A stretch of 37,806 nt of DNA from positions 1-37,806 of IMG/VR virus record IMGVR_UViG_3300025093_000054; one strand, given 5' to 3'. Position numbers and translations under genes: made by a program. The notes under the pieces were generated by a model that saw only the letters and a program-made list of their open reading frames with translations, made no database searches and was not told where the DNA came from. The DNA is from a virus. This document shows, one piece after another, positions 1 through 37,806 of this stretch (its first letter is position 1; the number at the start of each line of letters is the position of its first letter).

Positions 1-35
1 ATACCAAAGGAACGCCGTGGTGATTTTTCCGAAAA

Positions 36-52
36 AGTTCGAATGCACTTTT
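36..52 (+). promoter_or_regulatory. Recurrent near-palindrome, copy 1
   Basis: The core 12-mer at 37-48 reads GTTCGAATGCAC and is followed by TTTT. It matches the window-wide consensus GTKCRATTGAAC at most positions. It lies 24 bases upstream of the first lysis gene, just before its GGAG ribosome-binding site. It could be an operator, a promoter part or a leader RNA hairpin. The role is inferred only from recurrence. Confidence 0.5.
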
Positions 53-75
53 GTGCGGCGTTAGGAGTTTGAATA

Positions 76-354
76 ATGTCCCACCAAGCTGAAAGTTGGC
101 ACCTTAACAAGAGCGTCCCCATTACGCTAATCATCGGCTTGGCGATACAGGCTGCTGGGGTTATCTGGATGTTTTCGTCGATGAGAAGCGACATCGACAA
201 CAACCAAGACCGGCTCACCAAAGTGGAAACTCATATCAGGCAGATTGAAACTGTAGCCCAAGCACAGGCTGTGCAGCTTGGGAGAATTGAAACGAGGCTG
301 GATGCACTGATGGATCAATCTGATCGCATCCTGCGGGCTTTGGAAGCAAAGTAA
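76..354 (+). CDS. Small membrane protein, holin-like candidate
   Basis: This 92-aa protein has one hydrophobic segment at about residues 15-35, followed by a charged, heptad-like helical region rich in Gln, Arg and Glu that should form a coiled coil. Its ATG follows a GGAG ribosome-binding site in the sequence TTAGGAGTTTGAATA. It is the first of five closely packed genes that include an amidase and a spanin pair, so a role in lysis, as holin or holin partner, is likely from context. I do not recognise a named family. A small virion or tail-associated membrane protein is the alternative. The topology is read directly from the sequence; the function is inferred. Confidence 0.7.
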   Translation: MSHQAESWHLNKSVPITLIIGLAIQAAGVIWMFSSMRSDIDNNQDRLTKVETHIRQIETVAQAQAVQLGRIETRLDALMDQSDRILRALEAK

Positions 355-355
355 A

Positions 356-823
356 ATGATCGATCCGCTCACGGCGCTGTCTGTAGCGGCGAGTGCTGTG
401 AGCAACGCCCAGACACTTATTGCTGCGGGCAGGGATGCTACATCTGCACTCGCTAAATTCGCTGGCGCTGTGAGCGACGTAAATTACGCTGCGGAGAAGG
501 CCAAAAACCCCAGCATCTGGAAGAGCCTGACCGGATCAGCAGAAGCTGAAGCAATAGAAATATTTGCTGCTCAGAAAAAAATTGAGCAGATGAAACGGGA
601 CATTGAAACGCTTATTGGCTTTACTTACGGTCAAAAGGGTTTGGAAGAGTACAAAGATACATTGCGCCGCGTCCGCGTCCAACGCCAAAAAACCGCGTAC
701 CGTAAAGAAGAAATCAAAGACGCTATCATCACATGGACACTCGGCACGTTGATCGTGTTGGCAGGTGTAGCCGGATTGGCGATTTTGATGTATGTAATCG
801 GCAAGAAACAAGGAAAATGGTGA
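356..823 (+). CDS. Protein with C-terminal membrane segment, lysis-cassette candidate
   Basis: This is a 155-aa protein. Residues 1-45 are Ala/Ser-rich and helical. The middle (about 65-120) is a charged Lys/Glu/Arg helix. Residues about 124-148 form one strong transmembrane segment (motif LGTLIVLAGVAGLAILMYVI), followed by a basic tail, so it looks tail-anchored. It starts one base after the preceding stop, and its TGA overlaps the ATG of the amidase gene as TGATG, which implies translational coupling. No named domain is recognised. A holin or antiholin role is plausible because the amidase lacks a cleavable export signal, but that is inference from the neighbourhood. Confidence 0.7.
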   Translation: MIDPLTALSVAASAVSNAQTLIAAGRDATSALAKFAGAVSDVNYAAEKAKNPSIWKSLTGSAEAEAIEIFAAQKKIEQMKRDIETLIGFTYGQKGLEEYKDTLRRVRVQRQKTAYRKEEIKDAIITWTLGTLIVLAGVAGLAILMYVIGKKQGKW

Positions 824-1470
824 TGCGCAAGATCGACGAAATTATCATTCATTGCACCGCAACCCGCCCCAATTGGTGGGAGGACAAAACCACCGACGAA
901 AAGGTTGCTGAAATAAGGCGGTGGCATGTCGAAGACAACGGCTGGTCAGACATCGGCTACCACTACCTAATCGACCGCGATGGTACGGTGGCAAAGGGAC
1001 GCCCAGTCGAAAAGGCTGGGGCGCACTGCAAGGGCCACAACAGTACCACTATCGGCGTGTCTTTGTTTGGCGGGCATGGGTCCAGCGAACGCGACACGTT
1101 TAACGAACACTTTACGGTCGAACAAAACAAAGCCCTGCGCGAATTGCTTGCCGATCTGTCCGATACTTACGGCATCAAAAAAATTACCGGCCACAACCAA
1201 TATGCGCCTAAAGCCTGCCCCGGTTTTGACGTGCCTCGGTGGCTGGCTCGTAAGCCTGCCGCGCCAGAGCGCAAGAAAGTCGCGCAGAGCCGCACTGTGC
1301 AGGCATCAGCCACACAGGTAGCCACGGGCGCAGGCGGCGCTGTAGCGGCTATAGCGGCGCTGGATGGTACTGCCCAGCTTGTCGCCATCGGCGGCTCTGT
1401 GCTGGTCATCCTGCTGGGCCTGTGGATCATGCGTGAACGGTTGAAGGGGTGGGGCAATGGTCGGCGCTAA
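823..1470 (+). CDS. N-acetylmuramoyl-L-alanine amidase (T7-lysozyme-like) with C-terminal membrane segment
   Basis: This endolysin should cut the amide bond between N-acetylmuramate and L-alanine in peptidoglycan. With the start at 823 (TGATG overlap with the previous gene, AAGGA upstream), residues 3-140 form an Amidase_2 domain. Candidate zinc ligands are H10 (IIHCTAT), H124 (TGHNQY) and C132 (ACPGF), with Y46 and K130 at positions matching T7 lysozyme catalytic residues. The T7 enzyme ends near residue 150. This one continues to 215 aa with an Ala/Gly-rich linker and a hydrophobic segment at about 187-204, then a basic tail. That extension suggests membrane tethering and is unusual for the family. 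An alternative ATG lies at 817. The spanin genes follow directly. Confidence 0.93.
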   Translation: MRKIDEIIIHCTATRPNWWEDKTTDEKVAEIRRWHVEDNGWSDIGYHYLIDRDGTVAKGRPVEKAGAHCKGHNSTTIGVSLFGGHGSSERDTFNEHFTVEQNKALRELLADLSDTYGIKKITGHNQYAPKACPGFDVPRWLARKPAAPERKKVAQSRTVQASATQVATGAGGAVAAIAALDGTAQLVAIGGSVLVILLGLWIMRERLKGWGNGRR

Positions 1471-1690
1471 ACTGAAACTCTACGCCTTGATCGGGTTGGC
1501 GTTCGTGGCTGCTGTTCTAGGCATCTACAAGGCTGGCGCACGGGCTGGCGTGGATCGTATGCGCCAAAAAATAGACCAGCGGCGATTGGATAACTTTGCC
1601 GCCGCCAAGGAGGTAAGTGATGAAGTGGAAATCTTGGACGATGTTGGCTTGTCTGACCGTGCTAATAAGTGGCTGCGGCGTAAAGATTAG
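1457..1690 (+). CDS. Rz-like inner-membrane spanin (i-spanin) candidate
   Basis: This 77-aa protein has an N-terminal transmembrane segment (about residues 7-25) and a short charged helical periplasmic domain, the layout of an Rz-type i-spanin. It overlaps the amidase gene by 14 bases. A lipoprotein gene starts inside it in another frame, which is the classical overlapping Rz/Rz1 arrangement. I-spanins join outer-membrane o-spanins to disrupt the outer membrane after the wall is cut. The protein is shorter than lambda Rz, and no sequence family is recognised. The assignment rests on topology and gene order. Confidence 0.72.
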   Translation: MVGAKLKLYALIGLAFVAAVLGIYKAGARAGVDRMRQKIDQRRLDNFAAAKEVSDEVEILDDVGLSDRANKWLRRKD

Positions 1691-1832
1691 CGGGGATAGC
1701 TATTGCGACATTGCTGGGCCGTTGCTGTTCGACAGCCAGAAAACGGTAGATTGGCTGCTTGCCAATGATCGGACCTTGCTGGTGGATGTAATTGTCCACA
1801 ACGAGACGCAGGACAGAATTTGCGGATCGTGA
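1620..1832 (+). CDS. Rz1-like outer-membrane lipoprotein (o-spanin) candidate
   Basis: This 70-aa protein starts with a basic N-terminus, a hydrophobic stretch and a lipobox (LISGC, Cys near residue 19), so signal peptidase II should process it to a lipoprotein. The ATG at 1620 follows a strong AAGGAGG box with a six-base spacer; a GTG at 1617 is an alternative start. The gene begins inside the i-spanin gene in a different frame and ends after it, an overlapping spanin pair. The mature part is about 52 residues with two further Cys residues (GDSYCD and DRICGS) that could form a disulfide. Confidence 0.75.
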   Translation: MKWKSWTMLACLTVLISGCGVKISGDSYCDIAGPLLFDSQKTVDWLLANDRTLLVDVIVHNETQDRICGS

Positions 1833-1838
1833 TATAAT
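1810..1838 (+). promoter_or_regulatory. Candidate sigma70-type promoter before structural genes
   Basis: AGGACA at 1810-1815 and TATAAT at 1833-1838 are separated by 17 bases. TG at 1830-1831 adds an extended -10 element. The -10 box overlaps the stop region of the o-spanin gene, and the 704-aa structural gene starts 41 bases downstream. The match is visible in the sequence; its activity is unproven. Confidence 0.5.
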
Positions 1839-1878
1839 GTCGAAAAACTTGAGCAAGAAATGACGAGAAAGTAAACAA

Positions 1879-3993
1879 ATGCCCCTGACAAAGCTTCAGT
1901 TCCGTCCGGGAATCGACCGAGAGGCCACGTCTTATGCAGATGAAGGTGGCTGGTTCGATATGGACAAGGTGCGTTTTCGTCTAGGGTTTCCTGAAAAAAT
2001 AGGCGGATGGACACGGCAAGGCACTGCAAGCTTTCTTGGTACATGTCGTGGCATCCACCCATGGATCACGCTTAGTGGAGACCAGCTCTTGGGGGTTGGC
2101 ACCAACCTAAAGTATTATGTCAACGAGGGCGGGGGGTATAACGATGTCACGCCGGTCAGATTAACCACTGCTGCTGGTGATGTTACATTTTCCGCGTCTG
2201 CAAATACGCTCGCGTCTGATGTGGCTGTAGACGACACAACAATTTCACTGACCAGCTCGACTGGGTTTCCCGTTACTGGCCGAATCAAAATCGACAGTGA
2301 GATCATTACATACTCTAGCGTTTCTGGTAATGACTTGATTGGATGCGAGCGTGGTCAGAGCGGCACTACAGCCGCGACTCATACTGCCACTACGGCAGTT
2401 CTATGCTCGACGATTATCGTGGATGACGCTGGTCACGGCGCTTTAGATAACGACTTCGTTACATTCAGTGGGGCTGTAACTCTTGGCGATCAGATCACCG
2501 CTGACAGGCTCAACCAAGAATACCAGATTATTTATATCTCTTCTACGGACCAATATTATATCGACGCCCGTACCGTATCGACCATACCTTCCATAACCAC
2601 AACAAGTGGCCTTGATGAAGAGTATGTGTTTGCCACAGCAACGGACAGTGGGAATGGTGGTGCGTCAGTCGTTGGCGCTTACCAGATCAACACAGGTCTC
2701 GACACATCTATCATCGGCACTGGCTGGGGTGCCGGTACATGGGGGCGGGGGACTTGGGGGTCCAGCGCCTCTACAACGACTTCTGGTGAGTCATTACGGC
2801 TCTGGTCGCATGACAACTTTGGGGAAGACCTTTTGTTTAACCCGCGTGGCGGTGGGATTTACTATTTAGACACCAGCAGTGGTCTTTCGAATCGCGCTGT
2901 ATCCTTGTCTGATCTTGCTGGAGCAGACACAACTCCCACAATTGCCAACACCGTCATGGTTTCAGACAACAGCAGGCACGTTCTTGCTTTTGGCTGTGAT
3001 GGGGAGTTTTCCCCCGGCGTCCAAGACCCACTGCTTATTCGATTCAGCAGTCAAGAAAGCCTGACGGACTGGTCTGCACAGATCGACAACTCAGCTGGTG
3101 ATCTACGAATTGGCACAGGCTCTGAAATCGTTACCGCGATAGAAACCCGTCAGCAAATTCTTGTCTTTACAGATGTGTCTTTGCACTCTTTGCAGTTTTT
3201 GGGACCGCCGTTTACTTTCGGCATAAACATGCTGTCGGACAATATTGCTATCGCCAGCCCCAATGCGCTGGCGTCTGCGCAAGACACCGTCTACTGGATG
3301 GGGAAGTCAGAGTTCTATGCCTACTCAGGCTCTGTGCAGCGCCTTCCATGTACGGTACGCGACTATGTCTTCAACGACTTCAATGAGTTTCAGTCGGAAA
3401 AAGTTTTTGCCACAACAGTGACGGCTTTCTCTGAGGTCTGGTGGTTTTATCCCTCTGCATCAAGCGATGAGGCGAATAGGTACGTTGTTTACAACTACGA
3501 ACAAAACATCTGGTACTATGGCACGATGTCCCGCACGGCGGCTGTAGATCGTGGTACGCAGAGAAATCCTATATTCGCTTCTTCGGATCATTACCTGTAT
3601 TACCATGAAGACGGGTTTGATGACGGGAGTGTTTTGCCCGCTGTCGGGATTGCGGCATATATTGAGTCTGCGCAGATGAGCATACAGAGCGGCGACAGCT
3701 TTGCGTTCATTAGCCGTGTGATACCAGACCTAACATTCCGAAACTCAACATCGTCTACGCCAGTAGCTGACTTTACAATCAAGGCTCGAAACTTTCCCGG
3801 AGGAGCATATCTTCAGTCCAACGACCTGAGCGTATCAAAGACAGCATCTGTTCCTGTGGAGCAGTTCACGGAGCAACTGTATATGCGGGTCAGGGGTCGA
3901 AGCTTTGCCTTCCGTATTGACTCTACAGAGACTGGCGTCTCGTGGCGTCTTGGTATTCCTCGTGTAGATATACGACAGGACGGGAGGCGTTAA
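1879..3993 (+). CDS. Beta-rich phage structural protein (tail/connector candidate)
   Basis: This 704-aa protein begins MPLTKLQFRPGIDRE and continues with a GGW...DKVRFR.GFPEKIGGW motif. From memory this opening is typical of a structural protein widespread in marine podovirus and metagenomic phage genomes. It is rich in Ser, Thr, Gly, aromatic residues and predicted beta strands. Residues about 117-174 contain a small-module pattern (GFPVTGRIKIDSE, then RGQSGTTAATH) seen in several phage virion proteins. It probably belongs to the tail hub or head-tail connector region, but the exact part is unknown. A promoter-like extended -10 lies just upstream. The Shine-Dalgarno match is weak. Its TAA overlaps the next ATG. 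Confidence 0.75.
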   Translation: MPLTKLQFRPGIDREATSYADEGGWFDMDKVRFRLGFPEKIGGWTRQGTASFLGTCRGIHPWITLSGDQLLGVGTNLKYYVNEGGGYNDVTPVRLTTAAGDVTFSASANTLASDVAVDDTTISLTSSTGFPVTGRIKIDSEIITYSSVSGNDLIGCERGQSGTTAATHTATTAVLCSTIIVDDAGHGALDNDFVTFSGAVTLGDQITADRLNQEYQIIYISSTDQYYIDARTVSTIPSITTTSGLDEEYVFATATDSGNGGASVVGAYQINTGLDTSIIGTGWGAGTWGRGTWGSSASTTTSGESLRLWSHDNFGEDLLFNPRGGGIYYLDTSSGLSNRAVSLSDLAGADTTPTIANTVMVSDNSRHVLAFGCDGEFSPGVQDPLLIRFSSQESLTDWSAQIDNSAGDLRIGTGSEIVTAIETRQQILVFTDVSLHSLQFLGPPFTFGINMLSDNIAIASPNALASAQDTVYWMGKSEFYAYSGSVQRLPCTVRDYVFNDFNEFQSEKVFATTVTAFSEVWWFYPSASSDEANRYVVYNYEQNIWYYGTMSRTAAVDRGTQRNPIFASSDHYLYYHEDGFDDGSVLPAVGIAAYIESAQMSIQSGDSFAFISRVIPDLTFRNSTSSTPVADFTIKARNFPGGAYLQSNDLSVSKTASVPVEQFTEQLYMRVRGRSFAFRIDSTETGVSWRLGIPRVDIRQDGRR

Positions 3994-4292
3994 TGTCGAG
4001 CAGGAATACAGCTCTTCCGTTTTTCCCTGTCCCTCCGTCAGATTACAGACAAGACTACATGAGAGAGATCGTACGGTCTTTTTCTGTGTATCTGGCTTCC
4101 ATACAAAACCCCGGAGAGGGCCGGAATACATTCACTGTGTTTACCAATCTTCAGGAAGACGATTACGCCCTAGAAACAGGTGCCACCTTCCAAGTGGATG
4201 GCACACTAAAAATTGTTCTATTGAACAAACCACACCCAAGAGGGGTTTCTTCTACAGCCTCGGTTGGGACAGTAACGGTCAGCACACCATGA
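3993..4292 (+). CDS. Small virion-region protein, unknown
   Basis: This 99-aa protein has its start at 3993, where GGGAGG precedes a TAATG overlap with the structural gene. The N-terminal half (SDYRQDYMREIVRSFSVYL) is helical. The C-terminal half is Thr/Val-rich and beta-like (TFQVDGTLKIVLL, TASVGTVTVS). No family is recognised. Coupling to the structural gene upstream and a zinc-ribbon gene downstream suggests a minor virion or assembly protein. A copy of the recurrent palindrome (GTTCTATTGAAC, 4215-4226) lies inside the coding sequence without the TTTT tail. Confidence 0.65.
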   Translation: MSSRNTALPFFPVPPSDYRQDYMREIVRSFSVYLASIQNPGEGRNTFTVFTNLQEDDYALETGATFQVDGTLKIVLLNKPHPRGVSSTASVGTVTVSTP

Positions 4293-4519
4293 CAGACACC
4301 ATTATTACAATGCCTAACGGCTCCAAGTGGCACCCGTCTTCCTCTACGGATTCAGTCAGATGTGTGTCTTGTGGCAATCTCGTGGACACGCCAGAGGAAA
4401 TTGCGTCGTACCCGGACGGCAATTGTCCGTCCTGTGGGGGCCAATGGACTGGCTCTGAATCTCGCAGCACAGCCATTACAGTGACGGCACCCTCTCCCAT
4501 TTCTGGGGGTACGCTGTAA
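4289..4519 (+). CDS. Small zinc-ribbon protein
   Basis: This 76-aa protein contains two CxxC knuckles (CVSC near residue 25 and CPSC near residue 46), a treble-clef or zinc-ribbon pattern. The C-terminus is a Thr/Ser-rich beta-like tail (TAITVTAPSPISGGT). ATG overlaps the preceding TGA as ATGA, so translation is coupled. Small zinc-ribbon proteins of this kind occur among virion genes of marine phages, but the function is unknown. Confidence 0.7.
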   Translation: MTDTIITMPNGSKWHPSSSTDSVRCVSCGNLVDTPEEIASYPDGNCPSCGGQWTGSESRSTAITVTAPSPISGGTL

Positions 4520-4547
4520 TGACTGGAAAGATTTTCACCAAGATGGT

Positions 4548-4566
4548 AAAGTTCGATTGAACTTTT
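4548..4566 (+). promoter_or_regulatory. Recurrent near-palindrome, copy 2
   Basis: The core GTTCGATTGAAC at 4551-4562 is flanked by AAA and TTTT and is followed at once by the GGAGG ribosome-binding site of the 432-aa gene. As RNA it could fold into AAAGUUC / GAACUUU with a four-base loop. A 13-codon frame (4519-4560), coupled to the previous stop, ends inside the motif. Confidence 0.6.
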
Positions 4567-4578
4567 GGAGGTAATGAT

Positions 4579-5877
4579 ATGCTACCAGCACTCTTCGGCC
4601 TGTTGGGAAGTGGCATAGCAGGCACAAGCGCACTCGGCGGAATTGCTGCTGGGCTGTCCCCTCTCGCTGCTGGTGCAATCGGGTCTGGACTTGGTTCATT
4701 CATTCAGACAGGTGATCTGGGCGAAGGGCTAAAGGCCGGTCTAATGTCTTTTGCTGGCGGCAAGCTGATGGGCAATCTGATGAATAGCGCGTCCTCTGGG
4801 GCTATGGCATCTGGCGCAGCGCCTGCTGCCGCTTCATCCGCAACGCCTTCTGCGACTGCAGTTACCGAATCCCTGCGCCCCATGATGCGTCCTGATGCGG
4901 CTGCTGCTGCCATTCCAGAGGCTGGTGGCATCATGGATATTGGTAAGCGTGGGTTTGATTTTGGAAAAACGGCAGAGGGTATCGGATCGACCGTTGGCTC
5001 AATGTTGTCTCCGGGAGTCATGCCGGGTGGATTAACAGTGGATTCAAGTAAAGATGAAGTTCGGGAGGTTCCGGGGGGACGAGACATGAGCGGCGTAAGG
5101 TTCCCTGAGCCGGGAAGTCGCAGAAGTCGTGGTTCGGGGGAGTTCGACTACAACTTCCCCGGTCCATACGTTCGACCACCCACTCAAGCGGCCCCCATTA
5201 CTCCCGTGCCTGAGCCACGGAGGGCCACTGTAGGCACCTCCCCCACAGGATCGGCATTCGCAGGTGGCGGCATGCTTGCGCCGTATGCGCGTCCCACCAT
5301 GATGGGCATGGAAACACGTCTGGCGGCTGGCGGTTTGGCTGATCTTGCAGAGATCGATGTAATGGAAGAAATGCCCATGGATATGCCAGCTGACATGCCA
5401 ATGGACATGCCAATGGAAACTCCAGAGGAAAGCTCCACAAGCGCTTCACCTAACGACAAGGAAGTCATCGTCGATGCCGTCAAGGCAATCAAGTCTGGCA
5501 CTCCTGATGACATGAACAAAGTCGCTCTTGCGAATTTCGTTCAGAGATTTGGCGAAGAAGCCCTGATGGATTTGGTCGATAGTGTTCAGCGTGGCGACTT
5601 CGAAGATATCGCTAACGCTAACGAAGGTTTGATCAAGGGTCCGGGTGATGCCATGGAAGACCTTGTGCCAGCCACGAACACCGAAAATGGCGAGGACATT
5701 CTTCTATCCGGTGAAGAGTTTATTGTTCCGGGAGACGTTGTGAGCGGCCTCGGTAACGGCTCTTCTGAGGCGGGGGCTGACGAACTGTACAAGATGATGG
5801 ATCGCGTGCGTGTGGCAAGAACAGGCACTCCTGAGCAGCCCCCCCAGATTAAAGCTGGAGGTCTTTTGCCAGCATGA
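4579..5877 (+). CDS. Gly/Ala-rich virion protein with Met-Pro repeat
   Basis: This is a 432-aa protein. Residues 1-75 are a hydrophobic Gly/Ala/Leu-rich stretch (LFGLLGSGIAGTSALGG) that resembles membrane-active segments of phage internal virion proteins. The middle is Pro/Gly/Arg-rich and probably disordered. Residues about 263-278 carry the tandem Met-Pro repeat PMDMPADMPMDMPMET. The C-terminal third has the motif LSGEEFIVPGDVVSGLGNGS followed by DELYKMMDRVR, which from memory recurs in uncharacterised marine podovirus virion proteins. A clear GGAGG box precedes the ATG, directly after a recurrent palindrome. It is likely an internal or ejected virion protein; this is inference. Confidence 0.72.
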   Translation: MLPALFGLLGSGIAGTSALGGIAAGLSPLAAGAIGSGLGSFIQTGDLGEGLKAGLMSFAGGKLMGNLMNSASSGAMASGAAPAAASSATPSATAVTESLRPMMRPDAAAAAIPEAGGIMDIGKRGFDFGKTAEGIGSTVGSMLSPGVMPGGLTVDSSKDEVREVPGGRDMSGVRFPEPGSRRSRGSGEFDYNFPGPYVRPPTQAAPITPVPEPRRATVGTSPTGSAFAGGGMLAPYARPTMMGMETRLAAGGLADLAEIDVMEEMPMDMPADMPMDMPMETPEESSTSASPNDKEVIVDAVKAIKSGTPDDMNKVALANFVQRFGEEALMDLVDSVQRGDFEDIANANEGLIKGPGDAMEDLVPATNTENGEDILLSGEEFIVPGDVVSGLGNGSSEAGADELYKMMDRVRVARTGTPEQPPQIKAGGLLPA

Positions 5878-6314
5878 AAGACATGACCGAAAATGTAGAG
5901 ATTTTTTATGTTCCAAATGAAATTGTCCCTGAAGTGTGGGGCGAGGTTCAGGAGCTTATGGAGAAGTCGATTGCTACATCAGGCGGCAATTTCTTCCCAC
6001 ATGACGTGCTAGATCATATCATGGAAGGTTTCTACATGCTTTGGATTGCAAAAGTTGATGGTGAGATTGTTGCTGGAATAACGACAAGGGTTATAGAATA
6101 TCCCAATGCCCGGTCACTTTCTATGGACTGGATCGGCGGCAGTCAGATGCAAAAATGGTTACCAATTGCTCACGAGATCATAGTGGATCATGCCAAGGCA
6201 AATGGTTGCAGTCAGATTGAAGGCTATGGTCGCAAGGCTTGGGGCCGATGGCTTGCTAAGTATGGCTGGAAGCCAAATTATATTGCGTTCAAGATGGAGC
6301 TAGGAAATGGGTAA
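5874..6314 (+). CDS. GNAT-like acetyltransferase-fold protein
   Basis: This 146-aa protein is compatible with a small GNAT fold: helical N-terminus, strands in FYMLWIAKVDGEIVAGITTRVI (residues about 52-73), a central helix (IAHEIIVDHAKANGC) and a C-terminal GYGRKAWGRWLAKYGW.P segment that resembles the end of GNAT domains. The canonical Q/RxxGxG/A acetyl-CoA loop is not clear, so activity is uncertain. ATG overlaps the previous TGA; a second in-frame ATG lies at 5883. Similar GNAT-like genes sit between virion genes in other marine phages, perhaps modifying virion or host proteins. That role is speculative. Confidence 0.68.
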   Translation: MKDMTENVEIFYVPNEIVPEVWGEVQELMEKSIATSGGNFFPHDVLDHIMEGFYMLWIAKVDGEIVAGITTRVIEYPNARSLSMDWIGGSQMQKWLPIAHEIIVDHAKANGCSQIEGYGRKAWGRWLAKYGWKPNYIAFKMELGNG

Positions 6315-7965
6315 GGGCGGATCAACGCAGCAATCTGTCGTTCAGACAGACATCCCAGAATATGCCAAGCCATATTATTTGGACATCATGGACCGTGCGA
6401 CAGCTGCGTCCAAAGACGATTATGTTGAATATGAACCTGATCGTCTGGCTGGCTCAAACAGAGACATTCGGGCCTCGCGCGGAATGATCCGTGACATTGC
6501 TGCTCGCGGAATGCCAGCCACTGACTTGGCTCTACAAGGAACGAAGGAGTTGGCAGATACTGCCTTCAACCTCGGTCAACAAGACCCATATCAATTCAGC
6601 GCAGCCTCGTTCACCGAGCAATCAGCTGATCCTTACGCTGGCTTTAGGCGGACTGACGTTACTGGATATGACGACTTCGAAGCAGCTAAATTCAAAGACC
6701 TAAGCAGGCTATTCCGGGAGGGTGATACTTCTAGGTTTGGTGGCTTCCGCGCGGGCAGAGCCGATCCGTATTCTGGTTTCAGCCAGTATGGTGGCTTCGA
6801 GGCGGGCCGTGCGACTCAAGGCAGACTATCCGATGCTGGCACTGCGACAGCGGCAGACCTTGAGTCATACATGGACCCGTACAGTGAGCTTGTCACGGAA
6901 CAGTTGACCAAAAAGCTGCGCAAAGAAGCGGGCAAGTCTGCTGCTGAGCGTGGCGCACGAGCTGCTTCTGCTGGAGCTTTTGGTGGTTCTCGTCAGGCTG
7001 TGATGGAGGGCATTGCCGAAGATGAGCTTTTGGATCGCATTGCTTCCGTTGAGGCAGAGCAATCGTCCAAGGCATTCCAAGATGCACGCGCGGCGTTTGA
7101 AGCAGACCGCACTGCGCGTATGAATGTGGAGCAGGCTCGTCTTGCAGAGCGCGCACGCGCGCAGGGCATCAACATCGAAGAAGCGGCGCGTGTACAGCAG
7201 GCAGAGTCTGCAGAAGCTGCACGGTTCCAAGAGGCAGAGGCAGCAGAACTGGCCCGTACTCAAGGGATCAATATCGAAGAGGCTCGCAGGGTACAGCAAG
7301 ACAGGGCCGCAGAGTTTGCTCGCGCACAAGGCCTTAGCCTTGAAGAGGCGGGCCGGGTGCAGGCGGCTGTTGCTCAAGAAAAAGCCCGCATTCAGGGCGC
7401 AAGTGCTTCCGAGCTTGCTCGTATACAGGAGTCACAAGCTCAAGAACTCGCGCGCGTGCAGGGCATTTCTGTTGAAGAAGCTGCTCGCATTCAGGCATCT
7501 GAAGCTCAAGAGCTTGCTCGTGTGCAGGGTATTAGCATAGATGAGGCTGCTCGTGTTCAGGCCGCAAATGCCGCAGAGCGGGCGCGCATTCAAGCCGCTC
7601 AGGCTGCAGAAAATATGGCGCAAAGGGAGTTTCAACTTAGTACCCTTGGATTTACTTCTGACCAGTTACAGCAAATGTCTGCTTTGGAAGATGCCGCACG
7701 CGCTGGTGACATTCAGGCGGCACAGCTTTTGGAGACCATTGGCGCTGCCCGTCGAGCAGATGAACAAGCACAGCTTGACATTGATTATCAGGACTTTTTG
7801 CGCCAGCAGAACTACGAAAAGCAGCAGGTCAGTGACCTCATGGGCATCATGCGTGGTGTTCCTATAGGTCAGACTCAAACAACCTTCACGCCATATAACC
7901 CTATTCAGCAAGCGCTTGGCGCGGGTATTTCGGCGCTTGGTCTTTATAGGGGTCTTTACGGATGA
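6307..7965 (+). CDS. Virion protein with 22-residue coiled-coil repeats
   Basis: This is a 552-aa protein. The N-terminus (GKGGSTQQSVVQTDIPEYAKPYY) and C-terminus (PYNPIQQALGAGISALGLYRG) match, by memory, a conserved marine podovirus virion family. Residues about 115-180 have Tyr/Phe/Gly repeats (DPYAGF, DPYSGFSQYGGF). Residues about 277-433 hold roughly seven copies of a 22-residue unit of the type LARVQGISVEEAARIQASE, with an extra 11-residue half unit, so the period is hendecad rather than heptad. A long rod-like helix bundle is expected, suitable for an internal core or ejection protein. It overlaps both neighbours by a few bases. Confidence 0.75.
   Translation: MGKGGSTQQSVVQTDIPEYAKPYYLDIMDRATAASKDDYVEYEPDRLAGSNRDIRASRGMIRDIAARGMPATDLALQGTKELADTAFNLGQQDPYQFSAASFTEQSADPYAGFRRTDVTGYDDFEAAKFKDLSRLFREGDTSRFGGFRAGRADPYSGFSQYGGFEAGRATQGRLSDAGTATAADLESYMDPYSELVTEQLTKKLRKEAGKSAAERGARAASAGAFGGSRQAVMEGIAEDELLDRIASVEAEQSSKAFQDARAAFEADRTARMNVEQARLAERARAQGINIEEAARVQQAESAEAARFQEAEAAELARTQGINIEEARRVQQDRAAEFARAQGLSLEEAGRVQAAVAQEKARIQGASASELARIQESQAQELARVQGISVEEAARIQASEAQELARVQGISIDEAARVQAANAAERARIQAAQAAENMAQREFQLSTLGFTSDQLQQMSALEDAARAGDIQAAQLLETIGAARRADEQAQLDIDYQDFLRQQNYEKQQVSDLMGIMRGVPIGQTQTTFTPYNPIQQALGAGISALGLYRGLYG
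7135..7605 (+). repeat. 66-bp in-frame coiled-coil repeat array
   Basis: This is a tandem array of about seven diverged 66-bp units inside the 552-aa gene. The core codes for ARxQGIxxEEAxRxQ. The last two complete units (about 7444-7575) are the most alike, which suggests recent duplication at that end. One half unit of 33 bp (coding AARFQEAEAAE) interrupts the array after the first unit. Confidence 0.8.
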
Positions 7966-9743
7966 TGAACGTATTAGAACTTCAGGACAATCTGAAGAAC
8001 TTTTCGGAAGACCAGCTCGTCAATGAAATGCAGCAGCCATCTGGGAATGTGCCGCAGTATCTTGTTCTAAGCGAGATCAATCGACGTAAGCGCATCCGAG
8101 ATGACTACCAGCAGCAGCAACAAGCAGAGCAGTCAAAGATGACTGTGGCACAAGAGAAGCTTGCTGGCGCTGGCGTGCCAGCAGAAGGGCTGGCTGGGCT
8201 TGCTGCTTCCATGGCTCCTAAAACGGACATCACAGAAAACACTGGCGCTACGCCAGACCAGACCATGCCGTTACCAGAAGCTCCAGCTCCCATGGCTGAG
8301 CTGCCACGAAATGGCGGCATAGCTGCCATGGCAGGGGGCGGGTATGTGCAGCGCTACCAGTTGGGTGGACCCTTGGCTGGCGGCAATGTTGTTGTTCACA
8401 ATGGCATGCAGTTTCAGGTCAATCCTGATGGGATTATCATTGGCCCTGATGGCCAGCCTGTCACAGACCCGGCCATGGTTGCCGACATTCTTGGCGAGGT
8501 ACAACCAGCATCGGAGGAACGGTCTTGGGGTCAGCGCAACATTGGTGACCCGCTGCGTAGATTGCTTCAGCCTGTTGGCGATGCGGCACGAGATATTGGC
8601 CAGCCCATTGGTGAAGCAGCGCGGGATATAGGTCAGCCGATTGGCAATGCCATGCGGGAGGTGGGAGAGCCTATTGGCTCTGCGATCCGTGAAGGCCTTG
8701 CCCCTTCCGTATTTGACGCGACCACACCACCGTCTATTGGTGGGCAACCTTTCGGAGGCTCTGCAAGCCAGACTGCAACAGCTCTCTCCGAGCTAAACAT
8801 TTCTCAAGATGACTTTGCAGCCCTCGACTCAGAGGATCGGCAAGCAATCTTAGACGACCCAACGCGGCCCATGAGAGAGCGCACCGCAGAAATGTACCCT
8901 CCCGGAGAAGCACCCTTTGGTACGGGGATAAATCAACCGGGGTTTTTCCTTGAAACGTTTATGCCTAATAAGGCAGCTGACATACGGGCGCGCCGCTACG
9001 AACAGCAGCAGAGACTCGAAGAGGAGCGCGCAGAAGCGGCTAAAGACAAACCTACATCATCAGTACCTGACTCTGGAGATGACCTGAATCCTTCGATGGA
9101 TAAAGCGACAGCGATACGCCTGATGACATCTGATGATGCATACGCATATACCCCTCCTTCTCCCGATCCTGACCCTACAAAGACTACAAAGATCACAGGC
9201 GGCACAGGCGGCAGTGCGGGCGGTGGCGCAGGTTCCATTGAGTCCCAGATCATTGAAATGTTGAAGGAGCGCGAGAAGCGCGCAGAGAGCGAGAAATGGC
9301 TATCTCTTGCTCAGGCTGGACTGGCACTTATGGCGTCCGACCAGCCAACTCTTGGTGGCGCTATTGGTGAGGCTGGGCAGGTTGGCTTGACCAGACTTGG
9401 TGAGGCGCGTGATGATTACGAAGGTGCCAAGATGGCCTTGCTGAAAACGCAGCAGGCCATGCAGGCAGCTCGCGCTGGCTCTGGCCGTAGCCGTGATTAC
9501 AATAATCCTAGCACAATTGGGGCCGCTCTTGCCCGATTCGAAAAGATGCGTGAGGGTATGCTTGGTCGTGGCACTCGTGTGATTACGGACCCAGTTACTG
9601 GCGAACAAAAGACGGAGACTGTGTATCGAACATATGCTGATCTTTCGCCCGACCAAAGAAAGCTATATGATTATTACAGTGGAAATATTGCCAATCTAGT
9701 TAGACAGTACAGTGGCTTTTTCCCAGCAGACATGACTGGATAA
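7962..9743 (+). CDS. Internal/structural virion protein candidate
   Basis: This is a 593-aa protein. Residues 1-50 contain LKNFSEDQLVNEMQQPSGNV and a basic LSEINRRKRIRDDYQ helix followed by a Gln tract, a signature I recall from uncharacterised virion proteins of marine podoviruses. A Gly/Ala-rich, amphipathic segment follows (GGIAAMAGGGYVQRYQLGG). Residues about 205-247 hold four imperfect 11-residue repeats (ARDIGQPIGEA type). The C-terminal third is helical and alternates charged and Ala/Gln-rich stretches. The gene starts ATGATG, overlapping the previous stop, with AGGGG upstream. It lies directly before the giant polyvalent gene, so an ejection or internal-core role is likely; this is inference. 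Confidence 0.72.
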   Translation: MMNVLELQDNLKNFSEDQLVNEMQQPSGNVPQYLVLSEINRRKRIRDDYQQQQQAEQSKMTVAQEKLAGAGVPAEGLAGLAASMAPKTDITENTGATPDQTMPLPEAPAPMAELPRNGGIAAMAGGGYVQRYQLGGPLAGGNVVVHNGMQFQVNPDGIIIGPDGQPVTDPAMVADILGEVQPASEERSWGQRNIGDPLRRLLQPVGDAARDIGQPIGEAARDIGQPIGNAMREVGEPIGSAIREGLAPSVFDATTPPSIGGQPFGGSASQTATALSELNISQDDFAALDSEDRQAILDDPTRPMRERTAEMYPPGEAPFGTGINQPGFFLETFMPNKAADIRARRYEQQQRLEEERAEAAKDKPTSSVPDSGDDLNPSMDKATAIRLMTSDDAYAYTPPSPDPDPTKTTKITGGTGGSAGGGAGSIESQIIEMLKEREKRAESEKWLSLAQAGLALMASDQPTLGGAIGEAGQVGLTRLGEARDDYEGAKMALLKTQQAMQAARAGSGRSRDYNNPSTIGAALARFEKMREGMLGRGTRVITDPVTGEQKTETVYRTYADLSPDQRKLYDYYSGNIANLVRQYSGFFPADMTG

Positions 9744-9754
9744 AGGGGTACAGC

Positions 9755-12700
9755 ATGGGGATTATTACGGTCGATGGACCCCAGACTGGCACTCCATATG
9801 CAGTTAGGATTGCAGGCGAGCAGCCCACTCCTGAAGAACAGGAGCGCATCAATAAGTACGTTGCTGATCAGGAGCAATACACCCAGTCTGTGATTGCCGG
9901 TTACCGTGGAGCGCCGACAGTACAGCAGCAGGCTCCTGCAGCAATGCCTGATCCTGAGCCTGAAGACACGACTGCCGTTGGTCGTGGTCTTCGGCGTATC
10001 GGTCAAAGCTCCAAGTCTTTGCTTGGTACAAGTATTGAGGAGCTGGGTGAAGCAACTGGCATTGCCAGTCTGGAGCAGTTTGGCCGCAGAGTTGAGGAAA
10101 GTGGGCAGGCTGGGCTTGAGCGCCTCATAAGGGAAGAGGGGATTACCACCCGTCAGGACGTTGAGGACTTTGGCACAGGTGCGTCATATGTTGGTGAGCT
10201 GATAGGTGAGGAGCTGCCACTGACTGCTGCTGGTATTGCTGGTTCATACGCTGGCAGTAAAGCTGGTGCGGCGCTTGGGACATTTATTGCGCCCGGTATC
10301 GGCACTGCTATAGGCGCTGGTCTGGGCGGGATTGCCGGTGGTGGTGCAGCGTTACTTCCACTGATATTTGGGTCGCATATGCAGCGTCAGGAGGAAGCGT
10401 ACGCAGCAGGCGAGCTAGAAAACGTTGATGCCGGAAGGGCGTTAAGAACTGCTATTGGGGCGTCAGCAGTTGACGGCATTGCGAATACAATATTAAGGGC
10501 TTTGCCGTTTCGCCCCGGCGTAGGAAACCTATTTTCTCGGACTGTAAAGACTGGCGCAGCCGGTGTTGCCACGGAAGTGCCAACAGAGATTACCCAGCAA
10601 ATCATTGAGCGTGCGCAGGCTGGTCTGCCTATCGACAGCGATGATGCCATTCAGGAATATATCGATGCAGGTGTGGCGGCTGGTATCTTGGGCGGCGGCA
10701 TCGGCGTTGGCGCTGGAGCTATTCGTCCCGATCTTGCAAAGCAAGAACTTGATCAAGACTTCGACGAGTTTATGCAGACTAACGCTGGTCGCTTGGCGAA
10801 TGTTGATCAGCATATAGATCAGGACGAACGCAATACCGACGAGATTCTCGCGCTTCCGGCACCTGATCCTGCACCCGTTCTTGACGCCCTGCCAGCCCCA
10901 CAGCCAGAGACAATCTTTGAAGGTAAGGACTTTGGCCGTAACGAATACAACACCGTCCTTCAGCAGGTTCAGGAAGACGGTGAGCTGAACATGCCGAAGG
11001 CGCAGTCTCGCTTGCGGGAGATGACGGGATCGCCTGTTCCCATGCAGCGTGTCCGCAGTATCGCTGAACTTCTTGCAGAGCGTGGTGAGATTGCAAAAAG
11101 CACCCGTGCAAAGAAAGACAAATACACGGTTGCCCCTGCAGGCAAGGCTGCATCAGATGCTATCGATGCGCTGCGCCGGGACACCGACACGGTCATGCGC
11201 AAGATCAAGAAGATTTCGGCTGAGCTGCCACGTCTTGATCTGGATCGTCGCTATGCTGAGCAGACTGGACGTGACACATACGGCAAGCGGCGTAAGGCTG
11301 CAGAGGTCGAGCGCGTCATCCAGAGCAAATTAGTTCAATTGGACAAATTGAACGAGCGGCTTGAGGGCAACAAGCAGAGGCTCCGCACCGTCAACGTAGA
11401 TTACTCTGTGCCGGTCACGGAGAAGGTGGGCGTTCCTGCCTCGCAGGTACGGATGCAGGACTTCATTGAGCAGAACCGTCGTGAGCAGGAAGCTGAGCTT
11501 CAGAAGGTTCGTGCCGCAGCAGATGCCCGTGCTGTGGCTGATGCCGTTCGGGCCAACCGCGACAAGAACATCTCTGTCACAACGCGGGAATACACCCAGC
11601 GCCAAGGTCAAATCTTGGACAATCTGCGTAAGCGTCTGGACAAGATTGGCCTGAAGAATGTGAAGCTTGAGGGCAAGAAGGTCATTGGGTCTGAGCAAGA
11701 GGGCTTTGCTGAAGGTGTCTCGTATACCAGTCCCGATGGAGAGCAGGTCATTGGTCTGTCCATGGGCTTGTATGATCCGGCACTTTCTGACGCCGACTAT
11801 GAGGCGCGTGTAGCCGATGTGATGAACCATGAGATAATCCACGCACTACGGAACCTCAACGTATTCACACCAAAAGAACTGAAGCTTCTGTCGCGTGCAG
11901 CGCGTAAAACAAAGTACGTCAAAGCTGTTGACGGAAAAAAGATCAAAAGAAACTACTCGTACTTCGACCGTGCGGCACGGATAAACCCTGAGCTATCCGC
12001 CAAGAAGGACAAGCAGGGCGTGCTGTCTGCCTTGGAAGAAGAGGCGGTAGCGGAAATGTACCGGGACTATGTGTCCGGTAACCTGCCGAAGGTTGGTCAG
12101 TCACGTTCCATCCTGAAGCGCATTGGGGATTTCTTTAAGTCCATTGTTGGCGCGCATGTGGACGATGGGTTCAACAGTGTTGACTCCATCTTCGGAAACA
12201 TCACCGGAGGCTCTGTTGCGGGACGTGAGCAGGTAACACGTCAAGCGCAAGAAGCTTTGGACATGACGCCGCAGGAGTCGGTGGTCAAAGCATCACGGGT
12301 TCCTGTGACCGAGGAAGAGTTCCGTTTGCCTCAAGACATTCGGATGCCAGTCGATCCGGCTCTTCCACCTGATCAGGTCCGTTCAAAAATTCAGCGGATG
12401 ACGAACCAGAATAGACCGATTGTTCGCAGACTGGTCACTGAAATCGATGCGGAATTTGGTACTAAATCCGGTGACAATGCCAAAGACCTATCGAAGGTCA
12501 CACAGAAGGCACGCCGCCCATCTATCTTGGCCGAAAAGCCATGGCATAATGTATCTCACATCCGGGACAGTTACCGCTTTAAAACGGTCATTGATGATTT
12601 CCGCGATGTGCCGGGTATCTTCAACAAGCTATTAGACGCAGGCATTAGCCTTGTGAAGATCGACACGAACAAGTTGTTCGAGCCGAAGGAGTGGGGATGG

Positions 12701-15700
12701 CGCATCATTGCGTTCGATCTGCGTATGCCGAATGGACAGCTTGTTGAGTGGTATTTGCCGCTCAGAGAGCTGGAGATTGAAAAGAAGCAACGCGGCCATC
12801 TGATTTTCGAGGAATGGCGCAACAAGACCCAAGAAGAACTGTATGATCAGCGCAATGAATACCTTGACGCTCTGGAACGCAGCTATCGTGGATACGACAA
12901 CGCCTTCAAGGCGGCGCTAGAACGTGTGGGTCTGACGCCTCAAGAGGCAGAGGCTTCTTGGAGAAGCGCAGAGAGTTCCATTTCCGAGGCTGCACGGAAT
13001 GCGCGTAAGTCGTCGGGTGTTGGAATTTCGTCGGGCGTCAGCTCTGATACTGACTTGACTGTGCCATCTGCTGTACGCACGGCCTTGGAGCCGTCTTCCA
13101 TGAAGATGATTGCACGCGAGGTGCCTTCGTCTACCAGTGCGAATGCTTCTTCTGACATTGGCGTAACTCCTTCTGATATTGATGTTAGCGGAATGCCGCT
13201 TGAGCAGCAACCGAGCTTTGCGCGTCTGCGCCGTTCTGATGCTATCCCAACGCTGGCCAACTATATTCGCAACAACCCTGATGGCTTTACGATCAGCCCC
13301 GATACCTATGAGCCGGTGTCCGGTGGTTTTTCTGTGGCACCCCTGAAGGAAGCTGAAATCATTACTGGCGACAACCTTCCTGAAGAGGTTCTGGTTGACT
13401 ATTTAAAAGATAACAAGGATATTGGGAGGGCAATAGGACAGCCTGTCTACCTTGGCGGCTGGTTCGATAGTGAAAGCAACCAATACTTTTTGGACAACTC
13501 GCTGGTCGTGCCAACCCTTGAAGAGGCACTGTACATTGCAGACGCTGCAGAGCAACTTGCAATATTTGATTTAAACAAGCGCGAGGAGATCAGGACCGAT
13601 GCAGGAATCAGAGGGCTTCAAGAAAGTGGAGCTTATTCAAGTGACGCCGCAGTCGGATATAAAGGACGACTTGCGGAAACTGGTCGCCGCTTTGCGGAAG
13701 CAAGGAATAACCGTAACGCCCGCGAAAAAGAACAGCTTGTTGGACGGACAGCCCCAGCAGGCACCCAAGCAGGCGAGCAAAGAAAACGACAGACCGGAGA
13801 CGGAAAGAGACGGTATACGGCAGGAACGCTTGCGCCGCTTGAAGGTGCGCCGAATGTTCGAGGAGCGTCGGGACCAGACGAAAACCTAGTTGCTGTCGCA
13901 GAGCAATATGCACAAGACAACGGTATTGACCTAAAGAGGCAATCTGAATTTGTCGTTGTTGATGAGGGCAGGGCCACCAGAATAGCCAAAGCGTATGAGG
14001 ATATGAAACATGATCCTCAAAACCCTGTCGTAAAAGAAGCATATCAAAATCTGATAAACCAAACCAAGGCGCAGTACGATGCCTTGGTTGATGCGGGTTA
14101 TGAGTTTACATTCTTTGATGGAAACACAGACCCATATGACGGCAATCCATGGAACGCCATGAGAGACCTACGCGCCAATAAGCGCATGGCAGTTTACGGC
14201 ACATATGATGGATACGGCACGGAAGGTATTACGCAAGGTGAATTAGACGACAACCCAATGCTTCAAGACACTGGTCTGGTTTGGAGGGATCAGAATGGAG
14301 TTGGTCGTCCAGTAACCGCGAACGACTTGTTCCGTGCCGTTCATGATGCGTTTGGACATGGCTTGGAAGGGGCTGGCTTCAGGGCAAGGGGCGAAGAGAA
14401 CGCATGGCAGGCGCATGTCAGGTTGTTTACAGGTTCTGCTGTCCCGGCAATTACATCAGAGACAAGGGGCCAAAACAGTTGGCTGAACTATGGTCCGTAT
14501 GGCGAGGCAAATAGAAACGCAAAAGTAGAGGACACGATTTTTGCTGACCAGAAAACTGGTCTTATGCCTGAGTTCACATGGCAAGAAGGTGTTGCCGGAG
14601 ATGCCGACGCGCTAGTCGAAGATGAGGCGGCTCCACTCGTCAAAGAAGGGGCTACGCCCAAAAAGCTTTCAAGGCTGACGGTTCCACTTACACAGGAGCA
14701 ACGTGACGCCAGCATTTTGGATTACATTGATCCAAGCACTGGTAAGCCTTTGTTCAAAGCAAAACCAAACAGCATCAAGCTTGTTGCCTTCGCCAATAAA
14801 ATCCTTGGCCTTCGTGGCAGTCGATCCTACGACATCATCAACTCCGAAGAAGATCGCCAAGAGGTAGCTAACATCTTTGCTGCTGAGGCAGAGGCGGCAC
14901 TTCTGTCGAGCAGTGATGCCTTGGGTTGGTACGACAAGACCCTGAAGCTTGCCAAGCAAGTACTGAGCAAGGTGTACCCAGAAGTCACGCCAACCCTAAA
15001 GAATGGCGAACGCAATCCTTCCTACGATGCCGATGCAGAAGTCGCTTTGGATTTTGCCACTGCCATTACATCGAATGGCTTGGCGGTCACAGACAACTAC
15101 GACTTCGCCGCCAGACAATATGATGCGTGGAAGGCCAGCGAAGACGGCAAGTTCCCAGTTGAAGGCAAGGGCGCGCAGGGTGGCTCTATGCTTGGTGCCT
15201 TTGGGTTCTGGAACGATCTTGTTGATCTGGGTCTTACGCCACCTCAAATTAACGAACTTCTAATGACCGAAGCCCGTCGTGGTGATCTAAACAGGATGAT
15301 GGCAGATATCCTTGGTTTAGAAAAAATCGGTGATCTTCCAAAGCAATTTAAGGCCAACAGTGACGAACTGGCTAACGAGATTGTATCGTTTGCGTATTTG
15401 CTTGGCCCGAAGATTGGTAACGGGTTTTATCGTAACCTGCGCGGGAACTTTAGCCCTATCACCATGGATCGTTGGTGGATGCGTTTCATGAACCGCATCA
15501 CGGGCAATCCGATCAAAGAGGTGAACCCGGCCACACTCGAAAAAAATGTGAACTCCATTTGGACGAAGATCAGAGACAATGATCTGACGGACATGGACCG
15601 TGAGATACTTGCCACGGCACGAAAGCGCATGACATCTGGTCGCTTGCGGAAGTCTGACATCGTGGACATCTCACCAATCGTGAATGAAATCTTCGAGGAA

Positions 15701-18700
15701 GACTACTACGCCAGAGCCTACAATAAGAAACTGGATGAACTGAAAGCGCAGGGCTATGAGGTCACGGGCAAGGAGGGCGAAAACGCCAGAAAGATTGCGC
15801 AAGCTGCACGACCCAACCGCACGCCATTCCTGCAGAACATTGGCACCTATGTAAAGAACGTGGAGACACAGCTTCAGGAAGCCCCGCGCAGCGGTTCTGA
15901 CCGCAAGGCGATGCGGGACGTGACGGATCGTGCAAGACAAATCCTGAAGGTGGCCACTGGTATCGACATCAATAACGCTGACATACAAGCTCTGATGTGG
16001 TACGCTGAAAAGCGCCTGTACGCTGCGGGCGGTGTCCGTAAGGGTCGTGGTGACGACAACGACTACGCAGATGGTGCTATCTACGTCCTAAAGAAAAAAG
16101 GTCTGAACAATGCCGACATCCAAGATACACTCCCCGATTCAGAGCGAAAGCGGGTCGTTCGTATCGCTTCTGAACTCGCAGCAAATGAAAAAGCTGACGC
16201 AGATGTTGTCCAAATTGGTGGACCCGAATACGGAGACTTCTTTGGACCTCGACGACTTGTTATCGAAGAAAGGGCAATCTCCGAAAACCTAACGCCCGCA
16301 GAGCAAGCCGAAGCAGCGGAAACTCTTTCGGCCATTGACGAGCTTGGCACCAGACCGCCGGTAAAGTTCTCTGCCATTCCCACACGACCATACGCGCCTG
16401 TACGCGCCCCTGTACAAGGTGGCGGCCTCTTGGATTACGCCTATGGCTTCATCAAGGATGGTCGGCGCAAGATTCCTGTGATTCTGCCAGAAGGCTCCCA
16501 CAAGGAAATCGGTAATGTAGAAGTCGGTCATGGCTTGTATCACATCCATCGCCGCGCCCATGATCGTGAACTGGTAGAAAACTCCAATTACAAGCGCGTC
16601 GAGAAAGCAATCTACGACCTGATGCGCCGCTGGCAGGACCAAGGTTACGATGACGGCGAGAGCGTGATTGGCTACCCATCTCGTGATGGCTACGTCCTTG
16701 AGTGGCGTAACAACCTCACGCACAGCGCACCTCCCCTGCAGTTGGTGCTGGAAGAAAAGCCACTCGGCAACTCGACTGTCTTTTATGTAAAGACCTTCTA
16801 CCCGATCTTGGAAAAGAATAAGCGGATCAATGATCCGCATCGTGGCAAGAAGCGCGCCCAGAGGGTGCGGGCTTACAGCCGCATTCCTATTTACTCAAGG
16901 ACGCCCGACACCCGGTCTGAATACATTGGACCATCTGACCTCGCTGACCGCGCCGAAGGCATTCGCTATACCAAGGTTCAGGAAACGATGGCGAAGACGC
17001 TGGGCAAGCTGCCGTTCGTGAAGAACGAAGACGCCCACGCCAAGACTACTGCGTTCATGACCAAGCTGCAGGACAACATGCTGCCGGTTGGCCAGATGTA
17101 TGACAAGCTGCGCGACAAGTATGGCCCCGGCGTCATCACGCAGGACTTGGATGCGTACTTCCAAGAAACCCTGATGCACGGTGTGTCTGGTCCGAAGAAA
17201 GAAAAGTTCGATAGAACTTCTTTCAAGCCAGTGCTTGAGCAGATCGCAAACATGAAGGTGACAGATCAGGAAGACGGCACCCTCGGAAGGATTTCTGGCT
17301 ACTACAAGGACATGGTGGAGAAGTATGAAAACCGATCCCATGCTCTGGCGAACGCATACCTCTACGCTTTGCATGCAGGTGAGCGTAACGCACGCATGAA
17401 GGCTATTTCCAAAGGTGAGCGTGAGGGCGGGTCTGGTATGTCAGACAGTGAGGCTGACAGCATCAAGGCATTCGTGGCTATGCTGCCCGCCTCTAAGCGT
17501 GAGACCTTGGAGCAGATCGACCGTCGTGTTCAGGACATGATCAAACAGACCAACCAAGTCTACATCGAAGGCGGTCTGATCCCTGACTATCTGCTGAACG
17601 AAGATATTGCGGATGACATTAAGCAGAAGTTCAAGCAGTACAATTCATATGTGCCGCTGCGTGGATTTTCTGATCCTGAAGCTGATTTAGATACTACCAA
17701 TGAAACGTACCTTTCTTCGACGCAGAAGTATGGTGCTTCTGGCAAACCAAACTTATCTGCCTTGGGTCGCTCCACCTATGCGGGGGACATCCTTGCTAAC
17801 GTGGCTGTGCAGCATCATCAGGCAATCGACAAAGCAGAGCGCAACAAGGTTGGCCAATCACTGCTGAAGCTTCTGGAACGCGAAGACATCGACACTGATG
17901 AGTTCGGCAGGGTTCTGGAACAGCACCCGATGAAGCGCGTTCTGGTGAACGGCACTATCCGTTATGTGCCGGATCGAAACTTTAACGATCTTGATGACGC
18001 AATTCTAACAGTTCGTCGAGATGGCAAGGAGTTCCTGATTGCCATGAACCCCGCCATTGCCAAGGCAATGAAGGGTTCGCTATCGGCAAAGCAAGGCAAC
18101 ATTGCTGTTCGGTTTGCCCACCAGATCACACGGACATACGCCAACCTGCTGACCAGCTACAACCCAGCCTTCCTGCTGTCCAACTGGCCACGAGACATTG
18201 CGACGGCACTGTTTAACGCGCAGCAGTACAACATGAAGGGTGCCGAAGGTAAGATCATGAAGGGCGTCGTCCCTGCCTTCCGCTCCATCCTTAATGTGAT
18301 TAACGAGAAAGGCACAGCAGACCCGTACTGGGCCAATCGCTACAAGCAGTTCTACGAGAACGGCGGGCAGAACGTGCTGAACCAGATGGCCGAGACGGTC
18401 AATGCCTCCAAGGACATTCAACGCACGATCAAGGAGATCGTTGAGGCTGATAACAAAGGCATGAAGAATGTCGTCAAGCGTGGCTTTGTTGGCCCAGCGA
18501 AGAGCTTGTTGGGGTACGTCGAAGCACTGAACACGGCAGTGGAAAACTCCACACGCCTATCGTTCTTTGATGCCATGGCTACGCAGCTGGAGAGCGAGGG
18601 GGTTCCGCAAAAGGAGGCGCTGAAGCGGGCAGCATTTGCGGCTCGGAACCTGACCACCAACTTCAGCAAGGGTGGTGAATGGAAGAACGGCCTCAACGCA

Positions 18701-19846
18701 TTCTACTTGTTCTTCAACGCATCCCTTCAGGGTTCGATGGCCATCTTCAACTCCTTGGCCAACAGCAAAAAAGCACGGAAGGTTGCGGGTGCCGTTGTAG
18801 TTCTGGGCTTCCTTCTGGATCAGCTCAACGCTGCGCTGTCTGCCGATGATGATGACGATGGGATCAAAGACTTCGACAACATCAGTGACTACACGCTGAG
18901 CCACAACCTGATCCTGCCCGATCTGAATGGGGATGGAACCTACGTCAAGATACCCATGGCCTACGGCATAAACACGATGTTCGATCTTGGCCGTGTCACC
19001 TCAAATCTTATTCGTGGCACCGCTGGGTATGAAGGCACTTACACACCTGAGCAGGCAGCTACGCAGCTTCTGAGCGTGACAGAGGAGATGATCAACCCGT
19101 TTGGCGGAAACAGCTTCCTGACGTTCATTTCCCCCACCTTGGGCGATCTACCTGTGGAGCTTCTCACAAACGAAGATTTCCGTAATGCTCCGATCTACAA
19201 AGAGCTGTCCCCGTTCGAACAATATAGGTCGCGCAGTGGTCTGTACTGGTCAACAACCAGCCCCAGCGCAATCGGGATATCCAAGTTCATCAATGACACG
19301 ATTGGCGGTGGAGATGACTTCATCCCCGGCAGTGTCATGGGTATGCGCGTGGACATCCAGCCCGATGTGATTGAGCATGTACTTGGGTTCATGACGGGTG
19401 GCGTCGGCACTCTTGCCAGACAGACTGCGGATACACTGACCAGCAATGTGCCGAATGCAGCCATGGGTCAGTGGGAGTCTGATATGATCAGGACCACGCC
19501 GTTCGTCAACAAGTTCCTGACTGCGGTAACGGACAAGGATCGTGCTGGTGATTACTACGAAAAGCGCAACGATGTATTTGCTGTACGTCGTTCGTATCGC
19601 AGTGCTGTGGAAGCACGAGACGCGCAGCAGATAGCTGTCCTGCGGCAGCGTTACCCTGAAATCCTTCGAATTATGGAGCCGGTTCGAAAGATAGACAATG
19701 CGATTACCAAGCTGCGGACACGTCTAAAACTTATAAAGGTCAATCCAAATATCCCGCGCAAGCGGAGACTAGAGTTTGAGGAAAAAATTGAAGACAGAAT
19801 TTTCCAACTTCAGCAGAGAGCAATGCAGCTGATGAGCGTGATATAG
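9755..19846 (+). CDS. Giant polyvalent virion protein (HExxH, RelA/SpoT-like, PBECR-like, LPD38-like)
   Basis: This 3363-aa protein has the architecture of a polyvalent protein injected with phage DNA. In order: residues 146-325, Gly/Ala membrane-active segments; 692-696, HEIIH zinc-peptidase motif with a downstream EEEAVAEMYRDY as possible third ligand; about 925-1035, a RelA/SpoT-like stretch (R937-D938, G981-W-R983, E998, G1014-H1015); about 1158-1282, a module ending QLAIFDL; about 1380-1582, a conserved module with VHDAFGHGLEGAGF (H1530, H1535) and TRGQNSWLNYGP; about 2225-2350, a PBECR-like nuclease candidate (LYHIHRR, H2263/H2265); about 2790-3363, an LPD38-like C-terminus (NPAFLLSNWPRDIATALFN). 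AAAGGGG precedes ATG. The length resembles N4 virion RNA polymerase, but I see no polymerase motifs. Domain calls rest on motif reading only. Confidence 0.85.
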   Translation: MGIITVDGPQTGTPYAVRIAGEQPTPEEQERINKYVADQEQYTQSVIAGYRGAPTVQQQAPAAMPDPEPEDTTAVGRGLRRIGQSSKSLLGTSIEELGEATGIASLEQFGRRVEESGQAGLERLIREEGITTRQDVEDFGTGASYVGELIGEELPLTAAGIAGSYAGSKAGAALGTFIAPGIGTAIGAGLGGIAGGGAALLPLIFGSHMQRQEEAYAAGELENVDAGRALRTAIGASAVDGIANTILRALPFRPGVGNLFSRTVKTGAAGVATEVPTEITQQIIERAQAGLPIDSDDAIQEYIDAGVAAGILGGGIGVGAGAIRPDLAKQELDQDFDEFMQTNAGRLANVDQHIDQDERNTDEILALPAPDPAPVLDALPAPQPETIFEGKDFGRNEYNTVLQQVQEDGELNMPKAQSRLREMTGSPVPMQRVRSIAELLAERGEIAKSTRAKKDKYTVAPAGKAASDAIDALRRDTDTVMRKIKKISAELPRLDLDRRYAEQTGRDTYGKRRKAAEVERVIQSKLVQLDKLNERLEGNKQRLRTVNVDYSVPVTEKVGVPASQVRMQDFIEQNRREQEAELQKVRAAADARAVADAVRANRDKNISVTTREYTQRQGQILDNLRKRLDKIGLKNVKLEGKKVIGSEQEGFAEGVSYTSPDGEQVIGLSMGLYDPALSDADYEARVADVMNHEIIHALRNLNVFTPKELKLLSRAARKTKYVKAVDGKKIKRNYSYFDRAARINPELSAKKDKQGVLSALEEEAVAEMYRDYVSGNLPKVGQSRSILKRIGDFFKSIVGAHVDDGFNSVDSIFGNITGGSVAGREQVTRQAQEALDMTPQESVVKASRVPVTEEEFRLPQDIRMPVDPALPPDQVRSKIQRMTNQNRPIVRRLVTEIDAEFGTKSGDNAKDLSKVTQKARRPSILAEKPWHNVSHIRDSYRFKTVIDDFRDVPGIFNKLLDAGISLVKIDTNKLFEPKEWGWRIIAFDLRMPNGQLVEWYLPLRELEIEKKQRGHLIFEEWRNKTQEELYDQRNEYLDALERSYRGYDNAFKAALERVGLTPQEAEASWRSAESSISEAARNARKSSGVGISSGVSSDTDLTVPSAVRTALEPSSMKMIAREVPSSTSANASSDIGVTPSDIDVSGMPLEQQPSFARLRRSDAIPTLANYIRNNPDGFTISPDTYEPVSGGFSVAPLKEAEIITGDNLPEEVLVDYLKDNKDIGRAIGQPVYLGGWFDSESNQYFLDNSLVVPTLEEALYIADAAEQLAIFDLNKREEIRTDAGIRGLQESGAYSSDAAVGYKGRLAETGRRFAEARNNRNAREKEQLVGRTAPAGTQAGEQRKRQTGDGKRRYTAGTLAPLEGAPNVRGASGPDENLVAVAEQYAQDNGIDLKRQSEFVVVDEGRATRIAKAYEDMKHDPQNPVVKEAYQNLINQTKAQYDALVDAGYEFTFFDGNTDPYDGNPWNAMRDLRANKRMAVYGTYDGYGTEGITQGELDDNPMLQDTGLVWRDQNGVGRPVTANDLFRAVHDAFGHGLEGAGFRARGEENAWQAHVRLFTGSAVPAITSETRGQNSWLNYGPYGEANRNAKVEDTIFADQKTGLMPEFTWQEGVAGDADALVEDEAAPLVKEGATPKKLSRLTVPLTQEQRDASILDYIDPSTGKPLFKAKPNSIKLVAFANKILGLRGSRSYDIINSEEDRQEVANIFAAEAEAALLSSSDALGWYDKTLKLAKQVLSKVYPEVTPTLKNGERNPSYDADAEVALDFATAITSNGLAVTDNYDFAARQYDAWKASEDGKFPVEGKGAQGGSMLGAFGFWNDLVDLGLTPPQINELLMTEARRGDLNRMMADILGLEKIGDLPKQFKANSDELANEIVSFAYLLGPKIGNGFYRNLRGNFSPITMDRWWMRFMNRITGNPIKEVNPATLEKNVNSIWTKIRDNDLTDMDREILATARKRMTSGRLRKSDIVDISPIVNEIFEEDYYARAYNKKLDELKAQGYEVTGKEGENARKIAQAARPNRTPFLQNIGTYVKNVETQLQEAPRSGSDRKAMRDVTDRARQILKVATGIDINNADIQALMWYAEKRLYAAGGVRKGRGDDNDYADGAIYVLKKKGLNNADIQDTLPDSERKRVVRIASELAANEKADADVVQIGGPEYGDFFGPRRLVIEERAISENLTPAEQAEAAETLSAIDELGTRPPVKFSAIPTRPYAPVRAPVQGGGLLDYAYGFIKDGRRKIPVILPEGSHKEIGNVEVGHGLYHIHRRAHDRELVENSNYKRVEKAIYDLMRRWQDQGYDDGESVIGYPSRDGYVLEWRNNLTHSAPPLQLVLEEKPLGNSTVFYVKTFYPILEKNKRINDPHRGKKRAQRVRAYSRIPIYSRTPDTRSEYIGPSDLADRAEGIRYTKVQETMAKTLGKLPFVKNEDAHAKTTAFMTKLQDNMLPVGQMYDKLRDKYGPGVITQDLDAYFQETLMHGVSGPKKEKFDRTSFKPVLEQIANMKVTDQEDGTLGRISGYYKDMVEKYENRSHALANAYLYALHAGERNARMKAISKGEREGGSGMSDSEADSIKAFVAMLPASKRETLEQIDRRVQDMIKQTNQVYIEGGLIPDYLLNEDIADDIKQKFKQYNSYVPLRGFSDPEADLDTTNETYLSSTQKYGASGKPNLSALGRSTYAGDILANVAVQHHQAIDKAERNKVGQSLLKLLEREDIDTDEFGRVLEQHPMKRVLVNGTIRYVPDRNFNDLDDAILTVRRDGKEFLIAMNPAIAKAMKGSLSAKQGNIAVRFAHQITRTYANLLTSYNPAFLLSNWPRDIATALFNAQQYNMKGAEGKIMKGVVPAFRSILNVINEKGTADPYWANRYKQFYENGGQNVLNQMAETVNASKDIQRTIKEIVEADNKGMKNVVKRGFVGPAKSLLGYVEALNTAVENSTRLSFFDAMATQLESEGVPQKEALKRAAFAARNLTTNFSKGGEWKNGLNAFYLFFNASLQGSMAIFNSLANSKKARKVAGAVVVLGFLLDQLNAALSADDDDDGIKDFDNISDYTLSHNLILPDLNGDGTYVKIPMAYGINTMFDLGRVTSNLIRGTAGYEGTYTPEQAATQLLSVTEEMINPFGGNSFLTFISPTLGDLPVELLTNEDFRNAPIYKELSPFEQYRSRSGLYWSTTSPSAIGISKFINDTIGGGDDFIPGSVMGMRVDIQPDVIEHVLGFMTGGVGTLARQTADTLTSNVPNAAMGQWESDMIRTTPFVNKFLTAVTDKDRAGDYYEKRNDVFAVRRSYRSAVEARDAQQIAVLRQRYPEILRIMEPVRKIDNAITKLRTRLKLIKVNPNIPRKRRLEFEEKIEDRIFQLQQRAMQLMSVI

Positions 19847-19857
19847 TTCAATTGAAC
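19846..19857 (+). promoter_or_regulatory. Recurrent near-palindrome, copy 3 (perfect)
   Basis: GTTCAATTGAAC is a perfect 12-bp palindrome followed by TTTA. It spans the junction of two convergent genes: it starts at the last base of the giant gene's stop and contains the stop and last codons of the leftward nuclease gene. It is the only copy at gene ends rather than gene starts. Confidence 0.55.
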
Positions 19858-20357
19858 TTTAGCCTGTGTTCTGTGTATACTCTCCACAGGTCGTGTATCG
19901 GTCGTAGGGTTTTTTGATCCATGCAAAATCCTTCACCGTAGCCCAGATTGATCTTGCTGCCCTCCCTCAGAAAGGTTGATCTGGGCGCATAACCCACAAC
20001 ATCTAGTATGTCTTCTTCGTGTCTACACACAAGGACCGCACAGTGTGCCTTGAATGCGTCCTGTGACTTGAAGAGAAGTCTTCCTGTCCTGTGGAACGTT
20101 GCCTTCACATCAATCGATATGTCTCCAAGCCACATGTCTTTCCCAGTATCGACACCTAAGTGGAACGGGTTGTGGTCGATGTCGAAGACACGAGCGACTG
20201 CCATCTCGGCCTTGATGCCAAGGAGGTCTAGGTCTCCGTCCGTTCTTCCTTTATCTCGGCGCTGGTTCACAACGCCTGATGCGCGAGCAAGCTGCCACCT
20301 GAAAGTAGCGGCTTGCTCGCACACGGACACATCCCGCTGGGAAAGCTTGACCAGCAT
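19848..20357 (-). CDS. PD-(D/E)XK-like nuclease candidate
   Basis: This 169-aa protein contains a restriction-endonuclease-like pattern. A helix has LGIKAEMAVARVFD, whose Glu could be the first acidic ligand. A strand with GDISIDVKATF gives an Asp and a DxK motif, and VCRHEEDILDVVGYAP follows as the next strand and turn. The start at 20357 overlaps the preceding stop as TGATG; an in-frame ATG at 20381 is an alternative. It is the last gene of the leftward recombination operon, converging on the giant virion gene. A role in recombination, resolution or host DNA degradation is plausible. Catalytic activity is inferred only from the motif order. Confidence 0.68.
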   Translation of the reverse strand: MLVKLSQRDVSVCEQAATFRWQLARASGVVNQRRDKGRTDGDLDLLGIKAEMAVARVFDIDHNPFHLGVDTGKDMWLGDISIDVKATFHRTGRLLFKSQDAFKAHCAVLVCRHEEDILDVVGYAPRSTFLREGSKINLGYGEGFCMDQKTLRPIHDLWRVYTEHRLKFN

Positions 20358-20548
20358 CAGGACTGCTTGCTGCGCAGCCAAGTCTTGATATCCTCTACGG
20401 GCCAGCGCCTGATGCGCTCCCCCAGAGAGATTGGTTTGGGGAAAGTTTCATCTGTTCGGATTATCCTTTCCATTGTCTTTTTGTGAACGGACAGCATGTA
20501 TGCAATCTCCTCCACATTCACGAAGTCTTTTTTTACTACTTCTTCCAC
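20357..20548 (-). CDS. AlpA/excisionase-like winged-helix DNA-binding protein
   Basis: This 63-aa protein has an AlpA-like MerR-type fold: VNVEEIAYMLSVHKKTMERII as the helix-turn-helix, then FPKPISLGERIRRWPVEDIKTWL, the usual AlpA wing and C-terminal helix. Such proteins bind operators or act as excisionases. No integrase is visible here, so transcriptional control is more likely. The start is GTG, preceded by GAGGAGTTCAGACA, inside the last codons of the upstream gene. It is a reasonable candidate for binding the recurrent palindrome, though nothing links them directly. Confidence 0.8.
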   Translation of the reverse strand: MEEVVKKDFVNVEEIAYMLSVHKKTMERIIRTDETFPKPISLGERIRRWPVEDIKTWLRSKQS

Positions 20549-20979
20549 TGTCTGAACTCCTCTCGTAGCGTTTCAAATTTAGCTCTGGCATCAGGGTTGG
20601 TCCTGAACTCTGATCTGGATTTTATTCCACAGTAACTGCGTATGGCTTTGACGCAGGCATCTTCTGCGCCGACACTGTCCACCGGACCCATGATGCCCGC
20701 ATCATTCAGAAAGACTGCAAAGTCTTGGTTGCGGCACAACAGACCGGCAGACGCGATCAGCCGTTCCAGACGCACCATGTCTTCACGAACGTCTGGTTGG
20801 TCATCGTCCGTTAGGCGAACCATGGCCACCATGTATCTGGTGCCAACCCAATCAGTGTGTAGCTCAGGCGGGCAGTCATTCGGATGTACATTCAGGCGCA
20901 GGATAATCCCGTTCCGATCTTGGGACATTGAGACCTTTACGGCCTCGAAACCCATGGCTGCGTCTTTGATCTCTGACAT
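20536..20979 (-). CDS. Unknown protein of the recombination operon
   Basis: This 147-aa soluble protein has alternating strands and helices (VSMSQDRNGIILRLNVHPNDCP, TRYMVAMVRLTDDDQP) and an acidic/charged C-terminus. No family is recognised. The start at 20979 is chosen because it lies just after the stop of the Myb-like gene. An ATG at 21003 would extend the protein by eight residues and overlap that gene; neither has a strong Shine-Dalgarno box. It overlaps the AlpA-like gene by 13 bases. The reading frame shows good protein character and no sign of truncation. Confidence 0.65.
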   Translation of the reverse strand: MSEIKDAAMGFEAVKVSMSQDRNGIILRLNVHPNDCPPELHTDWVGTRYMVAMVRLTDDDQPDVREDMVRLERLIASAGLLCRNQDFAVFLNDAGIMGPVDSVGAEDACVKAIRSYCGIKSRSEFRTNPDARAKFETLREEFRQWKK

Positions 20980-20984
20980 GACGA

Positions 20985-21281
20985 TCACACACCAAACAGC
21001 CATCTGAACAGGCCGCGCTTCGCAGGTTTAGCCTTCAGAATTTGGGCGCGAGGTTCGGGCATTCTGCGCAAGAGCAGATCATGATCGAAGGCAGTATCTT
21101 CCTCCTCCTGATCTGAAGCCATTGTGATCTTGCGAGACAATTTCCCATTGTGATACCTAGTCATCATGCAGCTGACGGCATGCTTCGTTCGATCCAGACG
21201 CACAGCAATATCTGATACTGGTACTCCTTGATAGTAAAGAGTAACGGCCAGATCAACTTCGTCCTTAGTCCAGCGTCTCAT
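20985..21281 (-). CDS. Myb/SANT-like helix-turn-helix protein
   Basis: This is a 98-aa protein. Residues 2-45 (RRWTKDEVDLAVTLYYQGVPVSDIAVRLDRTKHAVSCMMTRY) fit the W-x-x-E-E-x-x-L opening and three-helix layout of phage Myb/GcrA-like DNA-binding domains. The rest is acidic, then basic, with a tryptophan-rich end (GLFRWLFGV). GGAGG precedes ATG. It overlaps the HNH gene by 17 bases. A regulatory or DNA-packaging role is possible. Specificity is unknown. Confidence 0.7.
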   Translation of the reverse strand: MRRWTKDEVDLAVTLYYQGVPVSDIAVRLDRTKHAVSCMMTRYHNGKLSRKITMASDQEEEDTAFDHDLLLRRMPEPRAQILKAKPAKRGLFRWLFGV

Positions 21282-21555
21282 TATATTTCCTCCAGTTTTT
21301 TTTAGCCCACTTGATTGGGTCTATTCCTTCGATGTCCCACCATGTCTGCTCATCCCCAAAGGCGTGCAGTTTCATGTGGCACTGGTGACAGAGAGGGACG
21401 GCCCAGTTGTCACTGGTCTTCCGGGACATCCCTCTTTCTTCAGCACGCATCAGGTGATGCGCTTCACCCCCCTGACGGCAGACTAGACACGGTTGTCCCC
21501 GCAAACTTGCAAGATACTTCTCGTCCACCAGTCTTTTCGTCTTGGGGATCAACAT
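21265..21555 (-). CDS. HNH-type nuclease
   Basis: This 96-aa HNH/treble-clef protein has zinc-binding pairs CLVC (C23, C26) and CHQC (C56, C59). H33-H34 sit in the GEAHHL position of the catalytic histidine, and H60 and H64 lie in the last helix (VPLCHQCHMKLH). N50 precedes that helix. The motif HHLMRAE..GMSRKTSDNWAVPLC resembles small phage HNH recombination nucleases. ATG at 21555 overlaps the stop of the SSB-like gene as TGATG; no strong Shine-Dalgarno box is seen, so expression is probably coupled. A role in recombination or junction processing fits its neighbours. Confidence 0.85.
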   Translation of the reverse strand: MLIPKTKRLVDEKYLASLRGQPCLVCRQGGEAHHLMRAEERGMSRKTSDNWAVPLCHQCHMKLHAFGDEQTWWDIEGIDPIKWAKKNWRKYNETLD

Positions 21556-21857
21556 CAAAACGGAATTTCGTCGTTAAGATTGTTGTTGCGTGGTGGCTCC
21601 TGACGACTTGTCTGGCCTTCTTCCTTGCGCTCGTAGGGAATGCTTGCCTTCAGGGACAGGAATGGATTTCCATTTTTGGATGTCTTACGCCACGAAGCCA
21701 GCTCTACTTTGGGCTGCTCAATGCCGCTCTGAAGCTGATTGTGCAGGTCCATTACAACGTCTGGATCAAAGGCCAAGTTGCCAGTGTAGTCAGGATGGCG
21801 TTCGCCCTGCTTGCGGTTGTTCTGAAACAGAACCCCATTTGCTGGATATTGACTCAT
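21555..21857 (-). CDS. Small ssDNA-binding protein candidate
   Basis: This 100-aa protein ends in NNNLNDEIPF, the acidic-hydrophobic tail typical of SSB proteins. The body contains GVLFQNNRKQGERHPDYTG and KVELASWRKTSKNGNPFLSL, beta-rich segments with aromatic and basic residues, reminiscent of small DUF736-like or OB-fold phage proteins. It follows the annealing-protein gene with a four-base overlap and a good AAAGGAG box. Together with the annealing protein and exonuclease it would complete a recombination set. Binding to ssDNA is inferred from the tail and context. Confidence 0.65.
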   Translation of the reverse strand: MSQYPANGVLFQNNRKQGERHPDYTGNLAFDPDVVMDLHNQLQSGIEQPKVELASWRKTSKNGNPFLSLKASIPYERKEEGQTSRQEPPRNNNLNDEIPF

Positions 21858-22597
21858 GCTTTATCTCCTTTTGTGATAGCATCTTTACGAGACTTAAATG
21901 CTGAAACGACCTCCTCGTAGAGGTCAGGCTTGCCGCCTTTCAGCAGGTCGATGGCCGCTTTGTTCTTTGACCAGAACCTGCGGAGTTGTTCATCGGTTTC
22001 ATGCAGCTTCAAGAACTTCAGGAACACAGCGCCAATCATGTCTATGCCGTCAGTCTTTTCTGAGGTGCCGTCATCTGCAACGATGTCAGGTGTGGCATGG
22101 ATGGCCTCGTAGGCTTCGTCAGAGAGGGGCTGTGTGACCTCTTTCGTTTTGGCTGGAGTTGGTGCTGCCTTGGGCTTAGACGGCGTCACTGAGCCGCTCC
22201 TTGCGTCCTGTGGCAGGTCTTCACCGGCATAGATGTAATGACCAAGGCCGAGGTAGCTGATGCACTTCGCCAAGCACCGCTGCATTGCAGAGTTCACATC
22301 GAATGCATTCGGGTTTTGTATCGCACGGTTGCGGTGATCCAGCACTGGAAAAAGTTCTGTTGCACTTTCTTCTTCGACTGTGACCGTGACCTGCACATAT
22401 GCGTAGCCATTTGCGTCAATGATGTACGGTATGCCGCTGGGCTGGACGTGCTTCTGGAACGTGGCGGAAGGATAGTGTTCCTTCAATACGCCCCATGCCC
22501 ACGCCCATGACAGGTAGGTAAGACCGTTTTTCTTTTCGGTGTGATCGTTGACGTTGATCTTGGACAACGTCTCCCAGACAGTTTTTTTCTTTGTCAT
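21854..22597 (-). CDS. Single-strand annealing protein, Sak/DUF1071 family
   Basis: This is a 247-aa protein. Residues 7-125 carry the hallmark of the DUF1071/Sak (Rad52-like) annealing proteins: VWETLSKINVNDHTEKKNG, LTYLSWAWAWGVLKEHYP, YAYVQVTVTVE, and NSAMQRCLAKCISYLGLGHYIY. Members anneal complementary single strands made by a partner exonuclease. The C-terminal half is Pro/Lys-rich, then helical, and may contact SSB. The start at 22597 overlaps the upstream TGA as ATGA, with GGAG nine bases before it. The exonuclease is upstream in the same leftward run and the SSB candidate directly downstream. Confidence 0.88.
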   Translation of the reverse strand: MTKKKTVWETLSKINVNDHTEKKNGLTYLSWAWAWGVLKEHYPSATFQKHVQPSGIPYIIDANGYAYVQVTVTVEEESATELFPVLDHRNRAIQNPNAFDVNSAMQRCLAKCISYLGLGHYIYAGEDLPQDARSGSVTPSKPKAAPTPAKTKEVTQPLSDEAYEAIHATPDIVADDGTSEKTDGIDMIGAVFLKFLKLHETDEQLRRFWSKNKAAIDLLKGGKPDLYEEVVSAFKSRKDAITKGDKA

Positions 22598-22821
22598 TCT
22601 TTTCGCTCCATTTCCCATGCAAGTGCGTTTAAAGCCTTACCCAGAACTGCCACCTCGTCTGCGGTGGCGTCTGGGCGGGCTTGAATGTGGGCCAGCACCG
22701 CGTGGATCATCACCCCAAAGGGCAGGTCTTGAAGCACGGCGTGTGCGGCATCCTGCGCCCGCGCAGCTGCGTATAACTCCTGCATCCGCGCGGCGCGTGT
22801 TTGAATTGGCCAGTCGTTCAT
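22594..22821 (-). CDS. Small helical protein, unknown
   Basis: This 75-aa, Ala-rich, mostly helical protein (MQELYAAARAQDAAHAVLQ and TADEVAVLGKALNALAW) overlaps both neighbours through ATGA junctions and has GGGAG upstream. No family is recognised. Its tight coupling to the annealing-protein gene is the main support that it is expressed. Confidence 0.65.
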   Translation of the reverse strand: MNDWPIQTRAARMQELYAAARAQDAAHAVLQDLPFGVMIHAVLAHIQARPDATADEVAVLGKALNALAWEMERKE

Positions 22822-22994
22822 TTATCTCCCTTCGTGCGGACAGAGACCTGCGCCACCGCTTCGTCTTTATGCATGATAGGCATGTTGCACATTTGTGGTT
22901 GCATCCCGGCCTCATGGGCCAAGAGCAGCAGGCTGTTCAGTCGAATTATTTGATTGTTCATTTCCTGTCTGATTTCTGCAGGCGTCAGTTCCAT
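22818..22994 (-). CDS. 58-aa protein, unknown
   Basis: This is a 58-codon frame, MELTPAEIRQEMNNQIIRLN then a Leu-rich helix and Met/Cys-rich centre (QPQMCNMPIMH). GGGAGAC lies upstream of ATG at 22994, and its TGA overlaps the next ATG as ATGA. The N-terminal helix looks like a short coiled coil. The coupling and ribosome-binding site support a real gene. No function can be assigned. Confidence 0.6.
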   Translation of the reverse strand: MELTPAEIRQEMNNQIIRLNSLLLLAHEAGMQPQMCNMPIMHKDEAVAQVSVRTKGDK

Positions 22995-23042
22995 CAAGTT
23001 GTCTCCCTTTTGAATGACCGCATTATGTGGTAGGATGTGGGC

Positions 23043-23228
23043 ATGTTCTCGCCACTGATCTTGGTCTGCTCACTCATGTCGGGAGAGTGTAATACGCTCG
23101 CCGCACCTGTGTTTGGCACTGAGGATGATTGCAAGATGGCCACTCAAGAACACATTCAAACACTGACCCTGCCGCCTCAACTCGTTGTTCTTGGCTGGTC
23201 TTGTTTTGAGTGGGACAAGTCAGCCTGA
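23043..23228 (+). CDS. Small Cys-containing exported or membrane peptide, opposite strand
   Basis: This is a 61-aa protein from ATG 23043 (GTG at 23037 is an alternative; AGGA is upstream). The N-terminus MFSPLILVCSLMSGECNTLA is hydrophobic. It is followed by TEDDC and a C-terminal LPPQLVVLGWSCFEW. The spacing of Cys, Pro-Pro and Trp residues resembles small secreted-type phage proteins I have seen in related genomes. It is the only rightward gene inside the leftward recombination block, and its end overlaps the convergent 81-aa gene by 52 bases. It could be a host-interaction peptide; function unknown. Confidence 0.55.
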   Translation: MFSPLILVCSLMSGECNTLAAPVFGTEDDCKMATQEHIQTLTLPPQLVVLGWSCFEWDKSA

Positions 23229-23422
23229 TCTTCTCTGTGCTGATCAATTAGCTCGCCAGCGTAAACCACTTCTCCAACACGGACCTGCGCCCGACCACCC
23301 GGCAGTTCACGCACCAGCGTGCCTTGCACCGTGGTCGTGCCGATCTGGATGCAGCGGACCATTCTTCGTGCTTCCTCTTCTGCTTCCAGATCACCCAGAA
23401 GGCGTGCTTCGTCCCAGTTCAT
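23177..23422 (-). CDS. Small SH3-like/beta protein, unknown
   Basis: This 81-aa protein has an acidic helical start (MNWDEARLLGDLEAEEEAR) and a beta-rich core (VQGTLVRELPGGRAQVRVGEVVYAGELI) that looks like a small barrel. GGGAGAACCGCG precedes ATG. The last 17 codons are antisense to the rightward 61-aa gene. No family is recognised. Confidence 0.6.
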   Translation of the reverse strand: MNWDEARLLGDLEAEEEARRMVRCIQIGTTTVQGTLVRELPGGRAQVRVGEVVYAGELIDQHREDQADLSHSKQDQPRTTS

Positions 23423-23582
23423 CGCGGTTCTCCCAAGGCGGGGCGGTTGATAGCGACACCTTGATTTTGCCGCTTTTGGTTCTGGCGGTCTCCGACGACG
23501 CCAAGCGGGACTTGACCGTGGTCGGGTTGCGCCGGGGTCTGTGCGCGTGCATAGGCGTGCCGTGCTGCGTACCCTTACTCAC
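23391..23582 (-). CDS. Basic 63-aa protein, doubtful
   Basis: This GTG-started frame is preceded by GGGGAGAGGATA, overlaps the end of the 50-aa gene and runs 32 bases into the next gene. The product is basic and Ser/Thr/Arg-rich with no predicted fold. The overlaps at both ends match the pattern of this operon, which supports expression, but composition does not separate it from chance. Confidence 0.4.
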   Translation of the reverse strand: MSKGTQHGTPMHAHRPRRNPTTVKSRLASSETARTKSGKIKVSLSTAPPWENRDELGRSTPSG

Positions 23583-23727
23583 TATCCTCTCCCCGCATCC
23601 ACTTCACGTCAGCCAGCAGCTTGGCGTTTTCTTTTTGCAGGGCTTGAACCTGCCGGATAAGCCGTACGATCTCCGTGCGTTGCTTGTCGATCTTGGACTG
23701 CAGCCGACGCACCAAATGGTCACTCAT
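23575..23727 (-). CDS. 50-aa coiled-coil protein
   Basis: This is a 50-codon frame, MSDHLVRRLQSKIDKQRTE then IVRLIRQVQALQKENAKLL. It is a clear heptad coiled coil with Leu/Ile/Val at a and d positions. ATG overlaps the preceding TGA as ATGA. Function unknown; a small dimerising adaptor or regulator is possible. Confidence 0.62.
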   Translation of the reverse strand: MSDHLVRRLQSKIDKQRTEIVRLIRQVQALQKENAKLLADVKWMRGEDSE

Positions 23728-23936
23728 TCCTTGTTGCCTTTCAGTTCTGCTAGGATGCTGGCCGCATACGACTTCGCTGCGTCCCGTGGTGGATTTGAGA
23801 GCAGCAGCACCCCGTCAAATTCTCCACCTACAATCCGCTCTAGCGCCCCGGTCGCCTTCTCCAGCTTGGCTTCCAGTTCTTCGATGCGGTCGGTGGCGGC
23901 TTTCAAATTTTCGTGCATTGCCCAAATGGCACTCAT
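23724..23936 (-). CDS. Small helical protein, paralogue of the next gene upstream
   Basis: This 70-aa protein contains EELEAKLEKATGALERIVGG and ends LKGNKE. The same segment occurs in the gene directly upstream (EELEAKLAKATGALDEIAG, ending LKGDK). At DNA level 43 bases at 23842-23884 and 24024-24066 agree at 40 positions, so the pair arose by local duplication. AAAGGAG precedes ATG, and TGATG couples it to its paralogue. Function unknown. Confidence 0.65.
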   Translation of the reverse strand: MSAIWAMHENLKAATDRIEELEAKLEKATGALERIVGGEFDGVLLLSNPPRDAAKSYAASILAELKGNKE

Positions 23937-24169
23937 CACTTATCTCCTTTCAGACCTGCGAGGGTGGCGCGGGCAATGCTCCAAGGATCGTCTGCGTAGT
24001 CCTGCCTGCCAGCGATCTCGTCCAGCGCCCCCGTCGCCTTTGCCAGCTTGGCTTCCAGTTCTTCGAAAAGGTCTTCTCGGACGTATCCTATGTCGCAGCC
24101 GTATTGTTTTTCGCACTCAGGAAACCGAATATCGGGGTCCATCCAAATACGTTCAGGTGCTTCACTCAT
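23936..24169 (-). CDS. Small conserved-type phage protein (SEAPERIW family)
   Basis: This 77-aa protein starts MSEAPERIWMDPDIRFPE and continues with GYVREDLFEELEAKL. From memory, this opening and the YVR.DL motif are common in small phage proteins of unknown function encoded near replication genes. The C-terminal coiled-coil part is shared with the downstream paralogue. The start at 24169 gives a TGATG overlap with the previous gene; a start 27 bases further upstream is less likely. Confidence 0.68.
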   Translation of the reverse strand: MSEAPERIWMDPDIRFPECEKQYGCDIGYVREDLFEELEAKLAKATGALDEIAGRQDYADDPWSIARATLAGLKGDK

Positions 24170-24450
24170 CACACCAACCCTTCGATTGATCGACACGCGG
24201 CTTCCAGCCCACGAATGTAGGGGGTGTTGCGCCCGTCAGTCTTCGCTTCTTCAATGTCATGGCGAATAATTCGAGCGGCTACAGCCAGAACGCCTTCAAC
24301 ATTGTCTTCTGCGGCCAGCAATCCCGCCAGATCAACCAACGCGGTCAGTTCTGTTTTTCCGCGCCCACATGGTTCGTCTGTGCCGTCGATCCATGTGCGC
24401 CAATTGGCGTCGTCCTGATGTGTGCAGACTTTAATTGTTACGTCAGTCAT
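24169..24450 (-). CDS. Small protein, unknown
   Basis: This 93-aa protein opens MTDVTIKVCTHQDDANWRTW, with a probable beta hairpin and a GTDEPCGRG turn, then helical segments (ALVDLAGLLAAEDNVEGVLAV and EAACRSIEGLV). ATG overlaps the exonuclease TGA as ATGA, with GGAAG upstream, so it is co-translated with the exonuclease. No family is recognised. Confidence 0.65.
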   Translation of the reverse strand: MTDVTIKVCTHQDDANWRTWIDGTDEPCGRGKTELTALVDLAGLLAAEDNVEGVLAVAARIIRHDIEEAKTDGRNTPYIRGLEAACRSIEGLV

Positions 24451-25337
24451 TGTTTCTTCCATCCTGAAAACTGCTCGCAAAATTGTGCAATTGAACAATA
24501 GTTGCCAACGCACCTTGTCGCCTCACCGGGTCGGACTTCTATGTGCAACAGATCGTTCCCACCAATGAATGCCTCAGCGTCTTCTTGGCTGTCACACAGC
24601 CTCACAGCGCGCTTGCCACTCTTCTTCATGACCGCCCACTTGGTAGGCTTCTCCCAGCGATCTTGTTCAGAACATGTCGGCAGTTCATCGTATAGGTCGC
24701 GTTTGACCTGTGCATCCTGATGCACCGAGATGCGTTCATATACATACTGCTCCAGTTCTTCTGGCGGCATGAGCGGCAGATCAACAATGGCGACTGGTGC
24801 CTGCGGGTAATCGGGATCGAACTCTGCTTTTTTACGCTGCCAGTCACGAAGGATCGCACAGATGCGGATGCTGCTGACCTTACGGCCCTCAAACTCATGA
24901 CCCTTGGAGTTCTCCACCAGCCATGCGTAGCAGTTCTGCTGCAGTTCCCATTCACTCTTGCCAAGGATCACCGACCAGACGGACGTGACCTTGTAGTCCG
25001 TGATCTGGATGGTGCCGTCAGGTAAAAGCTCCTGATGATCAATGGCACCAGACAACGTCCAGCCTGCCACGTCAGCATACAGTCGCTCCTCCTTCACGAT
25101 CTTCTGATCATGATCGGCACCCTCAAGAACAGAATGCACGGCAGTGCCGAAGAGTGACCAGACCATGTCCGACACATCCTGTTCCACCTCGTCTTCGTGT
25201 TCTTCACGAAGCAGGCGGATGCGAGGGCTGTCTATCAGGGTGGTGACACTGATGTCAGAGTTGCCACGCGAATATTTTTCCGCACGGGCAAAATCAGCCA
25301 ATGCATCGGGCAAGCCGAATTTGTTTGTGATCTTCAT
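24447..25337 (-). CDS. PD-(D/E)XK exonuclease with C-terminal Cys cluster (Cas4/AddB-like)
   Basis: This 296-aa nuclease of the RecB/Cas4-like PD-(D/E)XK group should resect DNA ends for the annealing protein. Motifs are GTAVHSVLE (H68), SGAID (D100), TDYKVT (D114, K116) and the downstream ELQQNCYAWL (Q133, Y137). Cysteines C222, C276, C281 and C287 could hold a 4Fe-4S cluster, as in Cas4 and AddB. The start at 25337 is chosen because GAGGAAAAC precedes it and the promoter-like element lies just upstream; an ATG at 25367 would add ten residues and overlap the -10 box. It heads the leftward recombination operon. Confidence 0.85.
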   Translation of the reverse strand: MKITNKFGLPDALADFARAEKYSRGNSDISVTTLIDSPRIRLLREEHEDEVEQDVSDMVWSLFGTAVHSVLEGADHDQKIVKEERLYADVAGWTLSGAIDHQELLPDGTIQITDYKVTSVWSVILGKSEWELQQNCYAWLVENSKGHEFEGRKVSSIRICAILRDWQRKKAEFDPDYPQAPVAIVDLPLMPPEELEQYVYERISVHQDAQVKRDLYDELPTCSEQDRWEKPTKWAVMKKSGKRAVRLCDSQEDAEAFIGGNDLLHIEVRPGEATRCVGNYCSIAQFCEQFSGWKKQ

Positions 25338-25357
25338 GTTTTCCTCGCTTTTCTGTG

Positions 25358-25386
25358 AGTATTTCATTAGAGTTTGTTTGAGTCAA
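25358..25386 (-). promoter_or_regulatory. Candidate leftward sigma70-type promoter
   Basis: On the minus strand TTGACT (25386-25381) and AATACT (25363-25358) are separated by 17 bases and end about 20 bases before the exonuclease start. The placement suits the whole leftward recombination operon. Confidence 0.45.
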
Positions 25387-25407
25387 GTAGAAAGATTTGG
25401 GGGCGGT

Positions 25408-25782
25408 ATGGATAGCGTAAGGTTCGAAGTTCTGGGGGAGCCAGCATCGAAGGCGAACAGCCGAAAGGCAGTGGTCATTCGCGGGCGTCCGGCATTCATC
25501 AAGTCGGACAAGGCGCGGAAGTACGTCGCCACCTTTCAGGATCAATGCCCTCAGCTGGAGGTGCCGTTCGAATGTGATGTGAAAGTGGAGATGGTGATCT
25601 ACTATGCCACCCGACGCCCTGACCTAGACGAGAGCCTCATCCTCGACTGCATGCAGGGTGCCGTCTACAAAAACGACCGGCAGGTAAAGCAGAAGATGAT
25701 TTACTGGGGGCTGGATAGGGAGAACCCAAGGACGATCATCAAGGTCAGTCCATGCAATCCAGATATTTTCCCTAATATATAA
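25408..25782 (+). CDS. rusA: RusA-like Holliday junction resolvase
   Basis: This 124-aa protein of the RusA family resolves four-way junctions as a dimer. The catalytic acidic residues are visible as D72 and D74 in TRRPDLDES and D90 in VYKNDRQV, matching the usual RusA arrangement. The N-terminus VRFEVLGEPASKANSRK also fits. The start ATG 25408 follows GGGGGCGGT. It runs rightward, divergent from the exonuclease, and ends in an AT-rich region before the primase-helicase gene. It likely processes recombination or replication intermediates before packaging. Confidence 0.88.
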   Translation: MDSVRFEVLGEPASKANSRKAVVIRGRPAFIKSDKARKYVATFQDQCPQLEVPFECDVKVEMVIYYATRRPDLDESLILDCMQGAVYKNDRQVKQKMIYWGLDRENPRTIIKVSPCNPDIFPNI

Positions 25783-25875
25783 TATATATATACTATACCC
25801 CCCCCTTATGGGGGGGTATTATTATTACATATATGTTATTGTTTATAATAGATTATATTTGGGCTGATAAAAATC
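25774..25875. other. AT-rich region with GC hairpin, possible replication origin
   Basis: Apart from one hairpin this stretch is nearly all A and T. The hairpin has a 10-bp stem, ATA plus seven C at 25795-25804 pairing with seven G plus TAT at 25810-25819, with a five-base loop. The region lies between RusA and primase-helicase genes. The hairpin lacks a proper T-run, so it is a poor intrinsic terminator. An unwinding element of a replication origin is possible by position and composition. Confidence 0.45.
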
Positions 25876-25879
25876 CAAA

Positions 25880-25908
25880 TTGACTTCTGCGCTGCCCGCG
25901 CCTAGCAT
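25880..25908 (+). promoter_or_regulatory. Candidate promoter for primase-helicase
   Basis: TTGACT at 25880-25885 and TAGCAT at 25903-25908 are separated by 17 bases and sit 28 bases before the GTG start. The -10 match is weak (four of six). It lies just downstream of the AT-rich hairpin region. Confidence 0.35.
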
Positions 25909-25935
25909 GCAAGGATCAGTTAAAAGGAGCCTGAC

Positions 25936-27717
25936 GTGCAGCTTGAAGAGCGACTGCGCGGGGAGGCATACAGACTGGGCCAAGGGCAACACAAGATTGC
26001 CTGTCCGGCATGTAGCCATAACCGCAAGAAGAAAACAGAACGAACCCTTTCACTCAGAATAGAACATGACCGCGCCTTGTTTCAGTGCTGGCACTGCGGA
26101 CAGCAGGGCATTGTTCCTATGAGAGAAGATATAGTGAAGGTGCGACCCATGCCTGTGGCAAAACCAATACAGACATCACCTCTGTCCGACGAGGCACTGC
26201 AATTCCTGAAGTCCCGTGGCATCTCTCAGGAGACAGCAGAGAAGGCCGGGGTCAGATCAGCCCAGCACTGGATAAAATCCATCGGCAAAGAAACCGAATG
26301 CCTGTTCTTCAACTACACGAACAAGGGGCAGACCTACGCATCGAAGATCAGATCAGCAGAAGCAAAGGGCTTCTCCTGCAATGGCTCACCGCAGAGCCTG
26401 TTCAACATCGAAGCTGTGGCACCCAATGACTGGATGATCATAGCCGAAGGCGAGATGGATGTTCTGGCGTTCATGGAAGCCGGATATGAAAGCGCAGTTT
26501 CCGTTCCGAATGGCTCACCTCCGAAGGTCGTGAACGGCCAGATTGATCCAGAAGACGATAGCAAGTTCCGCTTTGTGTGGGACGCAAAGAAACAAATCGA
26601 TCAGGCAGGCAAGGTCATCATTGCCACTGATGCTGACGAGCCGGGTCAGGCCATGGCGGAAGAGATAGCACGCCGCATTGGCAAGGATCGCTGCTACACC
26701 GTCACATTCCCGGACGGATGCAAGGACGCCAATGATGTGCTGATGAAGCACGGCACCAGTGGTGTGGACGATCTGGTGACACACTCCAAGCCGTGGCCTG
26801 TGGCCGGTCTCTACGACGCATCGAACTTCTTCGACCAGTTGGATGAGATTTACGAGAAGGGTATGGGCAGCGGGGAAAGCACAGGCTACCCCAACGTGGA
26901 TGAACTTTACACAGTGGTGACGGGGCAGCTGACAGTGGTGACCGGACATCCATCATCGGGCAAGTCAGAGTTCATTGACCAGATCATGGTCAACATGGCG
27001 CAAAAGAACGGATGGAAGTTTGCGATCTGTTCGTTCGAAAACGAACCACGTTTGCACATTGCCAAGCTGATCAGCAAGTTCACACGCAAACCATTCTTCG
27101 AAGGCGCAACGGATCGCATATCACAGACCGATCTGAAGCGTGGGAAAGAATTTGTTCAATCGCACTTTTCTTTTTTGTATCAAGCAGATGGATCGCTGTC
27201 TTCTGTGGACAGCATCATTGAACGCCTGAAGGTTGCCGTGATGAGGCACGGCGTGAGGGGCGCGATCATAGACCCGTACAACTACATCCAGAAGGGACGT
27301 GATGTCAGTGAAACCGATTGGGTTTCAGATGTCCTGACCAAGCTGCGTGTCTTTGCGCAGGCGCATGGCATCCACCTATGGTTTGTTGCCCACCCCACAA
27401 AAATGATGCGGGACAGCAGCGGTAATGTGCCACCACCAAAAGGATACGATATCTCTGGATCAGCGGCGTGGTTTGCAAAGGCAGACATCGGCCTGACCGT
27501 ACATCGTCCTGACCCCGTTGGATCAATGACCTCAGAGATACATGTCTGGAAGTCCCGCTTTTCATGGGTGGGAAAGCAGGGAAAGACAGAGCTTGATTTC
27601 GATGTAGCCACATCGACGTACAGGCAGCACGTCCACGATCCGTTCCTACATGGTCCGGCACCCGTGAAGCCAGTCGCCTATGTGGACGACGATGACGATG
27701 AGGAATATCCGTTCTAA
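25936..27717 (+). CDS. Bifunctional primase-helicase (T7 gp4/Twinkle-like)
   Basis: This 593-aa replicative protein has a zinc-binding primase domain with C23, C26, C51 and C54 (CPAC, CWHC). A TOPRIM domain has E171 in IIAEGEMDVL and D232xD234 in ATDADEPG. A RecA-type DnaB-family helicase has Walker A GHPSSGKS (337-344), Walker B GAIIDPYNYI, and a later HLWFVAHPTKM and SGSAAWFAKADIG segment. The C-terminus is acidic (DDDDDEEYPF), likely for protein contacts as in T7 gp4. The start is GTG with AAGGAG upstream. No DNA polymerase gene follows: two terminators and a leftward block come next. The polymerase is outside the window or the host's. Confidence 0.92.
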   Translation: MQLEERLRGEAYRLGQGQHKIACPACSHNRKKKTERTLSLRIEHDRALFQCWHCGQQGIVPMREDIVKVRPMPVAKPIQTSPLSDEALQFLKSRGISQETAEKAGVRSAQHWIKSIGKETECLFFNYTNKGQTYASKIRSAEAKGFSCNGSPQSLFNIEAVAPNDWMIIAEGEMDVLAFMEAGYESAVSVPNGSPPKVVNGQIDPEDDSKFRFVWDAKKQIDQAGKVIIATDADEPGQAMAEEIARRIGKDRCYTVTFPDGCKDANDVLMKHGTSGVDDLVTHSKPWPVAGLYDASNFFDQLDEIYEKGMGSGESTGYPNVDELYTVVTGQLTVVTGHPSSGKSEFIDQIMVNMAQKNGWKFAICSFENEPRLHIAKLISKFTRKPFFEGATDRISQTDLKRGKEFVQSHFSFLYQADGSLSSVDSIIERLKVAVMRHGVRGAIIDPYNYIQKGRDVSETDWVSDVLTKLRVFAQAHGIHLWFVAHPTKMMRDSSGNVPPPKGYDISGSAAWFAKADIGLTVHRPDPVGSMTSEIHVWKSRFSWVGKQGKTELDFDVATSTYRQHVHDPFLHGPAPVKPVAYVDDDDDEEYPF

Positions 27718-27814
27718 CAATATGATGTGCCGATTGACCATCAGCAAACAAGATGTTACATCTTGAGCGGGTTGTTTTCCTCCTGAAATAAACTCGCTCT
27801 TTACTGATAACTTT

Positions 27815-27841
27815 GGGGGTGGCTGTGCCACCCCCTTTTTT
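27815..27841 (+). terminator. Intrinsic terminator after primase-helicase
   Basis: The stem GGGGGTGGC / GCCACCCCC with a three-base loop is followed by six T. It ends rightward transcription of the RusA and primase-helicase island. Confidence 0.9.
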
Positions 27842-27844
27842 CAT

Positions 27845-27870
27845 AAAAAAAACGGGACCGAAGTCCCGTT
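27845..27870 (-). terminator. Intrinsic terminator of the second leftward block
   Basis: Read on the minus strand, AACGGGAC-TTCG-GTCCCGTT is followed by a T-run (A45-A52 on the plus strand). It is a textbook UUCG-loop terminator, back to back with the rightward one. Confidence 0.92.
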
Positions 27871-27909
27871 AGTTGTAGGCGGTGCATAGGAGTGCAACCT
27901 GATGCACGA

Positions 27910-28122
27910 TCAGTGTACCACACGATCCCGGTTTGCTTCAACATTTCCAGCCACACAAAATGCCGTGCCGACGAAAATCTTATCCAACTGATCTTCGAAA
28001 CTGTAGGCAACGATTATGGCTGCAAGGATGTTGCAAACTAAGTCCATGTCAATGTTGTCCGGCATAACATCAAGCATGTCCGAAATCATTTTCATTTTTT
28101 CTTCGATGGGCGTGTTAGCCAT
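27910..28122 (-). CDS. Small helical protein, last gene of the leftward block
   Basis: This 70-aa protein has an acidic Met-rich start (MANTPIEEKMKMISDMLDVM) and a hydrophobic central helix (DLVCNILAAIIVAYSF). GGAGG lies 11 bases upstream within the end of the preceding gene, which it overlaps by eight bases. The terminator follows within 40 bases. Function unknown. Confidence 0.65.
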   Translation of the reverse strand: MANTPIEEKMKMISDMLDVMPDNIDMDLVCNILAAIIVAYSFEDQLDKIFVGTAFCVAGNVEANRDRVVH

Positions 28123-28819
28123 TGGTGAAAGCCTCCATGATTTTAGAACGTATTCTGCGGTTCAGTAGATTTTGAGCCTTCTTGAACTCTGTGCCATAGG
28201 CTGTGATGCCGTTGGCCTTTGCAACCCATCCCTCTTCTAGGAAGAGACGATTGCCCGGCTCCCTCTTGAGCGCGACAACTTCGTACAGTTCGTTGTCCAG
28301 CTGCGGTGATGTTCGTGGCTTGGCAGACATGATGAAGCGAACCCCATCTCCACCGTGAACTGATGCCAGCTCCCTATTGTAAACGCTGTAGAGCCAACCC
28401 GGAGGTATGCCCAGAGTGTGATCCCCAAAGTACGAAGTCTTCCGTTCGAACGTGGGGTTCCTTGACGTGACAACGGAAAAAGAAATTGAACTGTGCATAT
28501 CATTCACCACTCGCTCTGCGCTCTGTCTGCCTTGAGCGATGATCTGCCCCAGCCTTGTGCCAGCGCCATAGCCTGAAGGACTTCGAAGTTCTTCTCTTGC
28601 TGCGCGTAGTGCCGCACAGTATTCGCCATAATTGCGCCGCACCACCCAGTCTGCAAGATTACCAAGCTTCTTGCGGAGATCGGATGTTCTAATACTAGAT
28701 GCCGCTTTGCCACGATGCCAATAACGTTTGTCTTCGCCCTTCAGATTGTAGAGATCATCAAAAACTTTGATATGCTTTTTGATCTCTAGGGTCCGTTGGT
28801 AAGTTTCAAGATAGGACAT
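28115..28819 (-). CDS. 234-aa protein, unknown
   Basis: This is a soluble protein with a helical N-terminal half rich in Lys, Arg and Tyr (YLETYQRTLEIKKHIKVF; RTSDLRKKLGNLADWVV) and a mixed C-terminal half with aromatic strands (SVYNRELASVHGGDGVRF, LDNELYEVVALKREP, GNRLFLEEGWV). The start at 28819 follows GGAGGGC. A copy of the recurrent palindrome lies just upstream. It sits directly downstream of the vWA gene and may act with it. No family is recognised. Confidence 0.68.
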   Translation of the reverse strand: MSYLETYQRTLEIKKHIKVFDDLYNLKGEDKRYWHRGKAASSIRTSDLRKKLGNLADWVVRRNYGEYCAALRAAREELRSPSGYGAGTRLGQIIAQGRQSAERVVNDMHSSISFSVVTSRNPTFERKTSYFGDHTLGIPPGWLYSVYNRELASVHGGDGVRFIMSAKPRTSPQLDNELYEVVALKREPGNRLFLEEGWVAKANGITAYGTEFKKAQNLLNRRIRSKIMEAFTNG

Positions 28820-28834
28820 GTTGCCCTCCAATTT

Positions 28835-28850
28835 GTTCGTTTGAACTTTT
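28835..28850 (+). promoter_or_regulatory. Recurrent near-palindrome, copy 4
   Basis: GTTCGTTTGAAC at 28835-28846 is followed by TTTT. It lies 16 bases upstream of the leftward 234-aa gene, next to its ribosome-binding site, yet its TTTT tail points rightward. Confidence 0.5.
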
Positions 28851-28860
28851 ATGCGGGCGA

Positions 28861-29985
28861 TCACGCCGCCCGCAGATATGTCGTTTCTCCCCATGGGGCA
28901 GGCTTTGCTTGCTCCCAGCATGACACCCACAGCACAGGGAAGTGTGGCTCATCAGGGAAGTCGAAGACCTGCAGATCAGTGAGGTAAACCATTTGATCCA
29001 CGTCGATATGATTGTCTTCAATGTAGTCAAAGACGGGCGTCACCAGTGTGCCGCCACGACCACCAACCTGAATGTCTTCGATCAACTCGCCCTGCTCATA
29101 GCGCCGTACCGAATTGACCTTGGTGTCGCACACAATGACCGTGATGGAGGTCGGCTGCATGTCTTCGCTGATTGCGTTCATCTCACCAAGGAACTGTGCA
29201 AGCTCAACGCTATCGACAGACCCGCTGCTGTCCACTCCGACAACGATGTTGCCGACACCGATCTTGCTGATGCTCGGAGCGATGATGCGTTCTGCGTGGA
29301 AGAGCTTACGCTGTGGACGCCGCATGCTGTAGTCATCGGGTTGCTCGCCAGCAAAGAACCTGCGCATCGTATCGCGGTAGTCGATCTGACTGCGCTTCAT
29401 GCGGTTCACAAGTTCTTGGATGTCAGCAGGCAGCTTGCCAACAGCACGCGCTGCGTTTGCTGCCATCATGACCTTGCCGTCGATGTCGGCTTCCATTTGC
29501 TTGACCTCGGCATCCGACAGGCTTTGACCGTCTTCACCCTTGGCGTCCTGCACCTCGCCCATGCCAGCGCCATCGGACATCTGTTCGTCATCGTCTTGCG
29601 GCAGGCGATCATAGATAGCCTCAGCAGACAGGTTGTCGTACTGCGGATCATGCAGCCTGTCTTTCGGCAGCTTGAACCCCGCCCTGAGAATGATGGGGTT
29701 GATGGCAAAGTCGCAGGCTATGTTCCACCGCATGAACTCACGGGTGCCACGGCGCAGCATGTGCTTGAACACGATGTGCAGTACCTCATGTGCCATGACA
29801 CCAAGCAGTTCCTCCTCCTCGGTGTCATTCACAAACTGCTCACCCCAGCGAATGAATTTGCCGTCGGTGGACATCGTGGGGATGTCGGCCTGCTCGACCC
29901 TGACGGACAGTGCCACGCTCCCAAAGAAGGGATGCGATAGCACCAGCCGCGTGATTGCGCGGGAGATTTTGAGTTGTGCGTCCAT
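28861..29985 (-). CDS. vWA-domain protein with metallopeptidase-like N-terminus (DUF2201-type)
   Basis: This is a 374-aa protein. Residues 60-100 carry HEVLH (H66, E67, H70) and WNIACDFAIN (D92), the zinc-peptidase-like N-terminal domain of DUF2201-type proteins. An acidic linker follows. Residues about 245-374 form a von Willebrand A-like domain with a MIDAS site: D252-S-S-G-S256, T313 in GGTLVTP and D337 in LTDLQ. AGGTGAAGT precedes ATG, eight bases after the MoxR stop. Pairs of MoxR AAA+ and vWA proteins usually act as remodelling or chaperone complexes; here they probably act on a phage or host target that is not known. From memory, N4-like phages carry a similar pair. Confidence 0.85.
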   Translation of the reverse strand: MDAQLKISRAITRLVLSHPFFGSVALSVRVEQADIPTMSTDGKFIRWGEQFVNDTEEEELLGVMAHEVLHIVFKHMLRRGTREFMRWNIACDFAINPIILRAGFKLPKDRLHDPQYDNLSAEAIYDRLPQDDDEQMSDGAGMGEVQDAKGEDGQSLSDAEVKQMEADIDGKVMMAANAARAVGKLPADIQELVNRMKRSQIDYRDTMRRFFAGEQPDDYSMRRPQRKLFHAERIIAPSISKIGVGNIVVGVDSSGSVDSVELAQFLGEMNAISEDMQPTSITVIVCDTKVNSVRRYEQGELIEDIQVGGRGGTLVTPVFDYIEDNHIDVDQMVYLTDLQVFDFPDEPHFPVLWVSCWEQAKPAPWGETTYLRAA

Positions 29986-29993
29986 ACTTCACC

Positions 29994-31013
29994 TCACAGT
30001 ATCAGGCTGCGGCCATCGGCCATGACCCATTTGCGGAAAGCCTCGACCTGCTTGATGCTGCCGTCACGATTGACTGCATCCTTCAGGGCGAAGGCGGCGA
30101 ACTCTTTCTGCGGAATGCGTGACAGGTAGCGGATCACGTTGCCGACATTCGACTTCGATGCACGCACAGACAGCGCGGCACAGATCGCGTACAGGACAGC
30201 TGGATCGCTCGGCACATCAGCTGCGTCTGGATTAGCGATCAGATCATCCATGTCCGGCACGCTGTCGTACATCTTCATGAACCCCAAGAAGTCTGCCGTT
30301 GCGCCACGCCCGACCTGACCGGCGATAGCCTCATTCAGGCAGACAGGGTCCAGACCCCAGCTTAGGATCGAACTGACACGCTCCCATGACCGGGGCGATG
30401 CGGATGCATTGGCGTCCCGCTCGAACTTGTGCAGCCACTCTGGCCGGAACCGGAGGAAGGCACACACGCGCTCGTCTATCTTCTTGCTGTAGAAATACGC
30501 GATGGTATCTTCCAGATCGGCTTCGATCTCAAGAAACATCAGGCGATCCTTCAGGTGGCTCGGCGTGTTGTTGGTGCCAGCCCGATCTGAAGTGCGGTTG
30601 CCCGCCGCCACAACCACCCAGCCTTCCGGCAGGTGGTGCGGGCCAACGCGACGTTCGTTCACGACCTGCGCTCCAATGTTCTGGTTGGCAACGGGTGCCT
30701 GTGGCATTTCGTCAAGGAACAAGATGCCCTCGCCATCGTCTGGCATCCAGTCGGGGCGCAGACGCTCCATTTTGTCGCCCTCCTTGGTGGGGACAACCCA
30801 CCCTGCCAACTCACCAGCGTCGTACTGGGCGAGGGGCAGGGTGCGGCACTCAATGCCACGCCGTGCTGCCTCATCCTTGACTGCGGTGGTCTTGCCGATA
30901 CCCGGTCCTGAGATCAGGTAGGGGATGACGTACTCGGCGTCACGCCCGTTCCGCGTAGACATGGCGTGGTCGATGGCCTTGGACGCGATGGTCATTGCTT
31001 GTGAGAGTTTCAT
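29994..31013 (-). CDS. MoxR-type AAA+ ATPase
   Basis: This 339-aa AAA+ protein has Walker A SGPGIGKTT (K41), Walker B ILFLDE (D101, E102), sensor 1 AAGN (N139) and a KDR arginine-finger-like segment (R157), with a helical lid domain after residue 210. The start at 31013 overlaps the previous TGA as ATGA, with GGAG upstream. The vWA partner is directly downstream, so the two should form one functional unit. McrB-like ATPases are an alternative relationship, but no McrBC nuclease partner is visible. Confidence 0.88.
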   Translation of the reverse strand: MKLSQAMTIASKAIDHAMSTRNGRDAEYVIPYLISGPGIGKTTAVKDEAARRGIECRTLPLAQYDAGELAGWVVPTKEGDKMERLRPDWMPDDGEGILFLDEMPQAPVANQNIGAQVVNERRVGPHHLPEGWVVVAAGNRTSDRAGTNNTPSHLKDRLMFLEIEADLEDTIAYFYSKKIDERVCAFLRFRPEWLHKFERDANASASPRSWERVSSILSWGLDPVCLNEAIAGQVGRGATADFLGFMKMYDSVPDMDDLIANPDAADVPSDPAVLYAICAALSVRASKSNVGNVIRYLSRIPQKEFAAFALKDAVNRDGSIKQVEAFRKWVMADGRSLIL

Positions 31014-31222
31014 TGCGATTTCTCCTTCAGTCGCTCTTTCAGTTTTTGAATTTGATTGCGGGCCTGACGCATCTGCATCATGTCGGACCCGATTTCTGCG
31101 CTCACCCATGACGGGCGAACGCCATCACCGTAGCGTGCCAGCACGCTGTCGATGCCGTCCTGCGTGTGACGCAGGAATGCTTCGAGGTCAGAGACCTCAC
31201 GTTTGATTTCTTCGATGGTCAT
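31010..31222 (-). CDS. Small coiled-coil protein upstream of MoxR
   Basis: This 70-aa, charged, helical protein (TIEEIKREVSDLEAFLRHTQ; QARNQIQKLKERLKEK) likely forms a coiled coil. The start at 31222 lies six bases after the previous stop. Its TGA overlaps the MoxR ATG, so the two products are translationally coupled and may interact. No family is recognised. Confidence 0.6.
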   Translation of the reverse strand: MTIEEIKREVSDLEAFLRHTQDGIDSVLARYGDGVRPSWVSAEIGSDMMQMRQARNQIQKLKERLKEKSQ

Positions 31223-31227
31223 GCTTG

Positions 31228-31479
31228 TCACCATTCCAATGGATGCCCACAGTGCGGGCATTCGGTTTCAGCATCGATGTCTTCTTCGTCTTCCAAGACC
31301 TCAGCGACGAGGCCAAACCAGTCGGTTTTTGCAAGGTCAATTGCGCCCTGCACAAATGCAGGGTGAAACAGCAAGCGTAGGTTCTCAGGCCGACGAATGA
31401 ACTCAAGCGCCTCGGCCTTGTCCTGATCAGTGCCTTGCAGCTGCTTGAACAGAGTATTGACGGTTTCTTCGACGGTCAT
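31228..31479 (-). CDS. Small protein with C-terminal CxxC
   Basis: This 83-aa, mostly helical protein (ETVNTLFKQLQGTDQDKAEA) has an acidic linker (DEEDIDAE) and one CPHC knuckle near the C-terminus. A single CxxC is not a full zinc site, so metal binding would need a dimer or another protein. GGGGG lies upstream of ATG. Function unknown. Confidence 0.6.
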   Translation of the reverse strand: MTVEETVNTLFKQLQGTDQDKAEALEFIRRPENLRLLFHPAFVQGAIDLAKTDWFGLVAEVLEDEEDIDAETECPHCGHPLEW

Positions 31480-31480
31480 A

Positions 31481-32050
31481 TCACAGCCCCCAGTTGCTTG
31501 CGCAGATGGGGCCGATCCCCATTTCGATGGACACAGGGTCGGTCAGCTTGCGACCGCAGCAGGAACACACGCCCGTCAGTTTGCCGTGCTTCACAGCCTC
31601 ACCACGCGGGTCTTGTGCCACTGCCACCACAGCATCAGCGGTGGCCGGTGCGCAGGCGGATGACGGCACGAAAGAACCGGCCATGATCTTGCCTTGGTAG
31701 TCCGGCCCACGCTTGACGTAGACAGCGCCAGCGTTCTTGCCATGGGCAGGTGCCAGCGAGAATGCCAACTCAGCTGCGCGGAACACCGGGCGTTTGACCT
31801 TGGCATTGTCCAGCAGGTCTTTGATGCGCGACACATCAACAGAACGCTTCATGCTGGCCTTACGCTGTGCCGTGGCTCTGGTCTTGCGGATCGTCCGCTC
31901 GGCTGCGTCCCATTGCTTTTCGGACAGATCGCCCTTGCGGTGGTACTGGGTGATCAGGGAGTGAGCGAAGCTGTTCCAATCGGACATGCTCTGCAATCCG
32001 ATTATGATCTCTTCGTACTCCATGACATCTTCGTTTTGTTCGACTGACAT
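31481..32050 (-). CDS. Protein with C-terminal zinc-ribbon (DUF6011-like)
   Basis: This is a 189-aa protein. The C-terminal motif CSCCGRKLTDPVSIEMGIGP followed by ICASNWG is the DUF6011-type treble clef found in many phage and actinobacterial proteins. The N-terminal part is helical and basic (RKTRATAQRKASMKRSVDVS), perhaps nucleic-acid-binding. GGAGGGC lies upstream of ATG at 32050. Function unknown; it sits two genes above the MoxR pair. Confidence 0.7.
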   Translation of the reverse strand: MSVEQNEDVMEYEEIIIGLQSMSDWNSFAHSLITQYHRKGDLSEKQWDAAERTIRKTRATAQRKASMKRSVDVSRIKDLLDNAKVKRPVFRAAELAFSLAPAHGKNAGAVYVKRGPDYQGKIMAGSFVPSSACAPATADAVVAVAQDPRGEAVKHGKLTGVCSCCGRKLTDPVSIEMGIGPICASNWGL

Positions 32051-32076
32051 CTCAGCCCTCCTCAGTTGCTCAGAAT

Positions 32077-32096
32077 GCCAGCCCCTCAAGGCTGGC
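32077..32096 (-). repeat. Intercistronic hairpin, family member 1
   Basis: A seven-bp stem GCCAGCC / GGCTGGC with a six-base loop overlaps the last codons and stop of the 77-aa gene and precedes the start of the leftward 189-aa gene. It is followed in sense direction by the family tail ATTCTGAGCAAC. Confidence 0.7.
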
Positions 32097-32319
32097 CTTC
32101 AAAGCGACGAAGCCACTCTTCTGCCGCAGTCTTCGAGAAGACTGTGATCTTTGGTGGCACTCCAACAAATTCGCTGGAGCGCCAGTTGTAACGGTCGGAA
32201 ATGACCCGGCACTTCCAGTCCAGACCGTTGATGGAAAATGTGTAGGCCACCATCTCCCCATTGCGCCAAAAAGACATTTCCCATTTTGGAAAGAGGTCCA
32301 ATATTCCATCAGTGATCAT
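32086..32319 (-). CDS. Small beta-rich protein, unknown
   Basis: This 77-aa protein has many aromatic residues (LFPKWEMSFWRNGEMVAYTF, GLDWKCRVISDRYNW) and a basic helix at the end (AAEEWLRRFEGQP). Three in-frame starts crowd the GGAGG box (32325 GTG, 32322, 32319); spacing favours 32319. The stop codon lies inside an intercistronic hairpin. A recurrent palindrome lies directly upstream. No family is recognised. Confidence 0.6.
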   Translation of the reverse strand: MITDGILDLFPKWEMSFWRNGEMVAYTFSINGLDWKCRVISDRYNWRSSEFVGVPPKITVFSKTAAEEWLRRFEGQP

Positions 32320-32334
32320 CATCACCTCCGATTA

Positions 32335-32350
32335 GTTCGATTGAACTTTT
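32335..32350 (+). promoter_or_regulatory. Recurrent near-palindrome, copy 5
   Basis: GTTCGATTGAAC at 32335-32346 is followed by TTTT, identical in its core to copy 2. It lies between the stop of the 28-aa peptide and the GGAGG of the 77-aa gene, both leftward, while the TTTT tail points rightward. Confidence 0.6.
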
Positions 32351-32435
32351 ACCATGTGTCCGGCATGGACAGCATGACCACCAAGATCACGGCCATGAAT
32401 GCCGCGAATAGCAGAGCGTCGAAAAATTCCTTCAT
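32349..32435 (-). CDS. 28-aa single-pass membrane peptide
   Basis: This is a 28-codon frame, MKEFFDALLFAAFMAVILVV then MLSMPDTW. It is nearly all one transmembrane helix. It starts at an ATGA overlap with the preceding gene and has GGAGGGAG upstream. The coupling and hydrophobic composition argue for a real peptide. It could modify host membranes or inhibit a membrane protein; function unknown. Confidence 0.5.
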   Translation of the reverse strand: MKEFFDALLFAAFMAVILVVMLSMPDTW

Positions 32436-32770
32436 GCGAACACTCCCTCCTGCTCACAGGCCTGCATCAGGGACCGCATGTCGGACATGTCGAAGTCCCG
32501 GCCCTTGCTGTTGGCTGGATAGCTGCGGATCACGCTGTCACCATCCACATCGATATGCCGGAACGTGATCTCCTTGCCTGCCCGCTTGGCGGCAAGCATG
32601 AACACGGCCACGTCCAAATCCTCTTCGAGGTAGACGGTCGGCTTGTAATTGATGACGGTGGCATAGCTGCAGGACGACACATCTTCGAGGGTCACACCCA
32701 CGTTCAGCATGTCTTGGTACGGCACCTCCAGCCAGCCATGGCCAGCATCGTGATAGAAGTCATAGATCAT
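32432..32770 (-). CDS. Conserved-type small phage protein
   Basis: This 112-aa protein opens MIYDFYHDAGHGWLEVPYQD, with NVGVTLEDVSSCSY and YLEEDLDVAVFM following. This HGWLEV...S.YSY...YLEED layout recurs, from memory, in small phage proteins of unknown function. GGAGAAAACTAC precedes ATG, which overlaps the previous stop. Confidence 0.7.
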   Translation of the reverse strand: MIYDFYHDAGHGWLEVPYQDMLNVGVTLEDVSSCSYATVINYKPTVYLEEDLDVAVFMLAAKRAGKEITFRHIDVDGDSVIRSYPANSKGRDFDMSDMRSLMQACEQEGVFA

Positions 32771-32943
32771 GTAGTTTTCTCCTCCTCGCCCCAGATCAGC
32801 ACCTTGCCGATCACCTTGGACCGCCGGTCTGTCCGACCCAGAATTTCATGAGTGAAGTACTCTTCGAGGTCTTCGAAGGTCTCGAACTCGCACCGCGTGT
32901 AGGTCTTGCCATGCGCAGTGATCGTGCTTTGTTTGATGAACAT
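32767..32943 (-). CDS. 58-aa protein, unknown
   Basis: This is a 58-codon frame, MFIKQSTITAHGKTYTRCEF then TFEDLEEYFTHEILGRTDRR, ending in a beta-like GKVLIWGEEE segment. GGAGGTGAC precedes ATG, and its TGA overlaps the next ATG as ATGA. It looks like a small folded alpha/beta protein. Function unknown. Confidence 0.62.
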   Translation of the reverse strand: MFIKQSTITAHGKTYTRCEFETFEDLEEYFTHEILGRTDRRSKVIGKVLIWGEEEKTT

Positions 32944-32959
32944 GTCACCTCCAATGATT

Positions 32960-32979
32960 AGCGGGGCCGAAGCCCCGCT
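32960..32979 (-). repeat. Intercistronic UUCG hairpin
   Basis: On the minus strand AGCGGGGC-TTCG-GCCCCGCT forms an eight-bp stem with a UUCG loop. There is no T-run, so it is more likely a transcript-stabilising or processing hairpin than a terminator. It lies between two leftward genes. Confidence 0.75.
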
Positions 32980-32989
32980 GGGTGGTTAT

Positions 32990-33328
32990 TCAGTCAGGGT
33001 CGTACTCATACTCAACGCCATCCATTGTGAACCATAGGCGTTCAGACTTTGGCCGTATGCACTGCCAAGGTTCAAGTCGGTCGAGACGCTGGGCGATGCC
33101 AGTAGCAACAAAGCCTTCGCGGATGAACCGAACATCCTGCCTGTTGAGCCAGCCCGCTTTAGGATCAGTTTCATGGCGGTCGTACCAATCATGGACACCT
33201 TCAGCCAACGTCAGCGTGTGTTCGCGCTCGACTTCATGCAGGTAGTATTGCATTTCCGACGCAAGATTTGGCGGCAACTCCCGTTCATTAATCCAGCGCT
33301 CAAATTTGTCTATTGATCCAGTTTTCAT
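32990..33328 (-). CDS. 112-aa protein, unknown
   Basis: This is a charged alpha/beta protein (MKTGSIDKFERWINERELPP; ASEMQYYLHEVEREH; LWFTMDGVEYEYDPD). GGAGGAAAGACGC precedes ATG. It has no close match to a family I know. A UUCG hairpin follows its stop. Confidence 0.62.
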   Translation of the reverse strand: MKTGSIDKFERWINERELPPNLASEMQYYLHEVEREHTLTLAEGVHDWYDRHETDPKAGWLNRQDVRFIREGFVATGIAQRLDRLEPWQCIRPKSERLWFTMDGVEYEYDPD

Positions 33329-33351
33329 GCGTCTTTCCTCCGGTTGGGGTT

Positions 33352-33756
33352 TCAGGCATCCACCCGTTGCAGGCGTGGCTTGCCGTTCACGATCTCCACG
33401 ATGGCAGCGACGTTGCCGACCAGATCGACAGGCTCAAGACCAAAGCCGTTGTTGCCCAGCTGGTAGATGTAGAAGTCGATCCGGCCCTTGCCTTCACTGT
33501 TCATAGGACAGCCGCCCATGGCCTCGAAGTCGCGCATGCTGAACCCGTTGTCGTAGAGATCGGTCATCTCATACTCGCCCCATGCCCAGTCGTTGAAGCT
33601 TGGCACGGCATCCTCGAACAGGTGGGACGTGGCTTCAGTGACGACCGGGAACCGTAGCGCAGGCTGCAGTCTGATCTGACGGGGGTTCAGGTTGACGGCA
33701 TTGGCCGCGACGGTGCGCAGAGTTTTTTTCTCTGCAGCGTTGGGTATCCAGTTCAT
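33352..33756 (-). CDS. 134-aa protein, unknown
   Basis: The first part is basic (MNWIPNAAEKKTLRTVAANA; NPRQIRLQPALRF). The centre is aromatic-acidic (DWAWGEYEMTDLYDNGF) and the end is beta-rich (KGRIDFYIYQLGNNGFGLEP). CAGGAGACACAA precedes ATG. It sits between hairpin-bearing junctions. No family is recognised. Confidence 0.6.
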   Translation of the reverse strand: MNWIPNAAEKKTLRTVAANAVNLNPRQIRLQPALRFPVVTEATSHLFEDAVPSFNDWAWGEYEMTDLYDNGFSMRDFEAMGGCPMNSEGKGRIDFYIYQLGNNGFGLEPVDLVGNVAAIVEIVNGKPRLQRVDA

Positions 33757-33782
33757 TTGTGTCTCCTGTGTTGCTCAGGATG

Positions 33783-33800
33783 CCAGCCCCGCAGGGCTGG
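33783..33800 (-). repeat. Intercistronic hairpin, family member 2
   Basis: The stem CCAGCCC / GGGCTGG encloses a four-base loop. In sense direction the flanks match the copy at 34054: GTGAGCTTTG before and CATCCTGAGCAACACAGGA after the hairpin. Confidence 0.75.
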
Positions 33801-33810
33801 TCACCAAAGC

Positions 33811-34023
33811 TCACTGGTTTATCTGTTCTTCGTCACTCCATATGTCTGTGATGTATTCATCACTGTTAATCCAAGAGCCGTCATCGACTTCCCACTCGGT
33901 ATCCACCTGACCCCGCAGCTTCTTGAGCGCAGCGTCATGGACATCGTCGGGGTTTGCAGCTTCCACCGTCACGACGGTGCTTTCAGTGATGTCACGGGTA
34001 ATGATGACGTTGTATGTGGGCAT
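33811..34023 (-). CDS. Small protein with beta/helix fold, unknown
   Basis: This 70-aa protein reads MPTYNVIITRDITESTVVTV at its start, followed by EAANPDDVHDAALKKLRGQ and an acidic tail. The strand-helix pattern resembles small DpnD/PcfM-like phage proteins (TVEA.....A...A). GAGGAAAAC precedes ATG at 34023. Family assignment is tentative. Confidence 0.62.
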   Translation of the reverse strand: MPTYNVIITRDITESTVVTVEAANPDDVHDAALKKLRGQVDTEWEVDDGSWINSDEYITDIWSDEEQINQ

Positions 34024-34053
34024 TTGTTTTCCTCTTCCTGTGTTGCTCAGGAT

Positions 34054-34073
34054 GCCAGCCCCGCAGGGCTGGC
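34054..34073 (-). repeat. Intercistronic hairpin, family member 3
   Basis: An eight-bp stem GCCAGCCC / GGGCTGGC encloses a four-base loop. Its flanks are nearly identical to member 2 (33783), so the two junctions share a duplicated cassette of about 50 bases. Confidence 0.75.
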
Positions 34074-34093
34074 CTTCAAAGCTCACTGGCGGA

Positions 34094-34552
34094 TCACGCT
34101 GCCTCCAGCAGCGCATTGGGTCGCTGGTAGTCGATGCGCTGGGCCATCACAGAGAAAGCCTGAGCCACATCCTCTGGCAGTTCGACCCAGCCGAAACTGC
34201 AGCAGACATGAAGGGATTTTTTCTCCAGCGACACGCCGCGCACGACATCTCCAACCGACAGCGAGCGCAGCCCACGGCAGTGATAGACCGGGTCAACGCC
34301 TTCGACCGGACATGGTGCGTTGTCGTACTCAAACACGTCGTCGAGGCTGTCTGCTAGAACCGTCAGGCCGTGCTGGTACAGCCCCATCAGGGCTGCACAC
34401 ATGACCTTCATTGGCAGCTGTTCATCGTCCTGCTTTGCGAAGGACAGACGCATGTAGGCACTGCCTTCCGGCACGGCATCCCAGCTGCCTTCGCTGTTGA
34501 CGGCGTCCACGATTTCGTCGGACAGGTTCAGTTTGTAGGCGTGGTAGAACAT
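34094..34552 (-). CDS. 152-aa protein, unknown
   Basis: This mixed alpha/beta protein (MFYHAYKLNLSDEIVDAVNS; YMRLSFAKQDDEQLPMKVMC; LYQHGLTVLADSLDDVFEYD; SLSVGDVVRGVSLEKKSLHV) contains five Cys residues. CGGAGGAAGATC precedes ATG at 34552. The leader is part of the repeated TAAYCGGAGGAACGATCATG cassette. No family is recognised. Confidence 0.62.
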   Translation of the reverse strand: MFYHAYKLNLSDEIVDAVNSEGSWDAVPEGSAYMRLSFAKQDDEQLPMKVMCAALMGLYQHGLTVLADSLDDVFEYDNAPCPVEGVDPVYHCRGLRSLSVGDVVRGVSLEKKSLHVCCSFGWVELPEDVAQAFSVMAQRIDYQRPNALLEAA

Positions 34553-34565
34553 GATCTTCCTCCGA

Positions 34566-34718
34566 TTAGTATCCATATGCCTGCTTGCGCAGTGCAGCCT
34601 TGTTGTTGGCGCGATCCGATTTCACGCCCTTGCGTTTATCGCGGATGGTCCGCTGTCGGAGCGCTCCCATTGAGCGCAGGTGTGCGCTGGGATCGCGGGG
34701 TTTGGGTGATCTTTTCAT
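34566..34718 (-). CDS. 50-aa very basic protein
   Basis: This is a 50-codon frame rich in Arg and Lys (MKRSPKPRDPSAHLRSMGAL; RDKRKGVKSDRANNKAALRK). CGGAGGAACGATC precedes ATG. It likely binds nucleic acid or is disordered. Its stop is the TAA of the next gene's leader cassette. Confidence 0.58.
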   Translation of the reverse strand: MKRSPKPRDPSAHLRSMGALRQRTIRDKRKGVKSDRANNKAALRKQAYGY

Positions 34719-34766
34719 GATCGTTCCTCCGATTAGCTGGCGGGGCGCGTGGCCCCGGCGGTGTGG

Positions 34767-34970
34767 TTAGGCGGGTTTTTTATCAGCGAGCGCCTGCAAG
34801 CCGCCCTTGGCGTAATAGTAAGCGCCGAGGGACGAGAACTTGTGGCCCTGCGGGTTCTCCATGCGCCACTTTGTCAGCGCTGCGTTAAAACCCATCTCGG
34901 CGATCTCTGCGAGAACCTGATCACGGCCCGCGTTAAAGTCGCGCTGATGTTCTGGGTGAGTGACGGTCAT
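34767..34970 (-). CDS. 67-aa protein, unknown
   Basis: This small protein (MTVTHPEHQRDFNAGRDQVL, then LTKWRMENPQGHKFSSLGAY) is mostly helical with aromatic and His residues. CCGGAGGAACGATC precedes ATG at 34970. A GC-rich hairpin (CGGGGC / GCCCCG, 34741-34757) follows its stop. Function unknown. Confidence 0.62.
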   Translation of the reverse strand: MTVTHPEHQRDFNAGRDQVLAEIAEMGFNAALTKWRMENPQGHKFSSLGAYYYAKGGLQALADKKPA

Positions 34971-34984
34971 GATCGTTCCTCCGG

Positions 34985-35209
34985 TTAGTTGGCGGGGCGG
35001 GGCCGGTTGGCCAGCATCTTTGCCCACGCTTCACGTTCTGCTGCTATCCGGTCGATGTGATCCTGCGCTGCTGCTACAGCCCATTCGCGCGATGCGTACA
35101 CGCCACGCAGCCGCTTCGTTTGTTGCGTGCCGGTGCGGTCGCCGCGAAAAATTTGTCCGCGCAGCAGTGGCACATACCCTTTGGGTGTCTTGACGGCAGA
35201 TGCGATCAT
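34985..35209 (-). CDS. 74-aa protein, unknown
   Basis: This small basic protein (MIASAVKTPKGYVPLLRGQI; AAQDHIDRIAAEREAWAKML) has a beta-like start and helical end. GGAAGGAAGACA precedes ATG. Its TAA is the first base group of the next gene's leader cassette. A recurrent palindrome lies upstream. Function unknown. Confidence 0.62.
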   Translation of the reverse strand: MIASAVKTPKGYVPLLRGQIFRGDRTGTQQTKRLRGVYASREWAVAAAQDHIDRIAAEREAWAKMLANRPRPAN

Positions 35210-35226
35210 TGTCTTCCTTCCGATTA

Positions 35227-35243
35227 GTGCAATTGAACTTTTT
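35227..35243 (+). promoter_or_regulatory. Recurrent near-palindrome, copy 6
   Basis: GTGCAATTGAAC at 35227-35238 is followed by five T. It lies 18 bases upstream of the leftward 74-aa gene, beside its ribosome-binding site, with the T tail pointing rightward. Confidence 0.6.
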
Positions 35244-35258
35244 CCCTTCCATTGGATG

Positions 35259-35276
35259 CCAGCCCCGCAGGGCTGG
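35259..35276 (-). repeat. Intercistronic hairpin, family member 4
   Basis: The stem CCAGCCC / GGGCTGG encloses a four-base loop and lies between the 226-aa gene and the 74-aa gene. The left flank differs from members 2 and 3. Confidence 0.7.
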
Positions 35277-35287
35277 ACACCAATAGA

Positions 35288-35968
35288 TCAGGCTGCGCCC
35301 AGACCTTCTTCGACGAAGGCGGCGACTGCAGCATCAACAGTGCTGTTCTCGTTGGCGGCGGAAGCCTCAGCAGCCTTGGCTGCTTCAGTGTTGCGGTATG
35401 CCTCCCGCGCGGCCATCAGTTCCCGCATGATGTTGTGGAACTCGTCCAGTTCAGCGTCATCCAGACCGTCGCGGAACACGTTGCCCTGAACGATCTTTCC
35501 GTTGTCGTCCTTGGACTGGGACCATTTGCCGACCACTTTTTCAGCCAGCAGCTGGGCCTTGGTCTTTTCGCCGCCGCCCTTGACCAGCTTGGCCAGCTTG
35601 TTCTCTGAGGTCACACCCTCGGCCTCGAACATCTCCCGCACAGCAGCAGGGGTGGCCTGCGAGGCAAAATCAAAGTGCCGCAGCGCACCAACGCTGTTCT
35701 CCAAGTAACGCTTGGCGGTGGCCTCTTTGCAGCCGCCCTCGACCAGCAGCGCCTCCTTGACCTTCTTGGACACGGCGCGTGGCAGGTTGCCTTTGGTCAG
35801 CTTGACCCCAACCAGCGATGAGATCAGTTCGGCATACGCACCGATCTTGCTGGCGTTTGCCGCCTCGTTGTTGGCCTTGCTGTTGGCCTTCAGGCCAGCG
35901 ATCTCGGCTTCCGCCTGAGCGATGTTGACGATGGTCTCGGCGGCGATCACAAATTTGCTTGCAGACAT
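35288..35968 (-). CDS. 226-aa charged helical protein, unknown
   Basis: This long helical protein is rich in Ala, Lys and Glu (MSASKFVIAAETIVNIAQAE; ANNEAANASKIGAYAELISS; KSQSKDD-type charged segments; EAYRNTEAAKAAEASAANE near the end). It may be a DNA-associated or scaffold-like protein, but no domain is recognised. TGGAGGAACCTAG precedes ATG. It is one of the largest genes in this half of the leftward block, which suggests an abundant early protein. Confidence 0.68.
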   Translation of the reverse strand: MSASKFVIAAETIVNIAQAEAEIAGLKANSKANNEAANASKIGAYAELISSLVGVKLTKGNLPRAVSKKVKEALLVEGGCKEATAKRYLENSVGALRHFDFASQATPAAVREMFEAEGVTSENKLAKLVKGGGEKTKAQLLAEKVVGKWSQSKDDNGKIVQGNVFRDGLDDAELDEFHNIMRELMAAREAYRNTEAAKAAEASAANENSTVDAAVAAFVEEGLGAA

Positions 35969-36017
35969 CTAGGTTCCTCCATTTGGCTGTCTGGTTATCG
36001 GCATGGTGCCGTGAGTA

Positions 36018-36035
36018 CAGCCCCCGCAGGGGCTG
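36018..36035 (-). repeat. Intercistronic hairpin, family member 5
   Basis: The stem CAGCCCC / GGGGCTG encloses a four-base loop in the 108-base gap between the 73-aa gene and the 226-aa gene. A 23-codon frame with a CxxCxxC start runs through it but lacks a ribosome-binding site. Confidence 0.65.
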
Positions 36036-36076
36036 CACATCAGAGCATCACGACTGTTCGTGGGGCGTTTCGACGC

Positions 36077-36298
36077 TTAGACTTTCATGAAGCCTTCGTA
36101 GCGGCCAATGTAGCCGCCTATTGACGTGTCCAGCGAGACAATCGCTGTCCAGCGTCCCTCTGGCGTGCGGACCACCATGAAGCGGTCATTATGCTCTGGA
36201 TACAGGTCCTTGTCTTCGGCGATGCGCTTCATCAGGTTCGCCTCGGTCTTGTATGACTTGATGTATTTCCACGCGGGTTCGATGTTGCGAAGTGTCAT
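36077..36298 (-). CDS. 73-aa protein, unknown
   Basis: This small protein (MTLRNIEPAWKYIKSYKTEA; HNDRFMVVRTPEGRWTAIVS, ending YIGRYEGFMKV) has an alpha/beta character. GGAGGGCTGATC precedes ATG at 36298, overlapping the region just after the previous stop. It resembles small phage proteins with an RF.V....GRW.A motif, but I cannot name a family. Confidence 0.65.
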   Translation of the reverse strand: MTLRNIEPAWKYIKSYKTEANLMKRIAEDKDLYPEHNDRFMVVRTPEGRWTAIVSLDTSIGGYIGRYEGFMKV

Positions 36299-36300
36299 GA

Positions 36301-36498
36301 TCAGCCCTCCTCTCCGGTGATTGTTGAGATCAGATCGCGCAGTCGTTTGACCGCCAACTGGACCTGCCAGTCCGGCATGCTGCCCCATCCGTCCATGATT
36401 TCGTTGATCGCAAAGGCTGCTCCGTGGCATGCCATGCTGACCTGCATGTCCCCGTTGGATACGAGACGTTCGATCTGCTTTCCTGTCGCTACGTGCAT
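36301..36498 (-). CDS. 65-aa protein, unknown
   Basis: This small helical protein (MHVATGKQIERLVSNGDMQV; WQVQLAVKRLRDLISTITGE) follows TTAGGAGAGCCAATC. It is packed against its neighbours. Function unknown. Confidence 0.62.
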   Translation of the reverse strand: MHVATGKQIERLVSNGDMQVSMACHGAAFAINEIMDGWGSMPDWQVQLAVKRLRDLISTITGEEG

Positions 36499-36513
36499 GA
36501 TTGGCTCTCCTAA

Positions 36514-36729
36514 TTACCAGATGGTCACTTCAATTTCACTGCGCTGCTCGCTCATCAACTGCACTGTTTCGAGGCAGTTTTTGATGGCCTGCTCGACTGT
36601 CTTGGCATGGCCAATTTCCTCGGCAATGTCCCCATCATCCCAGCACTCAACTAGGAAGTCCCAGCCGTGTAAGCAGTAATTTTCTTCGGCATGGGCGCGC
36701 ACAGCGGCGATCAGTGTTTTCATGTTCAT
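36514..36729 (-). CDS. 71-aa acidic protein, unknown
   Basis: This acidic, helical protein (MNMKTLIAAVRAHAEENYCL; VECWDDGDIAEEIGHAKTVE) starts at 36729, with GGGAG ten bases upstream; an ATG six bases downstream is the alternative. It is the first clearly supported gene of the leftward early block. Function unknown. Confidence 0.62.
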   Translation of the reverse strand: MNMKTLIAAVRAHAEENYCLHGWDFLVECWDDGDIAEEIGHAKTVEQAIKNCLETVQLMSEQRSEIEVTIW

Positions 36730-36911
36730 TGGTTCTTTTCTCCCGTGATGAAACCAAGACAACGGCCACCTGCGCGATTACCTCCTGACTGCTCAGGCTG
36801 GCCGCTCTCGTTTGTTTCACCAAGCACCTCTGCCGTTCTCTGGGGATCAGGCCAGCGCAACGCTGAACCATCCGACCCTTCCGATACCAGACCCCGTTCT
36901 ACGACGATCAA
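36726..36911 (-). CDS. 61-aa frame, doubtful first gene of the leftward block
   Basis: This TTG-started frame has no Shine-Dalgarno box. It ends in an ATGA overlap with the 71-aa gene and reads IVVERGLVSEGSDGSALRW at the start. Composition is polar and Gly-rich. The end overlap is suggestive, but the start is not supported. Confidence 0.25.
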   Translation of the reverse strand: MIVVERGLVSEGSDGSALRWPDPQRTAEVLGETNESGQPEQSGGNRAGGRCLGFITGEKNQ

Positions 36912-37341
36912 CTGGACATCAGTGCTGCACCCCGTTTGCTTGGGAAGACCTCACTTCGTGGGCCGATCAGAGTGCCGGACTGTGTCCCTGTCTGATCCGC
37001 TCTAGGCGAGAACCTGATCCTGCTGGCCGTGCGAGCCTTTATCTCAATTCCGCTGGATCGTGGCGGCGGTGCCGGGGTTAGGGTGGGGGGGCCATAGCTG
37101 CCGCGCCGTCCCTTCCGACAACCCAGTATCTAGTTCCTCTGTTTGACCTTATCAACCCCCTAAATGCATTTAATGTTACTTTATTTCATTTACGGTGATC
37201 CCGACCTTTCCAGAAAACAGGGGTTCTGGAGGGTGCCGGTTCATAGAAAACAAGGGTTTAGGTGTGTCGGGTGGTCGCTCTCAGCTGGTGAAAACAGGTG
37301 GAAAAAAAATGCTCTGGAGCGTATGTTGATGGCCAGAATAA
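36912..37341. other. Divergent non-coding region between leftward and rightward blocks
   Basis: About 450 bases separate the leftward early genes from the small-terminase gene, and I find no convincing coding frame. Contents: a GC-rich stretch, then an AT-rich stretch (37159-37195, including the palindrome AAATGCATTT), a six-bp hairpin CCAGAA / TTCTGG at 37210-37229 and the direct repeats listed separately. A leftward TTGATA (37155-37150) with TAGATA 17 bases on is a weak promoter match. Position beside the small terminase suits a packaging (cos or pac) or control region; this is inference. Confidence 0.55.
37212..37301 (+). repeat. Short direct repeats GAAAACARGGG
   Basis: AGAAAACAGGGGTT at 37212-37225 and AGAAAACAAGGGTT at 37245-37258 differ at one base, and a shorter copy GAAAACAGGTGG lies at 37290-37301. 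Spacings are 33 and 45 bases. They lie just upstream of the terminase gene. Confidence 0.6.
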
Positions 37342-37357
37342 GTGCAATTGAACTTTT
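37342..37357 (+). promoter_or_regulatory. Recurrent near-palindrome, copy 7
   Basis: GTGCAATTGAAC at 37342-37353, the same core as copy 6, is followed by TTTT and lies 15 bases before the terminase start, overlapping its ribosome-binding region. Confidence 0.6.
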
Positions 37358-37368
37358 CAGGGATGACC

Positions 37369-37806
37369 ATGACCAAGCCAAAAACGCCGAAAGCCCAGCG
37401 CAGCGATCTCAAGGTTGTTGCAGGCACACAGACAGACACACAGAAGGGCGGTAAAACCAAGACTAGGTACAAGACACCACTCAACTCCAATGGCCTCACA
37501 GACAAACAGGAGGCCTTTGCGATGGCGGTGTTTGAGGGCAGCAATTTCAGCGATGCGTATCGGCAGGCATATGATGCCGCAAACATGAGTGCAGCAGCGA
37601 TACACACAGAGGCGTGCCTACTGGTGCAGCACCCAAAGGTTTCCCTGAGATTGGATCAGCTGCACAGGGACAGGGAGCAACAGAGGCGCATGCAGTCGCT
37701 CTCTCGAAGCGATCTGGTTTTGAAACGGCTCACCGAGATCGCACTGTCTGACGACGTGCAGGACGGTGCGAGGGTTCGGGCGCTGGAGTTGCTGGGCAAG
37801 TCGGTC
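37369..37806 (+). CDS. Terminase small subunit, partial (runs off the window)
   Basis: This frame is open to the last base (146 codons seen). It begins MTKPKTPKAQRSDLKVVAGT with a basic, Thr/Lys-rich tail. Then comes LTDKQEAFAMAVFEGSNFSD and AYRQAYDAANMSAAAIHTEA, the helix-turn-helix of Terminase_2-type small subunits, followed by HPKVSLRLDQLHRDREQQRR and a helical dimerisation segment. It recognises viral DNA for packaging. AGGG lies six bases upstream of ATG 37369; an in-frame ATG at 37363 is the alternative. The large subunit is expected beyond the window. Confidence 0.82.
   Translation, partial: MTKPKTPKAQRSDLKVVAGTQTDTQKGGKTKTRYKTPLNSNGLTDKQEAFAMAVFEGSNFSDAYRQAYDAANMSAAAIHTEACLLVQHPKVSLRLDQLHRDREQQRRMQSLSRSDLVLKRLTEIALSDDVQDGARVRALELLGKSV

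Follow-up and report, generated by a model that had tools for sequence, protein, structure and literature searches.

The window analysed here is the whole of a linear IMG/VR virus record (IMGVR_UViG_3300025093_000054; 37,806 nucleotides), and one giant gene of 3363 codons occupies positions 9755-19846 of its plus strand. The reading frame, already called by the first-pass annotation, proved to be real: it translates without an internal stop, its ATG is preceded by a ribosome-binding-like AAGGGG, and related contigs encode homologues of about 2900-3200 aa. It begins 11 bases past the end of a 593-aa gene (7962-9743, plus strand) that lies directly upstream, is conserved in most relatives and that we infer to be a probable further ejection or virion protein. 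The plus strand also carries a virion structural protein gene (phrog_3287; 1879-3993), a 146-aa acyltransferase-like gene (5874-6314) and a 552-aa DNA ejection protein-like gene (phrog_4287; 6307-7965), the last rich in ARxQGIxxEEAARVQ-type repeats. The order of the upstream virion genes is matched in a relative on a 62-kb contig. Elsewhere in the window (28861-31109, minus strand), adjacent genes resemble, by eye, an AAA+ (MoxR-like) ATPase and a VWA-type protein; the VWA-type gene is labelled 'HNH endonuclease' by phrog_1314.

Domain layout of the giant protein

Alignment with relatives and module profiles resolved at least eight conserved modules in the protein (all coordinates below are on the plus strand), in a layout common to 14 relatives. 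The N-terminal domain (residues 1-330; 9755-10744) contains Gly/Ala-rich, probably membrane-active segments, and a match to phrog_6958 ('virion structural protein', E 2e-9) spans residues 56-262. The Gly/Ala segments reported by the first-pass annotation are present as two hydrophobic stretches, residues 145-210 (10187-10384) and 300-326 (10652-10732), each with 45-48% G+A and hydropathy up to 1.66. Conservation is lower over residues 330-600. A zincin-like module follows (residues 607-832; 11573-12250), in which the expected HExxH reads HEIIH (residues 692-696; 11828-11842). Of 32 relatives, at least 90% retain H692, E693, H696 and E762/E763, and the module had no Pfam peptidase match above the cut-off.

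Downstream of the zincin-like module, cassette site 1 (about residues 845-1140; 12287-13174), as delimited by alignment with relatives and module profiles, holds the RelA/SpoT-like module (residues 860-1085; 12332-13009). The conserved MID module (residues 1150-1330; 13202-13744) separates it from cassette site 2 (about residues 1335-1640; 13757-14674), delimited in the same way and occupied by the HD(x)FGH domain (residues 1345-1620; 13787-14614). Next come an all-helical module, M6/M7 (residues 1640-2140; 14672-16174), and a weakly assigned PBECR/RelE-like alpha/beta module (about residues 2225-2357; 16427-16825). The cassette sites and the helical module, a candidate DNA glycosylase, are two large features that the first-pass annotation had overlooked.

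Three giant-protein PHROGs match the C-terminal third, which consists of the conserved M9 region (residues 2345-2838; 16787-18268; phrog_14770, phrog_616, phrog_10691) and a unit at about residues 2841-3360 (18275-19834) that contains LPD38. The latter, recognized beforehand as an LPD38-like C-terminus, is the sole Pfam family above the cut-off in the protein (E 7.9e-25 at residues 3038-3232). With LPD38, multiple domains and a place among virion genes, the giant protein is a phage polyvalent protein, the class to which it had been ascribed. Neither PADLOC nor NCBIfam gave a match for it. The earlier remark that polymerase motifs are lacking agrees with the Pfam, PHROGs and NCBIfam results, all from general profile collections, in which no polymerase family appeared. 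Two giant homologues (MW202722.1 and MW202640.1) are annotated as 'crystallin beta/gamma motif-containing protein', a label for which we found no support.

A predicted alarmone-synthetase fold in cassette site 1

We modelled the RelA-like and HD part with AlphaFold2 on 65 aligned sequences. Confidence in the RelA-like module was moderate (blocks of pLDDT 35-81), and its best Foldseek matches in the PDB were all alarmone synthetases (E 7e-4, probability 1.00). VIA scored B. subtilis SAS2 and a Streptomyces SAS highest (Z 9.8), followed by CapRel (8.2) and Tas1 (8.1); matches other than alarmone synthetases were lower (at most 7.3 for the MenT1 toxin, 7.1 for DNA polymerases). When aligned by hhalign with RelA proteins taken from six bacterial genomes, the module reached a probability of 6.5%, which is weak yet the best of the five tested. 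This alignment pairs D938, a GWR turn and E998 with the Asp, GYK turn and Glu of RelA (the catalytic D/E of the synthetase), and both D938 and E998 are invariant in 7 sequences. A PDB sequence search with the RelA-like alignment returned no credible match. Of the earlier reading of residues 860-1024 as RelA/SpoT-like, the fold and the aligned catalytic D/E thus stood, but no support came from Pfam, as the RelA_SpoT profile had no match in the window at E <= 10. The predicted fold and the catalytic residues support a RelA/SpoT-fold synthetase-like module at residues 860-1085. It would share its fold and the position of the catalytic Asp/Glu with small alarmone synthetases and with toxSAS/CapRel/Tas1, but differs from them in lying below Pfam detection and in forming part of a giant phage protein.

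The HD(x)FGH domain

The second cassette has a more confident model, with pLDDT mostly at 85-98. Its VHDAFGHGLEGAGF stretch, picked out by the first-pass annotation as a module of its own, is found at residues 1529-1542, within a domain of roughly 270 aa with invariant residues in 97 sequences; the core motif reads HDAFGH...GEENA...H...ETRGQNSW (residues 1530-1576; 14342-14482). Eight residues (H1530, D1531, H1535, E1547, H1554, Q1573, N1574 and K1600) are invariant in the 97 non-redundant sequences. These likely active-site residues suggest that HD(x)FGH is a putative metal-dependent enzyme. No Pfam, NCBIfam or PADLOC family matched the domain, and a PDB sequence search with its alignment gave no credible match. 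Among the structural matches listed, which the RelA-like module filled, there was no PDB fold for the HD domain. We also considered an aromatic amino acid hydroxylase and rejected it: the hhalign likeness was limited to 11 columns around H[DE]xxGH, and the Biopterin_H profile had no match in the window at E <= 10.

HD(x)FGH is a recurrent, unnamed and widespread phage domain. We confirmed it in at least 560 IMG/VR stretches; phage records with the domain number about 200, of which 187 are mycobacteriophages, and bacterial genome assemblies, mostly proteobacterial, contribute 21 loci. Its host proteins are mostly very large. A stand-alone form of 305 aa occurs in Enterovibrio, adjoining a DUF3293 gene, and a BD1-7 clade bacterium has a fusion of the domain with DUF3293; a NAD-binding gene sits beside both forms (stand-alone or fused genes at L234:4809-6123 and L236:4860-6152; L numbers denote our related contigs). 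It is possible that the stand-alone domain, DUF3293 and the NAD-binding gene form a cellular system. In five contigs (L063-L067, about 6001-7077), the HD module has about 300 extra bases, possibly an insertion or an intron.

A candidate DNA glycosylase and a RelE-like region

The region downstream of cassette site 2 was modelled separately (model B, on 25 sequences), and residues 1640-2140 are all-helical in this model. The best match of the helical module in the VIA/PDB comparison was 1XG7 (190/245 residues, 4.3 Å) at Z 7.0, which is in the range where helical arrangements can coincide and below the safe level for helical folds; the next match scored 4.4. 1XG7 served as the search model for archaeal AGOG structures, in which K140/D172 are equivalent to K249/D268 of OGG1 (PMC9638937). 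The module has a candidate catalytic Lys/Asp pair, K1886 and D1905 (15410-15469). These residues are 19 apart, as in OGG1 K249/D268, and are invariant in 29 sequences including that of Limnohabitans phage DC33 (27% identity); in some divergent members the spacing is 18. DC33 is an isolate, and its protein with the M6 module is 3125 aa long; the taxonomy line of its record (PQ492659.1) reads Inoviridae. Its 39-kb genome, along with the icosahedral head and short tail described for this phage (PMC12195039), fits a tailed phage, unlike that label.

We read residues 1640-2140 as a candidate helix-hairpin-helix (HhH-GPD) DNA glycosylase/AP lyase. A mere resemblance, with another role for the Lys/Asp pair, has perhaps one chance in three of being the truth: neither Pfam HhH-GPD nor an AGOG profile (even at E 10) found a match in the window, hhalign against bacterial HhH-GPD proteins gave a probability of 0.3%, and a Z below the safe level for helical folds points the same way. 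The glycosylase reading is favoured over it by a match that spans 190 of the 245 residues and lies 2.6 Z units above the next, by the invariance of the pair at near-OGG1 spacing, and by the likewise all-alpha fold of AGOG. A PDB sequence search with the alignment of M6 through PBECR gave no credible match. Since the profile tests were negative, we call the module HhH-GPD-like, not a member of the family. In short, AGOG/OGG 8-oxoguanine DNA glycosylases (PMC9638937) share with it an all-helical make-up and a Lys/Asp pair and include its best structural match, but the module differs in having no profile match. In the literature that we searched, we found no AGOG/OGG in a phage polyvalent context.

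The PBECR-like nuclease candidate proposed by the first-pass annotation stays a weak assignment. Residues 587-715 of model B form a predicted alpha/beta region, and several of its structural matches are RelE-superfamily toxins (YoeB/ParE 6n90, Z 4.2; HigB1, 3.9; Cami1, 3.6), but the region had no Pfam match. A PBECR/BECR reading of residues 2225-2357 is consistent with these weak matches, which are too weak to settle it.

Module exchange at the cassette sites

The content of the two cassette sites varies among relatives. Site 1 carries the RelA/SpoT-like module in the window and in many relatives, an HD module in L002 and a zeta toxin module in L007 and L013 (PF06414, Pfam E 4.5e-18 in L013). 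The zeta toxins thus take the slot of the RelA-like module in those two contigs only and are absent from the window. In L003, the HExxH module joins M6 directly and the site 1 module is absent. Site 2 has the HD module in the window, an unrelated 118-aa module in L002 and only a short linker in other close relatives, so that the HD module itself changes position between the window (site 2) and L002 (site 1). The more distant L213-L216 have several hundred residues of other sequence between the HExxH and BECR-like modules.

Two pairs of relatives show the exchange clearly. L005 and L013 share 96-99% aa identity at residues 401-700 (87-99% over 401-800) and 91-99% from residue 1201 to the end, but only 15-25% at 801-1100, the stretch taken up by the RelA-like module in one protein and by the zeta toxin module in the other. 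The same swap separates L004 from L007, which are 97% identical at 701-800 and 91-100% identical at the amino-acid level downstream of the slot. We conclude that the protein represents a chassis fitted with cassette sites, as shown by clean single-module swaps on near-identical backbones (about 90-100% in the core and C-terminal parts). This suggests that tools for attack or counter-defence pass between phages in the form of cassettes. The slot joints fall in low-confidence linkers of the AlphaFold2 model, and these linkers are probably disordered. L005 and L013 also diverge in the Gly/Ala N-terminal region (26-27% aa identity at 101-300), which is perhaps a further exchangeable segment.

Every close relative comes from IMG/VR metagenome contigs, and the apparent exchanges could in principle be assembly chimeras. 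We regard this as very improbable. The identical swap is seen on two separate backbones (L005/L013 and L004/L007), which makes a single chimeric assembly an unlikely source; moreover, the RelA-like module and MID co-occur in many contigs from different samples, the zeta module occurs in two, and shuffled M6 and HD modules are also present in other public phage records.

Compared with its relatives, the window shows 66-84% identity in the RelA-like and HD modules and 34-75% in the remainder. Each module is saturated at its fourfold-degenerate sites (agreement of only about 16-55%), so that the higher identity of the two modules reflects purifying selection. A recent transfer of these modules into the window had been considered, and was dropped because of this saturation. 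The amino-acid constraint supports a function for the modules but is silent on how recently they entered the window.

Short SR-[LIVM] peptides occur at up to 4/5 module starts in close relatives. In L005, they lie at residues 796, 1103, 1285 and 1863 (P about 1e-4 by random placement, for an enrichment that was spotted post hoc), and in the window at residues 846 and 1638 (2/6 module starts, P 0.02, weak). At the joints of the more distant L213, L214 and L216 they are absent. These peptides may mark a site of cleavage or belong to a common linker.

Relation to known phage proteins

The C-terminal M9-LPD38 unit is homologous to gp69 of Burkholderia phage JC1 (E 9e-12), a distant homologue of the giant protein from the DarB-like proteins of Bcep22-like podoviruses (PMC9144972). 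This LPD38 protein of 4515 aa was detected by mass spectrometry in CsCl-purified virions with 51 unique peptides, and JC1 has a 146-aa acetyltransferase gene six genes before its giant gene (PMC9144972). Like the window gene, gp69 is the last of a virion-gene run that includes a 146-aa gene. The cargo differs: lytic transglycosylase, methylase and helicase in gp69 vs. RelA-like, HD, glycosylase-like and BECR-like modules in the window.

Ejection of a protein of such size is known for N4 gp50, the virion RNA polymerase, which is ejected with two other ejection proteins (PMC12633501); it also has an MPTase domain and is packaged uncut (PMC5512222). The window protein would work alike but is not a member of that family, having several different small putative enzymes in place of a reported polymerase domain. 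It is closer to the polyvalent proteins of Iyer et al. 2017 (PMC5512222), which are likewise giant and multidomain, are encoded with virion genes and include LPD38, along with zincin MPTase, RelA/SpoT and PBECR modules to which the zincin-like HExxH, RelA/SpoT-like and weakly assigned PBECR-like modules of the window protein correspond. Mosaicism in this class had already been described, for Helicobacter jhp1044 (PMC5512222); what sets the window family apart is near-identical pairs in which a single module is exchanged at a fixed site. The window family also adds the HD(x)FGH domain and the candidate HhH-GPD glycosylase, and the word 'glycosylase' is absent from the main text of PMC5512222.

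Proposed role

The architecture, the conservation of catalytic-type residues and the exchange at the slots are direct observations. In our judgement, the gene quite likely encodes the largest ejection (virion) protein of what is probably a short-tailed phage, with a constant chassis and an exchangeable enzymatic cargo that is injected. The chassis would comprise the Gly/Ala-rich N-terminal domain, which likely enters the envelope, the zincin-like HExxH module, and the C-terminal M9-LPD38 unit, which likely serves packaging. The cargo would be the RelA/SpoT-fold nucleotide pyrophosphokinase-like module in slot 1, the HD(x)FGH domain in slot 2, the candidate HhH-type DNA glycosylase and the BECR-like RNase. 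We infer the packaging, injection, cleavage, enzymatic activities and targets of the protein as follows. It would be expressed along with the late virion genes, be packaged, and reach the cell together with the DNA or ahead of it; its own metallopeptidase may cut it at the module joints, a step that is purely conjectural. Once freed, the enzymes would modify nucleotides, RNA or DNA of the host or counteract its defences, prior to phage gene expression.

It is also conceivable that the protein serves mainly as a scaffold, in structure or morphogenesis, and that its enzyme-like folds are inactive relics. Large virion proteins may carry inactive domains, such as PBECR in MuF of phage Mu (PMC5512222), and the conserved C-terminal units contain no known enzyme. 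We nonetheless consider this unlikely, as catalytic-type residues are invariant across large divergence, amino acids are kept while fourfold sites are saturated, and unrelated enzymes substitute for each other at one site. A stronger contender, though still a tentative one, is an injected protein that is purely protective: a DarB-like counter-defence factor that neutralises restriction, RNA-based or nucleotide-signalling immunity rather than attacking the host. Its C-terminal chassis is common to DarB-like antirestriction proteins of Bcep22-like phages (PMC9144972), and polymorphic exchange would be in keeping with an arms race against host immune systems. However, the exchanged modules (RelA/SpoT fold and zeta), like the BECR-like one, are catalytic domains typical of toxins, and no restriction-related domain was found with Pfam or PADLOC.

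Returning to the ejection protein with exchangeable cargo, a bolder version may be offered as a speculation that we hold to be possible but somewhat doubtful. The protein would be a phage counterpart of polymorphic toxins, in which an ejection chassis with two recombination slots exchanges injected warheads (an alarmone-synthetase-fold module, a zeta kinase or an HD(x)FGH enzyme), and the SR-[LIVM] linkers are cut by the built-in metallopeptidase. It would further bring a virion-delivered DNA glycosylase and a new, widespread HD(x)FGH enzyme family.

The natural pairs that differ mainly in the module of one slot make function testable, as they present two warheads on nearly the same chassis. 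Should the DNA-glycosylase and HD(x)FGH modules work once injected, the early phage arsenal would gain two enzyme types. HD(x)FGH, if active, would give a function to a module present in hundreds of phage contigs and in mycobacteriophages.
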